Below are positions 1-64,000 of a DNA stretch of 64,000 nt, piece after piece (within the stretch, counting starts at the first letter, position 1; every line of letters begins with the position of its first letter). The position numbers and the translations under genes were made by a program. The DNA is from Eubacterium sp. (GTDB lineage Bacteria > Bacillota > Clostridia > Oscillospirales > Acutalibacteraceae), in contig JAFSTE010000012.1 of assembly GCA_017450645.1 (NCBI GenBank), forward strand, positions 1-64,000, in the 5' to 3' direction. The notes beneath the pieces are model-generated. The model had not been told where the DNA came from. It saw only the letters and a list, made by a program, of their open reading frames with translations, and did not search any database.

Positions 1-260
1 GACAAAAGGGACGGCTCCTGTAGGAGCTGGCGAGTCCAAACGGGGACCCCGAAAAATCGTTAGATTTTTTGGGGAGAGGAGAAACATATGGAGTGTTCAT
101 TAGTATTTTGCTTGCAAAATGCTCCGAACACATAATATGTTTGGACGAGACTGAGGGGTGGTCAACGCCTTTTAAAATGTGTTGTTTTAAGACTACTTAA
201 AATACACGACCATCCCTCCACCGCAAGCGGTCCCCCTCCCTTTGGCAAGGGAGGCAATGA
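1..260. repeat. Stacked palindromic intergenic repeats
   Basis: No gene is seen here; the stretch is a chain of separate palindromes. GGCTCCT/AGGAGCT pairs at 13-28. CCCCGAAAAATC pairs with GATTTTTTGGGG at 47-74. An element at 77-147 has AAACATAT/ATATGTTT arms around an inner ATTTTG/CAAAAT stem. GAGGGGTGGTC at 153-163 pairs with GACCATCCCTC further on (about 210-220). CCGC/GCGG and CTCCC/GGGAG hairpins occupy 219-255. The 77-147 unit recurs inverted at 60533-60603. The array looks like several accreted short non-coding elements rather than one regulatory RNA. Function is unknown. Confidence 0.7.
77..147 (+). repeat. Dispersed palindromic element, copy 1
   Basis: This unit of about 71 bases begins GGAGAAACATATG and ends ATATGTTTGGACG, so its ends can fold back on each other. 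The centre carries ATTTTGCTTGCAAAAT, itself a hairpin. The same ends and an equivalent, sequence-diverged centre appear in the opposite orientation at 60533-60603. Two copies with conserved ends and a compensating inner stem suggest a mobile or formerly mobile REP- or MITE-like family. No open reading frame lies inside. Confidence 0.65.
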
Positions 261-271
261 TGTATAGATTA

Positions 272-300
272 TTGACAAATAGATGTTTTTAATTTACAAT
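272..300 (+). promoter_or_regulatory. Sigma-A promoter for lacZ
   Basis: TTGACA at 272-277 and TACAAT at 295-300 are separated by 17 bases, close to the consensus vegetative promoter. The start codon at 330 follows an AAGGAG ribosome binding site at 317-322. The promoter lies just downstream of the palindrome array, so that array is probably not in the lacZ transcript. No obvious operator was recognised. Confidence 0.75.
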
Positions 301-311
301 AATACTAATAA

Positions 312-3476
<3,165 letters not shown>

Positions 3477-3499
3477 AACCATAACTAACGAATAAAAAA

Positions 3500-4540
3500 A
3501 TGCCCAAACTTACAGAAAAAGAATTAAAAGAACAGATTAAAACCGAAAATTTCAGTAATGTATATATGCTCTACGGCGAGGAGAGTTACCTAAAAGAGTA
3601 TTATGTCGGCAAGCTTAAGGAAAAGCTTGTTGACAGCGCTTTTGCGGATTTCAACTTCCATCAGCACGAGGGTAAAAACTCGAGCATTGACGACATTTTG
3701 CAGGACGCCGAGATGCTGCCTATGATGAGCGAATACTCGCTTGTGCTTGTGCACGACTATCCGCTTGACAAAAACCAGGGCGACCTAAAGGCGCTTAAGG
3801 AGTTTTTTAAGGATATTCCGCCCTCCTGCGTGCTTGTATTCTGGTTTGACAGCATCGAGGTTGACACCAAAAAGAGCGCTAAATGGCGCGCTATTGAAAA
3901 GGAGTTTTCCTCGGCGGGCTGCAGCGTAAACCTTGAAAAAAGGAGCGAAAGCGAGCTCGTAAAGCTGATTTTATCCTCTGCTAAAAAGCGCAGCTGCACA
4001 ATCACCTCGCAAAACGCGGCGTATATCATAAGCGTTGTCGGCTCGGATATTCAGACGATTTTTTCCGAGCTTGAAAAGTTCTGCGCCTTTGCTGCAGGCG
4101 GCGAGATTACGAAAGAGATTATCGACGACCTCGCTATTAAATCCCTGCAGGCAAGGGTTTACGACCTGTCAAAATTTATACTTAAGGGCGACGGCGACAA
4201 CGCTTACAAAATCCTCGAAACGCTTTTCGCGCAAAAGGAGGAGCCTATCTCCATACTCGCAGTTATAAGCTCAACATATGTTGATATGTACCGCGTTAAA
4301 TGCGCCAAGGCGGCGGGCGAAAACGAGATGAACCTTACCGAGTTTTTCACTTACCGCGGCAGAGAGTTTTTAATCCGAAACGCAGCGCGCGACTGCAGAA
4401 CTATAAGCATTGCGAGTCTGAGAAGCGCGCTTGACCACCTTACCGAAGCGGATATGCTTATGAAATCGACCTCGGTCGACGGTAAAATCCTGCTTGAAGA
4501 AACCGTAGCTAAACTTCTTATGCTGAAAAGGAGTGCGTGA
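3500..4540 (+). CDS. holA: DNA polymerase III subunit delta
   Basis: The 346-residue product matches clamp-loader delta in length and in its N-terminal pattern, with NVYMLYGEESYLKEYY near residues 18-33, followed by a Walker-like fold without a functional P-loop and a helical C-terminal collar domain. Delta opens the beta sliding clamp during loading at the replication fork. The ATG at 3500 has almost no Shine-Dalgarno sequence (AT-rich, AACGAATAAAAAA upstream), so translation may depend on coupling to lacZ, whose stop is 23 bases away. Its TGA stop overlaps the next gene start by one base. The lacZ-holA pairing looks accidental rather than functional. Confidence 0.88.
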   Translation: MPKLTEKELKEQIKTENFSNVYMLYGEESYLKEYYVGKLKEKLVDSAFADFNFHQHEGKNSSIDDILQDAEMLPMMSEYSLVLVHDYPLDKNQGDLKALKEFFKDIPPSCVLVFWFDSIEVDTKKSAKWRAIEKEFSSAGCSVNLEKRSESELVKLILSSAKKRSCTITSQNAAYIISVVGSDIQTIFSELEKFCAFAAGGEITKEIIDDLAIKSLQARVYDLSKFILKGDGDNAYKILETLFAQKEEPISILAVISSTYVDMYRVKCAKAAGENEMNLTEFFTYRGREFLIRNAARDCRTISIASLRSALDHLTEADMLMKSTSVDGKILLEETVAKLLMLKRSA

Positions 4541-5121
4541 TGGAAAAAATCAAGCTAAGCGAGGCGGTCATCGTTGAGGGTAAGTACGATAAAATCAAGC
4601 TCTCTAACATACTCGACGCGTTTATTATCGAAACAAACGGTTTCGGCATATTCAAGGACAAGGCTAAGCTTGCGTTTATCAAGAAGCTTGCTGACGAGCG
4701 CGGTATTATCGTACTGACGGACTCCGACCACGCAGGGTTTATGATAAGAAACCGCATCTTATCCTCGATACCTAAGGACAAGGTTAAAAATGTTTATATC
4801 CCCGACATTTACGGCAAGGAGCGCCGCAAGAATAAGCCCTCGAAGGAGGGTAAGCTCGGGGTTGAGGGTATGACGAAAGAGGTTATTGAGCAGGCGCTGA
4901 ATAACGCAGGCGTTACCTGCTCTTTAAGTGAAAACGACGACCCGATAACAACGACGGATTTATTTGAAGCAGGGTTAAGCGGAACGCCTAACGCTAAAGG
5001 AAACCGCAAAAAGCTGCTTAACCAGCTCGACCTGCCCGAATTTCTCTCCACCTCCTCCCTGCTCTCATGCCTTAACAACATGATGACAAAAGACGAACTG
5101 AAAGAAATAGTAAAAGAGTGA
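4540..5121 (+). CDS. rnmV: Ribonuclease M5 (Toprim domain)
   Basis: The 193-residue protein is a small stand-alone Toprim protein of the RNase M5 size. It shows the Toprim glutamate motif AVIVEGKYDKIKL near the N-terminus and the DxD motif in LTDSDHAGFMIR, which together bind catalytic magnesium. RNase M5 matures the ends of 5S rRNA in Gram-positive bacteria. The start is taken at ATG 4540, six bases after AAAGGAG (4527-4533), rather than the in-frame GTG at 4537. It overlaps the holA stop codon (TGATG), so the two are translationally coupled. The gene ends in a terminator hairpin that begins within its last codons. A DnaG-related or OLD-type alternative is unlikely at this length. Confidence 0.85.
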   Translation: MEKIKLSEAVIVEGKYDKIKLSNILDAFIIETNGFGIFKDKAKLAFIKKLADERGIIVLTDSDHAGFMIRNRILSSIPKDKVKNVYIPDIYGKERRKNKPSKEGKLGVEGMTKEVIEQALNNAGVTCSLSENDDPITTTDLFEAGLSGTPNAKGNRKKLLNQLDLPEFLSTSSLLSCLNNMMTKDELKEIVKE

Positions 5122-5145
5122 CTACATCGTAGCCACTCTTTTTGT
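5115..5145. terminator. Convergent terminator between rnmV and pheT
   Basis: AGAGTG...CACTCT arms with an inner CTAC/GTAG stem are followed by TTTTTG on the plus strand. The hairpin overlaps the rnmV stop codon and lies three bases from the pheT stop on the other strand, so it can serve both converging operons, more strongly the plus-strand one. Confidence 0.8.
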
Positions 5146-5147
5146 TA

Positions 5148-7508
5148 TTATCCTTTAAGATTAATGCCCTTTTCCTTGAGTTTTGCAATAATGCTGTCGG
5201 TAACGGACTGCACCTCGTCGCGCGTAAGGGTTTTGTCAGGGTGCGAGAAGGTCAGCCTTGTTGTGATAGACTTAGCGCCCTCGTCCTCGTAAACATCGGT
5301 AACCTCGACATCCTTAATAAGCGTACAGTTTTCGTCCTTAATTGCATTTGAAATAGGCTCAAACTTATCGCAAATGAACGAGAGGTCAATCTCCATTTCG
5401 GGGAACTTGCTCGGCTCCTCATAAACGATTGAAGCATTGTCAATCTTTGACAGCGCGTTAATATCAATCTGTGCGAATACGATGCTCGCCTTTTTGTCAA
5501 TCTTCTTAGATACAACGGGGTGAGTAATGCCGATTTCGCCGATTTCAACGCCGTCGCAAATAATCTTATTAAGATTTCTCGGGTGCTCGTAGGAGTGCGC
5601 TTGCTCTTTCTTTTCAAAGCTAAGGGACTTATGCTTAATATCGTCCACCATAACGGTGAGCATATCCTTAAGCTCAAAGTAGAGCATCGGCATAGGCTTA
5701 ACCCTTGAATAAAGAGTTACGCCAAGCATTTTCTTTTCTACACAAAGGTTATTTTCGTCAACAGCCGTTACAACTCTACCGACCTCAAAAATACCGAAGT
5801 CGGGCGCGTAGCCGGTGTTAGACTTAACCTGGCAAAGCTGGGTCGGTATCATAGAATTACGGATAGTTTCAATATTCGGGTTAGTCGCGTTAGCAAGCTT
5901 AATTACGCCCTCGGATTCGATACCGATAGCCTTAAGCTCGTCGTAGTAATTCCACACATAAGAATGAACCTCGTGAAGCGAAAATCTCTTTACAAGAAGG
6001 TCCTTAACCGCGTCCTCAACAGTCTTTTCCACATCGGGACGAACGGGATAAAGCGGTGAACGAGTAGTGTGTACATCGAAGTTATCATAACCGTAAATAC
6101 GGGTGATTTCCTCGATAATATCAGCCTTCATCGTGACATCCTTAGTAGCACGCCAGGACGGAACGGTAACGCTGAAGTTATCGTCCTTAACGCTCGCATT
6201 AAAGCCGAGCGAGTTAAGAGTGTTAACGATAGTGTCGTTGTCGATTTCGATACCCGTGTACTTATCCACGAACGCCTTATCAAAGTCGAGCTTAACCTCG
6301 GGATAGCTGTACGCAATCTCGTCGGTCATAGCGGAAACGATTTTAGCGTCGCTGTCGGTATCAAGCAGAAGCTTCATAAACCTTGCGATAGCAACTGTTG
6401 TCATCTCGGGGTCAAGACTCTTTTCGTAACGCATTGAAGCGTCAGTTCTGTGAGCAAGACGAACGGTTGACTTACGGATAGAAGCCGCGTCAAAGGTTGC
6501 GCTCTCGAGCGTAAGGGTTGTTGTATCCTCAACGATTTCGCTGTCAAGTCCGCCCATAATACCCGCGATTGCAACGGGGGTATTGTCGTTACAAATCATA
6601 AGGGTATCGGTGTCGATATTTCTGTCAACGCCGTCAAGAGTCCGGAATGTGAACGGCTCATCAAAGCGCTTGATTCTGATTTTTTCAACCTTTCTGCTGT
6701 CAAAGGCGTGCATAGGCTGACCCATCTCGAGCATAAGGTAGTTAGTAAGGTCGGCAAGGAAATTGATAGCACGCATACCGCAGTAGAAAAGACGGATACG
6801 CATATTTACGGGCGACACATTAGTGTTGATATTCTCCACCTGCATACACGAATATCTCTGGCAAAGCGGGTCAAGAATTTTAAGGTCAACCTTCGGAAGC
6901 GCGTCATACTCTGCGGTGTTGATAACATCAAGAGGCTTAAGCTCCCTGCCTGCAAGCGCTGCGAACTCGCGCGCAATACCGTAGTGTCCCCAGAGGTCGG
7001 GGCGGTTAGTAAGGCTCTTGTTGTCAACCTCAAAGATAATGTCGTCAATCTCGTAAATATCCTTTAAATCGGTGCCGTTGGCAACATCGTCGGTAATCTC
7101 CATAATGCCGCTGTTTTCGTCGGAAATGCCGATTTCTTTTTCGGAGCAGCACATACCGTAAGAGGTATAGCCTGCAAGCGCTCTCGGTGCGATTTCAATC
7201 TCGCCGATTTTTGCGCCGACCTTTGCAAAAGCGGTCTTCATACCAACTCTTACATTAGGTGCGCCACATACAACATCGGTAAGCTCAGCGTCGCCCGCGT
7301 CAACCTTTAAAAGATGCAGCTTCTTGCTGTCGGGGTGAGCTTCAACGCTTTTTATTTCTGCCACAACGATACCCGAAATGTCCGAGCCTTTATGGAAAAT
7401 ATCGTTTTCAACCTCGGCGGTAGAGAGTGAAAACTGATTAATAAGCTTAAGCTTGTCAAGACCTGAAAGGTCAACAAAATCTTCAATCCAATTCATTGAT
7501 AAAAACAT
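5148..7508 (-). CDS. pheT: Phenylalanyl-tRNA synthetase beta subunit
   Basis: The 786-residue protein has the complete PheT architecture: the N-terminal tRNA-binding (EMAP-like) domain at about 45-150 with HPDSKKLHLLKVDAG, the B3/B4 editing domain at about 210-360, the B5 domain, the catalytic-core-like region, and a C-terminal ferredoxin-fold anticodon-binding domain ending near 786. It forms the alpha2-beta2 enzyme with PheS, charging tRNA-Phe and editing mischarged tyrosine. The ATG at 7508 follows AAGGAG by 11 bases; an ATG four codons later is possible but further from the site. It lies 19 bases after pheS and shares the T-box-controlled transcript. Nothing is missing compared with the family. 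Confidence 0.97.
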   Translation of the reverse strand: MFLSMNWIEDFVDLSGLDKLKLINQFSLSTAEVENDIFHKGSDISGIVVAEIKSVEAHPDSKKLHLLKVDAGDAELTDVVCGAPNVRVGMKTAFAKVGAKIGEIEIAPRALAGYTSYGMCCSEKEIGISDENSGIMEITDDVANGTDLKDIYEIDDIIFEVDNKSLTNRPDLWGHYGIAREFAALAGRELKPLDVINTAEYDALPKVDLKILDPLCQRYSCMQVENINTNVSPVNMRIRLFYCGMRAINFLADLTNYLMLEMGQPMHAFDSRKVEKIRIKRFDEPFTFRTLDGVDRNIDTDTLMICNDNTPVAIAGIMGGLDSEIVEDTTTLTLESATFDAASIRKSTVRLAHRTDASMRYEKSLDPEMTTVAIARFMKLLLDTDSDAKIVSAMTDEIAYSYPEVKLDFDKAFVDKYTGIEIDNDTIVNTLNSLGFNASVKDDNFSVTVPSWRATKDVTMKADIIEEITRIYGYDNFDVHTTRSPLYPVRPDVEKTVEDAVKDLLVKRFSLHEVHSYVWNYYDELKAIGIESEGVIKLANATNPNIETIRNSMIPTQLCQVKSNTGYAPDFGIFEVGRVVTAVDENNLCVEKKMLGVTLYSRVKPMPMLYFELKDMLTVMVDDIKHKSLSFEKKEQAHSYEHPRNLNKIICDGVEIGEIGITHPVVSKKIDKKASIVFAQIDINALSKIDNASIVYEEPSKFPEMEIDLSFICDKFEPISNAIKDENCTLIKDVEVTDVYEDEGAKSITTRLTFSHPDKTLTRDEVQSVTDSIIAKLKEKGINLKG

Positions 7509-7527
7509 AGATATTCACTCTCCTTTC

Positions 7528-8580
7528 TTATTCGTCGTCGTTGAACTGTGACAGCGACTTAAGGTTGCCGCTGTTGAGGTCACGGATGTCGCCGATACCG
7601 TATTTCATCATAACAAGTCTTGTAAGTCCGAGACCGAACGCAAAGCCCGTGTACTCCTCGGGGTCAATGCCGCCCATACGCAGCACCTCGGGGTGAATCA
7701 TACCGCAGGGGCAAAGCTCAAGCCAGCCGCTGTGCTTACAGGACGGGCAGCCCTCGCCGCCGCAGATAAGGCAGCTGATGTCAAGCTCAAAGCCCGGCTC
7801 AACGAACGGGAAAAATCCGGGACGAAGCCTTACCTTAATATCCTTTTGGAACACCTCGGAGAGCATAGTTTTCATAAAGTAAATCAGGTTTGAGATTGAA
7901 ATATCCTTATCAACCATCATACCCTCCATCTGGAAGAAGGTGTTTTCGTGGCAGGCGTCGGTAGCTTCGTTACGGAAGCAGCGTCCCGGGAAAATCGCCT
8001 TAATCGGTACGCCGTCCTCTACAAGCGACTTCTTGTACTTGCGAAGGATTGCGTTTTGCGCTGCGGAGGTCTGGCTCTTAAGGAGCTGACCGTTTTCAAG
8101 ATAATATGTGTCCTGCATATCGCGTGCAGGGTGATTCTTAGGAATATTAACTGACTCAAAGCACTCGTAGTCGGTTACTACCTCGGAGTAATCCTCAACG
8201 GTGAAGCCCATAGATTTAAATATCTGTTCGCACTGACGCTGAACAAGGGTAATCGGGTGATACGAGCCCCTCGTCATATTAGAAGGCATAGAGAGGTCAA
8301 ACTCGGGCATAAGCTCAATCTCCGCCTGAATTTCGCGTTCCTTAAGCTCAGCCATTTTATCGTTAATCTTCTGGCTTACTGCGCCCTTAAGCTCGTTAAC
8401 ATGCTGACCAAAGCTCTTTTTCTCCTCGTTTGACAGCTCCTTCATTCCCTTAAGAAGCCCGGTAACGCTGCCCTTTTTGCCGAGGTAGGAAACTCTTATG
8501 CCCTCGAGCTCGGTAAGGTCTTTAATCTCGCCGAGTTCTCTCTCGAACTGTTCTTTAAGTTGCAAAATCTTGTTATCCAT
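7528..8580 (-). CDS. pheS: Phenylalanyl-tRNA synthetase alpha subunit
   Basis: The 350-residue catalytic subunit has an N-terminal coiled-coil (about 1-85) and a class II aminoacyl-tRNA synthetase core. Motif 2 is seen in GRCFRNEATDACHENTFFQM and motif 3 in FGLGLTRLVMMKYGIGDIRD. A cysteine cluster, CLICGGEGCPSCK followed by CPCGM, sits between motifs 2 and 3; cysteine pairs here are found in some Firmicute PheS proteins and may bind zinc. The ATG at 8580 is preceded by AAAGGAG; a longer reading frame running upstream overlaps the T-box terminator and is not used. pheS is first in the pheS-pheT operon and is controlled by the upstream T-box. Confidence 0.97.
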   Translation of the reverse strand: MDNKILQLKEQFERELGEIKDLTELEGIRVSYLGKKGSVTGLLKGMKELSNEEKKSFGQHVNELKGAVSQKINDKMAELKEREIQAEIELMPEFDLSMPSNMTRGSYHPITLVQRQCEQIFKSMGFTVEDYSEVVTDYECFESVNIPKNHPARDMQDTYYLENGQLLKSQTSAAQNAILRKYKKSLVEDGVPIKAIFPGRCFRNEATDACHENTFFQMEGMMVDKDISISNLIYFMKTMLSEVFQKDIKVRLRPGFFPFVEPGFELDISCLICGGEGCPSCKHSGWLELCPCGMIHPEVLRMGGIDPEEYTGFAFGLGLTRLVMMKYGIGDIRDLNSGNLKSLSQFNDDE

Positions 8581-8618
8581 TTTTTCTCCTTTCAGTCGAA
8601 AAACAGTATTAGTAATAA

Positions 8619-8849
8619 AAAAGGGCTTCCGTCTCTTTGAGACGAAAGCCCTGCTTCGCGGTACCACTCAAATTGCAGGTTGCCCTGCCACTCAATAGCT
8701 TTAACGCAGCCATACGCTCTGCTTAGTTGCTCGCAGAGGGCTCCTCGGCTGAAATTCAGACCGTCGCTGTAATATGCTCACACCAGCCGCATACTCTCTT
8801 TATACACACGAAAATCCTACTTACACCGTATCAGTGCCTTTTATTATTC
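8619..8849 (-). ncRNA. T-box leader, phenylalanine specific (UUC specifier)
   Basis: Reading the minus strand, the leader begins at about 8849 and holds a stem I region (about 8800-8730), the conserved T-box bulge TGGTACCGCGA at 8666-8656, and a terminator hairpin (AGGGCTTTCGTCTC / GAGACGGAAGCCCT then TTTTTT) at about 8652-8617. The specifier codon is TTC at 8753-8751 in GAATTTCAGCC, encoding phenylalanine and followed by the usual purine. Uncharged tRNA-Phe should pair with the specifier and, through its NCCA end, with the T-box bulge, favouring the antiterminator and expression of pheS-pheT. Confidence 0.95.
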
Positions 8850-8855
8850 CAGTAG

Positions 8856-8884
8856 ATTATAAACCGCGAAGCAAAAGATGTCAA
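8856..8884 (-). promoter_or_regulatory. Promoter of the T-box/pheST transcript
   Basis: On the minus strand TTGACA (8884-8879) is 17 bases from TATAAT (8861-8856), a perfect consensus vegetative promoter. It predicts transcription starting near 8849, immediately before the T-box stem I. Control is therefore expected to be mainly by termination rather than initiation. Confidence 0.85.
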
Positions 8885-8913
8885 GTTTTTGATAAAAAAA
8901 TGCGAAAAAAGTA

Positions 8914-8941
8914 TTGTAATTATTTAAAAATATGTTAGAAT
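8914..8941 (+). promoter_or_regulatory. Probable promoter for ireB
   Basis: TTGTAA at 8914-8919 and TAGAAT at 8936-8941 are 16 bases apart, a plausible weaker vegetative promoter, 33 bases before the ireB start. It is divergent to the pheST promoter with 29 bases between their -35 boxes. Confidence 0.5.
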
Positions 8942-8974
8942 AGTTATAATTAAGCATTTACGGAGGTGACTCTA

Positions 8975-9217
8975 ATGACTGATAAGACTATGACCTTTAA
9001 AATCGGCTCTAACGACGAGGATATTATGAAGGAGACCTTGACCAAGGTCTTTGATGCGTTGCAGGAAAAAGGCTATAACCCTATCAATCAGATAGTAGGC
9101 TACATTCTCTCCGAGGACCCTACCTACATTACCACTCATAACAACGCAAGGAGTCTTATTCGTCGCCTTGACCGTGACGAGCTTCTGGCAGAGATGGTAA
9201 AATCTTATCTTGATTAA
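8975..9217 (+). CDS. ireB: IreB family regulatory protein (UPF0297)
   Basis: The 80-residue protein matches the IreB/YrzL family throughout, with the conserved [21 protein letters not shown] core and [13 protein letters not shown] near the C-terminus. In Enterococcus faecalis IreB is a substrate of the PASTA kinase IreK and is phosphorylated on N-terminal threonines; this copy has threonines at 2, 5 and 7. The start is ATG 8975, eight bases after GGAGG (8962-8966); an in-frame GTG at 8966 overlaps that site and is rejected. In many Firmicutes the gene sits beside alaS and ruvX; here it sits beside pheST and a small conserved companion. It is cytoplasmic; its molecular activity beyond kinase signalling is not known. 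Confidence 0.9.
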
Positions 9218-9256
9218 TTAATAACATTATATATTAGCGAAAGAGAGGTGATACCC

Positions 9257-9547
9257 TTGGCAGAAACACAGGAATTCTTACAGTACAAGGGCAAACCGCT
9301 CGTAAGAAGCGGAAATACAATTTACTACGGCGATATGAACGACCCTTATGTCGTATGCCTTGGTATTAAAAATTCGGAGGAGCTAAAGGACATTACGCTT
9401 GCAGGCGATGTAACTATACAGCTTCTCAGCACAGACGAAAGCCTGAACCCGATGGACAGGATAATTAAAAAGAGCGAGAAAAACGGACTCTTTAACGCCC
9501 TCGACCTCGGCGCAGCATGGCTGGAAAGACAGTTAAAAAAAGGTTAA
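9257..9547 (+). CDS. Small conserved protein following ireB, function unknown
   Basis: This 96-residue soluble protein begins at TTG 9257, six bases after AGAGAGGTG (9242-9250). It carries YKGKPLVRSGNTIYYGD near its start and KKSEKNGLFNALDLGAAWL near its end. From memory, proteins with the same pattern occur beside ireB in other Ruminococcaceae-like genomes, but no function or named domain is recalled. The mixed beta start and helical end suggest one compact domain. It is 39 bases downstream of ireB with no terminator between, so the two are probably cotranscribed and could act in the same kinase-linked pathway; that link is inference from position only. Confidence 0.75.
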   Translation: MAETQEFLQYKGKPLVRSGNTIYYGDMNDPYVVCLGIKNSEELKDITLAGDVTIQLLSTDESLNPMDRIIKKSEKNGLFNALDLGAAWLERQLKKG

Positions 9548-9569
9548 GCCAAAGGGCTTAACCTTTTTT
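9536..9569 (+). terminator. Terminator of the ireB operon
   Basis: AAGGTTAAGCC pairs with GGCTTAACCTT around an AAAG loop, followed by a T run. The stop codon of the 96-residue protein lies in the left arm. Confidence 0.85.
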
Positions 9570-9583
9570 AGTTATTAATTGAC

Positions 9584-9617
9584 AGTGTAGGATTTAAGAT
9601 AAGTCCTACACTTTTTC
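9584..9617. terminator. Second hairpin between converging genes
   Basis: AGTGTAGGA at 9584-9592 pairs with TCCTACACT at 9604-9612, followed by TTTTC on the plus strand. It overlaps the stop codon of the converging gene at 9606. It can back up the first terminator; on the minus strand it lacks a T run. Confidence 0.6.
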
Positions 9618-10229
9618 TACATCTATTGCGGCGATTTTATCCATAAACTCCTTAGGCGAAATTACCGTGCCGAGCTCGAAAAAGTCGTCCATATTCATAT
9701 TAAAATTATTAACATAAACCGGCACGCCCGAGTATTCGATATCGATATGCAAACGCTTTGCGTCCTCAAAAATACGCTTAACATCGTAGGTCGTATAGTC
9801 ATAGAGCTTACGCGCCATAACCTCGTTATCGTTAATATACTGCAAAATAACATTTCTTGACGACATCGAAAGGCTTACATATTTAGAGTGATTTTTAGAA
9901 AGAGCCTGTCCCATAGTCATTTGGGCAACCGCCTTGCACGCGCCCGAATTAAGAAAGAACTCGTTAATAAAAATCGACTCCAGCGCGCTCGTATCGTCGG
10001 GAGTTATAATAGCGCAGACATTACGCGACAGCTTACTGCCGTACTGTTTTTTTATAAACTCCTTAAAATTATACTGGCACTCGGAGATACGCTTAGCGAA
10101 TTCGTGGTAAAAAGGAATGTTCTCCTCTTCCTCGATACCCGGCATATCAAAGGGAATAAATTTATCGCTGTCTTTCTCTTTAACAAGTATATTATGGTTA
10201 CTTATAATCATAGGTATTGTTCTGGGCAT
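9606..10229 (-). CDS. Protein of unknown function, 207 residues
   Basis: The protein is soluble, with no signal peptide or membrane segment. It starts at ATG 10229 after AAAGGGG and has its own strong promoter. The segment CAIITPDDTSALESIFIN followed by FFLNSGACKAVAQM (about residues 72-107) recalls the region of MreB/actin-fold proteins in which a helix precedes a strand and an alpha-helical GA motif, but the phosphate-binding loops cannot be seen in full. An actin-like or PilM-like remnant is therefore only a weak suggestion. The gene stands alone between converging ireB and a divergent DUF3048 gene, which gives no functional hint. Codon use looks like that of its neighbours. Confidence 0.65.
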   Translation of the reverse strand: MPRTIPMIISNHNILVKEKDSDKFIPFDMPGIEEEENIPFYHEFAKRISECQYNFKEFIKKQYGSKLSRNVCAIITPDDTSALESIFINEFFLNSGACKAVAQMTMGQALSKNHSKYVSLSMSSRNVILQYINDNEVMARKLYDYTTYDVKRIFEDAKRLHIDIEYSGVPVYVNNFNMNMDDFFELGTVISPKEFMDKIAAIDVEKV

Positions 10230-10252
10230 AAGTACACCCCTTTCCTGATTTT

Positions 10253-10280
10253 ATTATACACAACGGGCAAAAAATGTCAA
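10253..10280 (-). promoter_or_regulatory. Promoter of the 207-residue unknown gene
   Basis: On the minus strand TTGACA (10280-10275) is 16 bases from TATAAT (10258-10253), a near-perfect vegetative promoter about 24 bases before the start codon. Confidence 0.8.
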
Positions 10281-10352
10281 ATTAAGCAAAGGGTTTAAAA
10301 TAATCTCAATAGTATTACAATTATGTAACTTTTATAGATATTGTGTCAAAGT

Positions 10353-10362
10353 GTGATATAAT
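10353..10362 (+). promoter_or_regulatory. Extended -10 promoter for the DUF3048 gene
   Basis: TGATATAAT ending at 10362 matches an extended -10 element; no good -35 box is seen 17 bases upstream. The start codon is at 10411 after AAAGGACG. Confidence 0.55.
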
Positions 10363-10410
10363 TAGACGATGTTGTGTATCTAATACATTAATACGAAAGG
10401 ACGAAATCCT

Positions 10411-11829
10411 ATGAGTGACAAAGAATTAGATGAAATACTAAACCAAATCAGAAATCATTCGGAAAACGAGGGCAGCTCCACCGACTCGCTTATTAACGGT
10501 TTTGATAAGAACCGCGGCGACGAGGTTGACAAGAATTTCGACATCCTTGAAGAGCCTGCTCCTGCCATTCACGAAACGGCTGACAGCGTAAACACCGACA
10601 TACTCGGCATTAATGAAAAGCCGCTTGTGTCCGAGTTTGACAGACCGCGCGACAATTTTGAGGATGAGCCGGGCGGCAAAAAGCCGAATGACAAAAAGAA
10701 AAAGATTATAATTCTCGCAGTTTCGGCTATTGTTACTATTGCGATTATCGTGGGCGTATTCTTTGGTATACTTAACAAAAAGGACGACAAAACCGAGCCC
10801 GAAAAAACTACCGTAGAGGCAACCGAGGTTATCTCCGAGGACGAGGAGCTCGGCCCGATTAATCCGCTTACCGGCGAAACCGGTTATTCTAAAGCAGCAC
10901 TCAGTCAAAGACCGGTCGCAGTAGTTGTAGAAAACGAGTATTCCACAGAAAGCGTAAGACCGCAGTGGGGTATCAACGAAGCCGACATCCTTCTTGAAGG
11001 TGAGAGCGAGTTCTCGACAAGACTTCTGCTGTTCTGGGCTGACTACAACTCAGTACCTAAGCAGGTAGGTCCTGCACGTTCCGCGCGTCCGCCGTATATC
11101 CGATTCAGCCAGCTGTTCGACTGCGTATTCATCCACGCAGGATTGTCGCACACTAAGGGTAATTACACCGGCGCTGACACAGTATTTGAGAGCGAAAACA
11201 TCGATCACATCAACCTTCTTAAATACGGCGAGGACGGCAAGTATTTCGGCAGAGATACAAGCAAGACCTCAACCATTGAGCACACAGGTTACCTCAACGG
11301 CGAGAATGTTGAGGAGCTCATCAAAAACGCAGGTATTGAAACCAAGCTCGACATCAACAAGTTCACCGCGCTCGAGTTTAACAAAAAGGCTAAGGCGCTC
11401 AGCGAAACAAAGGCTAACAAAATCAGCTTTATCTGGTCGGATATTTACTCCTCAGGCAAGTGCCCGAAAACCGGCAAGTTCTACTATGTAGAGGAGAGCA
11501 AGAAGTACACGACTAACGACTTCGACTCCGAGTACGGAACGGCTGACCTCGAGTTCGAAAACCTTATTTTCCTGCTTGACGAAACAGAGTATATCGTTAA
11601 GGAAAACTACAAGAACGGTCAGAGCGAAACCTATTGCGATTACAAGCTTACGGGCGGCAGCGGCAAGATTATGTCGCAGGGCACCTCAATCGACATCAAC
11701 TGGAGCGTTGAGGGTGGCAAGCTCGTTATCAAGGACAAGGACGGCAAAGCCGTTAAGCTTAACCCCGGCAAGAGCTACATCGGTTACGGTAGCGAAAACC
11801 ACGGCGGTAAGGTTACAATCGAAGAGTAA
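10411..11829 (+). CDS. DUF3048 domain protein, membrane anchored
   Basis: The 472-residue protein has an acidic cytoplasmic N-terminus (1-90), a lysine-rich stop and one transmembrane helix at about 97-120 (IIILAVSAIVTIAIIVGVFF), a short Thr/Glu linker, then an extracellular domain. From about 148 it shows NPLTGETGYSKAALSQRPVA and, further on, VGPARSARPPYIRFSQLFD, hallmark patterns of the DUF3048/YerB family, followed by the family's C-terminal domain. YerB-type proteins in Bacillus are lipoproteins; here a transmembrane anchor replaces the lipobox. The biochemical role is unknown. The gene appears monocistronic, with its own promoter and terminator. Confidence 0.85.
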   Translation: MSDKELDEILNQIRNHSENEGSSTDSLINGFDKNRGDEVDKNFDILEEPAPAIHETADSVNTDILGINEKPLVSEFDRPRDNFEDEPGGKKPNDKKKKIIILAVSAIVTIAIIVGVFFGILNKKDDKTEPEKTTVEATEVISEDEELGPINPLTGETGYSKAALSQRPVAVVVENEYSTESVRPQWGINEADILLEGESEFSTRLLLFWADYNSVPKQVGPARSARPPYIRFSQLFDCVFIHAGLSHTKGNYTGADTVFESENIDHINLLKYGEDGKYFGRDTSKTSTIEHTGYLNGENVEELIKNAGIETKLDINKFTALEFNKKAKALSETKANKISFIWSDIYSSGKCPKTGKFYYVEESKKYTTNDFDSEYGTADLEFENLIFLLDETEYIVKENYKNGQSETYCDYKLTGGSGKIMSQGTSIDINWSVEGGKLVIKDKDGKAVKLNPGKSYIGYGSENHGGKVTIEE

Positions 11830-11840
11830 AAAACAGATAA

Positions 11841-11874
11841 AAGGCGAGATGCATAAAGCACCTCGCCTTTAGTT
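11841..11874. terminator. Terminator between DUF3048 gene and copper ATPase
   Basis: AAGGCGAG...CTCGCCTT arms with inner TGC/GCA are followed by TTTAGTTTT. It lies four bases from the end of the converging copper ATPase gene and can act in both directions. Confidence 0.8.
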
Positions 11875-11877
11875 TTA

Positions 11878-12087
11878 TTAGTCTATTGAAATGAATTTGT
11901 ACTCTAAGTCCTCTATCGCCTGCCTGATTTTCGCTTCGTCAACGGGGGCGTTAAGAGTTATAACTGCCTCGTTATTTTCGTGGCTCGGTTCAGCGAGGTC
12001 AATCTCGTCAAACGCTTCGAGCGCTTTCTTGACTGCCGCTTCGCAGTGAGGGCACATCATACCTTCGATTTTAACAATCTTTTTCAT
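11878..12087 (-). CDS. Nested CopZ-like chaperone from internal start in copA (possible)
   Basis: Within copA and in the same frame, GGAGG is followed seven to eight bases later by ATG at 12087. Translation from here would give a free 69-residue HMA protein, MKKIVKIEGMMCPHCEAAVK and onward, the size and shape of a CopZ copper chaperone. In Escherichia coli a CopZ-like fragment of CopA is made by frameshifting, so a chaperone sharing the pump's coding region has precedent. The alternative is that the site is a relic of a once separate copZ gene whose upstream stop codon was lost. The signal is clear; its use is inferred. Confidence 0.5.
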   Translation of the reverse strand: MKKIVKIEGMMCPHCEAAVKKALEAFDEIDLAEPSHENNEAVITLNAPVDEAKIRQAIEDLEYKFISID

Positions 12088-14361
12088 AGCTTTATCCTCC
12101 AAATCTGCGTTGGTTATATCAACGCATTTTCTTTTTTTATCGTGCTTAGTGCTGTTCAAGTTTAGCAGGTTGAGTCTTAACGAGTTAGACACAACGCAAA
12201 AGCTCGAAAGGCTCATAGCCGCCGCGCCGAACATCGGGCTTAGCGTCAGACCGAACAGCGGAATAAACGCGCCTGCGGCAAGCGGAATACCTATAACATT
12301 ATAAATAAACGCCCAAAAAAGGTTTTGGTAAATATTGCGTATAGCGCTCCTCGACAGGCGGATAGCCTTTGCAACATCAAGCAGGCTGCTGTTCATAAGA
12401 ACGACATCCGCGGCGTCGATTGCAACATCTGCACCTGCGCCGATAGCCACTCCTATATCAGCGCTGCAAAGCGCGGGCGCGTCGTTAATACCGTCGCCTA
12501 CCATACACACCCTGCCCTCTTTTTTAAGCAGCGACACGACCCTTGCCTTGCCGTCAGGAAGGATGTCGGAAATCACTCTGTCAACTCCTACCTTGCCCGC
12601 GATAGCGTTAGCAGTAGCGCGGTTGTCGCCCGTCAGCATAACAACGGATATGCCCATGTTTTTTAGCTGAGCGACAGCCTCTTTGCTATCCTCTTTTACC
12701 ACATCAGCAACTGCAATTATGCCGCAGAGCGTTCCGCCCTTTGAAAAGAGAAGCGGCGTTTTGCCCTCGCTTGACAGCTTGTTCGCGGTGCTTAAAGCGT
12801 CGTCGGTCAGACCGATTTTTGAATTAATGAATTTAACGCTGCCGCCGAGCAGTTCCTCGCCTTCGAGCGTAGCGTGCAAGCCGCTGCCCGCAACGATTTT
12901 AAAGTTATCGACCTCTAAAGAGGTTATATTTTTCTGATTTGAATACTCGCAAACCGCTGTGGCAAGCGGGTGCTCGCTTTTAATTTCGAGAGAATACGCA
13001 AGCTGCAAAAGTTCGTCGGCGCTACCGTTTAGGGGTATAACATCCGTAACCTTTGGCTCGCCCTTCGTGATAGTTCCGGTTTTGTCGAGGACCGCAATCT
13101 GAACCTTGCCCGTCTCCTCAATAGCTTCTGCCGTTTTAAAGAGTATACCGCTTTTAGCGCCCATACCGCTTGCGACCATAACCGCAACGGGCGTTGCAAG
13201 CCCGAGAGCGCAGGGACAGCTGATTACAAGAACGGAAATACCCCTTGTCAGCGCGTACGAAAACTCGCTGCCTACAGCAAGCCACACCGCAAACGCGACA
13301 GCGGCGATAAGAATTACTACGGGCACGAACACGCCCGAAACCTTGTCCGCAATTTTTGCGACGGGCGCTTTTGTGGCGGTGGCATCGCTTACAGTTTTAA
13401 TAATTTTAGCAAGCGCGGTGTCCTCGCCTACCCTTACGGCACGGCATTTAATAAAGCCGTTTGTGTTTATCGTGGCGGCGCTGACCGTGTCGCCGACAGT
13501 TTTATCTGCGGGAACGCTCTCGCCCGTCAGCATTGACTCGTTAACGGCAGTCTCGCCCTGGATAATTACGCCGTCGCAGGGTATGCTCTCGCCGGGTTTA
13601 ACGATAAATATATCGTCGATTTTAATATCCTTAACGCTGATTACCTTAGCTTCGCCGTCAACCTCTATAGTTGCGGTTTCGGGCGCAAGGTCCATAAGTC
13701 CTTTAAGCGCGTCGGTCGTACGCCCTTTTGAATACGACTCGAGCAGCTTTCCGACGGTTATAAGCGTAAGTATCATAGCGCACGACTCGAAGTACAGATT
13801 ATTCATAAGCTCCGCGGAGCCGGGCGTTTTTGTCATAGCAAAGAGCACCGCCGTACTGTATAAAAACGACACGCCGCTGCCGAGCGACACGAGCGTATCC
13901 ATATTAGGCGCGCGGTGTATCAGTCCCTTAAAGCCGCTGATAAAAAAGCGCTTATTAATAACCATAACGGCTATTGCAAGCAGCATTTCGACAAGCGCTA
14001 CCGCGATATGATTGCCCTCAAAAAACGGCGGCAGATACCACGCGCGCATATGCGCCATAGCGACATACATAAGGCATAGCGTAAGCGCTGCGGAGGCAAT
14101 CAGGCGGTTTCTTATTTTACGGGTTTCGGCGTTGTCAAAGGCGTTGCTTTTTTCTGTCTTTTGCCCTTGAACAGCGGCGCCGTAGCCCGCTTTTTCTACC
14201 GCTTTTATTATGTTTTCAGGCTGTGCCGTACCCTCGACGCCCATTGAGTTAGTGAGCAGGTTTACGGCGCAGGAGGTCACGCCCTCAACGGAGCTTACCG
14301 CTTTTTCGACCTTTGCCGAGCAGGCGGCGCAGCTCATACCCGTTACATCGTATTTTATCAT
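11878..14361 (-). CDS. copA: Copper-translocating P-type ATPase with N- and C-terminal HMA domains
   Basis: The 827-residue protein starts with a heavy-metal-associated domain (1-68, GMSCAACSAK), followed by the P1B-ATPase core: membrane helices, the actuator loop TGES, the intramembrane CPC metal site (SCPCALGLATP), the phosphorylated aspartate D426 in DKTGTITKG, and the GDGIND hinge. It should export Cu(I) from the cytoplasm using ATP. Unusually, the last 69 residues form a second HMA domain (GMMCPHCEAAVKKAL), so the chaperone-like domain is fused at the C-terminus. A strong internal ribosome binding site precedes the methionine that begins this domain (see separate entry). AAGGTG precedes the ATG at 14361 and a consensus promoter lies at 14390-14418. 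No copper repressor is adjacent. Confidence 0.95.
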   Translation of the reverse strand: MIKYDVTGMSCAACSAKVEKAVSSVEGVTSCAVNLLTNSMGVEGTAQPENIIKAVEKAGYGAAVQGQKTEKSNAFDNAETRKIRNRLIASAALTLCLMYVAMAHMRAWYLPPFFEGNHIAVALVEMLLAIAVMVINKRFFISGFKGLIHRAPNMDTLVSLGSGVSFLYSTAVLFAMTKTPGSAELMNNLYFESCAMILTLITVGKLLESYSKGRTTDALKGLMDLAPETATIEVDGEAKVISVKDIKIDDIFIVKPGESIPCDGVIIQGETAVNESMLTGESVPADKTVGDTVSAATINTNGFIKCRAVRVGEDTALAKIIKTVSDATATKAPVAKIADKVSGVFVPVVILIAAVAFAVWLAVGSEFSYALTRGISVLVISCPCALGLATPVAVMVASGMGAKSGILFKTAEAIEETGKVQIAVLDKTGTITKGEPKVTDVIPLNGSADELLQLAYSLEIKSEHPLATAVCEYSNQKNITSLEVDNFKIVAGSGLHATLEGEELLGGSVKFINSKIGLTDDALSTANKLSSEGKTPLLFSKGGTLCGIIAVADVVKEDSKEAVAQLKNMGISVVMLTGDNRATANAIAGKVGVDRVISDILPDGKARVVSLLKKEGRVCMVGDGINDAPALCSADIGVAIGAGADVAIDAADVVLMNSSLLDVAKAIRLSRSAIRNIYQNLFWAFIYNVIGIPLAAGAFIPLFGLTLSPMFGAAAMSLSSFCVVSNSLRLNLLNLNSTKHDKKRKCVDITNADLEDKAMKKIVKIEGMMCPHCEAAVKKALEAFDEIDLAEPSHENNEAVITLNAPVDEAKIRQAIEDLEYKFISID

Positions 14362-14389
14362 TATTTCACCTTAGTTATTTAATACGCTG

Positions 14390-14418
14390 ATTTTACATCA
14401 AAAAGTGTGCGTTGTCAA
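14390..14418 (-). promoter_or_regulatory. Promoter of copA
   Basis: On the minus strand TTGACA (14418-14413) is 17 bases from TAAAAT (14395-14390). No CopY or CsoR operator was recognised around it. Confidence 0.75.
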
Positions 14419-14440
14419 TATCATACTAAAATTATAGGAA

Positions 14441-14965
14441 TTATTTTAATAGCCTGTCAACCCTGTTTTTATACTTCTTTTCGTATATGAGGGCAATACG
14501 CTCGAGCAGTTTTTCGTAAAAGAAAAATATAAAGTTCATACTAACAAAAAACAGCGGTATCCCCCATTTGCCAAGCTCGTTATCAAGCGGAATTCCGAAA
14601 ATATAAACGAGCGCAAGCTGAGAAAGCGCAATAGTGGAATTATAAAGCAATAATTTAACTATTATCCTAAGCGGTTTATTCAGCTTTTGAAGGTTGTCGC
14701 GTATCGCGGTATAATATCCGAAAAAGGCGATATACATTACTATACACTCTTTATCGGGAGCTGAAAGTATGCCTATTATGCTTACCGCGGCATACGACAC
14801 AAAACAGAATTTTTTAGAAATACTGTCCCTGATTATTATCATTATTAATCCGCAAAAAAGCGGAGCGCAATACATAAACACCCAGATTACCGAGCCGAGC
14901 AAAAGTAACACGAGCTGCAGCGCAGAAAGCATACCGCAAAACGCAATTTGTTTGGATTTCTTCAC
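14441..14965 (-). CDS. Small integral membrane protein, ECF S-component-like
   Basis: The 174-residue protein has about five hydrophobic helices. Its opening, KKSKQIAFCGMLSALQLVLL, resembles the start of S components of energy-coupling-factor vitamin transporters and related unnamed clostridial membrane proteins. The start is taken as GTG 14965, six bases after CGGAGG; upstream in-frame ATG codons at 15007 and 14983 lack a site and are rejected. Substrate is unknown and no EcfA or EcfT genes are nearby, so a shared ECF module elsewhere or a different role is possible. It lies 79 bases upstream of copA, which has its own promoter. Confidence 0.65.
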   Translation of the reverse strand: MKKSKQIAFCGMLSALQLVLLLLGSVIWVFMYCAPLFCGLIMIIIRDSISKKFCFVSYAAVSIIGILSAPDKECIVMYIAFFGYYTAIRDNLQKLNKPLRIIVKLLLYNSTIALSQLALVYIFGIPLDNELGKWGIPLFFVSMNFIFFFYEKLLERIALIYEKKYKNRVDRLLK

Positions 14966-15066
14966 TTTTTTCCTCCGAAACATAATTATATGTCTATATA
15001 ATACCACAAAATTTGCCTAAATTATGAATTATTCGTAAATAAATTGTTCTTATTTTTTTACGTCTA

Positions 15067-15095
15067 TTTACAAGTTGAACAAAAACAAGTATAAT
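15067..15095 (+). promoter_or_regulatory. Promoter of the Asp-rich lipoprotein gene
   Basis: TTTACA at 15067-15072 and TATAAT at 15090-15095 are 17 bases apart, 46 bases before the start codon. Confidence 0.7.
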
Positions 15096-15140
15096 GAGTT
15101 CATAATAAAATAGAAAGTTTCCCCAAGCGAGGTGTTATTT

Positions 15141-16235
15141 TTGAAAAAAAGTATTTCGATACTTCTTGTTATCACTTTGGTTTTATCTATGGGCTTTGCC
15201 GCTTGTAAATCAAACGGCGGTTCGGGCTCCGGCGAAAAAGGACTTGACGACGCCGACAACGAATACGGCATCCAGACCGTAGAGGTTACGGATAAAAACG
15301 GCGAAACGGTTACCGACAAAAACGGTGACCCCGTTACAACAGAGGTTGCGGTTAAATACGAATTAAGAAAGAACAAGACCGTTGCAGTTGTAATCGACGA
15401 CAACGGCGACCCGGTTACCGACAAGCACGGCGACGAGGTTACCGTTAAACCCGACATCGAGCTTACCACCGCGTCCGACGACGAAGAGGATATCGACGAC
15501 AGCGACGATAACGATAAAGACGACAAGGACGACAAGGACGACAAGGATAAGGACGATAAGGACAGCGACGACGAGGACGACAAGGACGACGAAAAGGAAG
15601 AAAAGACCGACGCTACCGAGATAGAAACCGACGGCGAGGAAGGTACTACCGACGACGAGCTCACCACCCTTCCGCTCTCTAAGGACAAGGTACCGACCGT
15701 AGAGGAAGCGCGTAATAAAAAGGACAAAAAGCGCGTTGCATTTTCGAGCAAGGACCAGCAGATTATTAAAAACATGCTCGAGGTGCCGTACCTTTATAAC
15801 GAGGACTACAATGTAAATAAGAAGAACGCGGGCGTTGTACCGATTAACCTTGCGGCACATGTTGCGCTGTGGATGGCGGAGCGCGAAGGACTGAACACAA
15901 AGACCTACGCTTCGGGTACAATAGTACTTGATTTATTTAAGTATTTCGCGCAGACGGTTGTTAACTTCAAAACCGATGTTAACGCTAAGGCGGACAACAA
16001 AAACCTTGTTTACAACACAAAAAACGACACCTTCTCTATAGACGATTTCGAAACTAACAAGCACACGGTAACGCTTACTAAAATCGAATTTTTAGGTAAC
16101 AACAACTATTATCTTGTTACTGCTAAGGTAAGCGGTATAGGGCTTAAGGCATCTAAGGTATATGCGGTTATACAAAAGAACAAGCTTGACTCCTCGCTTG
16201 GCTTTAGCGTAAAAGGATTACAGTGGACACATTAA
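15141..16235 (+). CDS. Lipoprotein with Asp/Lys-rich linker, function unknown
   Basis: The 364-residue product starts at TTG 15141, six bases after GCGAGGTG. A signal peptide ends in a lipobox-like GFAAC with the lipidated cysteine at 22. Residues about 45-115 hold related units of the type VTDKNGDPVT, suggesting short beta-strand repeats. Residues about 115-165 are almost only Asp, Lys, Glu and Ser, a disordered, highly charged spacer that could bind calcium or span the wall. The C-terminal half (about 205-364) is a mixed-fold domain with no family recognised. The Asp tract is encoded mainly by GAC, GAT, AAG repeats, which makes it prone to length change. Own promoter and terminator indicate a single-gene unit. 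Confidence 0.8.
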   Translation: MKKSISILLVITLVLSMGFAACKSNGGSGSGEKGLDDADNEYGIQTVEVTDKNGETVTDKNGDPVTTEVAVKYELRKNKTVAVVIDDNGDPVTDKHGDEVTVKPDIELTTASDDEEDIDDSDDNDKDDKDDKDDKDKDDKDSDDEDDKDDEKEEKTDATEIETDGEEGTTDDELTTLPLSKDKVPTVEEARNKKDKKRVAFSSKDQQIIKNMLEVPYLYNEDYNVNKKNAGVVPINLAAHVALWMAEREGLNTKTYASGTIVLDLFKYFAQTVVNFKTDVNAKADNKNLVYNTKNDTFSIDDFETNKHTVTLTKIEFLGNNNYYLVTAKVSGIGLKASKVYAVIQKNKLDSSLGFSVKGLQWTH

Positions 16236-16238
16236 AAG

Positions 16239-16261
16239 AACGGGCTTTGCCCGTTTTTTTA
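16239..16261 (+). terminator. Terminator of the lipoprotein gene
   Basis: AACGGGC TTT GCCCGTT followed by seven T residues. Confidence 0.9.
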
Positions 16262-16368
16262 TTGCTATTTTAAAACCATATTATTATACATAAATTGCAA
16301 AAATTTATATAGCAGACGCTAATTTGTTAAATTGTTAACAAATTTAAGAATTATTCAAAATTTGTATA

Positions 16369-16397
16369 TTGTTATGTAACATATTTAGTGTTATAAT
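16369..16397 (+). promoter_or_regulatory. Promoter of the subtilase gene
   Basis: TTGTTA at 16369-16374 and TATAAT at 16392-16397 are 17 bases apart, in a very AT-rich region containing a TTGTTAA/TTAACAA inverted repeat near 16324-16341 that could be a regulator site. The gene starts at 16453 after AAAGGAGCG. Confidence 0.65.
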
Positions 16398-16452
16398 TAA
16401 TATAACATTATAGGGTTATTATACCCTAATTTAGTTAAAGGAGCGTGTTAGT

Positions 16453-19400
16453 ATGAAGCACAGTTTTAAAAAAGCACTTGCTCTGCTTATTTCGGTAATA
16501 ATGATTTTAACAAGCATTATACTGCCAAGCACTGCATTTGCTAAAGACGAAAAAGAAAAAAATTATGTTGAAGGTGAAGTTATCGCCGTAATGAAAGATT
16601 CAAGCGGCAAAACACCTATAAGGAAGTCTACCGTATCCGGCATTTTCGGCAACGGCATTAAGCTTAAAAGCACCTTTACCTTTGGCACTAAAGAAAAAGC
16701 TAAGGTGGCGGTTATTAAATCGACCACTTTAACAACAAAACAGCTTTTAAAGCAGGTTAAAAACAACGACGCGGTTAAGTACGCTATGCCTAACACTATC
16801 AAAAAGGCAAGCTCTATCACAGACGACAGCTACAGCGAATATCAGTGGGCGCTTGACAACAAAGGTCAAAACTACGGCACGGCTGATTACGATACCAACG
16901 CCGAAGGGCTTTGGGACGACGCCGAGCAGTCAAAAGACGAGCAGATTGTCGCAGTAGTCGACACAGGTATTGACGCTACCCACGAGGATTTAAAGGACGT
17001 TGTATGGACTAACCCTTACGGCTCTAAATTGCTTGGCAAGCACGGTATGGACTTTTCTTACACTATTGAGGATGGCGAGCCTACCGACGACAACGGTCAC
17101 GGCTCACACTGCGCCGGCATTATTGCTGCACAGGCTAATAACCAAAAGGGTATCAGCGGTATCAACACCTCTAACACCAAAATTATGGCGCTTAAATTCC
17201 TTGACCAGGATGGCAGCGGCACCATTGACGCAGCACTCAGTTGTTATGATTATATCATAAGGGCGGCAAAACTCGGCGCAAACATCGTTGCGTGCAACAA
17301 CTCGTGGGGCGGCGGCGGAACTCTTGAAGAGTTAGAGCTGTTTGACACTGTTTATAACGAAATGGGCGAGCTTGGTATTATCACCTTTGTCGCCGCAGGT
17401 AACGAAAGCACCGATATTTCGCAGGTTATAGAGGACGATTGGTTTGGTACCATAATTGACTCCCCATCCTGCTGCACAAGCCCGTACTGCATAACCGTTG
17501 CAGCTACCAACGGCAAAGACGAGCTGGCATCGTTTTCTAACTACGCAAAGTCAATAGTTGATATTGCTGCACCGGGTACAGAAATTCTTTCTTCAGTTTC
17601 TTACAACTGCTTTAACCCGACTATTTACACAGACTCACAAAGGGATGAGCTGTGCGCGTATTATCAAAACTATAACTCTGATATCTTAGCAGACGAATTC
17701 GGTTATCCGCAGGTTGTTCCGCTTACTATTGATAATGCGGGTCAAAATTACGAGATTACGCAGGGCGTTAACGGCTTTGGCTTAGACGGCAAAGCGCTGC
17801 AAATCAAGTTTACCGACGATATTGATGAGGACGATGTCAGATACTACGCAGTAGAATTCCCCTTTACCGTTGCAGACCCGACAAAAGAATACTCCATCAG
17901 CCTTATCAACAAGGGTAATAACGAATTTGAAGCTATCGCATTTGACAAGCCTGCAACGTATGACTCAAACAAAATTCTTGAAGATTTTGAGTTTGACATG
18001 GATATGTATCTTTTTGGCAGCAAGGAAGATAACTACTGGTCACATTCCATAGCTAATATATCCTCTGAAAATGAAGGCTATGTAAAAGCAACCAACAGAA
18101 AGTTAGTAATTTTATTTGCAATCAGCAAAAAAGACACCGTTGTTACTTTTGATGACTTTGCAGTAAGCGCACAGCTTGAAAACTTTGACGCGTTTGGCAA
18201 ATATGACTTTTATAACGGCACGTCAATGGCTACGCCTTATGCAACAGGTGCTGCAGCGCTGATTAAAAACGCAAACCCCGAAGCTACAACACTTGATGTT
18301 ATAAATATTATTAAAAACACGGGCAGATATTCAGAAGCACTTGCAGATAAAACGCAAAACGGCAAGGTGCTGTCGCTTGACGACATCACCAAAATGCCGC
18401 CTATGATTGCAAAGGCTGAATATAACGAGGACGGCAACGTTGAGATTACCGGCTCGTTTAAGAGCATAACCAAGGTTACCGCTAACGGTAATGTTGTTAC
18501 GCCTAAAAAGACCGAGGGCAACAAAATTATTGTGCCCGACGCTAATTACAACACAAAGAAAACAACCTTTAAGGTTACAAATGCTTACGGCAGCGACGAA
18601 TACACGGCATTTCTTTCTAACAAGCCGGAGTTTAACGTATCGCTTGTTGATACTGCGCCTAACGTAGACGGAGGTTTTGCCGTTAACGCGGGCGAAAACG
18701 CATATTTTGTATCAGATATCGGTATGGTTAGCGCTGTAGGATATGACGAGTACGAAAAATCATATTTTTGCTACGAAGTGGGTTGTGTTGACTGGTACGA
18801 GATATTCGGCGACCTCGGCGCGGGCTATGTTTCTGCGGTAGCTTACCGTTCTAACAAGCTTTATATAACAGGCGTTGTTCCTATTATGTCGCAGTATTCA
18901 GGCGCTATCATCGGTTATGAAAATGCCTTCTTCTGCTACGATATTAACACGGGCGAAACAAAGCTTATCACAAACGATGTACCCGACAACGCAATTTACG
19001 GCGCAAGCCTTGCAGTGTACAAGGGCAAAATTTATCTGCTTGGCGGTATGACTTATCTGTCGGATCAATACGACTGCTACGACACAATGTACAGGTTTAA
19101 CGAAAGCACTAAATCCTTTACAAAGCTTAGCACCAAGCTGCCCGAGGGCAGAGCGTACTCGCAGTACGTACAGTATAAGGATAAGCTTGTTGGCGTATAC
19201 GGTGCTAACGATGCGGGAACCCTGCCGCAGATTATTGTATACGACGGCACAGGCTGGACAAAGTCAAGCGTAAACCTTGACAGCGAAAATTATTACGACT
19301 TTGGCACGACCAAGATTTACTACGGTAATATAGGCTACGGCAACGGCGGCGTATTTATGAACGGCGCATACGTATACGGCGTTGGCGACTCGTTTACATA

Positions 19401-20493
19401 CAACGTTGATACAGACACGATTACGGCTTGCTCAAAGACTTACAAAAACTCATTTGACACCGCTGAGCTTGTTGGCACTACTGTACCGGGCGGATTTATC
19501 GGCTTTACCGCAAACTCAGATTCCGACGACGACGATGACGATTATGATGTTTACGCAGTAGGCGGACTTAACAAAACTATGCTTGCACTGCTCAGAGATG
19601 ACGATTATCCAAGCGACAGCTATGTAAAAAACGGCGATGTTGCAGACGATGAAGACATCGATATCGACGACGAAGAGTACGGCGAAACCGCATACACCCT
19701 TACACTCAAAAACAGCTATCCTGAGATTGATTCGTACACAAGCGTATCGCACGCATACCTGTATAATTATGTACCGATGCACGCTGTTTACGGCGACGTG
19801 GTAGAAGTTGAGATGAGTCCTGATACCGGCTACTATATCACCTCGATTAAAGCAAACGGCACCACGCTATCTAAAAACAGCAAAACTGCAAAGTTTGTTG
19901 TAAGCGGCGACACAACCATCAGCAATACCTCCAAGCTGGTTGCCGGCAAGGTTATAAACCTTAAGCTAAGCAAGTATTCAAACGGCAAGGCTACGCTTAA
20001 ATGGAGCAAGGCTAAAAATGCCGACGGCTACCAGGTACAAAAGTATGTAAGCGGCAAGTGGAAAACCATTAAAACAATCAAAAAGCTTTCTGCTACAAGC
20101 TACACAACCGGTAAGCTGACTGTTGGCAAAAAGGCTAAGTACAGGGTACGCACTTACGGCACCTACAACAAAACAAAGGTTTACGGCGAGGCTGCCGTCA
20201 AGACACTGTACCGTCCTAAAAAGCAGAGTATCACCTCCCTTAAAGGCGCTAAAAAGGCGTTCACAGTTAAGGTTAAAAAGGATTCTAACGCTACAGGATA
20301 TCAAATTGTTTACGCTAAGAATAAGAGCTTTAAAAAGTCCAAAAAGGTTACGATGAAGAGCAGCAATACCTCTAAAAAGGTTACAAAGCTCAAAAAGGGC
20401 AAGTACTATGTAAAGGTACGCTCTTACAAAACAATCGACGGCAAAAGGATTTACGGCGCATATTCAAAGGTTAAAACCGTTAAGGTAAAATAA
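16453..20493 (+). CDS. Large secreted subtilisin-like serine protease (S8) with kelch-like and Fn3-like repeats
   Basis: The 1,346-residue protein has a Sec signal peptide (1-31), an inhibitor-like propeptide (about 35-115), and a subtilase domain with D170 (VVDTGID), H216 (DDNGHGSHCAG) and S591 (NGTSMATPYATG). The serine lies about 375 residues after the histidine, much more than in plain subtilisins, because of an inserted domain of roughly 180 residues (about 385-575). Downstream come an Ig-like segment, a kelch-like stretch (about 750-1070, with KIYLLGGMTY and AVGGL), an Asp-rich tract, and two lysine-rich Fn3-like repeats (about 1165-1346) of a kind common at the ends of clostridial exoproteins. 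There is no LPXTG anchor; the basic tail may bind wall polymers. Likely role is extracellular protein degradation or surface protein processing. Confidence 0.9.
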   Translation: MKHSFKKALALLISVIMILTSIILPSTAFAKDEKEKNYVEGEVIAVMKDSSGKTPIRKSTVSGIFGNGIKLKSTFTFGTKEKAKVAVIKSTTLTTKQLLKQVKNNDAVKYAMPNTIKKASSITDDSYSEYQWALDNKGQNYGTADYDTNAEGLWDDAEQSKDEQIVAVVDTGIDATHEDLKDVVWTNPYGSKLLGKHGMDFSYTIEDGEPTDDNGHGSHCAGIIAAQANNQKGISGINTSNTKIMALKFLDQDGSGTIDAALSCYDYIIRAAKLGANIVACNNSWGGGGTLEELELFDTVYNEMGELGIITFVAAGNESTDISQVIEDDWFGTIIDSPSCCTSPYCITVAATNGKDELASFSNYAKSIVDIAAPGTEILSSVSYNCFNPTIYTDSQRDELCAYYQNYNSDILADEFGYPQVVPLTIDNAGQNYEITQGVNGFGLDGKALQIKFTDDIDEDDVRYYAVEFPFTVADPTKEYSISLINKGNNEFEAIAFDKPATYDSNKILEDFEFDMDMYLFGSKEDNYWSHSIANISSENEGYVKATNRKLVILFAISKKDTVVTFDDFAVSAQLENFDAFGKYDFYNGTSMATPYATGAAALIKNANPEATTLDVINIIKNTGRYSEALADKTQNGKVLSLDDITKMPPMIAKAEYNEDGNVEITGSFKSITKVTANGNVVTPKKTEGNKIIVPDANYNTKKTTFKVTNAYGSDEYTAFLSNKPEFNVSLVDTAPNVDGGFAVNAGENAYFVSDIGMVSAVGYDEYEKSYFCYEVGCVDWYEIFGDLGAGYVSAVAYRSNKLYITGVVPIMSQYSGAIIGYENAFFCYDINTGETKLITNDVPDNAIYGASLAVYKGKIYLLGGMTYLSDQYDCYDTMYRFNESTKSFTKLSTKLPEGRAYSQYVQYKDKLVGVYGANDAGTLPQIIVYDGTGWTKSSVNLDSENYYDFGTTKIYYGNIGYGNGGVFMNGAYVYGVGDSFTYNVDTDTITACSKTYKNSFDTAELVGTTVPGGFIGFTANSDSDDDDDDYDVYAVGGLNKTMLALLRDDDYPSDSYVKNGDVADDEDIDIDDEEYGETAYTLTLKNSYPEIDSYTSVSHAYLYNYVPMHAVYGDVVEVEMSPDTGYYITSIKANGTTLSKNSKTAKFVVSGDTTISNTSKLVAGKVINLKLSKYSNGKATLKWSKAKNADGYQVQKYVSGKWKTIKTIKKLSATSYTTGKLTVGKKAKYRVRTYGTYNKTKVYGEAAVKTLYRPKKQSITSLKGAKKAFTVKVKKDSNATGYQIVYAKNKSFKKSKKVTMKSSNTSKKVTKLKKGKYYVKVRSYKTIDGKRIYGAYSKVKTVKVK

Positions 20494-20495
20494 CA

Positions 20496-20521
20496 AAAAG
20501 CACCCGAAAGGGTGCTTTTGT
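20496..20521 (+). terminator. Terminator of the subtilase gene
   Basis: AAAAGCACCC GAAA GGGTGCTTTT, a perfect ten-base-pair stem with a GAAA loop. Confidence 0.9.
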
Positions 20522-20526
20522 TAATT

Positions 20527-20560
20527 CGGAATTGAGGGTGGACTCCGTCCACACCTGATT
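20527..20560 (-). repeat. Dispersed GGTGTGGAC palindrome, copy 1
   Basis: GGGTGGAC TCC GTCCACACC forms a hairpin, flanked by GAATT and CTGATT. Its reverse complement closely matches 60669-60700. It lies between a terminator and the end of hisF and has no coding content. Confidence 0.7.
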
Positions 20561-20592
20561 ATAATTGTCGTGCACAGTAAGTAACCGCAAGC

Positions 20593-21351
20593 TTAAAACC
20601 TGACAGAAATATTATTTTCGTGAAGGTATTTTTTAAGCTCGGGGATTGGCAGCTCGCCGAAGTGGAAAAGGCTTGCTGCAAGGACTGCGTCGGCTTTACC
20701 GCGCGAGAGCACATCCGTAAAATGCTCGGCTTTGCCCGCACCGCCCGAAGCGATTACGGGGATACCTACATTTTCGCTGACCGCTCTTGTAAGCTCGATG
20801 TCGTAACCCGTCTTTTGACCGTCCTGGTCCATAGAGGTCAGCAGGATTTCGCCCGCTCCCCTTTCATACGCTTCTTGCGCCCACTTAACGGCGTCTATGC
20901 CCGTAGGCACTCTGCCGCCGTTTAAGTAAACCTCAAAGCCGCCGTCGTCAGTTCTCTTTGCGTCGATAGCGCACACAACGCACTGCGAGCCGAATTTGTA
21001 CGCCGCGTCGTTAATGAGCTGCGGATTTCTTACTGCGGCGGAGTTTACGGAAACCTTGTCCGCGCCTGCGCGCAGTATCTCTTTAAAATCTTCGGTGGTC
21101 TTAATGCCGCCGCCAACGGTAAACGGAATAAACACCGTATCCGCCACGCGCTCAACTATATCGAGCATAGTGCTTCTGCCCTCGTGGCTCGCCATAATGT
21201 CGAGCAGCACAAGCTCGTCAGCGCCCTGCTTATCGTAAGCTGCAGCGCACTCTACGGGGTCGCCCGCGTCGATAATATTTACAAAAGAAACGCCCTTAAC
21301 CACTCTGCCGTTTTTAACATCAAGGCAGGGTATAATTCTTTTTGCGTACAT
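20593..21351 (-). CDS. hisF: Imidazole glycerol phosphate synthase, cyclase subunit
   Basis: The 252-residue TIM-barrel protein shows the HisF opening [16 protein letters not shown] with catalytic D11, the phosphate-binding VGGGIKT and the second catalytic aspartate in LLTSMDQDG. It uses ammonia from HisH to convert PRFAR into imidazole glycerol phosphate and AICAR. Its ribosome binding site AAGGAGG lies inside the last codons of hisH, one base separates hisH's stop from its ATG, and the pair is translationally coupled. No other histidine gene is in the window, so the pathway is split on this chromosome. A sugar-amination role, as in some O-antigen loci, is not supported by neighbours. Confidence 0.95.
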
Positions 21352-21352
21352 A

Positions 21353-21961
21353 TTAGCCCTCCTTAATGAAATTTCTAAGTAAGTTCAGCCCCGCTTCGCC
21401 GCTTTTTTCGGGGTGGAACTGCGTTGCAGCAACCTTACCGCGCTCAACGGCGCACTGAATCTCGACGCCGTACTGCGTAACGCCCGACACAATGCTTTTA
21501 TCTGCGTCTGCAAGGTAATATGAGTGAACGAAATAAAAATACGAATTATCGGGCGTACCGTCAAAGAGTCCGCCGTTTTGCTTAATCTCGACGGAATTCC
21601 AGCCCATATGCGGAACCTTTAGCCCTTTGTCCTTAGGGATAGTGGTAATGCTGCCTTTAAAAACGCCAAGACCGTCAACGCCCGGGCTCTCGTCGCTCTT
21701 TTCAAAAAGGAGCTGTAATCCAAGGCAAATGCCCAAAAACTTTTTATCGCCCGAAGCAGCGCGTTTAATAGTATCCTCTAAACCGCCGCGCCTGATAGAA
21801 TCCATAGCGTCGCCGAACGAGCCTACGCCCGGCAGAATAACATGGCTTGCGCTGTCAATAATTTTGCTGTCGCTTGTAATCACGCTTTCGGCACCGAGAA
21901 AGTCCAGCGCCTTCTTAACGCTCTGCAGATTTCCCGCACCGTAATCAATTATTGCAATCAT
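21353..21961 (-). CDS. hisH: Imidazole glycerol phosphate synthase, glutamine amidotransferase subunit
   Basis: The 202-residue class I amidotransferase has nucleophile C79 in [11 protein letters not shown] and the His-Glu pair in QFHPEKSG near the C-terminus. It releases ammonia from glutamine and channels it to HisF. The start is ATG 21961, six bases after TTTGGAG; an in-frame TTG four codons earlier overlaps the ribosome binding site. A consensus promoter lies just upstream at 21991-22019. Confidence 0.95.
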
Positions 21962-21990
21962 ATCTGTCTCCAAAAAAATAATATATAGGT

Positions 21991-22019
21991 ATTATATATA
22001 TAAAGTATTATGATGTCAA
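21991..22019 (-). promoter_or_regulatory. Promoter of hisH-hisF
   Basis: On the minus strand TTGACA (22019-22014) and TATAAT (21996-21991) are 17 bases apart, a perfect consensus. The leader is too short for attenuation. Confidence 0.85.
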
Positions 22020-22049
22020 ATAATTTGTAGTAATAACTACCACCAAATC

Positions 22050-22074
22050 AAAAACAACTCCGCAAGGGAGTTGT
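22050..22074 (-). terminator. Terminator of tRNA-Ser
   Basis: On the minus strand CAACTCC CTTGC GGAGTTG is followed by TTTTTGATTT, directly downstream of the tRNA. Confidence 0.85.
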
Positions 22075-22082
22075 CTTGTGTT

Positions 22083-22171
22083 TGGCGGAGACGGTGGGAT
22101 TCGAACCCACGTGCCCGTTAAGGCAAACGCATTTCGAGTGCGCCCCGTTATGACCACTTCGATACGTCTCC
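22083..22171 (-). tRNA. tRNA-Ser (anticodon CGA)
   Basis: On the minus strand GGAGACG at 22171 pairs with CGTCTCC at 22093-22087. The anticodon loop CTCGAAA gives CGA, reading UCG. A long variable arm (GCCTTAACGGGC region) and the T loop GGTTCGAATCC are typical of class II serine tRNAs. The 3-prime CCA is encoded at 22085-22083. Confidence 0.97.
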
Positions 22172-22191
22172 GTAAATATTTTACTTTTGCT

Positions 22192-22220
22192 ATTTTAGCA
22201 TTATAATTTGTATTTGTCAA
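22192..22220 (-). promoter_or_regulatory. Promoter of tRNA-Ser
   Basis: On the minus strand TTGACA (22220-22215) and TAAAAT (22197-22192) are 17 bases apart, about 20 bases before the mature 5-prime end. Confidence 0.75.
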
Positions 22221-22274
22221 TTATGAATTTATATGTTATTATATATTATAATCAATTCCTTTTGGAGTAACATT

Positions 22275-23315
22275 ATGTTTAACAAAATCATAGCCTATAT
22301 GAAAAGTAAAAACATTACGACGGTGAAGGTAATCACCGTTATTTGTCTTGTTATCTTAGCGGCAATTTTTTATAAAAATGTTATTTGGACCTCGATGACC
22401 TACAACAACGCAAACGAGCTGCTCAAGGCTGAGCAGTACGAGAGCGCCGAGGAACTCTTTATTAAGCTCGACGATTACAAGGACAGCAAAAAGCTTGCTA
22501 AAAAAAGCAAGAACCTACGCCTTGACATAGAGCTTAACAAGGCTATCGACTATATGCACGACGAAGAATATTCGCTCGCGCTGCCGATACTAAAGGAGCT
22601 CGGGGACTACAAAATCTCGAAATCGCTGTTTAAACAGTGCATCGTCCTGCTTGAGGACCAAAACAAAAACAACCGCGTTGACCCCGCTTATACGGAGTTT
22701 TACAAGGCTGCAAAAAAAGAGATAAAAAAATACGGCTTACCCAAGGTCATTAAAGACGAAAGACATAAAAAGTCGTACACCGTTTCGGGCGTTTGCCTTA
22801 TTACGCTGTTTGACTTTAACAGAGACGGCAAAAGCGAGCTTATCGTCGCGCACCGCACCGACAGCGGCGATTTTAAATACAAAATCTACACTTACCATAA
22901 AGGCGAAAGGCATATTGTTTTAGAAAACTCGTTTAACACAAGAAACGGTTATCAGGCGTTCGAGGTATTCAGCGCGTCCGAGGGCAATTTAGTGTACCTT
23001 GGCTCGTACGACAGCGGTCGCTCGGTCGAAATAAAAGACGACGACTCCGAAACTACGCTCACTTGGAAAAAAGAGGGCTCGAAGTACTATCTTAATTCAG
23101 AGTCAGTTAGCAAAAAGAAGTACAAAAAGTCTGTTGTAAAATACAACAAAACCGCAGTTTACAACGGCTCGCCGATTGAAAACTTCAAGAACAATGCAGA
23201 CGGATTTTACATCTACTGCACCGACCATCTGAGCGAAGCCGCAGCGCTCAACCTCGCGTCGCAGACCGAGGAGTGCTACAACACCCTAAAGACTTCGTAT
23301 GACAGAACAAAATAA
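22275..23315 (+). CDS. Membrane-anchored repeat protein, function unknown
   Basis: The 346-residue protein starts at ATG 22275, seven bases after TTTGGAG. It has a transmembrane helix at about 20-37 (VITVICLVILAAIFY) and then units of the form EQYESAEELFIKLDDYKDSK and EEYSLALPILKELGDYK (about 50-125), a TPR/Sel1-like helical repeat common in clostridial membrane proteins. The C-terminal two thirds contains LFDFNRDGKSELIVAHR near 178, an FG-GAP or EF-hand-like DxDxDG loop that may bind calcium. It is probably exposed outside the cell. The lipase gene follows after 40 bases and may be cotranscribed. No enzymatic function is suggested. Confidence 0.75.
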   Translation: MFNKIIAYMKSKNITTVKVITVICLVILAAIFYKNVIWTSMTYNNANELLKAEQYESAEELFIKLDDYKDSKKLAKKSKNLRLDIELNKAIDYMHDEEYSLALPILKELGDYKISKSLFKQCIVLLEDQNKNNRVDPAYTEFYKAAKKEIKKYGLPKVIKDERHKKSYTVSGVCLITLFDFNRDGKSELIVAHRTDSGDFKYKIYTYHKGERHIVLENSFNTRNGYQAFEVFSASEGNLVYLGSYDSGRSVEIKDDDSETTLTWKKEGSKYYLNSESVSKKKYKKSVVKYNKTAVYNGSPIENFKNNADGFYIYCTDHLSEAAALNLASQTEECYNTLKTSYDRTK

Positions 23316-23355
23316 AGCAATAACCCCTTGGCAAATAAATATGCTGGAGGATATT

Positions 23356-24528
23356 ATGAGAAAGGTGAAAGGATTAATCTGCGCTATGCTTGCAGTGGCG
23401 ATGCTTTTTGCATCCTGCGCAAGAGCGCCGCAAAAAATCGAGCAAGAGGAATTTGTAACAAACTATCCGTACATATTCTGTCACGGGCTTTCGGGCTGGG
23501 GCAGCTACGACAAGCAGAACAAGTACCTTAAATACTGGGGAATGTTCGGCGGCGACTTATTGAAGTATCTTAACAAAGAGGGCTTTGAGTGTTACAGCGC
23601 GTCCGTCGCACCGACAGGCAGCGAATGGGACAGAGCGTGCGAGCTGTACGCGCAGCTTACGGGCAGCGTAGTTGACTACGGTGCAGAGCACAGCAAGCGT
23701 TGCAAACACGACAGATTCGGAACCGACTTCAGCGACAAGCCTCTTATCGACAAATGGGACAGCGAGCACAAAATCAACCTCCTCGGTCACTCGTTCGGCG
23801 GCGCGACCGTGCGCCAGATGTGCGAGCTGCTTGCAAACGGCAGCGAAGCGGAGCAAAAGGCGACCGACAAGGACGACCTCTCCCCTCTTTTTGAAGGCGG
23901 AAAGGCGGACTGGGTTTACTCGATTACCGCGCTTGCCGCTCCGATGAACGGCACGACCGCTTACGATATCGACAGCACGCAGTCTGTCGGCACCGACTTT
24001 AAGTCAAAGATGTACGACAAGCTTTCCGCTATGATTGCATCGGGCACAAAAGAGGACGCGGACGGCAGAGTCGACTACGACAACGCGAATTACGATATGC
24101 TTATCGACAACGCAAAGGCGTTTAACGAGCGCGTTGAGACGCTGGAAAATGTGTATTATTTTTCAATCCCCTGCTGCTCTACTATTGAAGCCGAGGACGG
24201 CACGCACGCCCCCGACAAGAGCAAGACGGAGTCAATGTTTGTTAAGACCTCGATGCTTATGGGTAATTTTACGGAAACGACACCCGGCGGCGAAGTGATT
24301 GACGAAAAATGGTTTATGAACGACGGACTTGTTAACACAATTTCGGCAACAGCACCGTTTAACGCGCCGCAAACCGAGTACAAGGAAGGCGAAGTCGAGC
24401 GCGGAATATGGAACATTATGCCGACCTACGACGGCGACCATATGTCGCTGCAGGGCGGACTGTTCAAGAAAAATGATGTAAAAGAATTCTACACCAAGCA
24501 CCTTACAATGATTAACAAATTAACCTAA
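23356..24528 (+). CDS. Lipoprotein triacylglycerol lipase (alpha/beta hydrolase)
   Basis: The 390-residue product starts at ATG 23356 just after GGAGG; an upstream in-frame start at 23299 lies inside the previous gene. The signal peptide ends in LFASC with lipidated C21. YIFCHGLSGWGSYD provides the oxyanion region, GHSFGG the nucleophile S146, and DGDHMSLQ the catalytic histidine H362. The segment HSKRCKHDRFGTDF preceding the nucleophile resembles the extra zinc-containing region of staphylococcal and Geobacillus lipases (families I.5/I.6). It should hydrolyse esters of long-chain fatty acids at the cell surface. Substrate range is not visible. Confidence 0.88.
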   Translation: MRKVKGLICAMLAVAMLFASCARAPQKIEQEEFVTNYPYIFCHGLSGWGSYDKQNKYLKYWGMFGGDLLKYLNKEGFECYSASVAPTGSEWDRACELYAQLTGSVVDYGAEHSKRCKHDRFGTDFSDKPLIDKWDSEHKINLLGHSFGGATVRQMCELLANGSEAEQKATDKDDLSPLFEGGKADWVYSITALAAPMNGTTAYDIDSTQSVGTDFKSKMYDKLSAMIASGTKEDADGRVDYDNANYDMLIDNAKAFNERVETLENVYYFSIPCCSTIEAEDGTHAPDKSKTESMFVKTSMLMGNFTETTPGGEVIDEKWFMNDGLVNTISATAPFNAPQTEYKEGEVERGIWNIMPTYDGDHMSLQGGLFKKNDVKEFYTKHLTMINKLT

Positions 24529-24560
24529 ACTATCCACTGTCCGCTAACCACTATCCACTA

Positions 24561-24593
24561 AAAAGGAGCTATCAAAACGATAGCTCCTTTTTG
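24561..24593. terminator. Bidirectional terminator between lipase and purB
   Basis: AAAAGGAGCTATC and GATAGCTCCTTTT form a 13-base-pair stem with a T run on the plus strand and an A/T-rich flank on the other; it ends one base before the purB stop codon. Confidence 0.9.
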
Positions 24594-26027
24594 TTATACA
24601 TTGATTTCTACTTCTACGCCGAGAAGGTCTTTGTTTTCGTCAAGTATCGGTTTAATAACCTCGTTAAGAAAATCGGCGGTTTGCTCAGGCGCTCTGCCCA
24701 CAAAATTCTCGGGTTTGAGAATTGCGAGGATTTCCTCCTTAGTGGTCATAAACGCGGGGTCAGCGGCAATCCTGTCAACAAGGTCATTTTTGCCGCCCTC
24801 GACCTTAACAACCGCGCCGGCAGCCATAGAGTGCTGACGGATTTTTTCGTGCAATTCCTGACGGTCGCCGCCCTTTTTAACGGCGTCCATCATAATATTT
24901 TCGGTAGCCATAAACGGAAGCTCGCTCATAAGTCTTGCCTCAATCACCTTGGGGTAAACCACAAGTCCGCTCGTGACATTAATGAAAAGGTCAAGTATTC
25001 CGTCGATTGCAAGAAACGCTTCTGCAACCGAAACGCGCTTATTAGCCGAGTCGTCAAGCGTTCTCTCGAACCACTGCGCAGAAGCCGTCCACGCGGGATT
25101 GAGCGCGTCAATCATAACATATCTCGAAAGCGACGCAATACGCTCGCTGCGCATAGGATTACGCTTATACGCCATAGCCGACGAGCCGATTTGGTTTTTC
25201 TCGAACGGCTCTTCAATCTCCTTTAAATTCTGGAGAAGGCGAAGGTCGTTAGAAAACTTGCAGCAGGACTGCGCAATCAGCGCAAGGCAGTTACAAACAA
25301 TAGTGTCGAGCTTTCTTGCATAGGTCTGGCCGCTTACCGGGAAGCAAGCCTTAAAGCCCATCTTTTCGGCAATCTTTTTATCAAGCTCCTTGCACTTTTC
25401 GTGGTCGCCGTCAAAGAGCTCGAGGAAGGACGCCTGTGTGCCCGTTGTACCCTTTGAGCCTAGAAGCATAAGGGTGTCGAGAACATGGTCAACCTCGTTT
25501 AAATCCATCACCAGGTCCATAAGCCAGAGCGTTGCGCGCTTGCCCACTGTTGTAGGCTGTGCGGGCTGAAAGTGAGTAAAGCCGAGACACGGCATATCCT
25601 TATACTCGTCCGCAAACTTAGCAACGCCTGCGATAGCGTTAACAAGCTTTTTCTTAACAAGCAGGAGCGCTTCGCGCATTGTAATTACATCGGTGTTGTC
25701 ACCGACATAGCACGAGGTTGCGCCGAGGTGGATAATCGGTCTCGCTGTCGGGCACTGCTCGCCGTAAGCGTGAACATGGCTCATTACATCGTGGCGAAAC
25801 TTCTTTTCGTACTCGCGGGCAACATCGTAGTTAATGTCGTCGGCGTGCGCCTTAAGCTCCTCAATCTGTTCTTTAGTAACGCTGAGTCCGAGCTCGTTTT
25901 CAGCCTCGGCAAGAGCAATCCAGAGCTTACGCCAGGTTTTAAACTTAAAGTCGGGTGAATAGATATACTGCATTTCCTTGCTGGCATAGCGCGCAGCGAA
26001 GGGTGAGTTATAAATATCGTTAGCCAT
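24594..26027 (-). CDS. purB: Adenylosuccinate lyase
   Basis: The 477-residue enzyme belongs to the fumarase/aspartase superfamily, with the signature GSSAMAYKRNPMRSE starting at residue 281. It cleaves SAICAR to AICAR and adenylosuccinate to AMP. The start is ATG 26027, one base after the purC stop, with GTAGGAC as a modest ribosome binding site inside the end of purC. It is the last gene of dapF-purC-purB and ends at a strong bidirectional terminator. Its substrate is the product of the adjacent purC gene, giving two consecutive pathway steps. Confidence 0.96.
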   Translation of the reverse strand: MANDIYNSPFAARYASKEMQYIYSPDFKFKTWRKLWIALAEAENELGLSVTKEQIEELKAHADDINYDVAREYEKKFRHDVMSHVHAYGEQCPTARPIIHLGATSCYVGDNTDVITMREALLLVKKKLVNAIAGVAKFADEYKDMPCLGFTHFQPAQPTTVGKRATLWLMDLVMDLNEVDHVLDTLMLLGSKGTTGTQASFLELFDGDHEKCKELDKKIAEKMGFKACFPVSGQTYARKLDTIVCNCLALIAQSCCKFSNDLRLLQNLKEIEEPFEKNQIGSSAMAYKRNPMRSERIASLSRYVMIDALNPAWTASAQWFERTLDDSANKRVSVAEAFLAIDGILDLFINVTSGLVVYPKVIEARLMSELPFMATENIMMDAVKKGGDRQELHEKIRQHSMAAGAVVKVEGGKNDLVDRIAADPAFMTTKEEILAILKPENFVGRAPEQTADFLNEVIKPILDENKDLLGVEVEINV

Positions 26028-26028
26028 A

Positions 26029-26739
26029 TCAGTCAAGTCCTACTCTTTTCATCATCTCGGCATACGCCTCTTCTACGCCGCCCATATCTCTGCGGAAGCG
26101 GTCCTTGTCGAGCTTTTCGTGTGTGTTGATATCCCAGAAGCGGCAGGTGTCGGGGCTGATTTCGTCAGCGAGAACAATCTTGCCGTCGGAGGTCTTACCG
26201 AACTCAAGCTTAAAGTCGATAAGTTCAACGCCGATAGACGCGAAGTACTCTTTAAGTACATCGTTTACCTTAAAGGCAAGGGTCTTAATCTCCTCTACCT
26301 CTTCTCTTGTAGCAAAGCCGCAGGAAACAGCGTGGTAGCCGTTAATGAGCGGGTCGCCGAGTTCGTCATCTTTGTATGAAAACTCAATGGAAGGACAAAC
26401 AAAATCCATACCTTCTTCAAGACCGAGGCGCTTACAAATCGAGCCTGCGGCGCGGTTACGGATGATAACCTCGAGAGGTACGATAGTAACCTTTCTTACA
26501 GCGGTTTCTCTGTCGGAGAGTTCCTCAACAAAGTGAGTCGGAACTCCGTTCTTTTCGAGAATCTGCATAAGGTAGTTTGACATTTTGTTGTTTACAACGC
26601 CCTTGCCGACGATAGTACCCTTCTTCTCGCCGTTAAACGCAGTAGCGTCGTCCTTGTAGTCAACGATTACGATGTCGTCGTTATCAGTTGCCCAAACCTT
26701 TTTTGCTTTGCCCTCGTAGAGCTGAGTAGTTTTAGTCAT
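26029..26739 (-). CDS. purC: SAICAR synthetase (phosphoribosylaminoimidazole-succinocarboxamide synthase)
   Basis: The 236-residue protein shows the PurC opening [12 protein letters not shown], the [13 protein letters not shown] region, and the nucleotide-binding signature [15 protein letters not shown]. It condenses CAIR with aspartate using ATP. AAGGAGG precedes the ATG by seven bases. It lies 32 bases downstream of dapF and one base from purB. Confidence 0.97.
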
Positions 26740-26771
26740 AATGTTTGCCTCCTTGATTTTATGTTAAATAA

Positions 26772-27611
26772 TTATAGCTTAATTTCGCCCTCAAAAACGG
26801 TGGTAGCAGGTCCCGTCATAAATACGCTGTCGCTATCTTTACCGCTCCAGCTTATCTGAAGGTCACCGCCGAGGAGATGTACGGTAACATCGTTATCGCA
26901 AAGCCCGTTAAGCATTCCGGCAACGGCGCTCGCGCACGCGCCCGTACCGCAGGCAAGGGTTTCGCCCGAGCCGCGCTCCCAAACACGCATTTCGAGGTTC
27001 TTTCTGTCCTGTACAAAAATGAATTCTGTATTTGTTCTGTCGGGAAAGACTTTGTTATTTTCAAAGAGTCTGCCCACCCTTTCAAGCGGGAAGTCCTTCG
27101 GCGAATAGTCGATAAACACAACAGCGTGAGGATTACCCATAGACACGCAGGTCATTTTATACTCCGTACCGTCTACAGTAATAGGCACGCTTATTGCGCG
27201 CTCGCCCTCGCAGAGAACGGGTATTTTACTGCACTCAAGAATAGGAGCGCCCATATCAACCTTAGCGCTTACAACCTCGCCGTCCTCTACCGTAACATCA
27301 ATGTACTTAACGGCGCCCATCGACTCGATAGAGATAGAGGTGTTTTGTGTAAGCTTATGGTCGTAGACATATTTTGCAACGCATCTTATGCCGTTGCCGC
27401 ACATAGCGCCCCTCGAGCCGTCGGCGTTATACATAACCATTTCAAACTCGGCTTTGGTTCCCTTTTTGATAATAATTATTCCGTCGCCGCCGATACCGAA
27501 ATGTCTGTCGGAAAGTGCTATTGCCGCCGCGGTTTCGTCGGGTATGTTCTGCTCAGTACAGTCAAAGTAAACATAGTCGTTTCCGCAGCCGTGCATCTTA
27601 GTAAACTTCAT
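26772..27611 (-). CDS. dapF: Diaminopimelate epimerase
   Basis: The 279-residue enzyme interconverts LL- and meso-diaminopimelate for lysine and peptidoglycan. The two catalytic cysteines are C71 in MCGNGIRC and the cysteine of ACGTGACAS near residue 217. The start is ATG 27611 with a GCGGTG site six bases before; an in-frame GTG three codons earlier is part of that site. It heads the operon with purC and purB, an unrelated pathway combination, suggesting simple growth-linked coexpression. Confidence 0.96.
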   Translation of the reverse strand: MKFTKMHGCGNDYVYFDCTEQNIPDETAAAIALSDRHFGIGGDGIIIIKKGTKAEFEMVMYNADGSRGAMCGNGIRCVAKYVYDHKLTQNTSISIESMGAVKYIDVTVEDGEVVSAKVDMGAPILECSKIPVLCEGERAISVPITVDGTEYKMTCVSMGNPHAVVFIDYSPKDFPLERVGRLFENNKVFPDRTNTEFIFVQDRKNLEMRVWERGSGETLACGTGACASAVAGMLNGLCDNDVTVHLLGGDLQISWSGKDSDSVFMTGPATTVFEGEIKL

Positions 27612-27931
27612 ATTATTCACCGCAATTAATCTTATTTTTAAGAATATATGTATTATAGCATATTATACAAAAAAGTAGCAATAGTCAATTACTTATAAAA
27701 TTATAAGCCGTAAAAATTAGCCTTTTGTTAATCTGTCACAAAAAAGCTGAACAAATTTGTTTATCTTGTACAAGTTTTGAAAAAATTTTTAAAATTCTTG
27801 TAACAAAATAACCAAATACCACTTGAATTTACAATCTATCTCTGTTATTATATATTTATAAATATACTATAGTGGAAAATTATATTTAAAACTATGTGCA
27901 TTTAACAAGAATTAACACAAGGAGAATAATT
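27612..27931. promoter_or_regulatory. Divergent dapF / glgB control region
   Basis: This 320-base AT-rich gap holds no gene. For glgB, TTGAAT (27823-27828) and TATTAT (27846-27851) are 17 bases apart. For dapF, on the minus strand, TTGACT (27688-27683) and TATAAT (27667-27662) are 15 bases apart, with a second TATAAT nearby. Runs of A and T around 27770-27800 (TTTTGAAAAAATTTTTAAAATT) could bend DNA. No riboswitch or clear operator was seen. Confidence 0.6.
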
Positions 27932-29830
27932 ATGGCTCAGGTAAAACACGAATACCAGCTGCCCATATATTTGTTCCACGACGGCACAAATTATAAGGCA
28001 TATGAGTTCTTCGGAGTTCATAAGATTAAAGAGAACACCTATGCTTTCAGGGTGTGGGCGCCTAACGCTGATGGCGTCAGCGTTGTAGGCGATTTTAACG
28101 GCTGGGACGAAAACGCACACCGCTGTCTGCCTGTTTCCCCCGGTATATGGGAAGCTATTATTGAAAATGTAAATGTCTACGACTGCTACAAATACGCAAT
28201 CAAGGCAAAAGACGGACGCACGCTTATGAAGGCAGACCCCTATGCAGTGCATCAGGAGACGCGTCCCGCTACCGGCTCAAAGGTTTATGAGCTCGACAAT
28301 TTCAAGTGGCACGACAAAAAATGGCAAAATGACAAGAACAGCAATTCAGCTCTTGAAAAGCCTGTTAATATCTATGAAATTCATTTCGGCTCCTGGAAGC
28401 AGCACGAGGACGGCAATTTCCTGACATACAGAGAAATGGCTGACGAGCTTGTGCCGTATGTAAAGGAGATGGGATACACCCATATAGAGATGATGCCGAT
28501 AACGGAGTACCCGTTTGACGGCTCGTGGGGTTATCAGGTTACGGGTTACTTCGCTGCTACATCTCGCTACGGCGTACCCGAGGATTTGATGTACTTTATT
28601 GACACCTGTCATAAGAACAACATCGGCGTAATTCTCGACTGGGTACCCGCTCACTTCCCCAAGGACGCGCACGGTCTTTACGAATTTGACGGTCAGTGCT
28701 GTTACGAATACACCGACCTGAAAAAAGGTGAGCACAAGGAATGGGGCACACGCGTATTTGACTACGCTAAAAAAGAGGTTCAGTCCTTCCTGATTTCCTC
28801 GGCTATGTTCTGGGTAGAAAAGTTCCACTTTGACGGACTTCGCGTTGACGCGGTTGCGTCTATGCTCTACCTCGACTACGGACGCGAGAACGGACAGTGG
28901 TCGCCTAACAAAAACGGCGGACGCGAAAACCTCGAGGCTGTTGAGTTCTTCCAGAAGCTCAACTCCGCTATGTTTAAGGAATGTCCGGGCGTTATGATGA
29001 TTGCCGAGGAGTCAACGGCATGGCCTATGATTACTATGCCGCCCGATATCGGAGGACTCGGATTTAACTTTAAGTGGAACATGGGCTGGATGAACGATAT
29101 GCTTCGTTACACATCTATGGACCCGCTTTTCAGAAAAGGTAATCACAACTGTATAACCTTCAGCTTCTTCTACGCATTTTCCGAGAACTTTATCTTACCT
29201 ATCAGCCACGACGAAGTGGTACACGGTAAGGCAAGCCTTCTTAATAAAATGCCCGGTGACTACGATATGAAGTTCGACGGTATGAGGCTGTTCCTTGCAT
29301 ATATGTTTGCACACCCCGGAAAGAAGCTGCTGTTTATGGGTAGCGAGTTCGGTCAGTTTATCGAATGGAACTACAAGCAGGGGCTCGACTGGGTACTTCT
29401 GGATTACGAAAAGCACGCTAAACTTAAGGAGTTTACCAAGACGCTTAACCAGTTCTACAAGTCTCACAGCGAGCTTTGGGAGATTGACTACTCCTGGGAG
29501 GGCTTCCAGTGGATTTCGAGCGAGGATAACTGCAACAGCGTTATCGCATTCAGAAGAATGAACAAAAAGGGCGAGGATGTTATCGCGGTATTCAACTGGA
29601 CACCAAACAGCTTTGAAAGCTACAAAATCGGCGTTCCCGACAAGGGCAAGTACAAGGTTGTGCTTGATACCTCGCTTGAGAAATTCGGCGGTAACAAGGC
29701 AAGGCTTTCGGGCACTTACAAAACTGTTAACGAACCTATTCACGGTATGGAGCAGCATATCGACATTAAGCTTCCGGGCTTGTCGGCACTGTATCTGAAA
29801 AAGGTTGAAGAAAAAAAGAAAACAAAATAA
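27932..29830 (+). CDS. glgB: 1,4-alpha-glucan branching enzyme
   Basis: The 632-residue GH13 enzyme has an N-terminal CBM48 domain (about 25-125, FRVWAPNADGVSVVGDFNGW), the TIM barrel with nucleophile D306 in LRVDAVASM and acid/base E359 in IAEEST, the region HDEVVHGK, and a C-terminal beta domain. It introduces alpha-1,6 branches in glycogen. The start is ATG 27932 after AAGGAG; an upstream in-frame start at 27896 has no binding site. It leads the operon glgB-glgC-glgD-glgA, all spaced closely and on the same strand. Confidence 0.97.
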   Translation: MAQVKHEYQLPIYLFHDGTNYKAYEFFGVHKIKENTYAFRVWAPNADGVSVVGDFNGWDENAHRCLPVSPGIWEAIIENVNVYDCYKYAIKAKDGRTLMKADPYAVHQETRPATGSKVYELDNFKWHDKKWQNDKNSNSALEKPVNIYEIHFGSWKQHEDGNFLTYREMADELVPYVKEMGYTHIEMMPITEYPFDGSWGYQVTGYFAATSRYGVPEDLMYFIDTCHKNNIGVILDWVPAHFPKDAHGLYEFDGQCCYEYTDLKKGEHKEWGTRVFDYAKKEVQSFLISSAMFWVEKFHFDGLRVDAVASMLYLDYGRENGQWSPNKNGGRENLEAVEFFQKLNSAMFKECPGVMMIAEESTAWPMITMPPDIGGLGFNFKWNMGWMNDMLRYTSMDPLFRKGNHNCITFSFFYAFSENFILPISHDEVVHGKASLLNKMPGDYDMKFDGMRLFLAYMFAHPGKKLLFMGSEFGQFIEWNYKQGLDWVLLDYEKHAKLKEFTKTLNQFYKSHSELWEIDYSWEGFQWISSEDNCNSVIAFRRMNKKGEDVIAVFNWTPNSFESYKIGVPDKGKYKVVLDTSLEKFGGNKARLSGTYKTVNEPIHGMEQHIDIKLPGLSALYLKKVEEKKKTK

Positions 29831-29857
29831 ACCCATATATAAATACGGAGGATTAAT

Positions 29858-31066
29858 ATGAAACACAAGACAGATGTTGTAGCAATGCTGCTTGCAGGCG
29901 GACAGGGCAGTAGGCTCGGTGTTCTTACAAAAAGCATTGCTAAACCGGCAGTTCCGTACGGAGGTAATTATCGTATTATCGACTTCCCTCTTTCAAACTG
30001 CGTTAACAGCGGTATTTACACAGTAGGTGTTCTTACCCAGTACCAGCCGTTAGTATTAAACGACTATCTCGGCAACGGTCAGCCCTGGGACCTCGACAGA
30101 ATTAACGGCGGCGTGCATGTGCTTTCGCCTTACGAGGCTATCGGCGGCGCTGAGTGGTACAAGGGTACTGCAAACGCTATTTATCAGAATATCGCATTTA
30201 TCGAAAAATATGACCCTGAGTATGTAGTTATCCTTTCAGGTGACCATATTTACAAGATGAATTATGCTAAAATGATTGACTTCCACAAAAAGAACAACGC
30301 TGACTGCACAATCGCAGTGCTCGAGGTTCCGTGGGAGGAGGCTTCTCGCTTCGGTATCCTCGCAACAGACGAGAACGACAAGATTTACGAGTTTGCTGAG
30401 AAACCGGCTGAGCCTAAGTCAAACAAGGCTTCTATGGGCGTTTATGTATTCTCCTGGGACAAGCTTCGCAAGTATCTTATCGAGGACGAGGCTAATCCGG
30501 ATTCAAGCAACGATTTCGGTAAAAACATTATTCCGATGATGCTTAACGACGACCAGAGAATGTTCGCATTCCCGTTCAAGGGCTACTGGAAGGATGTAGG
30601 TACTATTGATTCCCTTTGGGAAGCAAACCTTGACATCATTAATCCTAATGTTGACCTTGACCTTTCGGATAAGACATGGAAGGTTTATTCACGCAATCCG
30701 ATGGCGCCGCCGCACTACATCGGTCCCGACGCACTTATTGAGAATTCCTCAATCGGCGAAGGATGCGAGATTGACGGCAGCGTTGACTACTCGGTAGTAT
30801 CACCAAACGTTATTATCGAAGAGGGCGCAGAGGTTAAGTTCTCTGTTGTTATGCCGGGCGCAGTAATTAAAGAGGGCGCAAAGGTTTATTACTCAATTAT
30901 TGCAGAGGACGCAGTTATTGAGAAAAACGCACAAATCGGCGAAATCCCCGAACAGCTCGAAAACAGTGAGGACTGGGGAATTGCCGTTATCGGCTCAGGC
31001 GCAACAATTACCGAGGGTAAAAAGATTGCACCTAAAGATATGATTGCATCAGGAGAGGAGGTATAA
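29858..31066 (+). CDS. glgC: Glucose-1-phosphate adenylyltransferase, catalytic subunit
   Basis: The 402-residue protein has the nucleotidyltransferase signature [20 protein letters not shown] near the N-terminus, the substrate-binding [10 protein letters not shown] and [15 protein letters not shown], and a C-terminal left-handed beta-helix. It makes ADP-glucose from ATP and glucose-1-phosphate, the committed step to glycogen. CGGAGG precedes the ATG. GlgD follows four bases after its stop, and in Firmicutes the two form a heterotetramer in which GlgC is catalytic. Confidence 0.96.
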
Positions 31067-31070
31067 GATA

Positions 31071-32195
31071 ATGAACGGAAAAAAAGTTCTTGGTATGATT
31101 TTTGCTAACATTCACGAGGAATCGCTTGATTCACTTACCGATATGAGAACGATGGGCTCTGTTCCGTTTTGTTCGCGTTACCGTTTAATCGACTTCCCGC
31201 TTTCTAATATGGTCGAGAGTCAGATAGCTAAGGTAGGCGTTGTTACAAACGCAAACTTTAATTCGCTTATGGACCACATCGGCACCGGTAAGCCGTGGGA
31301 TTTGTCAAGAAAAAATGACGGTCTTTACCTTCTTCCGCCGTATTCGCTTAATTCCACTACAATGTGGGGCAACAGAGTTGACGCAATTTACGGCAATATG
31401 GGCTTCCTTGACCAGTCGATGCAGGAATATGTTCTTATGAGCGACTGCTACAATGTAATGAACATAGACTACGAAAAGGTATTTGAAGCGCACGAAAACA
31501 GCGGCGCTGCAGTTACAATCGTAGGCGTTAAGGGTAAAAAACCGGCTAACTTCAGCTCGGTACTCGTATTTAACGATGTGGACGAAAACGGTAAGATTAT
31601 CGACGCCGCTATCGACCCCGATACAGACGACGAGGTATTCTATTCCTGTAACATTATTCTTATTAAGAAGTACCTCCTTCAGACGCTTATTACAACAGCT
31701 CATTCAAAGAACGAGGTTTCGTTCCAGAGAAGTATTCTTATGAACTGCATTAAGTCGGGCAAGGCTTACGCTTACGATGCAAGCGACTGCTTTGTAGGTA
31801 CTATCGACAGCGTTCAGAGCTATTATGATATTTCTATGAGCCTTCTTAACAAGGATACAAAGAATAAGCTCTTTGCTGACAACAGACCGATTTATACTAA
31901 AGAGCGCGACGATATGCCCGCTCTTTACGGACCTGAATCAAAGATTAAGAACTCGCTTGTTGCTGACGGCTGCGAGATTAAGGGTACTGTAGAAAACTGC
32001 ATCCTGTTCAAGGGCGTTAAGATTGAGGAAGGCGCAGTAGTTAAGAACTCGATTCTTATGCAGGATACCGTTATAGGCGAGAACACTAAGGCAAGCTATA
32101 TTATCGCCGATAAGAATGTAAATATTAAATCCGGCGTTGAGCTTTCGGGAGCTGCAAACTTCCCTGTCAGCCTTAGCAAGGACACACGCATTTAG
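31071..32195 (+). CDS. glgD: ADP-glucose pyrophosphorylase regulatory subunit
   Basis: The 374-residue paralogue of GlgC keeps the fold (RYRLIDFPLSNMVES, then a beta-helix near the end) but lacks the GGxGxRL nucleotide loop; the equivalent place reads FANIHEESLDSLTDMR. GlgD proteins of this kind stimulate or stabilise GlgC. The start is ATG 31071 after GGAGAGGAGG; an upstream in-frame start at 31044 lies within glgC. Its stop codon is part of a structured inverted repeat that separates it from glgA. Confidence 0.93.
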   Translation: MNGKKVLGMIFANIHEESLDSLTDMRTMGSVPFCSRYRLIDFPLSNMVESQIAKVGVVTNANFNSLMDHIGTGKPWDLSRKNDGLYLLPPYSLNSTTMWGNRVDAIYGNMGFLDQSMQEYVLMSDCYNVMNIDYEKVFEAHENSGAAVTIVGVKGKKPANFSSVLVFNDVDENGKIIDAAIDPDTDDEVFYSCNIILIKKYLLQTLITTAHSKNEVSFQRSILMNCIKSGKAYAYDASDCFVGTIDSVQSYYDISMSLLNKDTKNKLFADNRPIYTKERDDMPALYGPESKIKNSLVADGCEIKGTVENCILFKGVKIEEGAVVKNSILMQDTVIGENTKASYIIADKNVNIKSGVELSGAANFPVSLSKDTRI

Positions 32196-32268
32196 GCAGA
32201 GCAAAAACGCAGAGATAAGACAAATCTGCCATTTAAAACCGGTTTCGAATTCGTCTTACTCTGCCTAA
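32192..32268 (+). repeat. Structured inverted repeat between glgD and glgA
   Basis: TTAGGCAGAG at 32192-32201 is perfectly repeated in inverse at 32259-32268, and TAAGAC (32216-32221) pairs with GTCTTA (32253-32258), leaving a 14-base bulge on the left. The loop holds AAACCGGTTT, itself palindromic. The left end contains the glgD stop codon and the right end lies just before the glgA ribosome binding site. No T run follows, so it is more likely an mRNA stability or processing structure, or a MITE-like insertion, than a terminator. Confidence 0.7.
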
Positions 32269-32284
32269 CTAAAAGGAGATTAAT

Positions 32285-33712
32285 ATGAAAGTATTATATG
32301 TAGCCTCTGAGGCGCTGCCGTTCATGGCATCGGGCGGACTCGGCGATGTAGCGGGTTCACTACCTATAGCACTCAGAAAGCGTCTTATCGGCTGCCGCGT
32401 TGTAATGCCGCTTTATGATTCGATAAAGCAGGAATACAAGGACAAGATGAAGTTTATTACTTCGATATCAGTACCTGTATCGTGGAGAAGGCAGTACTGC
32501 GGTATTTTCGAGGCAAAGCATAACGGAGTAATCTATTACTTCCTTGACAATCAATACTATTTTAAGCGTGACGGAATTTACGGCCACTACGACGACGCAG
32601 AGAGATTTGCATTTTTCGCAAGGGCTGTGCTCGAGATAATTCCTCACCTCGGCTGGAAGCCTGACATTATTCACTGTAACGACTGGCAGAGCGCGCTTAC
32701 GCCGCTTTACTACAGCTGCTACTATGCTAATCAGATGGGATACGAAAACATTAAAACCGTTTTCACAATCCACAATATTCAGTATCAGGGCAAATACGGC
32801 GACGAGCTGTTAAACGATGTACTCGGGATTGCACCCGAGCACAATAACCTTATTCTTTACGACGGACTTGTTAACTTTATGAAGGCAGGTATCGAGTGTG
32901 CTAATAAGGTTACAACCGTATCCCCTACCTATGCTAAAGAAATCCTTGACCCGTGGTTCAGCCACGGACTCGACCCGATACTCAACCAGAGAAGCTGGAA
33001 GCTTTGCGGTATATTAAACGGTATCGACACCGAAAACTACAACCCCGAAACCGACAAGAATATTGCCGCTAACTACAGCGCTAAGAACTTCGAAAAAGCA
33101 AAGGCCGAAAACAAAAAGGCTCTGCAAGAGGAAATGGGTATGGCTGTAAGGGCTGATGTTCCGCTTATCGGTATCGTTAGCCGTCTTGCAGGTCACAAGG
33201 GCTTTGACCTTATGAAAGAGGTACTCGAAAAGAGCCTTTGGGAAAGAGATGTTCAGTATGTTGTACTCGGTTCAGGCGAGTGGCAGTATGAGAGCTTTTT
33301 CAGAGAGCTTCACGACAAGTATCCGGACAAGGTTGGCATTTGCATCGGCTTCGTTCCCGAGCTTGCACGCAGGATTTACGCGGGCTCAGACTTATTCTTA
33401 ATGCCAAGTAAGAGCGAGCCCTGCGGTCTTTCGCAGATGGTATCGCTTCGCTACGGAACACTTCCGATTGTTCGCGAGACAGGCGGTCTTAAGGACTCAA
33501 TCACCGATTGCGGTGACGGCGAGGGCAACGGCTTTACATTCCAGACATACGACGCTTACGATATGCTCGGCGCTATTTACAGAGGCGTTGAGGCATATGC
33601 TGACAAGGCTAACTGGAAAGTTCTTGTTAAGCGTGCGCTCGAGTGCGATATGTCGTGGGGCAAGAGCGCTAACGAATACATTAAGATGTACAAGGCGCTT
33701 ATTAAAGAGTAG
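32285..33712 (+). CDS. glgA: Glycogen synthase (ADP-glucose)
   Basis: The 475-residue GT5 enzyme has the ADP-glucose loop ASGGLGDVAGSLP near residue 16 (the family's KTGGL variant), NDWQSALTP in the N-terminal Rossmann domain, and PSKSEPCGLSQMVSLRYG in the C-terminal domain with the catalytic glutamate. It extends alpha-1,4 glucan chains. AAAGGAG precedes the ATG. It closes the glg operon; no glycogen phosphorylase gene is present in the window. Confidence 0.96.
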   Translation: MKVLYVASEALPFMASGGLGDVAGSLPIALRKRLIGCRVVMPLYDSIKQEYKDKMKFITSISVPVSWRRQYCGIFEAKHNGVIYYFLDNQYYFKRDGIYGHYDDAERFAFFARAVLEIIPHLGWKPDIIHCNDWQSALTPLYYSCYYANQMGYENIKTVFTIHNIQYQGKYGDELLNDVLGIAPEHNNLILYDGLVNFMKAGIECANKVTTVSPTYAKEILDPWFSHGLDPILNQRSWKLCGILNGIDTENYNPETDKNIAANYSAKNFEKAKAENKKALQEEMGMAVRADVPLIGIVSRLAGHKGFDLMKEVLEKSLWERDVQYVVLGSGEWQYESFFRELHDKYPDKVGICIGFVPELARRIYAGSDLFLMPSKSEPCGLSQMVSLRYGTLPIVRETGGLKDSITDCGDGEGNGFTFQTYDAYDMLGAIYRGVEAYADKANWKVLVKRALECDMSWGKSANEYIKMYKALIKE

Positions 33713-33743
33713 AAATGTCATTCTTTGACTCCCATATTATAAG

Positions 33744-33778
33744 ACAAGGGCAGGTTAAAACCTGTCCTTGTTTTTTTA
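33744..33778 (+). terminator. Terminator of the glg operon
   Basis: ACAAGGGCAGGTT and AACCTGTCCTTGT form a long stem with one G-T wobble, followed by eight T residues. Confidence 0.9.
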
Positions 33779-33787
33779 CTATATACA

Positions 33788-33814
33788 AAAGGCAACCGAT
33801 TTCTCGGTTGCCTT
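33788..33814 (-). terminator. Terminator of the tad operon
   Basis: On the minus strand AAGGCAACCG AGAAAT CGGTTGCCTT is followed by TTGTATAT. It lies 14 bases past the stop of the giant protein gene and back to back with the glg terminator. Confidence 0.8.
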
Positions 33815-33827
33815 AGTTGTTTTATAT

Positions 33828-36800
33828 TTACGGTGATTCGCTACCTTCGTCGTCACCCTCACCCTGAGAGGAGGTGCCGGTGTCAGTCAGACCCGGGAAG
33901 AATGGCTGTGCCCATTCGTTAATGTTCGGGTCGGGATTGGTATCATAACCGTACATATAGATGTCGTCAATCTTTTCGCCCCTATGGCTCTCGTACTCGC
34001 GTTCGGATACAAGGTAAACCTTTTTAGCACAAGCGATATGAAGGTCCATCTTGCTCCAGTTTTCGAAGCGGTGTACATTGATATAGAAGGTATTGATTGA
34101 TACCGTATGACCTACAACGCTACCGTAGTAGTTGTAAGCAAAGCCGTCAAGGTCACAGTGTCCCGCAGGTGCGTAGAACAGTGCGCCTAAGTAACCCTTT
34201 AGTGCGTAGTAATTAATATCACCCTGATATGATGCGAATGCGTTTGGAAGTACCTTAGCATCGGTCATATTAGTTTCGGAGGTGTCGGATGCAAAGTTCA
34301 GATTTCTGAAGTTTACATCGCCTCTGTTAGCAACGAAGTATGTTGTACGTATTCTTGCTGTAGTAGCGATATTAATCTCGTTATTTGCATAGATTACTAT
34401 CGGCTTCGGATTAGTCCTGCTCTGGGTTTCGTCGTATGAGTCGAAGCCCTTATAGCTCTTAGTGCTGCTGAGGCCGAGGTTACCCTTAATCGACTCCCAG
34501 AAGTTGCTCAAAGAGCTTGTATCGAACTGAAGGGTGTACATAGGTGCCCAGCAGTCGAAGTCGTGACCCATAAATACGAGCGAGCCTTTTCTCATAACCG
34601 TCTGACCGAATATCATCGTGTCATAGGTACCGAAGATTGATGTATTCTTATTCATAGTGAGCTGACCTAAGGAGTAGATACTACCTGTCTTAGGTGTTAC
34701 AGCCTGGCTTACAGAGTGCATCGCCGACTGCATAGTATCAACAAATCTGCTCCAGAGTGTTGCATCCCAGCCTTCCTCGTGCTGATACTCAGTTGTATGG
34801 AAGGTCGGATGTCCGAATACTTCGGGAAGCACCCACATATCCGAATTATGTCTTAGCGTGATATGCTCAAGCGATACTACATAACCGCCGCTGACAACTC
34901 TCGAATAAGCGTACTCACGGATATAGCTTGTAAGCGTTACGATGTTACCGCCGATGTAGAACTCAGCGCCTACAGCCCTGTCGGTTTCGTCCTTGCCGAG
35001 CTCGCTTTCCTCGTTGACCATAAGGTCGTCAGTACCCTCGTCGTAGTCAGAGCCTTCGTTTTGGTTATCGTTGCCTGCGTTGCCGCTTTCGCCGCCATCC
35101 TCACGCTCGTTATCGTCACCGTTATTGTAGTTAAACTCACTACCGTCGGTGGTAGAGCCGTTATCGTCGATAGGACGGTTCATAGCGTCGCCGATTTCGT
35201 TAAGATAATCAGCCATCTTAGCTTTCTTGATGCCGCGATAGAAGTTCTCGTCATACTTACCAAGCTCGATATAGCTTGTAGCCTGAAGGTTACCGCCTAC
35301 ATAAACCGTAGTCTGGTCACGCAGCTTCATAGTAGAAAGCGTTGCGGTCATATTATCGTGAACATAAACTTCTGAATAAGCACCGACATCTATTGAGGTC
35401 ATCGCCTTCATTTCGCCGCCGACAAACAGGTTAGCGTCGTGGCGAAGCGTGATATATCCGTTAACAAGGTTACTTGCCTTCATATCACCGCCGACTCTTA
35501 CGCTCGTAGAAGCGTAAATCTTGGTGTATTTGCTGGAGGTAAGATTCTTCTTAACATACATATATCCGGCGTTAGAGAACTGATACTTAGCAAGGGTTTC
35601 GCCCTCTTCCCTATATGCACTCTCGAGTGCCTGGGTAGCGTCCTTATTACCCTCGGTAAGCGACTTACCAACCTCAAGGTAATCGTCAGCCTCAAAGTTA
35701 CCGTAGATATATGTCTTAGTCATATCACGGATTTTAGCAGTGTCGCGGGCGTACATATTGCCGCCGACAACCATCTTAGAGCAGATATTAATATCAAGCG
35801 CCTGATATACCAAAAGTGTAAAGTTATTTTTATCTTCGGTATCGCTGTCGTCAATTCTGTTGCTAAGCCAGTTTCTCTGCTGGGTTGAAACGTCAGGACC
35901 GTATGCGTTTACGTCATCTCTGTCAGAATCGTTTTCGTTTTTAGCACGGATTTGCCACTTGATTCTCTTAGAAGAGCCGCTGCCCTCAAAGATAGAGTCG
36001 TTACCCTTAACAATCATAGCGACGTTTTGCTTTAAGTACAACTTAGTCGGGCAGTAGAAGTTGCCCTCTACATAGATATTGGTATTTGACTGAATATCTG
36101 TATCTCTTGAGCCGTCCCATGGAATATTATCCGTACCGTACTTAAGCTTTTTACCTGTTGGGTTAGCATACAGGCTACCGCCGACGTATAGGTAAGCAGA
36201 CCTGAATACCTTGCTTTCGTCATCAAAGCCAAGCTCGTTGGTATCGTAAGAATAGTTACTACCCTTATAGCTTCTAAGACCCGAGCCTGCATATTCGTGG
36301 TCCTCGCAGAAGGTTACGCAGCCCCAGTCGTTAATAGCAAACCACTCGTTAAGCTTAAGCGCTCTCTTAGAACGGAAGTCGCCGCCGGTTGCAAAAATAC
36401 TGTTTTTACCGGTTGCAACACCACCGCCGCCGAAGAAGTCGCCGCCGACAAATGTGGTTGAATTATTATGGAAATAACCTGCAACTTTGTAGTAATCGTT
36501 ATCTTTGTTTGTGAATATCTTAAAGTCGTTGCCTGTGTAAATTGTACCTGCGTTATATACAGAACCCGCATTACCTGCAGACTCAGACGTACCAAGCTTA
36601 AGCGTGCCGCCTACATACAGCGTTGCATCTTTTACAGTGTTCCACTCTGCTTCGTTTTCAGACCTGTTCTTTCTGATACCGTTCATAAGCGAAACGCATC
36701 TGATGTTATCACGGCTTGAGCCTATTCTGTATGTTTTACTGTTGCAGGTTTCAGCGTCGGACTCATCGTTTGTGCAGTCACCGCCGATATAGGTGGTACC

Positions 36801-39800
36801 GTGGTTAAACATACATGAGCCGAAGGTGAACTTGCCGCCGCAGCTGAATACACCGCCCGGCATATTGTAGAAGCAGTTTGAGTTAAGGCGGCAATAACCT
36901 GCAATATGCGTATTAGCATATTCGCCGTTAACAATAGTACATTCGATATTGTTAACATCGCCGACCTGTCCCCAACCCTGAACGCTGAGGTCCTTATTAA
37001 TATAGAAGTTACCGTACGAACGCAGGTTACCTCTTAATCTTAACTCGCCGTTCTTTGTGCCGCCGTTCCAAACAAGGAAGCTTGCGCCCTCTTCATTAAG
37101 AATTGTCCAGCTGTTCTGGTCACCGTCGGAGGACGGATAAGAATTTTGGTTAAGTATAAAGTCGCCGAAGATATGGATTTTACCGCGGTTTTCAATAGCC
37201 GAGCCCATAGTAAGATTACCCTTAACGCAAAGTCCGCCGTTTTGAAGTACCTTAACACCGTTTGAGTCAGGCATTGTAACATTACCGCTTACATAGGTAG
37301 TACCCTGCGGCAGGTACATATAGGTATATCTCTTACCAACCTTCTTATCATTGTCGGAAGTGTAGTTATTAACAACAAGGTTAGTATCAATATATACATG
37401 ACCCCAAGCCTCGTAGAAAGTACTATAGGTAAGGTCAACCGCGTTGTGCGTCTTACCGATAAGGTCGCCTGCAAGCGAGCTTTGGTAAATCTTGCCGACA
37501 TATGTTTCGGAATAGTTTGAAGTACCGCCCCAGAAGTTAAACTTAACCTGAGTGTTAAGAATTCTGGTAACATCCGTACCGCCTATGGCATAGAGCTTAC
37601 CGTAGTTTGTATAAGTACAGTTATAAAGGAATATTGTACCCTTTACATACAGTGTAGCATTAGAGTTATCGTTTTCGCCGACCTGAATCGACCTAACCTG
37701 AATGTCGCTGTCTACAACAACAAGACCGGTGTCGCGTACCATAATATACGCATATCTGCCAAGGTGGGTAGCGTCCTTTTCGCCGTACTTATTGTCAGTA
37801 GGCGGCAGGTAAATTGAGCCTGCGGAGTCGAGGTCAAAATAGTCGTCCTCGCTTGTGTTCTCACCGCAGTAAACGAGCGAATTATCGCCGTCTAAATGCG
37901 TTGTAAGGTCGGTAGAGATTGTAACCTTAGGATTGGTAAGCAGATAGGTTTCGGTTATATGAACTCTCTCGTAGCCCGCGACATCCGAACCGCCGTTTGC
38001 GGTAATTGTGTTACAGGTAAGATTACCGTTACACAAAAGCTGTGAAGTGCCGCTTGCATTAACATCGCCCGAGAAAATCATATCGTCGTTATGCGTTGCC
38101 GAATTATTGTCGCGGCTTACAACGATAGCGTTATCCGTAAGAGTTACATTGCTTGCGGAGCTGATACCGTCCGTTACAAACAGCGTTGAAAGGTCAACGG
38201 TAAGGTTTGTGCAGCTCATCGGGTTCTTGTCGATAAGACACTGTGAGTTCTTCATCGAAACTGCGCCCGAAACCTGAAGTGCCGTTTGTGCGCTGTCCTC
38301 GTTCATAACGCGAAGCTGTGAGCCGTCGTTATTGTACTTACCGGGAACATTAGTAAGGGTAAGCGAGTTACAGGTCATCTTCTTGGTTACGATTAACGTT
38401 GCATGCTTAAGTGTAACCGCGCCGCTTACATTAAGATTACCGTCAATGAATACCGCAATATTCGTAAACGTAAGTGATGTCGCACTCTGGTCGCCTGTAA
38501 AGGTTACCTGTCTGAGGTTTGAAAGGTTAGAAGCACCCGATATTACAACCTCGTACGGTGCAATAGCCAATGACTCATCCTCGCAAATAGGCGTAGACCT
38601 TGATTCAAGTGCGAGGTGACAGTTGAATATCGCATTGTTGTAAAGGTTAACCGTTTCGGTAAACTTAGCCTTTGACTGAGCGCAGATTATTGAATTGTTG
38701 TACATCGAAAGTGACCTTCCGGTGAGGTTATACGCCTCGACCTCGGGGTCTGCGTCGATATAAAGCAAATGATTTTGCTCGATAATAATATCCGCATTTG
38801 CAGCCGTAAATGATGTCAGGCAGTATGTAAGTCCGCTGTAATTTGTCGGCGTACCGTCAACCTTAAAGGCTGAATCGGTGCCGAAGTTATAGTTGCCGTA
38901 CATCTTTATTCTCGTTGTGCTCGGGCAGGAAATAGGACCAAATACATATGCCCTACCACCGTTTTCAAACGCGTCGTTACCGCTTGCAGAACAGGTCATA
39001 CCCGTACCTACAAACAGCTGACAACCGCTTTGCTGGTTACATAACTTGTTGAAATTGTTTTTAAACGCATCCTGTGAGCTGCTGTGTCCGTCGCCGAGAA
39101 TACTAATAACCGATGTACCGTTTCCGTGTGTCCAGATACAACACTTTCTGCCTGAATTTGAAGTTGAAAGACAACCGCGGACATAAATTGTACAGGTTTC
39201 CTCAACGTCAAGTGCGTCGTTACCCGACTCGGTAACAGCGTTAACGTCACCGTAAACATAAAGCGTAGCTGCTTTATTATACAACGCATCCTTAGCGGTC
39301 ACTGTACCGGTAACATACATAATTCCACGGTTATCAAGCGACCTGTTGCTGTTACTGCTGTTTTTGCTGTTCATGGTAAATGCGCCGTAGTTAGTGTTGC
39401 CGGAGGAATTGAGTGTACCGATAAGGATAGTACCCCAGTTCTCTGCATAACCAACGGTCATATTGCCGACGCAGTTAATAGTTGCAGTCTCGTTTTTATT
39501 ATAAAGGAATGTATTTGCGCTGATGTTGCCGCCGATTTTAAGCGTGCTACCAGCTTCGTTATTATTAATACCACTTGAGGTTGCTGAAAGCGAGCCCTTG
39601 GCATAAACAGAACGCTTATTAGTAATGCTGCCCGCTTCGATGCTTCCGTTTGAGATAACTGTTGAGCTGTCTTCGATAGTGAAAGCGCCTGAAAGGGTGA
39701 TATTACCGTTTGTCTTAACATCTCCGAGAGAAGTAAGCGAATTTGCGGTAATACTGCTCTTTGCAATAAGTTTTTTGACATCAAGATTAGCGCTGCCTGT

Positions 39801-42800
39801 AATAGCACCCCTTGTTTCGATTGCAGAGTTTGTACCGTTTGACGAAACGTCGCCTGCAAGGCTCATATTTCCGGTGCATCTGATGATGTTACTATTAACT
39901 ATGCTGACTGTATTTTTGAATGTATTTGCGTAAATTACCGCATTGTTACTATTTGTAAGGCTTCCAACATTAAAGCTGTCACCTGCAGACATTGTAGCGC
40001 CGCTATCGTTTTCAATCGTACCTATAACGGATGAATTGCTACCGATGCTACCGTTTGTCTTAAATATACAGTTGGCTTTGTTATTAATTGTAGAAGCTGA
40101 AATATTTCCGTCACCAAGGAAAGTAGATGGCTGATAGTTATTAAATGTTGAACAACTTACCGTACCGCCAACATGCATATATGCTCTTGCAGCATTAGCA
40201 TTGTTTGAGTTGGATTGGTTATTAATTGTACCGCAGGTAAGGTTATTACCGACCTTAAGTACACTGCCGGGATAGTTATTAATTGTCTGTCCGCTTGCAG
40301 AGATATTACCTGCATACATTGTAGCTGCACAAGAATCGCCGTTATAAATCTGCTTTTTACAGGTAATTGTACCTGTTACAATGATTGTGCCATCATTATG
40401 AATCTGAGCAGCGTTATTTGTGCTTTCAAGTGTTAAGTCACCGTCAACAATAAGCACATTGTTTTTAGCAACCCAAAGGTCGTGCTCGTCGCCGCCACCG
40501 TGAATAATGAGGTTACCCTTAACAAACATAAGGTTACCCGTCTTATTATCGCTTGTGCTGCCGACAGCAACCCTGTCGCCGACCCACGTATTACCGTTAA
40601 CGATAAGTGAAGCGCCGCTTTCACTTCTTAAGTTGATGTCACCTGTACCCTTAACGTCAAGGTTCTGACCTGTGTCAGGAGTCCAAACGCCGCCAATCAA
40701 ATTAGTACCGCGTACAATAAGGCTCTTATTGTCGTTGGTAGTCATATATTCATTAGCCCAGAAATATGTGTCTTTTGAAACGAAGAAACCTCTGCCGCCA
40801 TTATAATTCATACGTTTATAGTGTTCGTCGCCTGACACATAGGACTTTCTTTCATTTACACCACCAATCCAGTTCCAACCGGTTGCAACATTATTTTCGC
40901 CTGAAACAAGTACTCTGTGGTAAGCACCGTTACTGTCGTTATTATATCTTGTACCCTGGTCGTTACATCTTACAAGCTGGTCGCCTACATTAGCACCATA
41001 AGGCTGATTTGTGTTGCCGTTCCAGCCGTTCCAGCTCCACTGACCGCCGATTGTGTTAATAAGGTCAATTGCATTAAATGTTGACTTACCTGTTACATAG
41101 TTTTTAACAGTATTCGTCATCATTTGGTTATTTGAAAGCTTGCTGTTAAACAGCTCGCCGTAATTTGGTACGGACGCATCAACACCCGATGCCAACGACG
41201 GGATAGAAATATCGCTGTCAACGATATTAGCCTTTGATTCGTTTTTAACGGTTACATTAGCAGCAATTTCTGTATTAAATGTAACTCTCGGAGAGCCCGA
41301 AGCTGCGGGATTAAGCGATGTACCGTTAACGCTTGAGGACGGACCTGCAAGGAAAATCTGATTTAAATCAGGGATTGTAGGCTTAGTTACAACAATATCA
41401 ACCGGGTCGGTTGAACTGCCGGGGTCCTCACTCTCGCCTTCCATATTAATGTTAGGCTTAGGAATACTGTTAATCTGGGTGCGAACTTCCTCGCCGACTT
41501 TCTGATAAGACTTATTACCTAAATTGTTCTTATTTTCGTCGCCGTAGAGTTCCTGAATTTCAGTCTTTTTGTCTTCTACCGCAGTTCTGTCGGAGTCAAC
41601 AGTTGCTTCATAGTCGTTAACCGCAAGCACACCGTAGCGCTTTTCGGTATCTATAATATTCTTAAATTCCTGAACGAATGTATTACCGTTCTTTAACTTT
41701 CCGTTAGAATCATAAAGGTCATAACCTCTGAAGGAGGTTGTGGACATCTCCGCGCCGCCCTTAGTAACCTTAGTAGAAGTGAGCTTTGTAAGGGAGGTGT
41801 TTTCGCCCGCTTTATAACTCTGGAATAGAATTCTTCTTGCGTAAGTAGAGTCGTATAATGATTTATCAGCAAAAGTATCGTCGGTATAGCGAATGCTGTC
41901 CTTAACCGTCTTAAGCTCGTCAGATGCGATTTTAACAGCCTCTTTAACAGTACGCGCACCGGTTGTAACGCCGTCGGTAAACTGACCGCGCTTTTTGGTA
42001 GCGTCTCTGATAGACTGGTTAATCTGACGGGTGAAGAACGGTTTAAGGTTAGGCATATCAATATACTGGCTCTTTTCCTTAAATGTTCTTACGGTAGCGT
42101 ATTTAGCGCCGACATTTGTCTTAGCAGTGTTATAGCCTCCGCTTGCGCCACCGCTTGTAGCAAGCGCTTTTGCAACATTTCTGTTAACCTTAGAACCGCC
42201 TACTACCAGTTTATACGAATAAATCGGGTCTCTGGTTTTATCGTCATAGCCGTAATCGTCCTTATGCCAGCGATTAAGGGTAATAGTAGTATTAATACCC
42301 TCGCCGTCAGCCTTATCGGCAGTACCTGCGTATACTAAATTACCGTTTTCGTAGCCTACATCGTAGCCGCTGCAATCGGCGAGCTCCTGAAGGAGTGCTT
42401 CAAACCTGGTCTTATTAGCCGCAACAACATCGCCGCCGTCGGTAGCAGATGCCTGATAAGCGGTGAGATAGTTTGCAGCTTCCTCCTGGCTTACTCTGTA
42501 GACGATAGCCTCCTGAGAGGTTAAGGTAATTGTGTTATTTGCAGTGTCGATAGAAAGATAATTCTTTTGACCCTTTACCTTATTCTGCATATCGGTTGAA
42601 ACCGCTGAATTAGTTCTGAAGTACTGATTTGCAGCTTCCTGATACTCCGTTGCGATATTACCGGAGTTCAGGTTATTAAGATTCATCTCGTTAAGGATGT
42701 TAACAACATGCTGAACAGCCTGCACATCCTGCTGATTCTGAACATACACACGTGTAAGCTCGGGATGATTCTTAAGATAGTTAATTAAAGCTTTGTTTAT

Positions 42801-43811
42801 AAAGTTAGTCTGGCGTTCCTTTGCATAGTTAGAATAACCGAATTTAATATCGTTTACCGCGCTTACGCGTACCTGTCCGTAGTCGGTAGCGTCGGTAAGA
42901 CCGGTATATTCCTGATTTACATTAGAAGCATTTGACTGGTCATCTGCTGCAGGCGAGTCACCGTCATAGTCGGTATCTTTAAGACGGCTTGCATTAAACG
43001 CCTGAACGCCAATCATTACATTAGAGTTAGAATGAACATCGTTGTTCATCATCATTTCGGACACATTGATATTAACAAGGCTGTTATAATCGGTTTCGAG
43101 TCCGAAAAAGCCCTTAATATCCTGGATAAAATCGTTAACGCCGTTAATTGCCTGCTCGGCAACTGCAACAACAGAAGAAAATGCAGTGTCGCCCGAGCCT
43201 GCGCCCGTACTGCCCTGAAGGTCAATAGCGGGATGGTCTGCGTCTACATATGCGGTAGCGTTACCGTTTTCGTCAACAGAATAAACATCTCCCTTGCTTG
43301 CGCCCGCGAAAATACTGAATTTAAGTGCTTCGGGCATAGCCTCGTATTCAGGCTCTACCATTACATAAGCAACCTTTCTTAAGTGGAGCTGCTTAATACC
43401 GAGCACATTGGCAAACAAAGTCGAGTCGTCTACATCAACGATTAATCTGAAGTAGCCCTTTGTAATATAATCGTCCGCTTCGTCAACAGAGCCCGAAACC
43501 TCAAGATTCTGAACACCGATAAACTCGATGTCAGCTGAAACTCTGTCTTTATATTCGCCGTTTTTGTTATCATATCCATTCTTTGCAAGATAATCGTATG
43601 CGGTTTTGTCAAGCTCGCTCTGGTCAGATTCGAGCTTTTGACCGATAGCAACAGCTGCCGAGTCAACCGCATTCTGAAGCCTAGCCCCCAAATAATAGTG
43701 CAATCCGATGTCAATACTTAACGCAGTAAAGCCAAGAAGGACGGTCAGCATAAGCGCCGTCATAACTGCTATTGCACCATTCTCCCTTTTCTTTTTAAAT
43801 AACTTTTTCAA
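33828..43811 (-). CDS. Giant TadG-like surface protein with beta-solenoid repeats
   Basis: The 3,327-residue protein begins at TTG 43811, eight bases after AAGGGGG. Residues 1-45 carry a basic head and one membrane helix (GAIAVMTALMLTVLLGF) as in TadG/TadE Flp-pilus proteins, and RLQNAVDSAAVAIGQKL is the typical TadG helix. Residues about 45-1000 are non-repetitive with helical stretches. From about 1030 to 2980 there are many glycine-rich units of about 20-24 residues, such as VYVGGNLQATSYIEL, FVGGEMKAMTSIDVG and VYVHDNMTATLSTMKL, resembling bactofilin or right-handed beta-helix rungs. An acidic linker lies at about 2870-2950. Near the C-terminus GALFYAPAGHCDLDGFAYN plus YGSVVGH resembles domains at the ends of PilX-like proteins. 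No LPXTG motif is seen. It is the last gene of the tad operon; an adhesive or structural pilus-associated role is inferred. Confidence 0.85.
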   Translation of the reverse strand: MKKLFKKKRENGAIAVMTALMLTVLLGFTALSIDIGLHYYLGARLQNAVDSAAVAIGQKLESDQSELDKTAYDYLAKNGYDNKNGEYKDRVSADIEFIGVQNLEVSGSVDEADDYITKGYFRLIVDVDDSTLFANVLGIKQLHLRKVAYVMVEPEYEAMPEALKFSIFAGASKGDVYSVDENGNATAYVDADHPAIDLQGSTGAGSGDTAFSSVVAVAEQAINGVNDFIQDIKGFFGLETDYNSLVNINVSEMMMNNDVHSNSNVMIGVQAFNASRLKDTDYDGDSPAADDQSNASNVNQEYTGLTDATDYGQVRVSAVNDIKFGYSNYAKERQTNFINKALINYLKNHPELTRVYVQNQQDVQAVQHVVNILNEMNLNNLNSGNIATEYQEAANQYFRTNSAVSTDMQNKVKGQKNYLSIDTANNTITLTSQEAIVYRVSQEEAANYLTAYQASATDGGDVVAANKTRFEALLQELADCSGYDVGYENGNLVYAGTADKADGEGINTTITLNRWHKDDYGYDDKTRDPIYSYKLVVGGSKVNRNVAKALATSGGASGGYNTAKTNVGAKYATVRTFKEKSQYIDMPNLKPFFTRQINQSIRDATKKRGQFTDGVTTGARTVKEAVKIASDELKTVKDSIRYTDDTFADKSLYDSTYARRILFQSYKAGENTSLTKLTSTKVTKGGAEMSTTSFRGYDLYDSNGKLKNGNTFVQEFKNIIDTEKRYGVLAVNDYEATVDSDRTAVEDKKTEIQELYGDENKNNLGNKSYQKVGEEVRTQINSIPKPNINMEGESEDPGSSTDPVDIVVTKPTIPDLNQIFLAGPSSSVNGTSLNPAASGSPRVTFNTEIAANVTVKNESKANIVDSDISIPSLASGVDASVPNYGELFNSKLSNNQMMTNTVKNYVTGKSTFNAIDLINTIGGQWSWNGWNGNTNQPYGANVGDQLVRCNDQGTRYNNDSNGAYHRVLVSGENNVATGWNWIGGVNERKSYVSGDEHYKRMNYNGGRGFFVSKDTYFWANEYMTTNDNKSLIVRGTNLIGGVWTPDTGQNLDVKGTGDINLRSESGASLIVNGNTWVGDRVAVGSTSDNKTGNLMFVKGNLIIHGGGDEHDLWVAKNNVLIVDGDLTLESTNNAAQIHNDGTIIVTGTITCKKQIYNGDSCAATMYAGNISASGQTINNYPGSVLKVGNNLTCGTINNQSNSNNANAARAYMHVGGTVSCSTFNNYQPSTFLGDGNISASTINNKANCIFKTNGSIGSNSSVIGTIENDSGATMSAGDSFNVGSLTNSNNAVIYANTFKNTVSIVNSNIIRCTGNMSLAGDVSSNGTNSAIETRGAITGSANLDVKKLIAKSSITANSLTSLGDVKTNGNITLSGAFTIEDSSTVISNGSIEAGSITNKRSVYAKGSLSATSSGINNNEAGSTLKIGGNISANTFLYNKNETATINCVGNMTVGYAENWGTILIGTLNSSGNTNYGAFTMNSKNSSNSNRSLDNRGIMYVTGTVTAKDALYNKAATLYVYGDVNAVTESGNDALDVEETCTIYVRGCLSTSNSGRKCCIWTHGNGTSVISILGDGHSSSQDAFKNNFNKLCNQQSGCQLFVGTGMTCSASGNDAFENGGRAYVFGPISCPSTTRIKMYGNYNFGTDSAFKVDGTPTNYSGLTYCLTSFTAANADIIIEQNHLLYIDADPEVEAYNLTGRSLSMYNNSIICAQSKAKFTETVNLYNNAIFNCHLALESRSTPICEDESLAIAPYEVVISGASNLSNLRQVTFTGDQSATSLTFTNIAVFIDGNLNVSGAVTLKHATLIVTKKMTCNSLTLTNVPGKYNNDGSQLRVMNEDSAQTALQVSGAVSMKNSQCLIDKNPMSCTNLTVDLSTLFVTDGISSASNVTLTDNAIVVSRDNNSATHNDDMIFSGDVNASGTSQLLCNGNLTCNTITANGGSDVAGYERVHITETYLLTNPKVTISTDLTTHLDGDNSLVYCGENTSEDDYFDLDSAGSIYLPPTDNKYGEKDATHLGRYAYIMVRDTGLVVVDSDIQVRSIQVGENDNSNATLYVKGTIFLYNCTYTNYGKLYAIGGTDVTRILNTQVKFNFWGGTSNYSETYVGKIYQSSLAGDLIGKTHNAVDLTYSTFYEAWGHVYIDTNLVVNNYTSDNDKKVGKRYTYMYLPQGTTYVSGNVTMPDSNGVKVLQNGGLCVKGNLTMGSAIENRGKIHIFGDFILNQNSYPSSDGDQNSWTILNEEGASFLVWNGGTKNGELRLRGNLRSYGNFYINKDLSVQGWGQVGDVNNIECTIVNGEYANTHIAGYCRLNSNCFYNMPGGVFSCGGKFTFGSCMFNHGTTYIGGDCTNDESDAETCNSKTYRIGSSRDNIRCVSLMNGIRKNRSENEAEWNTVKDATLYVGGTLKLGTSESAGNAGSVYNAGTIYTGNDFKIFTNKDNDYYKVAGYFHNNSTTFVGGDFFGGGGVATGKNSIFATGGDFRSKRALKLNEWFAINDWGCVTFCEDHEYAGSGLRSYKGSNYSYDTNELGFDDESKVFRSAYLYVGGSLYANPTGKKLKYGTDNIPWDGSRDTDIQSNTNIYVEGNFYCPTKLYLKQNVAMIVKGNDSIFEGSGSSKRIKWQIRAKNENDSDRDDVNAYGPDVSTQQRNWLSNRIDDSDTEDKNNFTLLVYQALDINICSKMVVGGNMYARDTAKIRDMTKTYIYGNFEADDYLEVGKSLTEGNKDATQALESAYREEGETLAKYQFSNAGYMYVKKNLTSSKYTKIYASTSVRVGGDMKASNLVNGYITLRHDANLFVGGEMKAMTSIDVGAYSEVYVHDNMTATLSTMKLRDQTTVYVGGNLQATSYIELGKYDENFYRGIKKAKMADYLNEIGDAMNRPIDDNGSTTDGSEFNYNNGDDNEREDGGESGNAGNDNQNEGSDYDEGTDDLMVNEESELGKDETDRAVGAEFYIGGNIVTLTSYIREYAYSRVVSGGYVVSLEHITLRHNSDMWVLPEVFGHPTFHTTEYQHEEGWDATLWSRFVDTMQSAMHSVSQAVTPKTGSIYSLGQLTMNKNTSIFGTYDTMIFGQTVMRKGSLVFMGHDFDCWAPMYTLQFDTSSLSNFWESIKGNLGLSSTKSYKGFDSYDETQSRTNPKPIVIYANNEINIATTARIRTTYFVANRGDVNFRNLNFASDTSETNMTDAKVLPNAFASYQGDINYYALKGYLGALFYAPAGHCDLDGFAYNYYGSVVGHTVSINTFYINVHRFENWSKMDLHIACAKKVYLVSEREYESHRGEKIDDIYMYGYDTNPDPNINEWAQPFFPGLTDTGTSSQGEGDDEGSESP

Positions 43812-43868
43812 GGCGTACGCCCCCTTGCAATAATAATGTATATACTAATAATATATATTAATAAATAG

Positions 43869-44528
43869 TTACTTATTAATATCCTCTGCTTTTGAATGAG
43901 CAAGTGAAAATTCGGTCTGAAGTCTGTAAATCAAATCCTCTGCCTTATCAATTGCACTTTCGTAAATCTTAGCGATTTCGGAATATTTCTTTTCTTCGTC
44001 GCCTGTCATACCTGCCTCAACCTTTTCGGAGAGGTCGTTAATCTTATTTCTGTTTTTGTCAACCTTTTTGGTAAGGTGAGCAACATCGCGCTGAAGGTCT
44101 CTGTTTTGTTCTTCAAGCTTTCTGTTCTCTTCCTGGAGGAGTCTGTTCTTGGTCTGTGCCTTATAAAGCTTCTCCTCAAGTTCCTTAACCTCTTCGGTAT
44201 TATCAGCAGCTACAACAACCTTACGGTCAGCCTTGGCAAGCTTAGCGGAAAGAGCATCCCTCTCCTCCTTGCATTGCTCAAAAAGCTTTTTCATACGGTC
44301 AGCTTCCTGCTGTGTTTGTTCGAGCTCATAATTGAGCATATCGTTTTGATTTTTTAAATCGCTGAAACGGGAATCAAATATCTCCGTTGCACTTTTGTTT
44401 GTCTTTTGAAGATTAGCTATAACCTCATCAACCTGCTTAGGGTCATAGCCGCGCAAAACCTTATCAAAAGAATAGGCATTAGCTGCGTCTCCTAATAGAC
44501 TCTCTCTGTTAATTACATCATCAGCCAT
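43869..44528 (-). CDS. DivIVA-like coiled-coil protein
   Basis: The 219-residue protein starts with a short domain containing YSFDKVLRGYDPKQVDEVI, the pattern of DivIVA/GpsB N-terminal domains that bind curved membrane. Residues about 45-180 are a nearly continuous coiled coil rich in Glu, Lys, Leu and Asn, and the end is helical. AGGAG precedes the ATG. Lying between the DUF192 gene and the giant TadG-like gene of the tad operon, it may position the pilus machine at a pole or septum. That role is inferred; a general cell-division role is also possible. Confidence 0.75.
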   Translation of the reverse strand: MADDVINRESLLGDAANAYSFDKVLRGYDPKQVDEVIANLQKTNKSATEIFDSRFSDLKNQNDMLNYELEQTQQEADRMKKLFEQCKEERDALSAKLAKADRKVVVAADNTEEVKELEEKLYKAQTKNRLLQEENRKLEEQNRDLQRDVAHLTKKVDKNRNKINDLSEKVEAGMTGDEEKKYSEIAKIYESAIDKAEDLIYRLQTEFSLAHSKAEDINK

Positions 44529-44537
44529 AGTTTACTC

Positions 44538-44903
44538 CTACTTTGTAATAGATTTTTGCTGTGGAAATTCGAGTACATCACCCTCGCAAATTCCAAGCCT
44601 TTGTGCCGCACCGGCGTTAAGCTCCAGCACTTTATACGCGCCGTCAACTTTTTTTCTTACCTTGTGCGGCGGCACTGCTCTGTCAATAAACAAAACCTTG
44701 TTATCTTTTGAAAGAGCAATCGTATCAATATCAAATCTCATACCGAATGTATGAATTTCGTTACACGGGGTTAAAAGAAGTCCGTGATTTTCAGCCATCC
44801 CCTTTCTGTACATAAGACCCATAAATCTTCTGAAAAAAGTGGAGGCGTCCTCAATTTCTTCTATTAACAGTTCACCGTTTTTTCTTAATTCTAAAATCTT
44901 CAT
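44538..44903 (-). CDS. DUF192 family protein
   Basis: The 121-residue protein fits the compact beta-fold DUF192 family, with FFRRFMGLMYRKG near 25-37, CNEIHTFGMRFDID at the centre, and LELNAGAAQRLGICEGD near the end. It has no signal peptide, unlike many family members. Its ATG overlaps the TadC stop (TAATG), so it is coupled to the tad operon. The family's function is not established. Confidence 0.85.
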   Translation of the reverse strand: MKILELRKNGELLIEEIEDASTFFRRFMGLMYRKGMAENHGLLLTPCNEIHTFGMRFDIDTIALSKDNKVLFIDRAVPPHKVRKKVDGAYKVLELNAGAAQRLGICEGDVLEFPQQKSITK

Positions 44904-45850
44904 TATCCAAGCATTCCACCCATACTGTCAATTACTGAGAATATTACGGGTCCGAGGATTACAAGAATAATTGTGGGAAGAATGAATATAACCGTAGGAA
45001 TAGTCATCTTTGTAGGTACCTTAGAGGCAACCTCTTTGATTTCCTCGCTCTTATCCATTCTCAGCTGCTCAGCCTGAGCATCAAGTACATTTGTAATAGG
45101 AATACCAAGCTGATTTGCCTGAATTACCGCGGATACAAAGGTTTTAAGCTCCTTAACATCCGAAGCATCCGCAATACCCTTAAGTGCTTCGTTTCTCTTT
45201 TTACCGAGCTGTATCTGTCTGAATACTGTCATAAGCTCATCGATAAGAGGGCCTTCCATTCTCTCGGCAATCTTAACGAGCGAAGCGTCGAAGCTAAGAC
45301 CTGCTTCCATACATACGCTCATAAGGTCAATAGTGTCGGCAAGCTGCATCTTAATAGCTTCCTGATGCTTTTTAACCCTTACTGTAAGATACATATCGGG
45401 TCCCACAATTCCGAGAAGTACGCCCGCGATTGCTAAGATAACAGCCGGAGTGGTCAGGTTATAAATAAACAACACAAGACCGATACCGATTGAAATTACA
45501 ATTACAACCGCTGTAAAAGCACCCTTAAAGAAATTGTAGTTAGACGGAGAAATATGCATACCCGCTTTTCTGAGCTTTGCAGCGAGGAGCTCTCTGTTTT
45601 TCTTAGCTCTCTCTGACTTAGTAGCATTTTCGCCGTATCTTTCTGTATTATTAAGCTTATCAAGCATAGGCTTAATAACACGGTCATAGAAAGAAGTGTT
45701 AACATTTTTATAATCCGCTTTGACGGTTTCTTTACCTAAAGCCTGCTTACGGCGGAAGTTATTATCATCCTCCTCGCCCTTTCTGGTAAGCAGTACCAAA
45801 ACAAGCGCAAATGCAAACAGAGCGTAAGCAATAACAATAAATTGTATCAT
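44903..45850 (-). CDS. tadC: Tad pilus assembly membrane protein TadC
   Basis: The 315-residue protein has an N-terminal membrane helix, a central pair of helices, and a type II secretion F domain at about 175-300, containing CMEAGLSFDASLVKIAERM and IQANQLGIPITNVLD, followed by a C-terminal membrane helix. It forms with TadB the inner-membrane platform on which the TadA ATPase works. AAGGAGG precedes the ATG; its stop overlaps the DUF192 start. Confidence 0.9.
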   Translation of the reverse strand: MIQFIVIAYALFAFALVLVLLTRKGEEDDNNFRRKQALGKETVKADYKNVNTSFYDRVIKPMLDKLNNTERYGENATKSERAKKNRELLAAKLRKAGMHISPSNYNFFKGAFTAVVIVISIGIGLVLFIYNLTTPAVILAIAGVLLGIVGPDMYLTVRVKKHQEAIKMQLADTIDLMSVCMEAGLSFDASLVKIAERMEGPLIDELMTVFRQIQLGKKRNEALKGIADASDVKELKTFVSAVIQANQLGIPITNVLDAQAEQLRMDKSEEIKEVASKVPTKMTIPTVIFILPTIILVILGPVIFSVIDSMGGMLG

Positions 45851-45861
45851 AAGCGCCCTCC

Positions 45862-46845
45862 TTACATTTTAACGGTGGTAATCTTTTTAACCGCTATAAA
45901 CGCCATAGCCTCAAGACCTGCGGCAATTGCAAGCAGAATATTACCACGCGGCTCCAAATAAAGAACCTTTACGAAATCGAAATTAATAAGTGTGAACAAT
46001 CCGAGAATTATAACCGGCATCGCGCCAACGATGATACCTGACATCTTACCTGACGACACAGATGTTTTTAACTCTCTCTTAAGCTTCATTCTGCCACGGA
46101 TTGTGTCAGAAATATTTTCAAGAATGTGCGAGAGGTTACCACCGGTCTGTCTTTGAATAAGTACAGCTGAAACCATAAGTTCAACATAGCGGCTTTTAAT
46201 TCTTTCGCTGAGGTTTTCGAGCGCCTCGTCCATCGAGTAACCCATATTAACCTCTTTAACAACCGTTGAAAACTCGACCGAAATCGGTGCGTCCATATCC
46301 TTGGCAATAGTTTCCATCGCCTGGTTAAAGCTAAGACCCGAGCGCAAACAGCTGCAGCAAATCATAAGTGCGTCGCAAAGCTGCTCCTCAAACTTTTTAA
46401 CTCTCGATTTTTGCTTACTCTTTACATAAACTATCGGAACGATTCCACCGACAATCACAAGAATAAGAGCTACGATGATATTGCCTACAAACAGCGTAAC
46501 GATAGCAGCAGGGATAAACGCAATTAAAATCCATACGATAAGGAATTCCTCGGGACGCATCTTAATATCTGCGCTCTGAAGCTGTTTATAAATTGCGTTA
46601 CCGACTTTTTCATCAAATCGGCTGTTCTGCCTTTTTTTTGCTCGTCTGTTTCTTGTGGTTTTGCTTTCGTTTTTTACAAGCGCAATCTCGCCGCCGTCAC
46701 CCTCGTTTTTATTAAGCTCCTCAAGTCGCTTTTCCGCTGCAATTTTATCAGCAGAAACAGCAGAAGCAATAATAAACGCAAGTGCAAAGGTCAGCAGCGC
46801 AAAGGTCAGAGAAATGAGTATAACACTAAGAGTTGAACCAGTCAT
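45862..46845 (-). CDS. tadB: Tad pilus assembly membrane protein TadB
   Basis: The 327-residue platform protein has an N-terminal membrane helix, central helices and a T2SSF domain at about 155-285 with CLRSGLSFNQAMETIAKDM and RQTGGNLSHILENISD, then C-terminal membrane helices. It starts 20 bases inside the end of tadA, with GGAGTGGTGG as ribosome binding site, showing translational coupling. tadC follows after 11 bases. Confidence 0.92.
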   Translation of the reverse strand: MTGSTLSVILISLTFALLTFALAFIIASAVSADKIAAEKRLEELNKNEGDGGEIALVKNESKTTRNRRAKKRQNSRFDEKVGNAIYKQLQSADIKMRPEEFLIVWILIAFIPAAIVTLFVGNIIVALILVIVGGIVPIVYVKSKQKSRVKKFEEQLCDALMICCSCLRSGLSFNQAMETIAKDMDAPISVEFSTVVKEVNMGYSMDEALENLSERIKSRYVELMVSAVLIQRQTGGNLSHILENISDTIRGRMKLKRELKTSVSSGKMSGIIVGAMPVIILGLFTLINFDFVKVLYLEPRGNILLAIAAGLEAMAFIAVKKITTVKM

Positions 46846-48175
46846 TATTAACCACCACTCCGTTCTCTCTTATTTTGTCAATGCATTTTGGCACGATACC
46901 TGTTGCTTTGAATTCACCCTTAAATTTACCGTCGGTGTCCATTTCACCGGATGTTTCATAGGAGAATATTTCCTGCATACGGATAACATCGCCCTCCATA
47001 CCGACAATCTCAGAAATAGATACAATCTTTCTTGAGCCGTCCCTAAGACGTGCCTGCTGAACGATGATGTTAATTGCAGAGGCAACCTGGTCCCTGATAG
47101 CTTTTGACGGAAGCTCAGAGCCGGACATCATAACCATTGTTTCAATACGCGAAACCGAGTCACGCGGTGAGTTAGCATGGATAGTTGTAAGCGAGCCGTC
47201 ATGACCGGTGTTCATAGCCTGAAGCATGTCAAGCGTTTCGTCGGAACGTACCTCACCGACAATAATACGGTCAGGACGCATACGAAGTGCGTTTACAACT
47301 AAGTCTCTGATGCTGATTCTACCTTTACCCTCCATGTTAGCAGGTCTGCTCTCAAGAGTGATTACATGCTCCTGCTTAAGCTGAACTTCGGCAGAGTCCT
47401 CGATTGTGACAATTCTTTCGTCGTCCGGAATATAACCCGAAAGAATATTTAACAGTGTTGTTTTACCGGAGCCTGTACCTCCGGATACGATTATGTTGAG
47501 CTTACCCTTAACCGCAGCTTCTAAAAATGCAAGCATTTTGTGGTTAGCCGAGCCTAAAGCGATAAGCGTTTGAGCTGTGATTAGCTTTTTTGAGAATTTA
47601 CGGATTGTAAGAACAGGTCCTACAAGCGACACGGGAGGAATGATAACATTTACACGCGAGCCGTCGGGAAGTCTTGCGTCAACCATCGGGCTTGCCTCGT
47701 CAACATGACGACCAACCTTTGTAACGATTCTGTCAATAATCTGCATAAGGTGGTCGGTGTCCTTAAACTGAATGTCGGTAAGCTGGATTTTACCCTTGCT
47801 CTCGGCATATACCTGGTAAGGACCGTTAACCATGATTTCGCTGAAGGAATCGTCGTTAACAAGAGGCTGAATGGGACCGTAACCCATAATGTCATCATAA
47901 AGCTCTTCTGAAACAGCCGCTCTGTCAATTCTCGGGATACCGTACTCGGGCTTTTCTACATACTCCTGGATAAGAGCACGCATTCCGTCCTCGGTTACTG
48001 CGACATCACTGGTAATCTGTTTTTCAACAATCGCATTATGAATTTGTGTTTTAGTTTCCGCAAACGGATCTTCGGATACAAGTTTAGAGGCCTTAGGGGC
48101 GCTTCTTTCTTCCTGTTCTGATGCATCCGGTGCGTTGGCTTCTTCTAAGGAGCCGTATCTGTCAAGAAGTCCCAT
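46826..48175 (-). CDS. tadA: Tad secretion ATPase TadA/CpaF
   Basis: The 449-residue type II/IV secretion ATPase has Walker A SGGTGSGKTT with K238, the Asp box and Walker B region in RMRPDRIIVGEVRSDET, and the His box in DGSLTTIHANSP. It hexamerises below the membrane and powers Flp pilus assembly. Its ATG overlaps the TadZ stop (TAATG), with AGAGGA just upstream. Confidence 0.96.
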   Translation of the reverse strand: MGLLDRYGSLEEANAPDASEQEERSAPKASKLVSEDPFAETKTQIHNAIVEKQITSDVAVTEDGMRALIQEYVEKPEYGIPRIDRAAVSEELYDDIMGYGPIQPLVNDDSFSEIMVNGPYQVYAESKGKIQLTDIQFKDTDHLMQIIDRIVTKVGRHVDEASPMVDARLPDGSRVNVIIPPVSLVGPVLTIRKFSKKLITAQTLIALGSANHKMLAFLEAAVKGKLNIIVSGGTGSGKTTLLNILSGYIPDDERIVTIEDSAEVQLKQEHVITLESRPANMEGKGRISIRDLVVNALRMRPDRIIVGEVRSDETLDMLQAMNTGHDGSLTTIHANSPRDSVSRIETMVMMSGSELPSKAIRDQVASAINIIVQQARLRDGSRKIVSISEIVGMEGDVIRMQEIFSYETSGEMDTDGKFKGEFKATGIVPKCIDKIRENGVVVNNDWFNS

Positions 48176-49362
48176 TAGCTATTCCTCTTTGCTTTCTTAT
48201 TTGTTTTCTTTTCGAGCTTGCCTTCTCTTTCGAGTACCATTGTATCTACAAGAGATATAATATCCTTGGCAATCGGAGAACGCGGCTTATAGGTTGTTAT
48301 CGGCTGACCGTTATTAAGCGATGAGTTAACGGTTTTGAAGTCGCTTGAAACAACCGCATAAGCGGGAATACCAAGAAGATTTTCAAAATCTTCGATTGTA
48401 ACGGTGTTTTTCTTGACATTTTTGTTAATTATAAGCTTAGCCTTATCCTTCTGGTTAAGTTGCTGAATAACGTTAAGGCAAACCTTAGCTCTTTTAAGCG
48501 AAAGAATGTTAACATCGTTAACCATAAAGATAACGTCTGAGCTTTCGATTGCGGTAATTACAGGGTCTGTAAGCGAGCAACCGCAGTCGATAAGTATGTA
48601 TTCAAAATAGTTTCTTGCAATATCTATGATAGATTTAACCGCTGCACTTGTAACATATTCTGCAAGCTCAGGTGACGGAGGTGATGCAAGAAGTGAAAGT
48701 CCCGAAGGATGAGAAGTACAGCAAGCTGTAAGGTTGTCGATAGACACGCCTCTGCCGTCTCTCGAAACATCAACAATTGTTTCGGTAGGATTAAGGTCGA
48801 GTGCCATATCAGCGTCGCCGAACTGCAAATCAAGGTCAATAAGAAGTGTCTTCTTACCTCTAGATGCGAGCTCAACGGCAACATTTGCAGCGATTGTAGT
48901 CTTGCCTACGCCGCCCTTACCACTAAAAAGACCGTAAACTGTAGAACGGGTTTTCTTCTCCATATTTGTGTCTGCGTGGAAGCGTCTTTCCTTAGCAACA
49001 AGGCGCTCCATATTTTCGCAGAATTCTTTACCATCAATTTCAAGGTCGAGAACCTGCTTAACGCCTGCCTGAGCAGCAAGGTTAACAATATCAACAGTAA
49101 CCTTATCCGTAAGAATTACAGGGATTGCGCCGAAAGAGGCAAGGTTCATATCCTCAATGAAATCCGCAAACTGCGTATTTATGTCGTAGCTGTCTACGAG
49201 GAAGGCAACAATATCAGGAACAAATCCCTGAATTCTGACCTTGGCATTAGGCTCAATATCGGAATAACCGATAATCGCAAAGTTTTCGTCAACAAGTTTG
49301 TTTTTAAGGGCAACCTTGTATTCTGTATCATTTGAACATACAACAATATTAATCTTTTCCAT
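48175..49362 (-). CDS. tadZ: TadZ/CpaE pilus localisation ATPase (MinD-like)
   Basis: The 395-residue protein has an N-terminal receiver-like domain without clear phospho-acceptor set (about 1-120) and a MinD/ParA-type ATPase domain with deviant Walker A GKGGVGKTTIAANVAVEL near 140-160. Such proteins place the Tad machine at the cell pole or other site. The start is ATG 49362 after TTGGAGAG; an in-frame TTG five codons upstream overlaps that site. Together with the DivIVA-like protein in the same operon it suggests spatial control of the pilus. Confidence 0.9.
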   Translation of the reverse strand: MEKINIVVCSNDTEYKVALKNKLVDENFAIIGYSDIEPNAKVRIQGFVPDIVAFLVDSYDINTQFADFIEDMNLASFGAIPVILTDKVTVDIVNLAAQAGVKQVLDLEIDGKEFCENMERLVAKERRFHADTNMEKKTRSTVYGLFSGKGGVGKTTIAANVAVELASRGKKTLLIDLDLQFGDADMALDLNPTETIVDVSRDGRGVSIDNLTACCTSHPSGLSLLASPPSPELAEYVTSAAVKSIIDIARNYFEYILIDCGCSLTDPVITAIESSDVIFMVNDVNILSLKRAKVCLNVIQQLNQKDKAKLIINKNVKKNTVTIEDFENLLGIPAYAVVSSDFKTVNSSLNNGQPITTYKPRSPIAKDIISLVDTMVLEREGKLEKKTNKKAKRNS

Positions 49363-49388
49363 AAACTTACTCTCCAATTCGTGATATT

Positions 49389-50066
49389 TTATTTACGAGG
49401 TTTAAGCACGAGCTTAAATGAATAATCGTTTTCAATCGTGTAAAGCTGAAGTGCCTGCTTTTCAGTAACTTCAACAGTTAATGTGCCGTAATCACGAATT
49501 GCGGAACCGCTTGCGCTGGCGCTTGCGTCAGCCGATGCGTTTGAAACTCTTAAAATTTTAAGGTCTTTGTAAGCAACTCTCGGAACGGTTTTGCCGCTGT
49601 CGTCTTTTTCATAAACAAGAACGTCAACCGTATCGCCTACGCTGATATAACCGTCAACACCGTTAACGGAGCCTGCGCTGAAGGAATACGCAACCTTGCC
49701 CTTGCTGAGCTTGTACGAAAGACCTACGCTGTCGTCGTCCATGCCCACAACTCTGTTTTCGTTAATTGTTTCGCCGGTGTAAATCGGGTCAACGGTAACC
49801 TTGTCAATAAGGTCCTCCTGATTTTTGATTGCAAGCGGGTCTGCAGTGTCCGAAACAACGGAAACTGTTTTGAACTTTGCAGTGTCCTCTTCAAACATTT
49901 CTGCAGTAATCAAAGTGTTTGAAGGGATATCCTCCGTTGCAACGATAACGTCAACCATGTTTGCGTCCTTAATCGAGGACTTTTTGTCGAGCTGGTTTGC
50001 AAACATAAACGTTGCAAACATAGCAAGCAGTGCAAAAACAACTGCGATTAAATAAACCTTTTTCAT
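49389..50066 (-). CDS. cpaB: CpaB/RcpC pilus assembly protein (SAF domain)
   Basis: The 225-residue protein has an N-terminal membrane helix (YLIAVVFALLAMFATFMF), then a SAF domain at about 38-105 (VDVIVATEDIPSNTLITAEM) and a C-terminal RcpC-type domain with ISVGDTVDVLV. In Gram-negatives it works with the secretin; here, in a single-membrane cell, it probably stabilises the pilus or interacts with wall glycan. Confidence 0.88.
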   Translation of the reverse strand: MKKVYLIAVVFALLAMFATFMFANQLDKKSSIKDANMVDVIVATEDIPSNTLITAEMFEEDTAKFKTVSVVSDTADPLAIKNQEDLIDKVTVDPIYTGETINENRVVGMDDDSVGLSYKLSKGKVAYSFSAGSVNGVDGYISVGDTVDVLVYEKDDSGKTVPRVAYKDLKILRVSNASADASASASGSAIRDYGTLTVEVTEKQALQLYTIENDYSFKLVLKPRK

Positions 50067-50171
50067 AAATTCTACCTTCCTTAATAATCCATTTCAGGAT
50101 TTAAATTTTTTAATATATATTTATAAGACTCCAAAAATGGAATCTTTAATATCCGTAATTAAACAAGCGCT

Positions 50172-50723
50172 TTAGTACGGTGAAGTGGTTGTAGTAATAT
50201 ACTGCTTCTCAGTCTTATACGTGGAAGTAACACTGAGCTTTTTCTTCATATGGTCCGCAGTAGCGCCTAAAATAGGAGTAAGAACGGTAGCATCTCCTGT
50301 AACCGTAACCTTGACATCCCCATTCCAACGGTTAGTTACGTTAAATGTACCATCCTGAATTGCATCGTGGTCGTAAGTATAGACAACTTTGATTCTTACA
50401 CTGTCTTCACTGACTCCCGTAGGCAGCGTATCCTTTACTGTATTGCAAATCTCCTGTTCGCTTACAGAGTATTCCGAAACATGCGAAAGGTCCATATTTC
50501 TGTTAACCACGACCTTGTCGGTTTTGTTATAAGAAATATCGGTGTACTCTACGCATGCGATACGCGCCGCATTTCTCGCACTGTTTTCAAGTGAAATATA
50601 ATTATAAAAAAGAAAGCCGAAGTCAAGAATACCCATGACCAGCAAAAGAAATATAGGCAATACGAAAGCAAATTCAATCATCGCCTGGCCGTTTTCTTTT
50701 TTATTTTTCTTGCGATTTTTCAC
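50172..50723 (-). CDS. tadE: TadE-like minor pilin
   Basis: The 183-residue protein begins at GTG 50723 with a basic head and the prepilin-like GQAMIEFAFVLPIFLLL segment typical of TadE-type pseudopilins, cleaved and then inserted in the membrane. The remainder (about 50-183) is a beta-rich extracellular domain. The ribosome binding site is weak (AAGGTTGGTGATGG). It follows the terminator below the pilin genes. Confidence 0.88.
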   Translation of the reverse strand: MKNRKKNKKENGQAMIEFAFVLPIFLLLVMGILDFGFLFYNYISLENSARNAARIACVEYTDISYNKTDKVVVNRNMDLSHVSEYSVSEQEICNTVKDTLPTGVSEDSVRIKVVYTYDHDAIQDGTFNVTNRWNGDVKVTVTGDATVLTPILGATADHMKKKLSVTSTYKTEKQYITTTTSPY

Positions 50724-50753
50724 GCCATCACCAACCTTATGTTAGTTTTAGCG

Positions 50754-50780
50754 AAAAAAGGGGCAGGTTTCCCTACCCCC
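50754..50780 (-). terminator. Operon-internal terminator below the Flp pilin genes
   Basis: On the minus strand GGGGTAGG GAAA CCTGCCCC is followed by TTTTTT. It sits between the pilin genes and tadE. Partial termination here would keep pilin transcripts far more abundant than machinery transcripts. Confidence 0.75.
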
Positions 50781-50799
50781 GTTTTCATTTTGACTTGCG

Positions 50800-50958
50800 T
50801 CATTTGGCTTTGTCAACAGCATCATTAGCGCCGTTAAATACATTTCTGATTTTTGGTCCAAAAGCTAAGAGGACAACGAGCGAAACGATTGCGATTAAGC
50901 CAAGTACAAGAGCGTACTCTACAATACTCTGACCGTTTTCATCAATAAAAAAACTCAT
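50800..50958 (-). CDS. flp: Flp pilin 1
   Basis: The 52-residue prepilin has DENG|QSIVEYALVLG, with predicted cleavage after the glycine and Glu-Tyr at +5/+6 of the mature form, followed by the hydrophobic helix LIAIVSLVVLLAFG and a short charged tail. AGGAGG precedes the ATG at 50958; an in-frame upstream start is rejected. It is the second of two similar pilin genes. Confidence 0.9.
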   Translation of the reverse strand: MSFFIDENGQSIVEYALVLGLIAIVSLVVLLAFGPKIRNVFNGANDAVDKAK

Positions 50959-51018
50959 TTTAACCTCCTGAATGCCAATGGAAAAGAAATATAGCGCTAA
51001 TATCATAATTGCTATTAA

Positions 51019-51186
51019 TTAACCGTTCGATGTAGCATCGTCAACTGCGGTGTTAGCCTTATTGAAGAGGTTCTTAATCTTCGGACCAAGTGCAATAAGA
51101 ACAACGATTGCAACGATAGCGATGAGACCAAGGATGAGAGCGTACTCTACCATGCCCTGTCCATTCTCGTCTTTAAGAAATGTCAT
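51019..51186 (-). CDS. flp: Flp pilin 2
   Basis: Translating the minus strand from ATG 51186 gives a 55-residue prepilin with DENG|QGMVEYALILG, then LIAIVAIVVLIALGPKIKNL and a tail ending ATSNG. GAAGGAGG lies nine to ten bases upstream. It is closely similar to, but distinct from, flp 1 (about half to two thirds of residues identical by eye). It is cleaved by the adjacent peptidase and probably forms the main fibre. Confidence 0.92.
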   Translation of the reverse strand: MTFLKDENGQGMVEYALILGLIAIVAIVVLIALGPKIKNLFNKANTAVDDATSNG

Positions 51187-51245
51187 TTGCCAGTTCCTCC
51201 TTCTTTTAGATTTTATTTAAAAGATACATTTAAATCTATATCTTT

Positions 51246-51935
51246 CTAAAATAACATCCCGGTTGATATATGATCAAACACGGAAAAGCACATCGTAACT
51301 ATTGTGCCGACTGATAAAAACGGACCCATTGGGACAAGCGTTTTCATGCCGCCTTTTTTCGTGATTTTAAGGTACACATAGTACAATGCAACCAGAAGCG
51401 CCATAATAACCATAGACTGGAAATAGCCTGTAGCATACACGCATATTCCGATAACGCCACTGTATTTTATATCTCCGGCTCCCATCGGAATTTTTAGCAG
51501 GCTGGGGATTAAGCACACTACCATTCCGACGAAAAATCCGACAAATATACTCGGGAAAATCTCCATCGATTTTGTGGATATACAATGATAAATTACATAA
51601 CCCAGCTCGATAACAAGCATTGTTAAAAGCAACGGGTTAGGTATCTTTCTGACTAAAGCGTCAACAAAAATAATACCGAAAATAGGAATCAGCAATAATA
51701 AATTCCTAACAAAAATATCTGCCGAATCGGCGCCGAATGTAATGCCTAATGAAGCGGCAACCGAAAGAACTATCGATAAAATATGTATGCTTCTCTTATT
51801 AAGCGGAGCAACTGCTGCAGGGTCTTCGGTTCTTGATAAAGCCAGCTTTTTAGAAATGGGAATTGAAATAATCCCAAGCACAATTCCGTATACAACAGAT
51901 ACGAGAATTTTGACTAATATTGGCGTAGATTCCAT
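51246..51935 (-). CDS. tadV: Prepilin peptidase TadV/CpaA (A24 family)
   Basis: The 229-residue membrane protein has six or so hydrophobic helices and the two catalytic aspartates in VDALVRKIPNP and PMGAGDIKYSG. The N-terminal methylase domain of full PilD is absent, as usual for TadV. It processes the Flp and TadE prepilins. The start is ATG 51935, five bases after AGGAG. It leads the tad operon. Confidence 0.92.
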   Translation of the reverse strand: MESTPILVKILVSVVYGIVLGIISIPISKKLALSRTEDPAAVAPLNKRSIHILSIVLSVAASLGITFGADSADIFVRNLLLLIPIFGIIFVDALVRKIPNPLLLTMLVIELGYVIYHCISTKSMEIFPSIFVGFFVGMVVCLIPSLLKIPMGAGDIKYSGVIGICVYATGYFQSMVIMALLVALYYVYLKITKKGGMKTLVPMGPFLSVGTIVTMCFSVFDHISTGMLF

Positions 51936-52212
51936 AAACACTCCTGCACAACAATAGTAGTAAAGATAATAATTATATTATGTTTACAATCAAATTATAG
52001 CAATTATTGGCTATTTTCACAAGTCTTTTTGTTTTTTTCGTTAGATATATACAATTTATGTATATTGTTTTTGTGCAACAAATACAAATAAAAGACGTTC
52101 TAACCACAAAATATGCTTTTGTTAATAATTGTTTACAAAAAATTTACATTTAAAATTGATTCTCTACTACCTTTATATCACGATATGCGACATATGTCAA
52201 TAATATGACGAT
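51936..52212. promoter_or_regulatory. tad operon promoter region
   Basis: This gap holds no gene. On the minus strand TTGTGA (52022-52017) and TATAAT (51999-51994) are 17 bases apart, giving a leader of about 50 bases before tadV. The remainder (52030-52212) is AT rich, with no recognised operator; it also covers the end of the methyltransferase gene transcribed towards it, whose terminator was not identified. Confidence 0.6.
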
Positions 52213-53361
52213 TTATTTTTTATACTTAACTATTTCAAATGTTTCTGCGTCGTAGAGCTTTATCTTTCCTTCATAGTCGTCAAGCATCTTTTGTTCTTTC
52301 TTTTCATTATAGTATTTTATCTTACGGCTGTCCTTTGAGCAGTCAAAATACATACGCTTGCCGTTCTTTGAAGTTGCAAAGGCGTACTGATGGATTGTGC
52401 GCTTACCTTTAATAACATCGGTAAACTCTATTTCGCCCTCGCTGTCATAGTAAAGTGCAAACTCAGCCATACCACCGTCATAACCGGTGCCGCTTTTAAA
52501 CTTGCGGGACATTACGGCGTTAAATACCTCAAGCGCTTCGCTTCCCTCAGTCTTTGACGCGTAGGTTACAGAATACGACTTCGTACCTGAAATATCCTGA
52601 GCCATCATTTCTTTACACTTATCACCATTAAGCATAAGTCCGCATTCGTTAAGCGCCATCATCCAACCGAGCCATCCGTATTCCGAGGTGTAACGCTCAA
52701 CGCTTATTACGCTACCGTTGTCATCAAGGTGCTTTGTGATAATTTTTGCAAAATCCATAAATGCGTTTTTGTAATTCTCTTCCCTGTCCGGTCTGTAACC
52801 GAGGAAGTTAAGTCCCTGAGTCTGCATTTCGCATACATCAAGTAGCGAACGAAAAGAGGTAACGCACGAAAAAGTTCTGCCTAAATCAAGCTCATACGCG
52901 TCGCAGCAGATAAACTCAACATTATTTAAGCCGAATCTGCCGGCAAGCTCCTTAGCGTTTTCGATAGCTTTTTCGTTAATGTCAACACCGACAAAGCTTT
53001 TGTCCGGAAACTGCTTAGCCATAAAGCAGGTTACAATACCGCAGTCGCAGCACATATCAAGAACGGAGTCGCCGAGAACATCCGCGTCGTCAATAACAAG
53101 ATTACCTATATGTCTGAACACTCCGCCGTCAAAAGCAGCCGATACATATATAGAACCGTCGAGCGACCTGTTTTTAAGCTCGTAGAACTGAGCGTTATCA
53201 ACGGGAGCGCCCTCGCCTCTCGAATTAAGCTCATATGCCATATCCTGAGCGTACTTCTTGTCGGTCTTAATGGCAAGCCCTGCAATAAAATCGTTAGGCG
53301 TCTTAATATACTTAAGTCCGACCTCTTTCATATATTGTTCAACTTGTTCGTATGCAATCAT
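52213..53361 (-). CDS. Class I SAM-dependent methyltransferase, target unknown
   Basis: The 383-residue protein starts at ATG 53361 after AGGAG. Residues about 100-200 contain a Rossmann methyltransferase core: motif I SVLDMCCDCGIVT, where cysteines replace the usual GxGxG glycines in part, motif II FVGVDINEKAIENA and motif III VEFICCDAYELD. The C-terminal 170 residues form a beta-rich extra domain not recognised. The target could be a small molecule, protein or RNA; nothing nearby identifies it. A consensus promoter lies at 53390-53418. Confidence 0.7.
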   Translation of the reverse strand: MIAYEQVEQYMKEVGLKYIKTPNDFIAGLAIKTDKKYAQDMAYELNSRGEGAPVDNAQFYELKNRSLDGSIYVSAAFDGGVFRHIGNLVIDDADVLGDSVLDMCCDCGIVTCFMAKQFPDKSFVGVDINEKAIENAKELAGRFGLNNVEFICCDAYELDLGRTFSCVTSFRSLLDVCEMQTQGLNFLGYRPDREENYKNAFMDFAKIITKHLDDNGSVISVERYTSEYGWLGWMMALNECGLMLNGDKCKEMMAQDISGTKSYSVTYASKTEGSEALEVFNAVMSRKFKSGTGYDGGMAEFALYYDSEGEIEFTDVIKGKRTIHQYAFATSKNGKRMYFDCSKDSRKIKYYNEKKEQKMLDDYEGKIKLYDAETFEIVKYKK

Positions 53362-53389
53362 AATGGTTCTCCTAAAATATAATGTAATA

Positions 53390-53418
53390 ATTATAACATA
53401 CTTTATATAATTGTGCAA
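53390..53418 (-). promoter_or_regulatory. Promoter of the methyltransferase gene
   Basis: On the minus strand TTGCAC (53418-53413) and TATAAT (53395-53390) are 17 bases apart. Confidence 0.7.
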
Positions 53419-53447
53419 TTGATTTAAAAAACAAAAAATGATATAAT
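53419..53447 (+). promoter_or_regulatory. Promoter of the PAP2 operon
   Basis: TTGATT (53419-53424) and TATAAT (53442-53447) are 17 bases apart. The predicted leader is only about 10 bases, holding just GGTGAT as ribosome binding site. The -35 box abuts that of the divergent methyltransferase promoter. Confidence 0.65.
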
Positions 53448-53462
53448 GCAATCGGTGATATA

Positions 53463-54575
53463 ATGAAAAGTAATACTGTTAATATAAAAAAGCAGAAAAC
53501 AATCATGTATTTTCTGTATGTTCTTGTTTTTCTAATTCTATTCCTAATTGGCACATTTAAAGACCTGCAGATTGACATTAAGATTTTTAATTATGAAAAC
53601 GGCTTCGGTATTTTTATGGAACGCTTCGGCGCTTTTCCGCAGTACATAACTCAACTTCTCGGCTTCAGCGTACTGATTGCGGCATATCATAAGCCGAACG
53701 ACGCGTTTGATATAGCGCAGTCATTTTTGCCGTTTATAAATAGGTTAAGAAATATAAAAATATTTAATTATATACTATATATAGGACACTTTGCTGTTTA
53801 TCTTGCATTTATATGGGGTGCGTTTTGCGGCAGTGATTTGTTTTTAAACTTCATTCTCGGCGAGTTTAAAGGCTGTAATATTCAGGATTTGCTTGTAATC
53901 AAAGGCGTACCTAAATTTATTGCGGTGGTTGTGTGGAGCGTAGTGAGAATTGCGCTGGTTGCGCTTTGCGTTTATCTTTTTACAAAGGTAAAAAAAGAAA
54001 AGCTCAAAATGCTCGAATTTATGGCGATTGCAGGGTTAATTCTGTTTTACAGCACCGACATTATACCCGTTATTAAAGCGCATTTTCACCGCGTTCGGTT
54101 CAGGGAAATGATTGCGTATTCATACTCTATAGTAAACGAAAACGGACAGACATCCATAGGCAACACCGTTTTACAAAAGGAGTGGGCGCAAAACGCTATT
54201 TACTATGCATACACGCCCTGGTACAAAATCGGTGAGGAATATAATGTTTACAGTAACAGCACCTCTTTCCCGTCGGGGCACACCGCTTCGGCTTGCTTTG
54301 CGATGCTGCTGCCGATGCTTGTAACAAAGGGTAAAAAAGCCGATAAGCTCTTTATTCCCGCCTTTATAATCGGCTTTGCGTATACGCTTGGCGTAGGTAT
54401 TTCAAGGCTTATAAGAGGCGCGCATTTCATGAGCGATATCGCGGCTGCCGCGCTGATTATGTTTATACTTTTATTAGTAATTATGGGCGTTATGAACTAT
54501 CTTGAACGGTACTCCGAAAACAAGATAAAACGAATTAAAAGAAGAAGTATTAAAGCTGAGGTAAGTAATGATTAA
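53463..54575 (+). CDS. PAP2 family membrane phosphatase
   Basis: The 370-residue protein has at least six membrane helices. PAP2 motif 2 is seen in SFPSGHTAS with H273, and motif 3 in SRLIRGAHFMSDIAA. Motif 1 is weak (KAHFHRVRFREM rather than KxxxxxxRP), yet the histidine catalytic pair is intact. The family dephosphorylates lipid phosphates such as undecaprenyl pyrophosphate or phosphatidic acid. The large N-terminal membrane part (about 1-180) precedes the catalytic region. The next gene overlaps its stop by eight bases. Confidence 0.82.
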   Translation: MKSNTVNIKKQKTIMYFLYVLVFLILFLIGTFKDLQIDIKIFNYENGFGIFMERFGAFPQYITQLLGFSVLIAAYHKPNDAFDIAQSFLPFINRLRNIKIFNYILYIGHFAVYLAFIWGAFCGSDLFLNFILGEFKGCNIQDLLVIKGVPKFIAVVVWSVVRIALVALCVYLFTKVKKEKLKMLEFMAIAGLILFYSTDIIPVIKAHFHRVRFREMIAYSYSIVNENGQTSIGNTVLQKEWAQNAIYYAYTPWYKIGEEYNVYSNSTSFPSGHTASACFAMLLPMLVTKGKKADKLFIPAFIIGFAYTLGVGISRLIRGAHFMSDIAAAALIMFILLLVIMGVMNYLERYSENKIKRIKRRSIKAEVSND

Positions 54576-54879
54576 ATATATTGTTCTTGCGGTCATTATC
54601 GTGTGTATTACGCTTATAGCGTGCTTTTGGGCGGCGCGAAACGAGCAGGGCAAGAGCGACGAAGCGCTCGTTACAAAGGATATGACGATAAAAAAAATAA
54701 CCTCGCTCGACGAGGGTATATCCGAGCTGCTGTCGCAAAACGGGATGAACTGTATCGGCTGCCCGTCGGCGGTCAGCGAAACGCTCGAGCAGGCGTGTAC
54801 TGTACATAATACAGACTGCGAAAAAATGCTTAAAATCATTAACGATTATCTTGAAAAAGGAAGTAATAATGGAGATTAA
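54568..54879 (+). CDS. DUF1858 domain protein with membrane anchor
   Basis: The 103-residue protein has an N-terminal membrane helix (IVLAVIIVCITLIACFW) and then a DUF1858 domain with GMNCIGCPSAVSETLEQAC. The CxxC pair is typical of the hybrid-cluster-associated form of this family, thought to bind metal or a redox cluster. Fusion to a membrane helix is less common than the free domain. It overlaps the PAP2 gene and its stop lies inside the next gene, so all three are translationally coupled. Confidence 0.75.
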   Translation: MIKYIVLAVIIVCITLIACFWAARNEQGKSDEALVTKDMTIKKITSLDEGISELLSQNGMNCIGCPSAVSETLEQACTVHNTDCEKMLKIINDYLEKGSNNGD

Positions 54880-55288
54880 GATTTTCAAAAACGGCTGTCC
54901 CCCGCAGGCTATGGAAATACGACAGACGGTATTTGTAGACGAGCAAAAATTCGTTGACGAATTTGACGAGGTGGACGATTTTGCAACGCATTTTGTAATG
55001 TATGACGGTGAGCGTCCGATTGCTTGCGCGAGGGCGTTTTTTGACACAAAAGAGAATGCTTATCACATCGGCAGAGTCGCTGTATTAAAGGATTACAGAG
55101 GTCGTCACCTCGGCGAAGAAATAATGTTTTTTGCCGAAAACGAGCTTAAAAATAACGGTGCGGATTTTGTAACCCTCTCCGCTCAGACGAGGGCGAGCGG
55201 TTTTTATAAATCCCTCGGCTACGAGCCGTACGGCGAGGAGTATTTCGACCAGTACTGTCCTCATATTGCAATGAGAAAAGAGCTTTGA
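54869..55288 (+). CDS. GNAT family acetyltransferase
   Basis: The 139-residue protein is a compact GNAT with acetyl-CoA motif RVAVLKDYRGRHLGEEIM and the C-terminal SGFYKSLGYEPYGEEY, close to ElaA/YjcF-type acetyltransferases. The start is ATG 54869 after AAAGGAAG; it overlaps the preceding gene by 11 bases. Substrate is unknown. Confidence 0.82.
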   Translation: MEIKIFKNGCPPQAMEIRQTVFVDEQKFVDEFDEVDDFATHFVMYDGERPIACARAFFDTKENAYHIGRVAVLKDYRGRHLGEEIMFFAENELKNNGADFVTLSAQTRASGFYKSLGYEPYGEEYFDQYCPHIAMRKEL

Positions 55289-55307
55289 TTTAGTCAAGGC
55301 TCTTTTT
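55276..55307 (+). terminator. Terminator of the PAP2-DUF1858-GNAT operon
   Basis: AAAAGAGC pairs with GCTCTTTT, extended by TTGA/TCAA, followed by a T run; the GNAT stop codon is in the loop side of the stem. Confidence 0.8.
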
Positions 55308-55411
55308 ATTATGAAAATATAGTTAATTTTTTAACGATTTTAGACAATAAATCACCCTGTTTTTATTGCGATTTCAACAAAATATGAGCGCTTTTTTATC
55401 AACTTGTACAA

Positions 55412-55440
55412 TTGAAAATGACTATTTTATATGATATAAT
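55412..55440 (+). promoter_or_regulatory. Promoter of the rnf operon
   Basis: TTGAAA (55412-55417) and TATAAT (55435-55440) are 17 bases apart, 41 bases before rnfC. The gap before it (55308-55411) is AT rich with nothing recognised. Confidence 0.75.
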
Positions 55441-55481
55441 TATAATGTTAGTTTATAAGTATTAATAAAGGAGAGAACTCT

Positions 55482-56819
55482 ATGGGTGTCAGAAAAACAT
55501 TTAGAAGAGGCGTACATCCTAAGGGCGGCAAGGATTTGTCAAAAGACTGTCCTATCCGTGAGATTGCCGCAGAGGATGTTATGGTCTTTCCGCTGAGCCA
55601 GCACATCGGCGCCCCTGCTAAGCCTTTGGTAGAAAAGGGCGACAGGGTTTTAAAGGGTCAGATGATTGCAGAGGCAGGCGGCTTTATTTCGGTACCGATT
55701 TACTCCTCTGTTTCGGGAACGGTTAAGAGCATCGAAAAGCGTCTTGTTGCAAACGGTTCAAAGCCCGACTGTATCGTTGTTGAAAACGACGGCGAGTACG
55801 AATGCACGCAGAACTACGGCTACGAAAACAATGTCGACGCTATGACCGCTGACGAAATAGTCGGAATTATCAAAAACACGGGTATAGTAGGTCTTGGCGG
55901 TGCGGGCTTCCCGACGGGCGTTAAGGTTTCGCCGAAGAACGCAAACGATATCGACTATCTTATCATTAACGGCGCGGAGTGCGAGCCGTATCTCACCTCG
56001 GACTACCGACTTATGCTCGAAAGACCCGAGGAGATTATCCGCGGTATTCAGGCGCTGTTAAAGGTGCTGCCAAAGGCGCACGCGATTATCGGCATTGAGG
56101 ATAACAAAAAGGATGCGCTTGACGTTATGGAGCGCATGGCGAGAATTGACGACAGGATTGACACCTGTAAGCTTAAAACAAAGTATCCGCAGGGCGGCGA
56201 GCGTCAGCTTATTTACGCTATCACGGGAAGAAAGATTAACTCTAAAATGCTTCCCGCCGACAAGGGCGTAGTTGTGGTTAACACCGCAAGCTGCTTTGCA
56301 ATTTACGAGGCGGTTTATAAGAATATGCCGCTTATCCACAAGGTTATGACCATTACGGGCGACGCTGTTAACGAGCCGCAGAATGTCGATGTACCGCTCG
56401 GTATCAGCCACAGCTATCTGCTCGAGCAGTGCGGCGGCGCTAAGGATAATGTAGTTAAGTTCATTTCCGGCGGCCCGATGATGGGTATGGCTATGAGCAC
56501 GCTGGATGTGCCTGTAATTAAAACCTCCTCGTCCATCCTCGCTTTTTCGCAGGACGATGTAGAGAAGGCTGCTAAGATTGAAACCGCTTGTATCCACTGC
56601 GGACGCTGCGTTGCAGTATGCCCGCAGACGCTTGTGCCGCAGATGATGGGCAGGAGCATTAAGGCGGGAGATATTGACCGTTTTGAAAAGATAGGCGGTA
56701 TGGAATGTATCGAGTGCGGCTGCTGTTCGTACGGCTGCCCGGCTAAAATTCCGCTTACACAGATGTTTAAGCTCGGCAAGGCTCAGTTAAGAGAAGCTGC
56801 TGCGGCTAAGAAGAGTTAA
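55482..56819 (+). CDS. rnfC: Rnf electron transport complex subunit C
   Basis: The 445-residue peripheral subunit has the N-terminal barrel-sandwich domain (about 30-90), the NADH/FMN-binding region with VGLGGAGFPTGVK near 133-145, an SLBB domain, and two 4Fe-4S motifs at the end, CIHCGRCVAVCP and CIECGCCSYGCP. It transfers electrons between NAD and the membrane subunits. AAGGAG precedes the ATG. It leads the complete rnfCDGEAB set, which couples ferredoxin oxidation to NAD reduction and ion pumping. Confidence 0.96.
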   Translation: MGVRKTFRRGVHPKGGKDLSKDCPIREIAAEDVMVFPLSQHIGAPAKPLVEKGDRVLKGQMIAEAGGFISVPIYSSVSGTVKSIEKRLVANGSKPDCIVVENDGEYECTQNYGYENNVDAMTADEIVGIIKNTGIVGLGGAGFPTGVKVSPKNANDIDYLIINGAECEPYLTSDYRLMLERPEEIIRGIQALLKVLPKAHAIIGIEDNKKDALDVMERMARIDDRIDTCKLKTKYPQGGERQLIYAITGRKINSKMLPADKGVVVVNTASCFAIYEAVYKNMPLIHKVMTITGDAVNEPQNVDVPLGISHSYLLEQCGGAKDNVVKFISGGPMMGMAMSTLDVPVIKTSSSILAFSQDDVEKAAKIETACIHCGRCVAVCPQTLVPQMMGRSIKAGDIDRFEKIGGMECIECGCCSYGCPAKIPLTQMFKLGKAQLREAAAAKKS

Positions 56820-56833
56820 GGAGGGGTGAATTA

Positions 56834-57856
56834 ATGTATAATGTATCAGTATCCCCTCACGTCAGGGCGAAAACTTCTACCAGAATAGTAATGCGCGATG
56901 TTGTAATTGCGCTTGCGCCAACGCTTTGTGTGGGCATATGGCAGTTCGGCTGGAGAGCGGTAATGCTTATCGCCGTTTGTGTCGCAAGCTCAATGGCAAG
57001 CGAAGCGTTATACGAATTTTTAATGAAAAAACCGATTACCGTATTCGATTACAGTGCGGTTGTAACGGGACTTATCCTTGCAGTTAACCTGCCCCCTACC
57101 GCTACCTGGTGGATGGCGGTGCTCGGAAGCGCATTTGCGATTATCCCGGTTAAGCTGATGTTCGGCGGACTCGGTCAGAACTTTATGAACCCTGCGCTTG
57201 CGGGTCGCTGCTTCCTTATGATTTCGTTTACGGGCAGAATGACTAACTTCGCTGTGGACGCAACCTCGTCGGCGACTCCCCTCGCCTCGCTTAAAGCGGG
57301 CGAAAGCGTTGATTTGCTCAGCCTTTTCATCGGTACTCACAACGGCTGTATCGGTGAGGTTTCGGCAGTTGCGATACTTGCGGGCTTTATCTATCTTGTT
57401 GCACGCAAGGTAATCACCCCCGCAATCCCCTGTACATATGTAGGCTCTACTTTCGTTTTGATATTCATTATCAGGCTTCTTCAGGGCGAAAGCGTAAGCC
57501 TTAACTATATGCTCGGCGAAATGATGGCGGGCGGACTTCTTGTAGGTGCGGTATTTATGGCAACCGACTATTCTACAAGCCCGATTACAAATAAGGGTAA
57601 GGTTTGGTTCGGTATTATCCTCGGTCTGCTTACAGCGCTGTTCAGAACGCTCGGCTCTACGGCAGAGGGTGTATCGTACGCGATTATTATCGGTAACCTT
57701 CTCGTTCCGCTTATCGAAAAGGCTACTGTTCCGAAGCCCTTTGGCGCTGAGAAAAAGATTTCTGTGCCAAGACCTTTCGGCGGCGAAAAAAGCATTTCTG
57801 CTTTTCTTCCGTTCAGCCCCCAGAAAAAGAGAGGAGGGAAAGTAAATGAGCAGTAA
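56834..57856 (+). CDS. rnfD: Rnf electron transport complex subunit D
   Basis: The 340-residue membrane protein has about nine or ten helices and a covalent FMN site with T148 in DATSSATPLAS (the usual SGAT reads SSAT). After the last helix and LLVPLIEKAT it carries an unusual tail from about residue 297: VPKPFGAEKKIS, VPRPFGGEKSIS and a decayed third unit AFLPFSPQKK, ending at 340. Typical RnfD proteins end close to where this tail begins. The tail overlaps the start of rnfG by 11 bases. FMN attachment should be carried out by the ApbE encoded downstream. Confidence 0.93.
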   Translation: MYNVSVSPHVRAKTSTRIVMRDVVIALAPTLCVGIWQFGWRAVMLIAVCVASSMASEALYEFLMKKPITVFDYSAVVTGLILAVNLPPTATWWMAVLGSAFAIIPVKLMFGGLGQNFMNPALAGRCFLMISFTGRMTNFAVDATSSATPLASLKAGESVDLLSLFIGTHNGCIGEVSAVAILAGFIYLVARKVITPAIPCTYVGSTFVLIFIIRLLQGESVSLNYMLGEMMAGGLLVGAVFMATDYSTSPITNKGKVWFGIILGLLTALFRTLGSTAEGVSYAIIIGNLLVPLIEKATVPKPFGAEKKISVPRPFGGEKSISAFLPFSPQKKRGGKVNEQ

Positions 57857-58475
57857 AAAATCAAGTATGCTTAAGAACATTCTCTCTATTTTCGCAATAA
57901 CTCTTGTGGCAGTGCTTCTTCTCGCTGTAGTAAATCAGGTCACACGCGACCCGATTGCTAAGGCGGAGATTGACGCAAGAAACCAGACTTACAGCGAGGT
58001 TTTCGCCGACGCTAAGGATTTTAAGGACCTCGATATGAGCGAGGAGGAAATCGTTAAAAACGGCGAAAAGGCGCTTAGTGACGCCGACATCGCATCGTGC
58101 GAAATCAATCACGCTATGAAGGCTGTTGACGGCGACACAGTGCTTGGCTATGTTATCGCAGCAACTTCTAAAAACGGCTACGGCGGTAAAATCCAGATTG
58201 CCGTAGGTATTAATAACGACGGCGAGATTACGGGCTTTAGCGTAATTTCGCACAACGAAACTGCAGGTCTCGGCGCTAAGTCGAAGGACGACCCCGAGTT
58301 TGCAGCACAGTTTAAAGGTAAAACCGCAAGTGAAAGCATTGAGGTAATCAAGGGCGGCGGTGCTACGGGCAACCAGATTGACGCCATCAGCGGCGCTACA
58401 ATCACATCTAAGGCTGTGACCGAGGCTACTAATGCCGCAACTGCATTTTACAATGCGTATCTGAAGGGAGAGTGA
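57846..58475 (+). CDS. rnfG: Rnf electron transport complex subunit G
   Basis: The 209-residue subunit has one N-terminal membrane helix (ILSIFAITLVAVLLLAV) and an FMN-binding domain outside the membrane, with covalent flavin site T185 in SGATITS. GAGGAGGG precedes the ATG, inside the end of rnfD. Length and layout are normal. Confidence 0.95.
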   Translation: MSSKKSSMLKNILSIFAITLVAVLLLAVVNQVTRDPIAKAEIDARNQTYSEVFADAKDFKDLDMSEEEIVKNGEKALSDADIASCEINHAMKAVDGDTVLGYVIAATSKNGYGGKIQIAVGINNDGEITGFSVISHNETAGLGAKSKDDPEFAAQFKGKTASESIEVIKGGGATGNQIDAISGATITSKAVTEATNAATAFYNAYLKGE

Positions 58476-58479
58476 TAAA

Positions 58480-59121
58480 ATGAAGGGAGCTATTGAAAGA
58501 CTTTACAACGGCATTGTTAAAGAGAACCCGACCTTCGTTTTGATGCTCGGTATGTGTCCCACTCTCGCCGTAACCTCAAGTGCCAAGAACGGACTTGGTA
58601 TGGGACTTGCAACTATGGTTGTACTTATTATGTCTAACCTCTTAATTTCGCTATTGAGAAAAGTAATTCCCGACAGCGTAAGAGTACCGATTTATATTAT
58701 CATTATCGCATCTTTTGTAACAATAGTTGAGATGCTGATGCACGCATATGTTACCTCGCTATACGCAAGCCTTGGTATTTACATTCCGCTTATAGTGGTT
58801 AACTGTATTATCCTCGGCAGAGCGGAGTCGTTCGCGTCAAAGAACGGACCTATCCTTTCGATTTTTGACGGTATCGGCATAGGTCTCGGCTTCACCTTAG
58901 GTCTTACAATTATCGGTCTTGTGCGCGAGCTTATCGGCGCAGGCACGATTTTCGGCGCAAAGGTTATGCCGGAATCCTACGAGCCTGTATCAATATTTGT
59001 AATGGCACCGGGCGCATTCTTTATCCTTGCGCTGCTGTGCGCGCTGCAAAACAAGCTAAAGCTCAAGGGCGCAAACCGTCACGTAAAGGAAAACGATAAG
59101 GAGGTGGAGAACAATGGCTAA
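58480..59121 (+). CDS. rnfE: Rnf electron transport complex subunit E
   Basis: The 213-residue membrane protein has six helices, and shows ENPTFVLMLGMCPTLAVTSS near the start and the conserved RELIGAGTIFG loop. With RnfA it forms the membrane core holding an iron-sulfur site. It starts four bases after rnfG and overlaps rnfA by eight bases. Confidence 0.95.
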   Translation: MKGAIERLYNGIVKENPTFVLMLGMCPTLAVTSSAKNGLGMGLATMVVLIMSNLLISLLRKVIPDSVRVPIYIIIIASFVTIVEMLMHAYVTSLYASLGIYIPLIVVNCIILGRAESFASKNGPILSIFDGIGIGLGFTLGLTIIGLVRELIGAGTIFGAKVMPESYEPVSIFVMAPGAFFILALLCALQNKLKLKGANRHVKENDKEVENNG

Positions 59122-59698
59122 AACATTATTTTTAGTTCTTATCACCACCGCACTTATTAACAATGTAGTGCTAAGCCAGTTCCTCGGCATATGCCCGTTC
59201 CTCGGCGTTTCAAGAAACGTTAAGACGGCTGCGGGTATGGGCGGCGCGGTAATATTTGTAATTACTATCGCATCCGCGGTTTCGAGCCTGCTTTACACAT
59301 ATGTGCTTGAAAAATTCGGTCTTACATACTTAAAGACTATCGCATTTATTATGGTAATCGCCTTTCTTGTACAGCTTGTTGAGCTGTTTCTTAAGAAGGC
59401 TTCTCCGTCGCTTTACAAGGCGCTTGGCGTATTCCTTCCGCTTATCACGACTAACTGCGCGGTACTCGGCGTTGCGCTCACAAATGTACAGAGCGAAAAC
59501 AACTTCGTAATGAGCGTCGTTACGGGTTTTGGCACAGCGGTAGGATTTATGGTAGCTATTGTAATTATGGCGGGTGTTCGCGAGAGGTCGGAGCTTAACG
59601 ACTTCCCCAAAGCATTCAAGGGCACGCCTGCAGTTCTTATGACTGCCTGCCTTATGTCCATAGCGTTTAACGGCTTCAGTGCCTTAGCGCTCGGTTAA
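59114..59698 (+). CDS. rnfA: Rnf electron transport complex subunit A
   Basis: The 194-residue membrane protein, paralogous to RnfE, has six helices with NNVVLSQFLGICPFLGVS near the start and LITTNCAVLGVAL at the centre, whose cysteines belong to the membrane iron-sulfur centre. AAGGAGG sits in the end of rnfE. Confidence 0.95.
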   Translation: MAKTLFLVLITTALINNVVLSQFLGICPFLGVSRNVKTAAGMGGAVIFVITIASAVSSLLYTYVLEKFGLTYLKTIAFIMVIAFLVQLVELFLKKASPSLYKALGVFLPLITTNCAVLGVALTNVQSENNFVMSVVTGFGTAVGFMVAIVIMAGVRERSELNDFPKAFKGTPAVLMTACLMSIAFNGFSALALG

Positions 59699-59710
59699 GG
59701 AGGTGCCGTA

Positions 59711-60508
59711 ATGAATATTAGTGAAATTATTACCGCCGTTGTGGCGCTTTGCATTATCGGTATAATTATCGGTCTTGTACTTAGCATAGCAGAAAAGGTG
59801 TTCCACATCGACGTTGACGAAAAAGAACTTGCGGTACGCGACGAGCTTCCCGGCTCTAACTGCGGCGGTTGCGGCTTTGCGGGCTGCGACGCGCTTGCAA
59901 AAGCTATCGCCGAGGGTAAGGCTCCCGTCAGCGGATGCCCCGTAGGCGGAATGCCCGTTGCACAAAAGATTGCAGCAATTATGGGTCAGGAAGTCGGCGA
60001 AATGGAGCGCAAGGTCGCATATGTTAAATGCGACGGCACAAGCGAAAAGCGCGAAAGCGACTACAATTACTTCGGTATCGACAGCTGTGTTTACGCGTCT
60101 AAAATGCCCGGCTCAAGCCCGTTTGCGTGCAAGTACGGATGTCTCGGATTCGGTACCTGCGTTAAGGCGTGCGACAAGGGCGCTATCAGAATTATTAACA
60201 AAAAAGCGGTTGTTGACGAGGATTTGTGTATCGCCTGCGGAAAATGCCTAAAGGCGTGTCCGCACGACCTTATAGAGCTTATCCCCGCTAAGTCAAAGTA
60301 CCGCGTTCAGTGCTCCTCATGCTCACGCGGCAAGGACGTTAAAAACGCTTGTACAGCGGGTTGTATCGGCTGCGGAATGTGCGCGAGAAACTGCCCGAGC
60401 GAAGCGATTGTATTTGAAAACAATATTGCACGCATTGACCAGAGCAAGTGTACCGCCTGCGGTCTTTGCGCTGAGAAGTGCCCGGTAAAGATCATTAAAA
60501 AATACTAA
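59711..60508 (+). CDS. rnfB: Rnf electron transport complex subunit B
   Basis: The 265-residue ferredoxin-accepting subunit has one N-terminal membrane helix, a four-cysteine 4Fe-4S domain (NCGGCGFAGCDALAKAI ... CPVGG), and further cysteine clusters CIACGKCLKACP, CIGCGMCARNCP and CTACGLCAEKCP. It passes electrons from reduced ferredoxin into the complex. It ends the rnf set; ApbE follows after a repeat-filled gap. Confidence 0.96.
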   Translation: MNISEIITAVVALCIIGIIIGLVLSIAEKVFHIDVDEKELAVRDELPGSNCGGCGFAGCDALAKAIAEGKAPVSGCPVGGMPVAQKIAAIMGQEVGEMERKVAYVKCDGTSEKRESDYNYFGIDSCVYASKMPGSSPFACKYGCLGFGTCVKACDKGAIRIINKKAVVDEDLCIACGKCLKACPHDLIELIPAKSKYRVQCSSCSRGKDVKNACTAGCIGCGMCARNCPSEAIVFENNIARIDQSKCTACGLCAEKCPVKIIKKY

Positions 60509-60532
60509 TATTTTTTAATGATGGCTATAAGC

Positions 60533-60603
60533 ACGTCCAAACATATTTCGTGATTAGGGCAAAACAAAAGTTTTGCTGACAATCACTTCATATGTTTCTC
60601 CTT
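60533..60603 (-). repeat. Dispersed palindromic element, copy 2
   Basis: Read on the minus strand it begins AAGGAGAAACATATGAAGTG and ends ATATGTTTGGACG, matching both ends of 77-147. Its centre AAAACTTTTGTTTT is a different but also self-complementary sequence. Confidence 0.65.
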
Positions 60604-60668
60604 ATCAAATCAAAATTCGGCTTCGCCTGCTTTTTGATTTGTAGGGGCGATTCACGAATCGCCCGTTA

Positions 60669-60700
60669 AATCAGGTGTGGACAGCGTCCACCCGAAATTC
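60669..60700 (+). repeat. Dispersed GGTGTGGAC palindrome, copy 2
   Basis: AATCAGGTGTGGAC then GTCCACCC and AATTC match the reverse complement of 20527-20560 with a few changes, mainly in the three-base loop. Confidence 0.7.
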
Positions 60701-60720
60701 AAAATTTTAATTTATAATTT

Positions 60721-61710
60721 ATGAAAAAGTTTATTTCAATCACACTTTGCATATTATTAACAATAACCCTCTGCTCGTGTAGCAGAGGGTTCGAGCGCTT
60801 TAACAAAAGCTATACGGACTTGTTTGACACGGTATGCAGCGTCGTGGCTTACGACAGCGACCAAAAGTCGTTTGACAAGCACAGCGAGGCGCTGTATAAC
60901 GAGCTTGACAGCTACAATAAGCTGTACGATATTTATAACTCGTACGACGATTTGGTAAACATTAAATACATTAATGAAAACGCGGCAAAAGCGCCGGTAA
61001 AGGCGGATAAAAAAATCATTGATTTGCTGCTGTTTTCTAAGGAGATGTATGAGCTTACCGAAGGCGCAGTTAACATCTGTCTTGGCTCGGTATTGCAGAT
61101 ATGGCACAGCTACCGCGAGGAGGGCAAAGCGCTACCGAAGGAGAGCGAGCTTAAAGACGCTTCAAAGCACTGCGACATAGACGATTTAATTATCAATAAA
61201 AAGGCGTCAACGGTGTATTTTAACGACAAAAAAATGCAGCTCGATGTAGGCGCAATAGCAAAGGGCTATGCCGCCGAACAAGCTAAGGCGTTCGCTAAAG
61301 AATTCTGGAGCTCGGCGCTGATTAATCTCGGCGGTAATGTTACCACCTGGGGCGTAAAGCCCGGCGGCGCAAGATGGATTGTTGAGATTGAAAATCCCGA
61401 CCGGAGTGCAACCGAAGCGCTCAGGACAGTCGACGTAGTTGACTCGTCGGTTGTAACGAGCGGCGACTACCAACGCTACTACGAGGTTGACGGCAAGCGT
61501 TACTGCCACATAATTGACGAAAAAACGCTCTACCCTGCCGACGGCTTTTCGGGTGTGACGGTGATTTATGAGGACTCCGCCGTTGCCGACGCGCTGTCCA
61601 CCGCGCTGTTTATTCTGCCGATTGAAGAGGGCAAAAAAATAATAAACAGCCTGAAATACGCTCGGGCTGTATGGGTTGATAAAGACTACAATATAATTAA
61701 TAGCAAATAA
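60721..61710 (+). CDS. apbE: FAD:protein FMN transferase (ApbE), lipoprotein
   Basis: The 329-residue protein has a lipoprotein signal peptide with lipidated C20 (TLCSC), then the ApbE fold: LDVGAIAKGYAAEQAK near 175-190, LINLGGNVTTWG, and the metal/FAD-binding end SGDYQRYYEVDGKRYCHIID and ADALSTALF. It moves FMN from FAD to threonines of target proteins outside the membrane; RnfD (T148) and RnfG (T185) just upstream are the obvious targets. No Shine-Dalgarno sequence precedes the ATG, which follows an AT-rich tract joined to repeats, so translation may be inefficient or the upstream leader was replaced by a repeat insertion. Confidence 0.93.
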   Translation: MKKFISITLCILLTITLCSCSRGFERFNKSYTDLFDTVCSVVAYDSDQKSFDKHSEALYNELDSYNKLYDIYNSYDDLVNIKYINENAAKAPVKADKKIIDLLLFSKEMYELTEGAVNICLGSVLQIWHSYREEGKALPKESELKDASKHCDIDDLIINKKASTVYFNDKKMQLDVGAIAKGYAAEQAKAFAKEFWSSALINLGGNVTTWGVKPGGARWIVEIENPDRSATEALRTVDVVDSSVVTSGDYQRYYEVDGKRYCHIIDEKTLYPADGFSGVTVIYEDSAVADALSTALFILPIEEGKKIINSLKYARAVWVDKDYNIINSK

Positions 61711-61741
61711 AAAACAGGCTGTAAAAACAGCCTGTTTTTAA
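61710..61741. terminator. Bidirectional terminator after apbE
   Basis: AAAAACAGGCTGT AAAA ACAGCCTGTTTTT forms a perfect stem with T runs in both directions, serving apbE and the converging hydrolase gene at 61738. Confidence 0.92.
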
Positions 61742-63324
61742 TCTATAAATGTGCCTGTAAAATCGGGTTCGATAAAGAGTCCGCCTACATCGGATACCGT
61801 ACGCCTTACACCCTGCTCACCGAGGTGAGTTTTAAGCGGAAGTCCAACAAAGTTAAAGTAATAAACTGTGAGGTCCGGGAAGGTCGGATACGCCTCGTTA
61901 ACAACGCGGACATTATTACCGTCGAAGTAGAAGGTAAAGCGTCTTTCGTGAGCGCTCTCAACGGGTCTTATCCAAAGCTTGAGCGATCCGTCGGGCTGCC
62001 ACGCAGCTTGTGAAAAAGCGTGGAAATGCAGGTCGCCGAGCTTGATTTCGCGCATTTTTGGTTCGCCGTTCATACCTGCTTCAACAGTGTTTTGATAATC
62101 CTTTTCCTTCCAGGTAAACAAAACCGAATCGTCGGTGAAATTAAACTTCATAAGGCTAAGCTTACCGGGCTTATTAAACAACATCTGAGTTGTAGTAATA
62201 GTAACGACAGATGTGTATTCATTAGTTTTGCAGGCGATTTTTCTACCCTCAATAAGCGACTCCTTAGCAGTGTTACGCGGTGTAACAGCGAGCTTAGGCA
62301 TAGAGAGCGAAGCAATCTTTTCGTTAAGCGCCTTAACAGAGTCCTTATCCTCTTTAAGTTCCTGCGACTTAAAGCATACGGGGAAGTATTTCCAGAACAC
62401 TTCCATAACCTTATAGTCCTCAGCCTCGCCGCAGTTGAGCACTACAAGCGCGTCGTACTCAGGGAACATAAAGCAGCGCTGACCGAAAAGTCCGTCCGCT
62501 CTGAAGGAGTTAGGAACAGGGTTCTTCCAGAACTGATAGCCGTAGCCGTTAATGATATCGGGAGCGCCGTCGTGAACGGAGTCTGTCTGCTTTTTAAGCG
62601 CTTCCTCAACCCAGAATTCGGGGATAAGCTGAGTGCCGTCGAGCCACTTTCCGCCGTGGATGTACGGAAGGAAGAATTTAGCCAAATCCTCGCTCTTCAT
62701 ATAGCAGCCCCAGCCGCCTGCTGAGTTGCCCTTACCGTCAGCTTCCCAGAACGGTTTCTCTATACCGAGGGGCTTAAACATCTTTTCGTTAAGATAGTCG
62801 AGCGCGCTCATACCCGTAACCTTACTTACGATTGCCGAAAGCATAAAGGTATTTTCGGAAACATAGTTAAACTTTGTTCCGGGCTTCATCATAAACGGAG
62901 CAGCAAAGAAAAGCTTAATCCAGTCGGTATTGCCCTTCTCCTCAAACGGAGTGATAAACTTATCGGAACGCATTGTGAGCAGCATCTCAACGGTAAGCTG
63001 CTTATTGTGCGGGGACTTAGTGAGTAGCTTATATTCAGGGAAAAAGTCAACAACCTTGTCGTCGAGCTTAATAAGTCCTTCGTCAACCGCAAAGCCTACC
63101 GCCGTAGAGGTAAGGCTCTTACTCATAGAGTAAAGCACGTGCGGATACTCCTTTGCGTACGGAGCAAAAAAGCCCTGGGCGCAAACCTTGTCGTGACGAA
63201 CTACCGTAAAGCTCTGTAAACCAAGGTTTTTGGCTGTAATTTCATCCAAAAATCTTTTTATTTTTTTACTGTCAACATTTACCTCTTCGGGGGTAACATG
63301 TTCAAGTTCAGTGTATTTTAGCAT
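61738..63324 (-). CDS. Serine hydrolase, beta-lactamase/DD-peptidase fold
   Basis: The 528-residue protein has a class C beta-lactamase-like domain (about 10-330) with the SxxK motif S66-M-S-K69 in YSMSKSLTS and the YxS motif in FNYVSENTF. The last 190 residues form a beta-rich C-terminal domain. No signal peptide is present, so it seems to act in the cytoplasm, more like an esterase or peptide hydrolase than an antibiotic-degrading enzyme. GGAGAGGTG precedes the ATG. A promoter lies at 63346-63374. Substrate is unknown. Confidence 0.85.
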   Translation of the reverse strand: MLKYTELEHVTPEEVNVDSKKIKRFLDEITAKNLGLQSFTVVRHDKVCAQGFFAPYAKEYPHVLYSMSKSLTSTAVGFAVDEGLIKLDDKVVDFFPEYKLLTKSPHNKQLTVEMLLTMRSDKFITPFEEKGNTDWIKLFFAAPFMMKPGTKFNYVSENTFMLSAIVSKVTGMSALDYLNEKMFKPLGIEKPFWEADGKGNSAGGWGCYMKSEDLAKFFLPYIHGGKWLDGTQLIPEFWVEEALKKQTDSVHDGAPDIINGYGYQFWKNPVPNSFRADGLFGQRCFMFPEYDALVVLNCGEAEDYKVMEVFWKYFPVCFKSQELKEDKDSVKALNEKIASLSMPKLAVTPRNTAKESLIEGRKIACKTNEYTSVVTITTTQMLFNKPGKLSLMKFNFTDDSVLFTWKEKDYQNTVEAGMNGEPKMREIKLGDLHFHAFSQAAWQPDGSLKLWIRPVESAHERRFTFYFDGNNVRVVNEAYPTFPDLTVYYFNFVGLPLKTHLGEQGVRRTVSDVGGLFIEPDFTGTFID

Positions 63325-63345
63325 AATATCACCTCTCCAAGATAC

Positions 63346-63374
63346 TTTATAGCATAAAACGCGCGTTTCTTCAA
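63346..63374 (-). promoter_or_regulatory. Promoter of the serine hydrolase gene
   Basis: On the minus strand TTGAAG (63374-63369) and TATAAA (63351-63346) are 17 bases apart; the spacer holds the palindrome AAACGCGCGTTT, a possible operator. Confidence 0.6.
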
Positions 63375-63420
63375 GCTGTTTTATACAGAATTAAGAAATT
63401 GTATATTATTAATATAGTAC

Positions 63421-63448
63421 TTGATTTTTTATAATTAATGTGTATAAT
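63421..63448 (+). promoter_or_regulatory. Promoter of the CHAP protein gene
   Basis: TTGATT (63421-63426) and TATAAT (63443-63448) are 16 bases apart, 65 bases before the start codon. Confidence 0.6.
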
Positions 63449-63513
63449 ATAGCTGTAACATTATTGTAACTTTTAATTGTAATTTGTAATTTTTTGATTA
63501 TATGAGGTTTTAT

Positions 63514-64000
63514 ATGAACAAGATTAAAAAAGCACTTGCTGTTTTTCTTACTCTTATAATTATGAGCACCTGCGTGCCGTTTAACGCATATGCTGTAAGC
63601 GAAGCTACGCTTAAGGACAAGTTAATATCAATCGCCGCTAACGAAGTCGGCTATCAGGGCGGCTCGGGCGGTTACACGAAATACGGCGAATGGTACGGCT
63701 ATCAGGGCGCATGGTGCACCACCTTTGTACTTTGGTGCTACTATAAAACAGGTCTTGCATATAATGTTAAGCTGTACGGAACTATAGTGCCAAACGGCGG
63801 TAACTGTAACTCGATGATTAGCTGGTATCAGAACAAAGGCAGGTACCACACACGCGAATCGGGCTACACCCCAAAAAAGGGCGACCTCGTTTTCTTTGAC
63901 TGGAGCGGTAACGGCTCGTCGCAGCATGTAGGTCTTGTAAGCTCGACCTCGGGAAGCACGATTAACACTATCGAGGGTAACTGCTCCAACAAGGTAAAAA
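63514..64000 (+). CDS. Secreted CHAP domain protein, cut by the window end
   Basis: The first 162 codons are present. A Sec signal peptide ends near AYA (residue 27). The CHAP (cysteine-histidine amidohydrolase/peptidase) domain shows catalytic C68 in GAWCTTFVLWCYY, H138 in SSQHVGLV, and EGNCSNK near the edge. Such proteins cut peptidoglycan cross-links or stems and act in wall turnover or as autolysins. GAGG is seven to nine bases before ATG 63514. The reading frame is open to the last base; downstream binding domains cannot be judged. Confidence 0.88.
   Translation, partial: MNKIKKALAVFLTLIIMSTCVPFNAYAVSEATLKDKLISIAANEVGYQGGSGGYTKYGEWYGYQGAWCTTFVLWCYYKTGLAYNVKLYGTIVPNGGNCNSMISWYQNKGRYHTRESGYTPKKGDLVFFDWSGNGSSQHVGLVSSTSGSTINTIEGNCSNKVK

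Follow-up and report, generated by a model that had tools for sequence, protein, structure and literature searches.

The last gene of the tad operon in the window (the whole stretch of 64,000 nucleotides analysed here, from a gut bacterium related to Eubacterium coprostanoligenes) encodes a giant TadG, which from its sequence is best read as a TadG protein that has grown internally. This growth, into what is predicted to be a very long beta-helix, apparently happened once, and we consider it probable that the product serves as a modular pilin at a pilus tip, where its rod presents the C-terminal cap or a side face to a target.

The reading frame of the giant occupies 33828-43811 of the minus strand and starts at a TTG codon; it encodes 3,327 aa (362 kDa, pI 4.9) without an internal stop, and is preceded by a GGGGG-type ribosome-binding site 8 nt 5′ of the start. 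An earlier note on this DNA had the coordinates and the length right and gave no strand, and its statement that the gene is the last of a complete tad operon agrees with our annotation, as the tad set lies upstream on the same strand and a terminator-like hairpin (33789-33814, minus strand, by consensus match only) stands just 3′ of the stop. In order of transcription, and all on the minus strand, the operon comprises a prepilin peptidase (51246-51941, Peptidase_A24), a Flp pilin (51019-51186, Flp/Fap 43.9 bits), a second Flp pilin (50800-50958, listed ORF from 51006; Flp/Fap 28.5 bits, below the cut-off of 32.2), a TadE-like pseudopilin (50172-50723, with Glu+5 in the motif ENG|QAMIE), CpaB/RcpC (49389-50066), a CpaE/TadZ-type ATPase (48175-49377, AAA_31, named by its place and fold), the CpaF/TadA ATPase (46826-48175, T2SSE), the TadB-type (45862-46845) and TadC-type (44903-45850) platform proteins (both T2SSF), a DUF192 protein (44538-44903, Pfam) and, directly upstream of the giant, a coiled-coil protein with an N-terminal DivIVA domain (43869-44528; TIGR03544, 22.5 bits, cut-off 22). 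CpaF, TadB/C, Flp, TadE and the prepilin peptidase, the components by which we tested for a tad locus, are thus all present. The DivIVA-domain protein has a match in 11 of the 11 relatives compared (29-83% identity) and may position the pilus machine within the cell; the DUF192 protein is likewise matched in all 11 (52-75% identity). Elsewhere in the window, at 16453-20493 on the plus strand, lies a subtilase of 1,346 aa (Peptidase_S8) that also matches Kelch-type repeats.

The giant opens with an N-terminal module common to short TadGs (residues 1-169; 43305-43811, as with all its parts on the minus strand), which contains the Tad domain (PF13400, residues 12-55, 28.1 bits at a cut-off of 22.3) and, by hydropathy, a single membrane helix (residues 12-37), so that the TadG-type N-terminus with one membrane helix described earlier stands. 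Its N-terminal signal reads ExG|AIAVM, without Glu+5. The Gly|X4-Glu cleavage motif (class III signal) has its Glu+5 in none of 19 giants (three of them read by eye), whereas TadE and both Flps of the window operon carry it; no evidence for processing of TadG was seen in our analysis. Residues 170-1005 (40797-43304) form an N-terminal extracellular region, delimited by sequence and conservation only, in which an 'HSN' motif near residue 260 resembles a motif in short TadGs. There follow a beta-helix block of variable length (residues 1006-2129; 37425-40796), a second, better conserved beta-helix block (residues 2130-2859; 35235-37424; drawn from conservation, AlphaFold2 and structural matches), an acidic linker, as the earlier note had noticed (residues 2860-2943; 34983-35234; pLDDT < 50 at model residues 731-808 and 810-814), a third beta-rich block assigned by AlphaFold2 (residues 2944-3138; 34398-34982), a conserved C-terminal cap ('ALFYAPAGHCDLDGFAYNYYGSVVGHTVSINTFYINVHR', residues 3139-3245; 34077-34397) identified by profile match as common to short TadGs, and a short tail that AlphaFold2 models mostly at low confidence (residues 3246-3327; 33831-34076). 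The reported lack of a sorting signal was confirmed, as an LPxTG-like motif (LP.T[GAN]) is absent from the last 80 residues of the giants (19 scanned, six of them partial, leaving 13 genuine C-termini, the window's included).

The long beta-solenoid body proposed earlier is borne out by structure prediction and by repeat counts. AlphaFold2, applied to residues 1006 onward, predicted successive parallel strands in a coil, that is a beta-helix, at residues 1006-2129 (mean pLDDT 84) and over much of residues 2130-3245; judged from the structural matches, this predicted helix would be right-handed. The best matches among solved structures are beta-helical surface proteins (pertactin, EtpA) and an antifreeze repeat. 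Apart from this repeat, the matches listed are passengers of adhesins or autotransporters, beta-helices of toxins and of tailspikes, and lyases; pertactin and EtpA score above the enzymes. Enzymes and phage tailspikes, both represented among these matches, can have a beta-helix too, and a fold in common does not reveal function. The search of viral structures gave six matches below E 0.001, to long viral proteins, with TM-scores ≤ 0.30. Sequence matches to solved structures were set aside as chance or repeat composition: a single match of profile A1 (E 0.74), CD276 with the short TadG P0014 (E 0.0005, others weaker), and a WD-40 repeat protein with the short TadG P0013 (E 5e-12 over 35 residues, no stretch passing alone).

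A strict strand-turn motif occurs 37 times in the whole giant against 8.2 ± 2.7 in 50 shuffles, and 21-57 times across 12 giants against 5.3-9.0 in shuffles. A repeat-unit HMM trained on 466 units of other giants, with the window protein held out, found 13 units above the threshold of 3 bits in the latter, all in residues 1001-3000, and none in any of 20 shuffles or in the reversed sequence. Autocorrelation gives z 4.7 at lag 6 in residues 1000-2000 (7.8 in L096) and z 5.6 at lag 20 in residues 2500-3000; lags 65 and 67, about three solenoid turns, are as strong in residues 1000-2000 (z 4.8 and 4.3). The glycine-rich units that had been described are there as repeats, but irregular ones: the strict motifs within the body are spaced 6 to 270 aa apart, a search for tandem arrays in the DNA of the window copy returned no rows, and direct repeats at the DNA level amount to just three short families of 25-33 nt. 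Irregular spacing, together with repeats invisible as DNA arrays, indicates that the repeats are old.

Comparison with short TadGs suggests how the protein was built. The short TadGs P0013, P0014, P0015 and P0018 have 383-629 aa, about 5-9 times fewer than the giant, and a profile comparison (hhalign) of the giant with 13 short TadGs gave two matches, namely the N-terminal module (window residues 7-169, prob 99.5, E 9e-23) and the C-terminal cap (window residues 3139-3245, prob 96.7, E 3.6e-10). Both ends being common to short TadGs, the giant would be a TadG lengthened between them. Short Clostridia TadGs (PF13400) have the same N-terminal module, the cap by profile and a glycine-rich body, and at the P0014, P0015 and P0018 loci the gene comes after the tad genes, as the giant does, while at the P0013 locus it precedes cpaB. 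Among 13 complete giants the block matching window residues 1006-2129 ranges from 331 to 1,260 aa and the C part from 972 to 1,398 aa. The PilX-type C-terminus suggested earlier gains indirect support, in that short TadGs reach DUF7305 (PF23981) and the cap profile matches at 96.7%; the profile exceeded its cut-off in the short TadGs of two of eight genomes searched (G061, G145) and reached 25.9 bits, under the cut-off of 27, in P0013. The window giant itself does not bear it out, as DUF7305 had no match there, nor in genomes G000, G071, G200, G201 and G209. Five loci with frames of 866-1,491 aa (L107-L111) were considered as intermediates and rejected: L107 and L108, assessed from full translations, look helical by eye, and L108 (P0016), the one scanned by Pfam, is of the DUF5702 type, while L109-L111 were assessed from ORF starts only. 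L107 and L108, with which L109-L111 are grouped, form another type of long TadG within this family, one that looks helical and whose body is unlike that of the solenoid type.

Relatives were surveyed by a PF13400 family search and by a CpaF scan, which yielded 79 loci; the genomes reached from 12 of these were searched with PF13400, and 11 have frames of 2,320-3,675 aa and one, E. uniforme, two of 630 and 637 aa. The Tad domain was matched at E ≤ 0.1 in 12 of 12 giants. In near relatives the giant comes after the DivIVA-like gene, as it does in the window, so that the survey of related tad loci which the earlier note had proposed does find a terminal giant gene in the same place. Of the 80 species genomes of the window's genus, 31 yielded a Tad match. 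Complete frames without a break (2,320-3,679 aa) account for 19 of these, with the window's counted in; 11 frames are cut short by a contig end, and one is interrupted; in this last (G997, L177:5160-8510) the giant frame stops after 774 aa and a further frame of the same protein lies past the stop. One of the 19 complete giants is that of the cultured E. coprostanoligenes ATCC 51222, a member of this genus (L021, G208; G953 has it on the same contig at the same position). With 19 complete unbroken frames, a cultured isolate's among them, the suspicion of mis-assembly raised earlier falls away and the frame is real. The 49 genomes of the 80 without a match include incomplete ones, but 37 of the 51 best genus genomes lack the match too, which makes the tad/giant locus accessory.

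Outside the clade such proteins are scarce. A family sample gave a Tad match in 15 of 200 genomes, with frames of 163-1,492 aa besides the window's giant (3,338 aa in this count) and that of G071 (2,624 aa). The latter (L106:427-8292), a giant TadG of 2,622 aa, combines a block of BspA-type leucine-rich repeats with two sets of zinc-ribbon-like cysteines; the LRR_5 module found in L106 occurs in one of 12 giants as well. The order and class samples gave matches in 22 of 394 and 57 of 391 genomes, and no listed frame in them except the window's exceeds 1,492 aa; as these two samples overlap and contain few members of the genus, giants are rare outside the clade, not proven absent. A plasmid search with the C-terminal third of the giant gave no match. 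In a CpaF tree of 34 hand-chosen rows, rooted with two distant loci and omitting other fetched loci, the 19 giant-labelled rows, six of which have a frame truncated where the contig or the stored stretch ends (1,305-2,388 aa visible), form one group (support 99/95) and imply one change. L003, L007, L012, L017, L018 and L020, with little or no giant sequence, were left out of this tree, and L113 was dropped as CpaF was not found in its stretch.

The giant changes quickly. Between the window and its nearest relative (L002/L096; best local segment) identity is 93 percent for CpaF, 88 for CpaE, 83 for TadB and for the DivIVA-like protein, 55 for TadE, and 53, 33 and 52 percent for the N part, middle and C part of the giant. 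For the window and its three nearest relatives dN/dS of the giant is 0.13-0.36 in 22 of 24 comparisons (two have saturated dS), against 0.033-0.067 for CpaF, rough values as dS is mostly above 1, and dN of the giant is about 4-15 times that of CpaF. The giant thus appears constrained yet fast-changing, as exposed surface proteins are. At 55 percent TadE is fast too, so rapid change is not peculiar to the rod.

The tip location, adhesion, the class of ligand and the length of the rod are our inferences. At 20-30 aa per turn the rod would have about 70-100 turns and, with the 0.48 nm rise per turn of a beta-helix, would measure an estimated 30-50 nm or so if straight. A missing Glu+5 is the pattern of tip pilins such as GspK. 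The pilin-like N-terminal helix would most likely dock in the membrane and then at the tip of the Tad (Flp) pilus, alongside TadE and the second Flp pilin. From there the rod would project outwards the conserved cap and the fast-evolving side face, by which fibre, mucus or other cells may be bound or sensed. Genetics of the Kil (Tad) pilus of Myxococcus show that minor pilin complexes serve the pilus, and these have been modelled as exchangeable tips, with the same role proposed for TadEFG (PMC12075869); CpaL of Caulobacter has been modelled at the Tad pilus tip (PMC12607857), and ComZ of Thermus thermophilus, a pilin with a beta-solenoid and without Glu5, has been assigned to the pilus tip by an argument from structure (PMC6561018). 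Given these tip models, and Glu+5 being present in TadE and the Flps and missing from the giant, a rod at the pilus tip is the reading we prefer; as ComZ lacks Glu5 too, the giant would work like a type IV minor pilin, which is less than to say that it is one. The tip model has the difficulty that a rod this long must cross the thick wall at every pilus extension.

The thickness of the Gram-positive wall is of the order of the estimated rod length, which would also suit a membrane-anchored stalk whose N-terminal helix stays in the membrane and whose solenoid spans the peptidoglycan, serving as assembly platform, pilus guide or permanently exposed adhesin and staying outside the polymer. This is the main rival, though we hold it to be unlikely. 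In its favour, the missing Glu+5 of the giants could alternatively mean that TadG stays in the membrane, and a review calls TadG a membrane component (PMC6916266); against it, TadEFG-like pilins have been proposed as Tad tips with genetic support from the Kil pilus (PMC12075869), and TadGs 5-9-fold shorter keep both ends, so that wall crossing is unneeded for the basic TadG role. A further and rather doubtful reading is that the giant is a pilin-derived, single-chain beta-helix needle of a length to cross the Gram-positive wall, which holds its cap outside while the pilus is retracted and whose reach lineages tune by gaining or losing solenoid turns; if this were true, a target would be touched and sensed before pilus extension, and the protein would rank with the largest pilin-like proteins on record.

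A surface enzyme, that is a polysaccharide-cleaving beta-helix borne on the pilus, seems improbable, as the window giant has no enzyme family match in Pfam or NCBIfam, the middle block, at 18-34% identity to the window, shows little conservation, and pertactin and EtpA score higher than the enzymes. More improbable still is a bactofilin-like scaffold filament in one chain, the 'bactofilin polymer fused into one chain' of the earlier note. The glycine-rich six-residue periodicity would fit it, as would weak bactofilin (PF04519) matches in two of 12 giants (best E 0.0089) and in the short TadGs P0014 (21.4 bits) and P0018 (14.6 bits), both under the cut-off of 27.9; however, the window giant has no match at E ≤ 5 (HMMER filters drop most matches above about 0.1), the membrane helix and the tad operon point outwards and, of less weight, the structural matches listed, which are of other kinds, include no bactofilin. 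What survives of the pilus-linked surface filament or scaffold then envisaged is a pilus protein that bears a single-chain rod, which need not form a filament by itself. It is hardly credible that the giant reflects neutral growth of non-functional repeats or an assembly artefact, to which the wide length range of the middle block and the interrupted copy in G997 might point, given the 19 complete unbroken frames in one genus, including that of a cultured isolate, the dN/dS values under 0.4 in 22 of 24 comparisons (rough, with dS mostly above 1) and a window copy without a tandem DNA array.

While the beta-helix fold and grafted (modular) pilins are already known, the scale of the giant, its clade-specific growth and the TadG length series are new; our literature search found no description of such a giant TadG, and no publication joining TadG with a beta-solenoid or with bactofilin. 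Ranging from 383 to 3,679 aa and having their ends in common, TadG proteins form a natural series of lengths with which the role of TadG at the Tad pilus, and the way monoderm pili pass the wall, can be tested directly. Little is known, as far as we are aware, of the surface structures of E. coprostanoligenes and its relatives, which are common gut commensals.

In predicted fold and rod-like shape the giant resembles pertactin, EtpA, UpaB and Ag43, which unlike it have no pilin module; such beta-helix surface proteins are secreted by type V or two-partner routes in diderms. ComZ, likened here by description, is like the giant pilin-like without Glu5 and bears a large triangular beta-solenoid, but its solenoid, of about 380 residues, interrupts the pilin sheet, and the protein is a DNA-binding competence pilin (PMC6561018). 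Like the giant, the Kil tip complexes and CpaL involve large pilins that bear additional exposed domains; they have been modelled at the tip of a Tad pilus, and differ in the nature of these domains (vWA in CpaL) and in their diderm hosts (PMC12075869, PMC12607857). PilB and PilC of Streptococcus sanguinis come close in having a functional module grafted on a pilin, a modelled place at the tip and a monoderm host (PMC8179133, PMC9934059). The most extreme multi-domain case named in the InterPro survey of modular pilins has 860 residues (PMC8179133), which the giant, with its 3,327, extends about four-fold.
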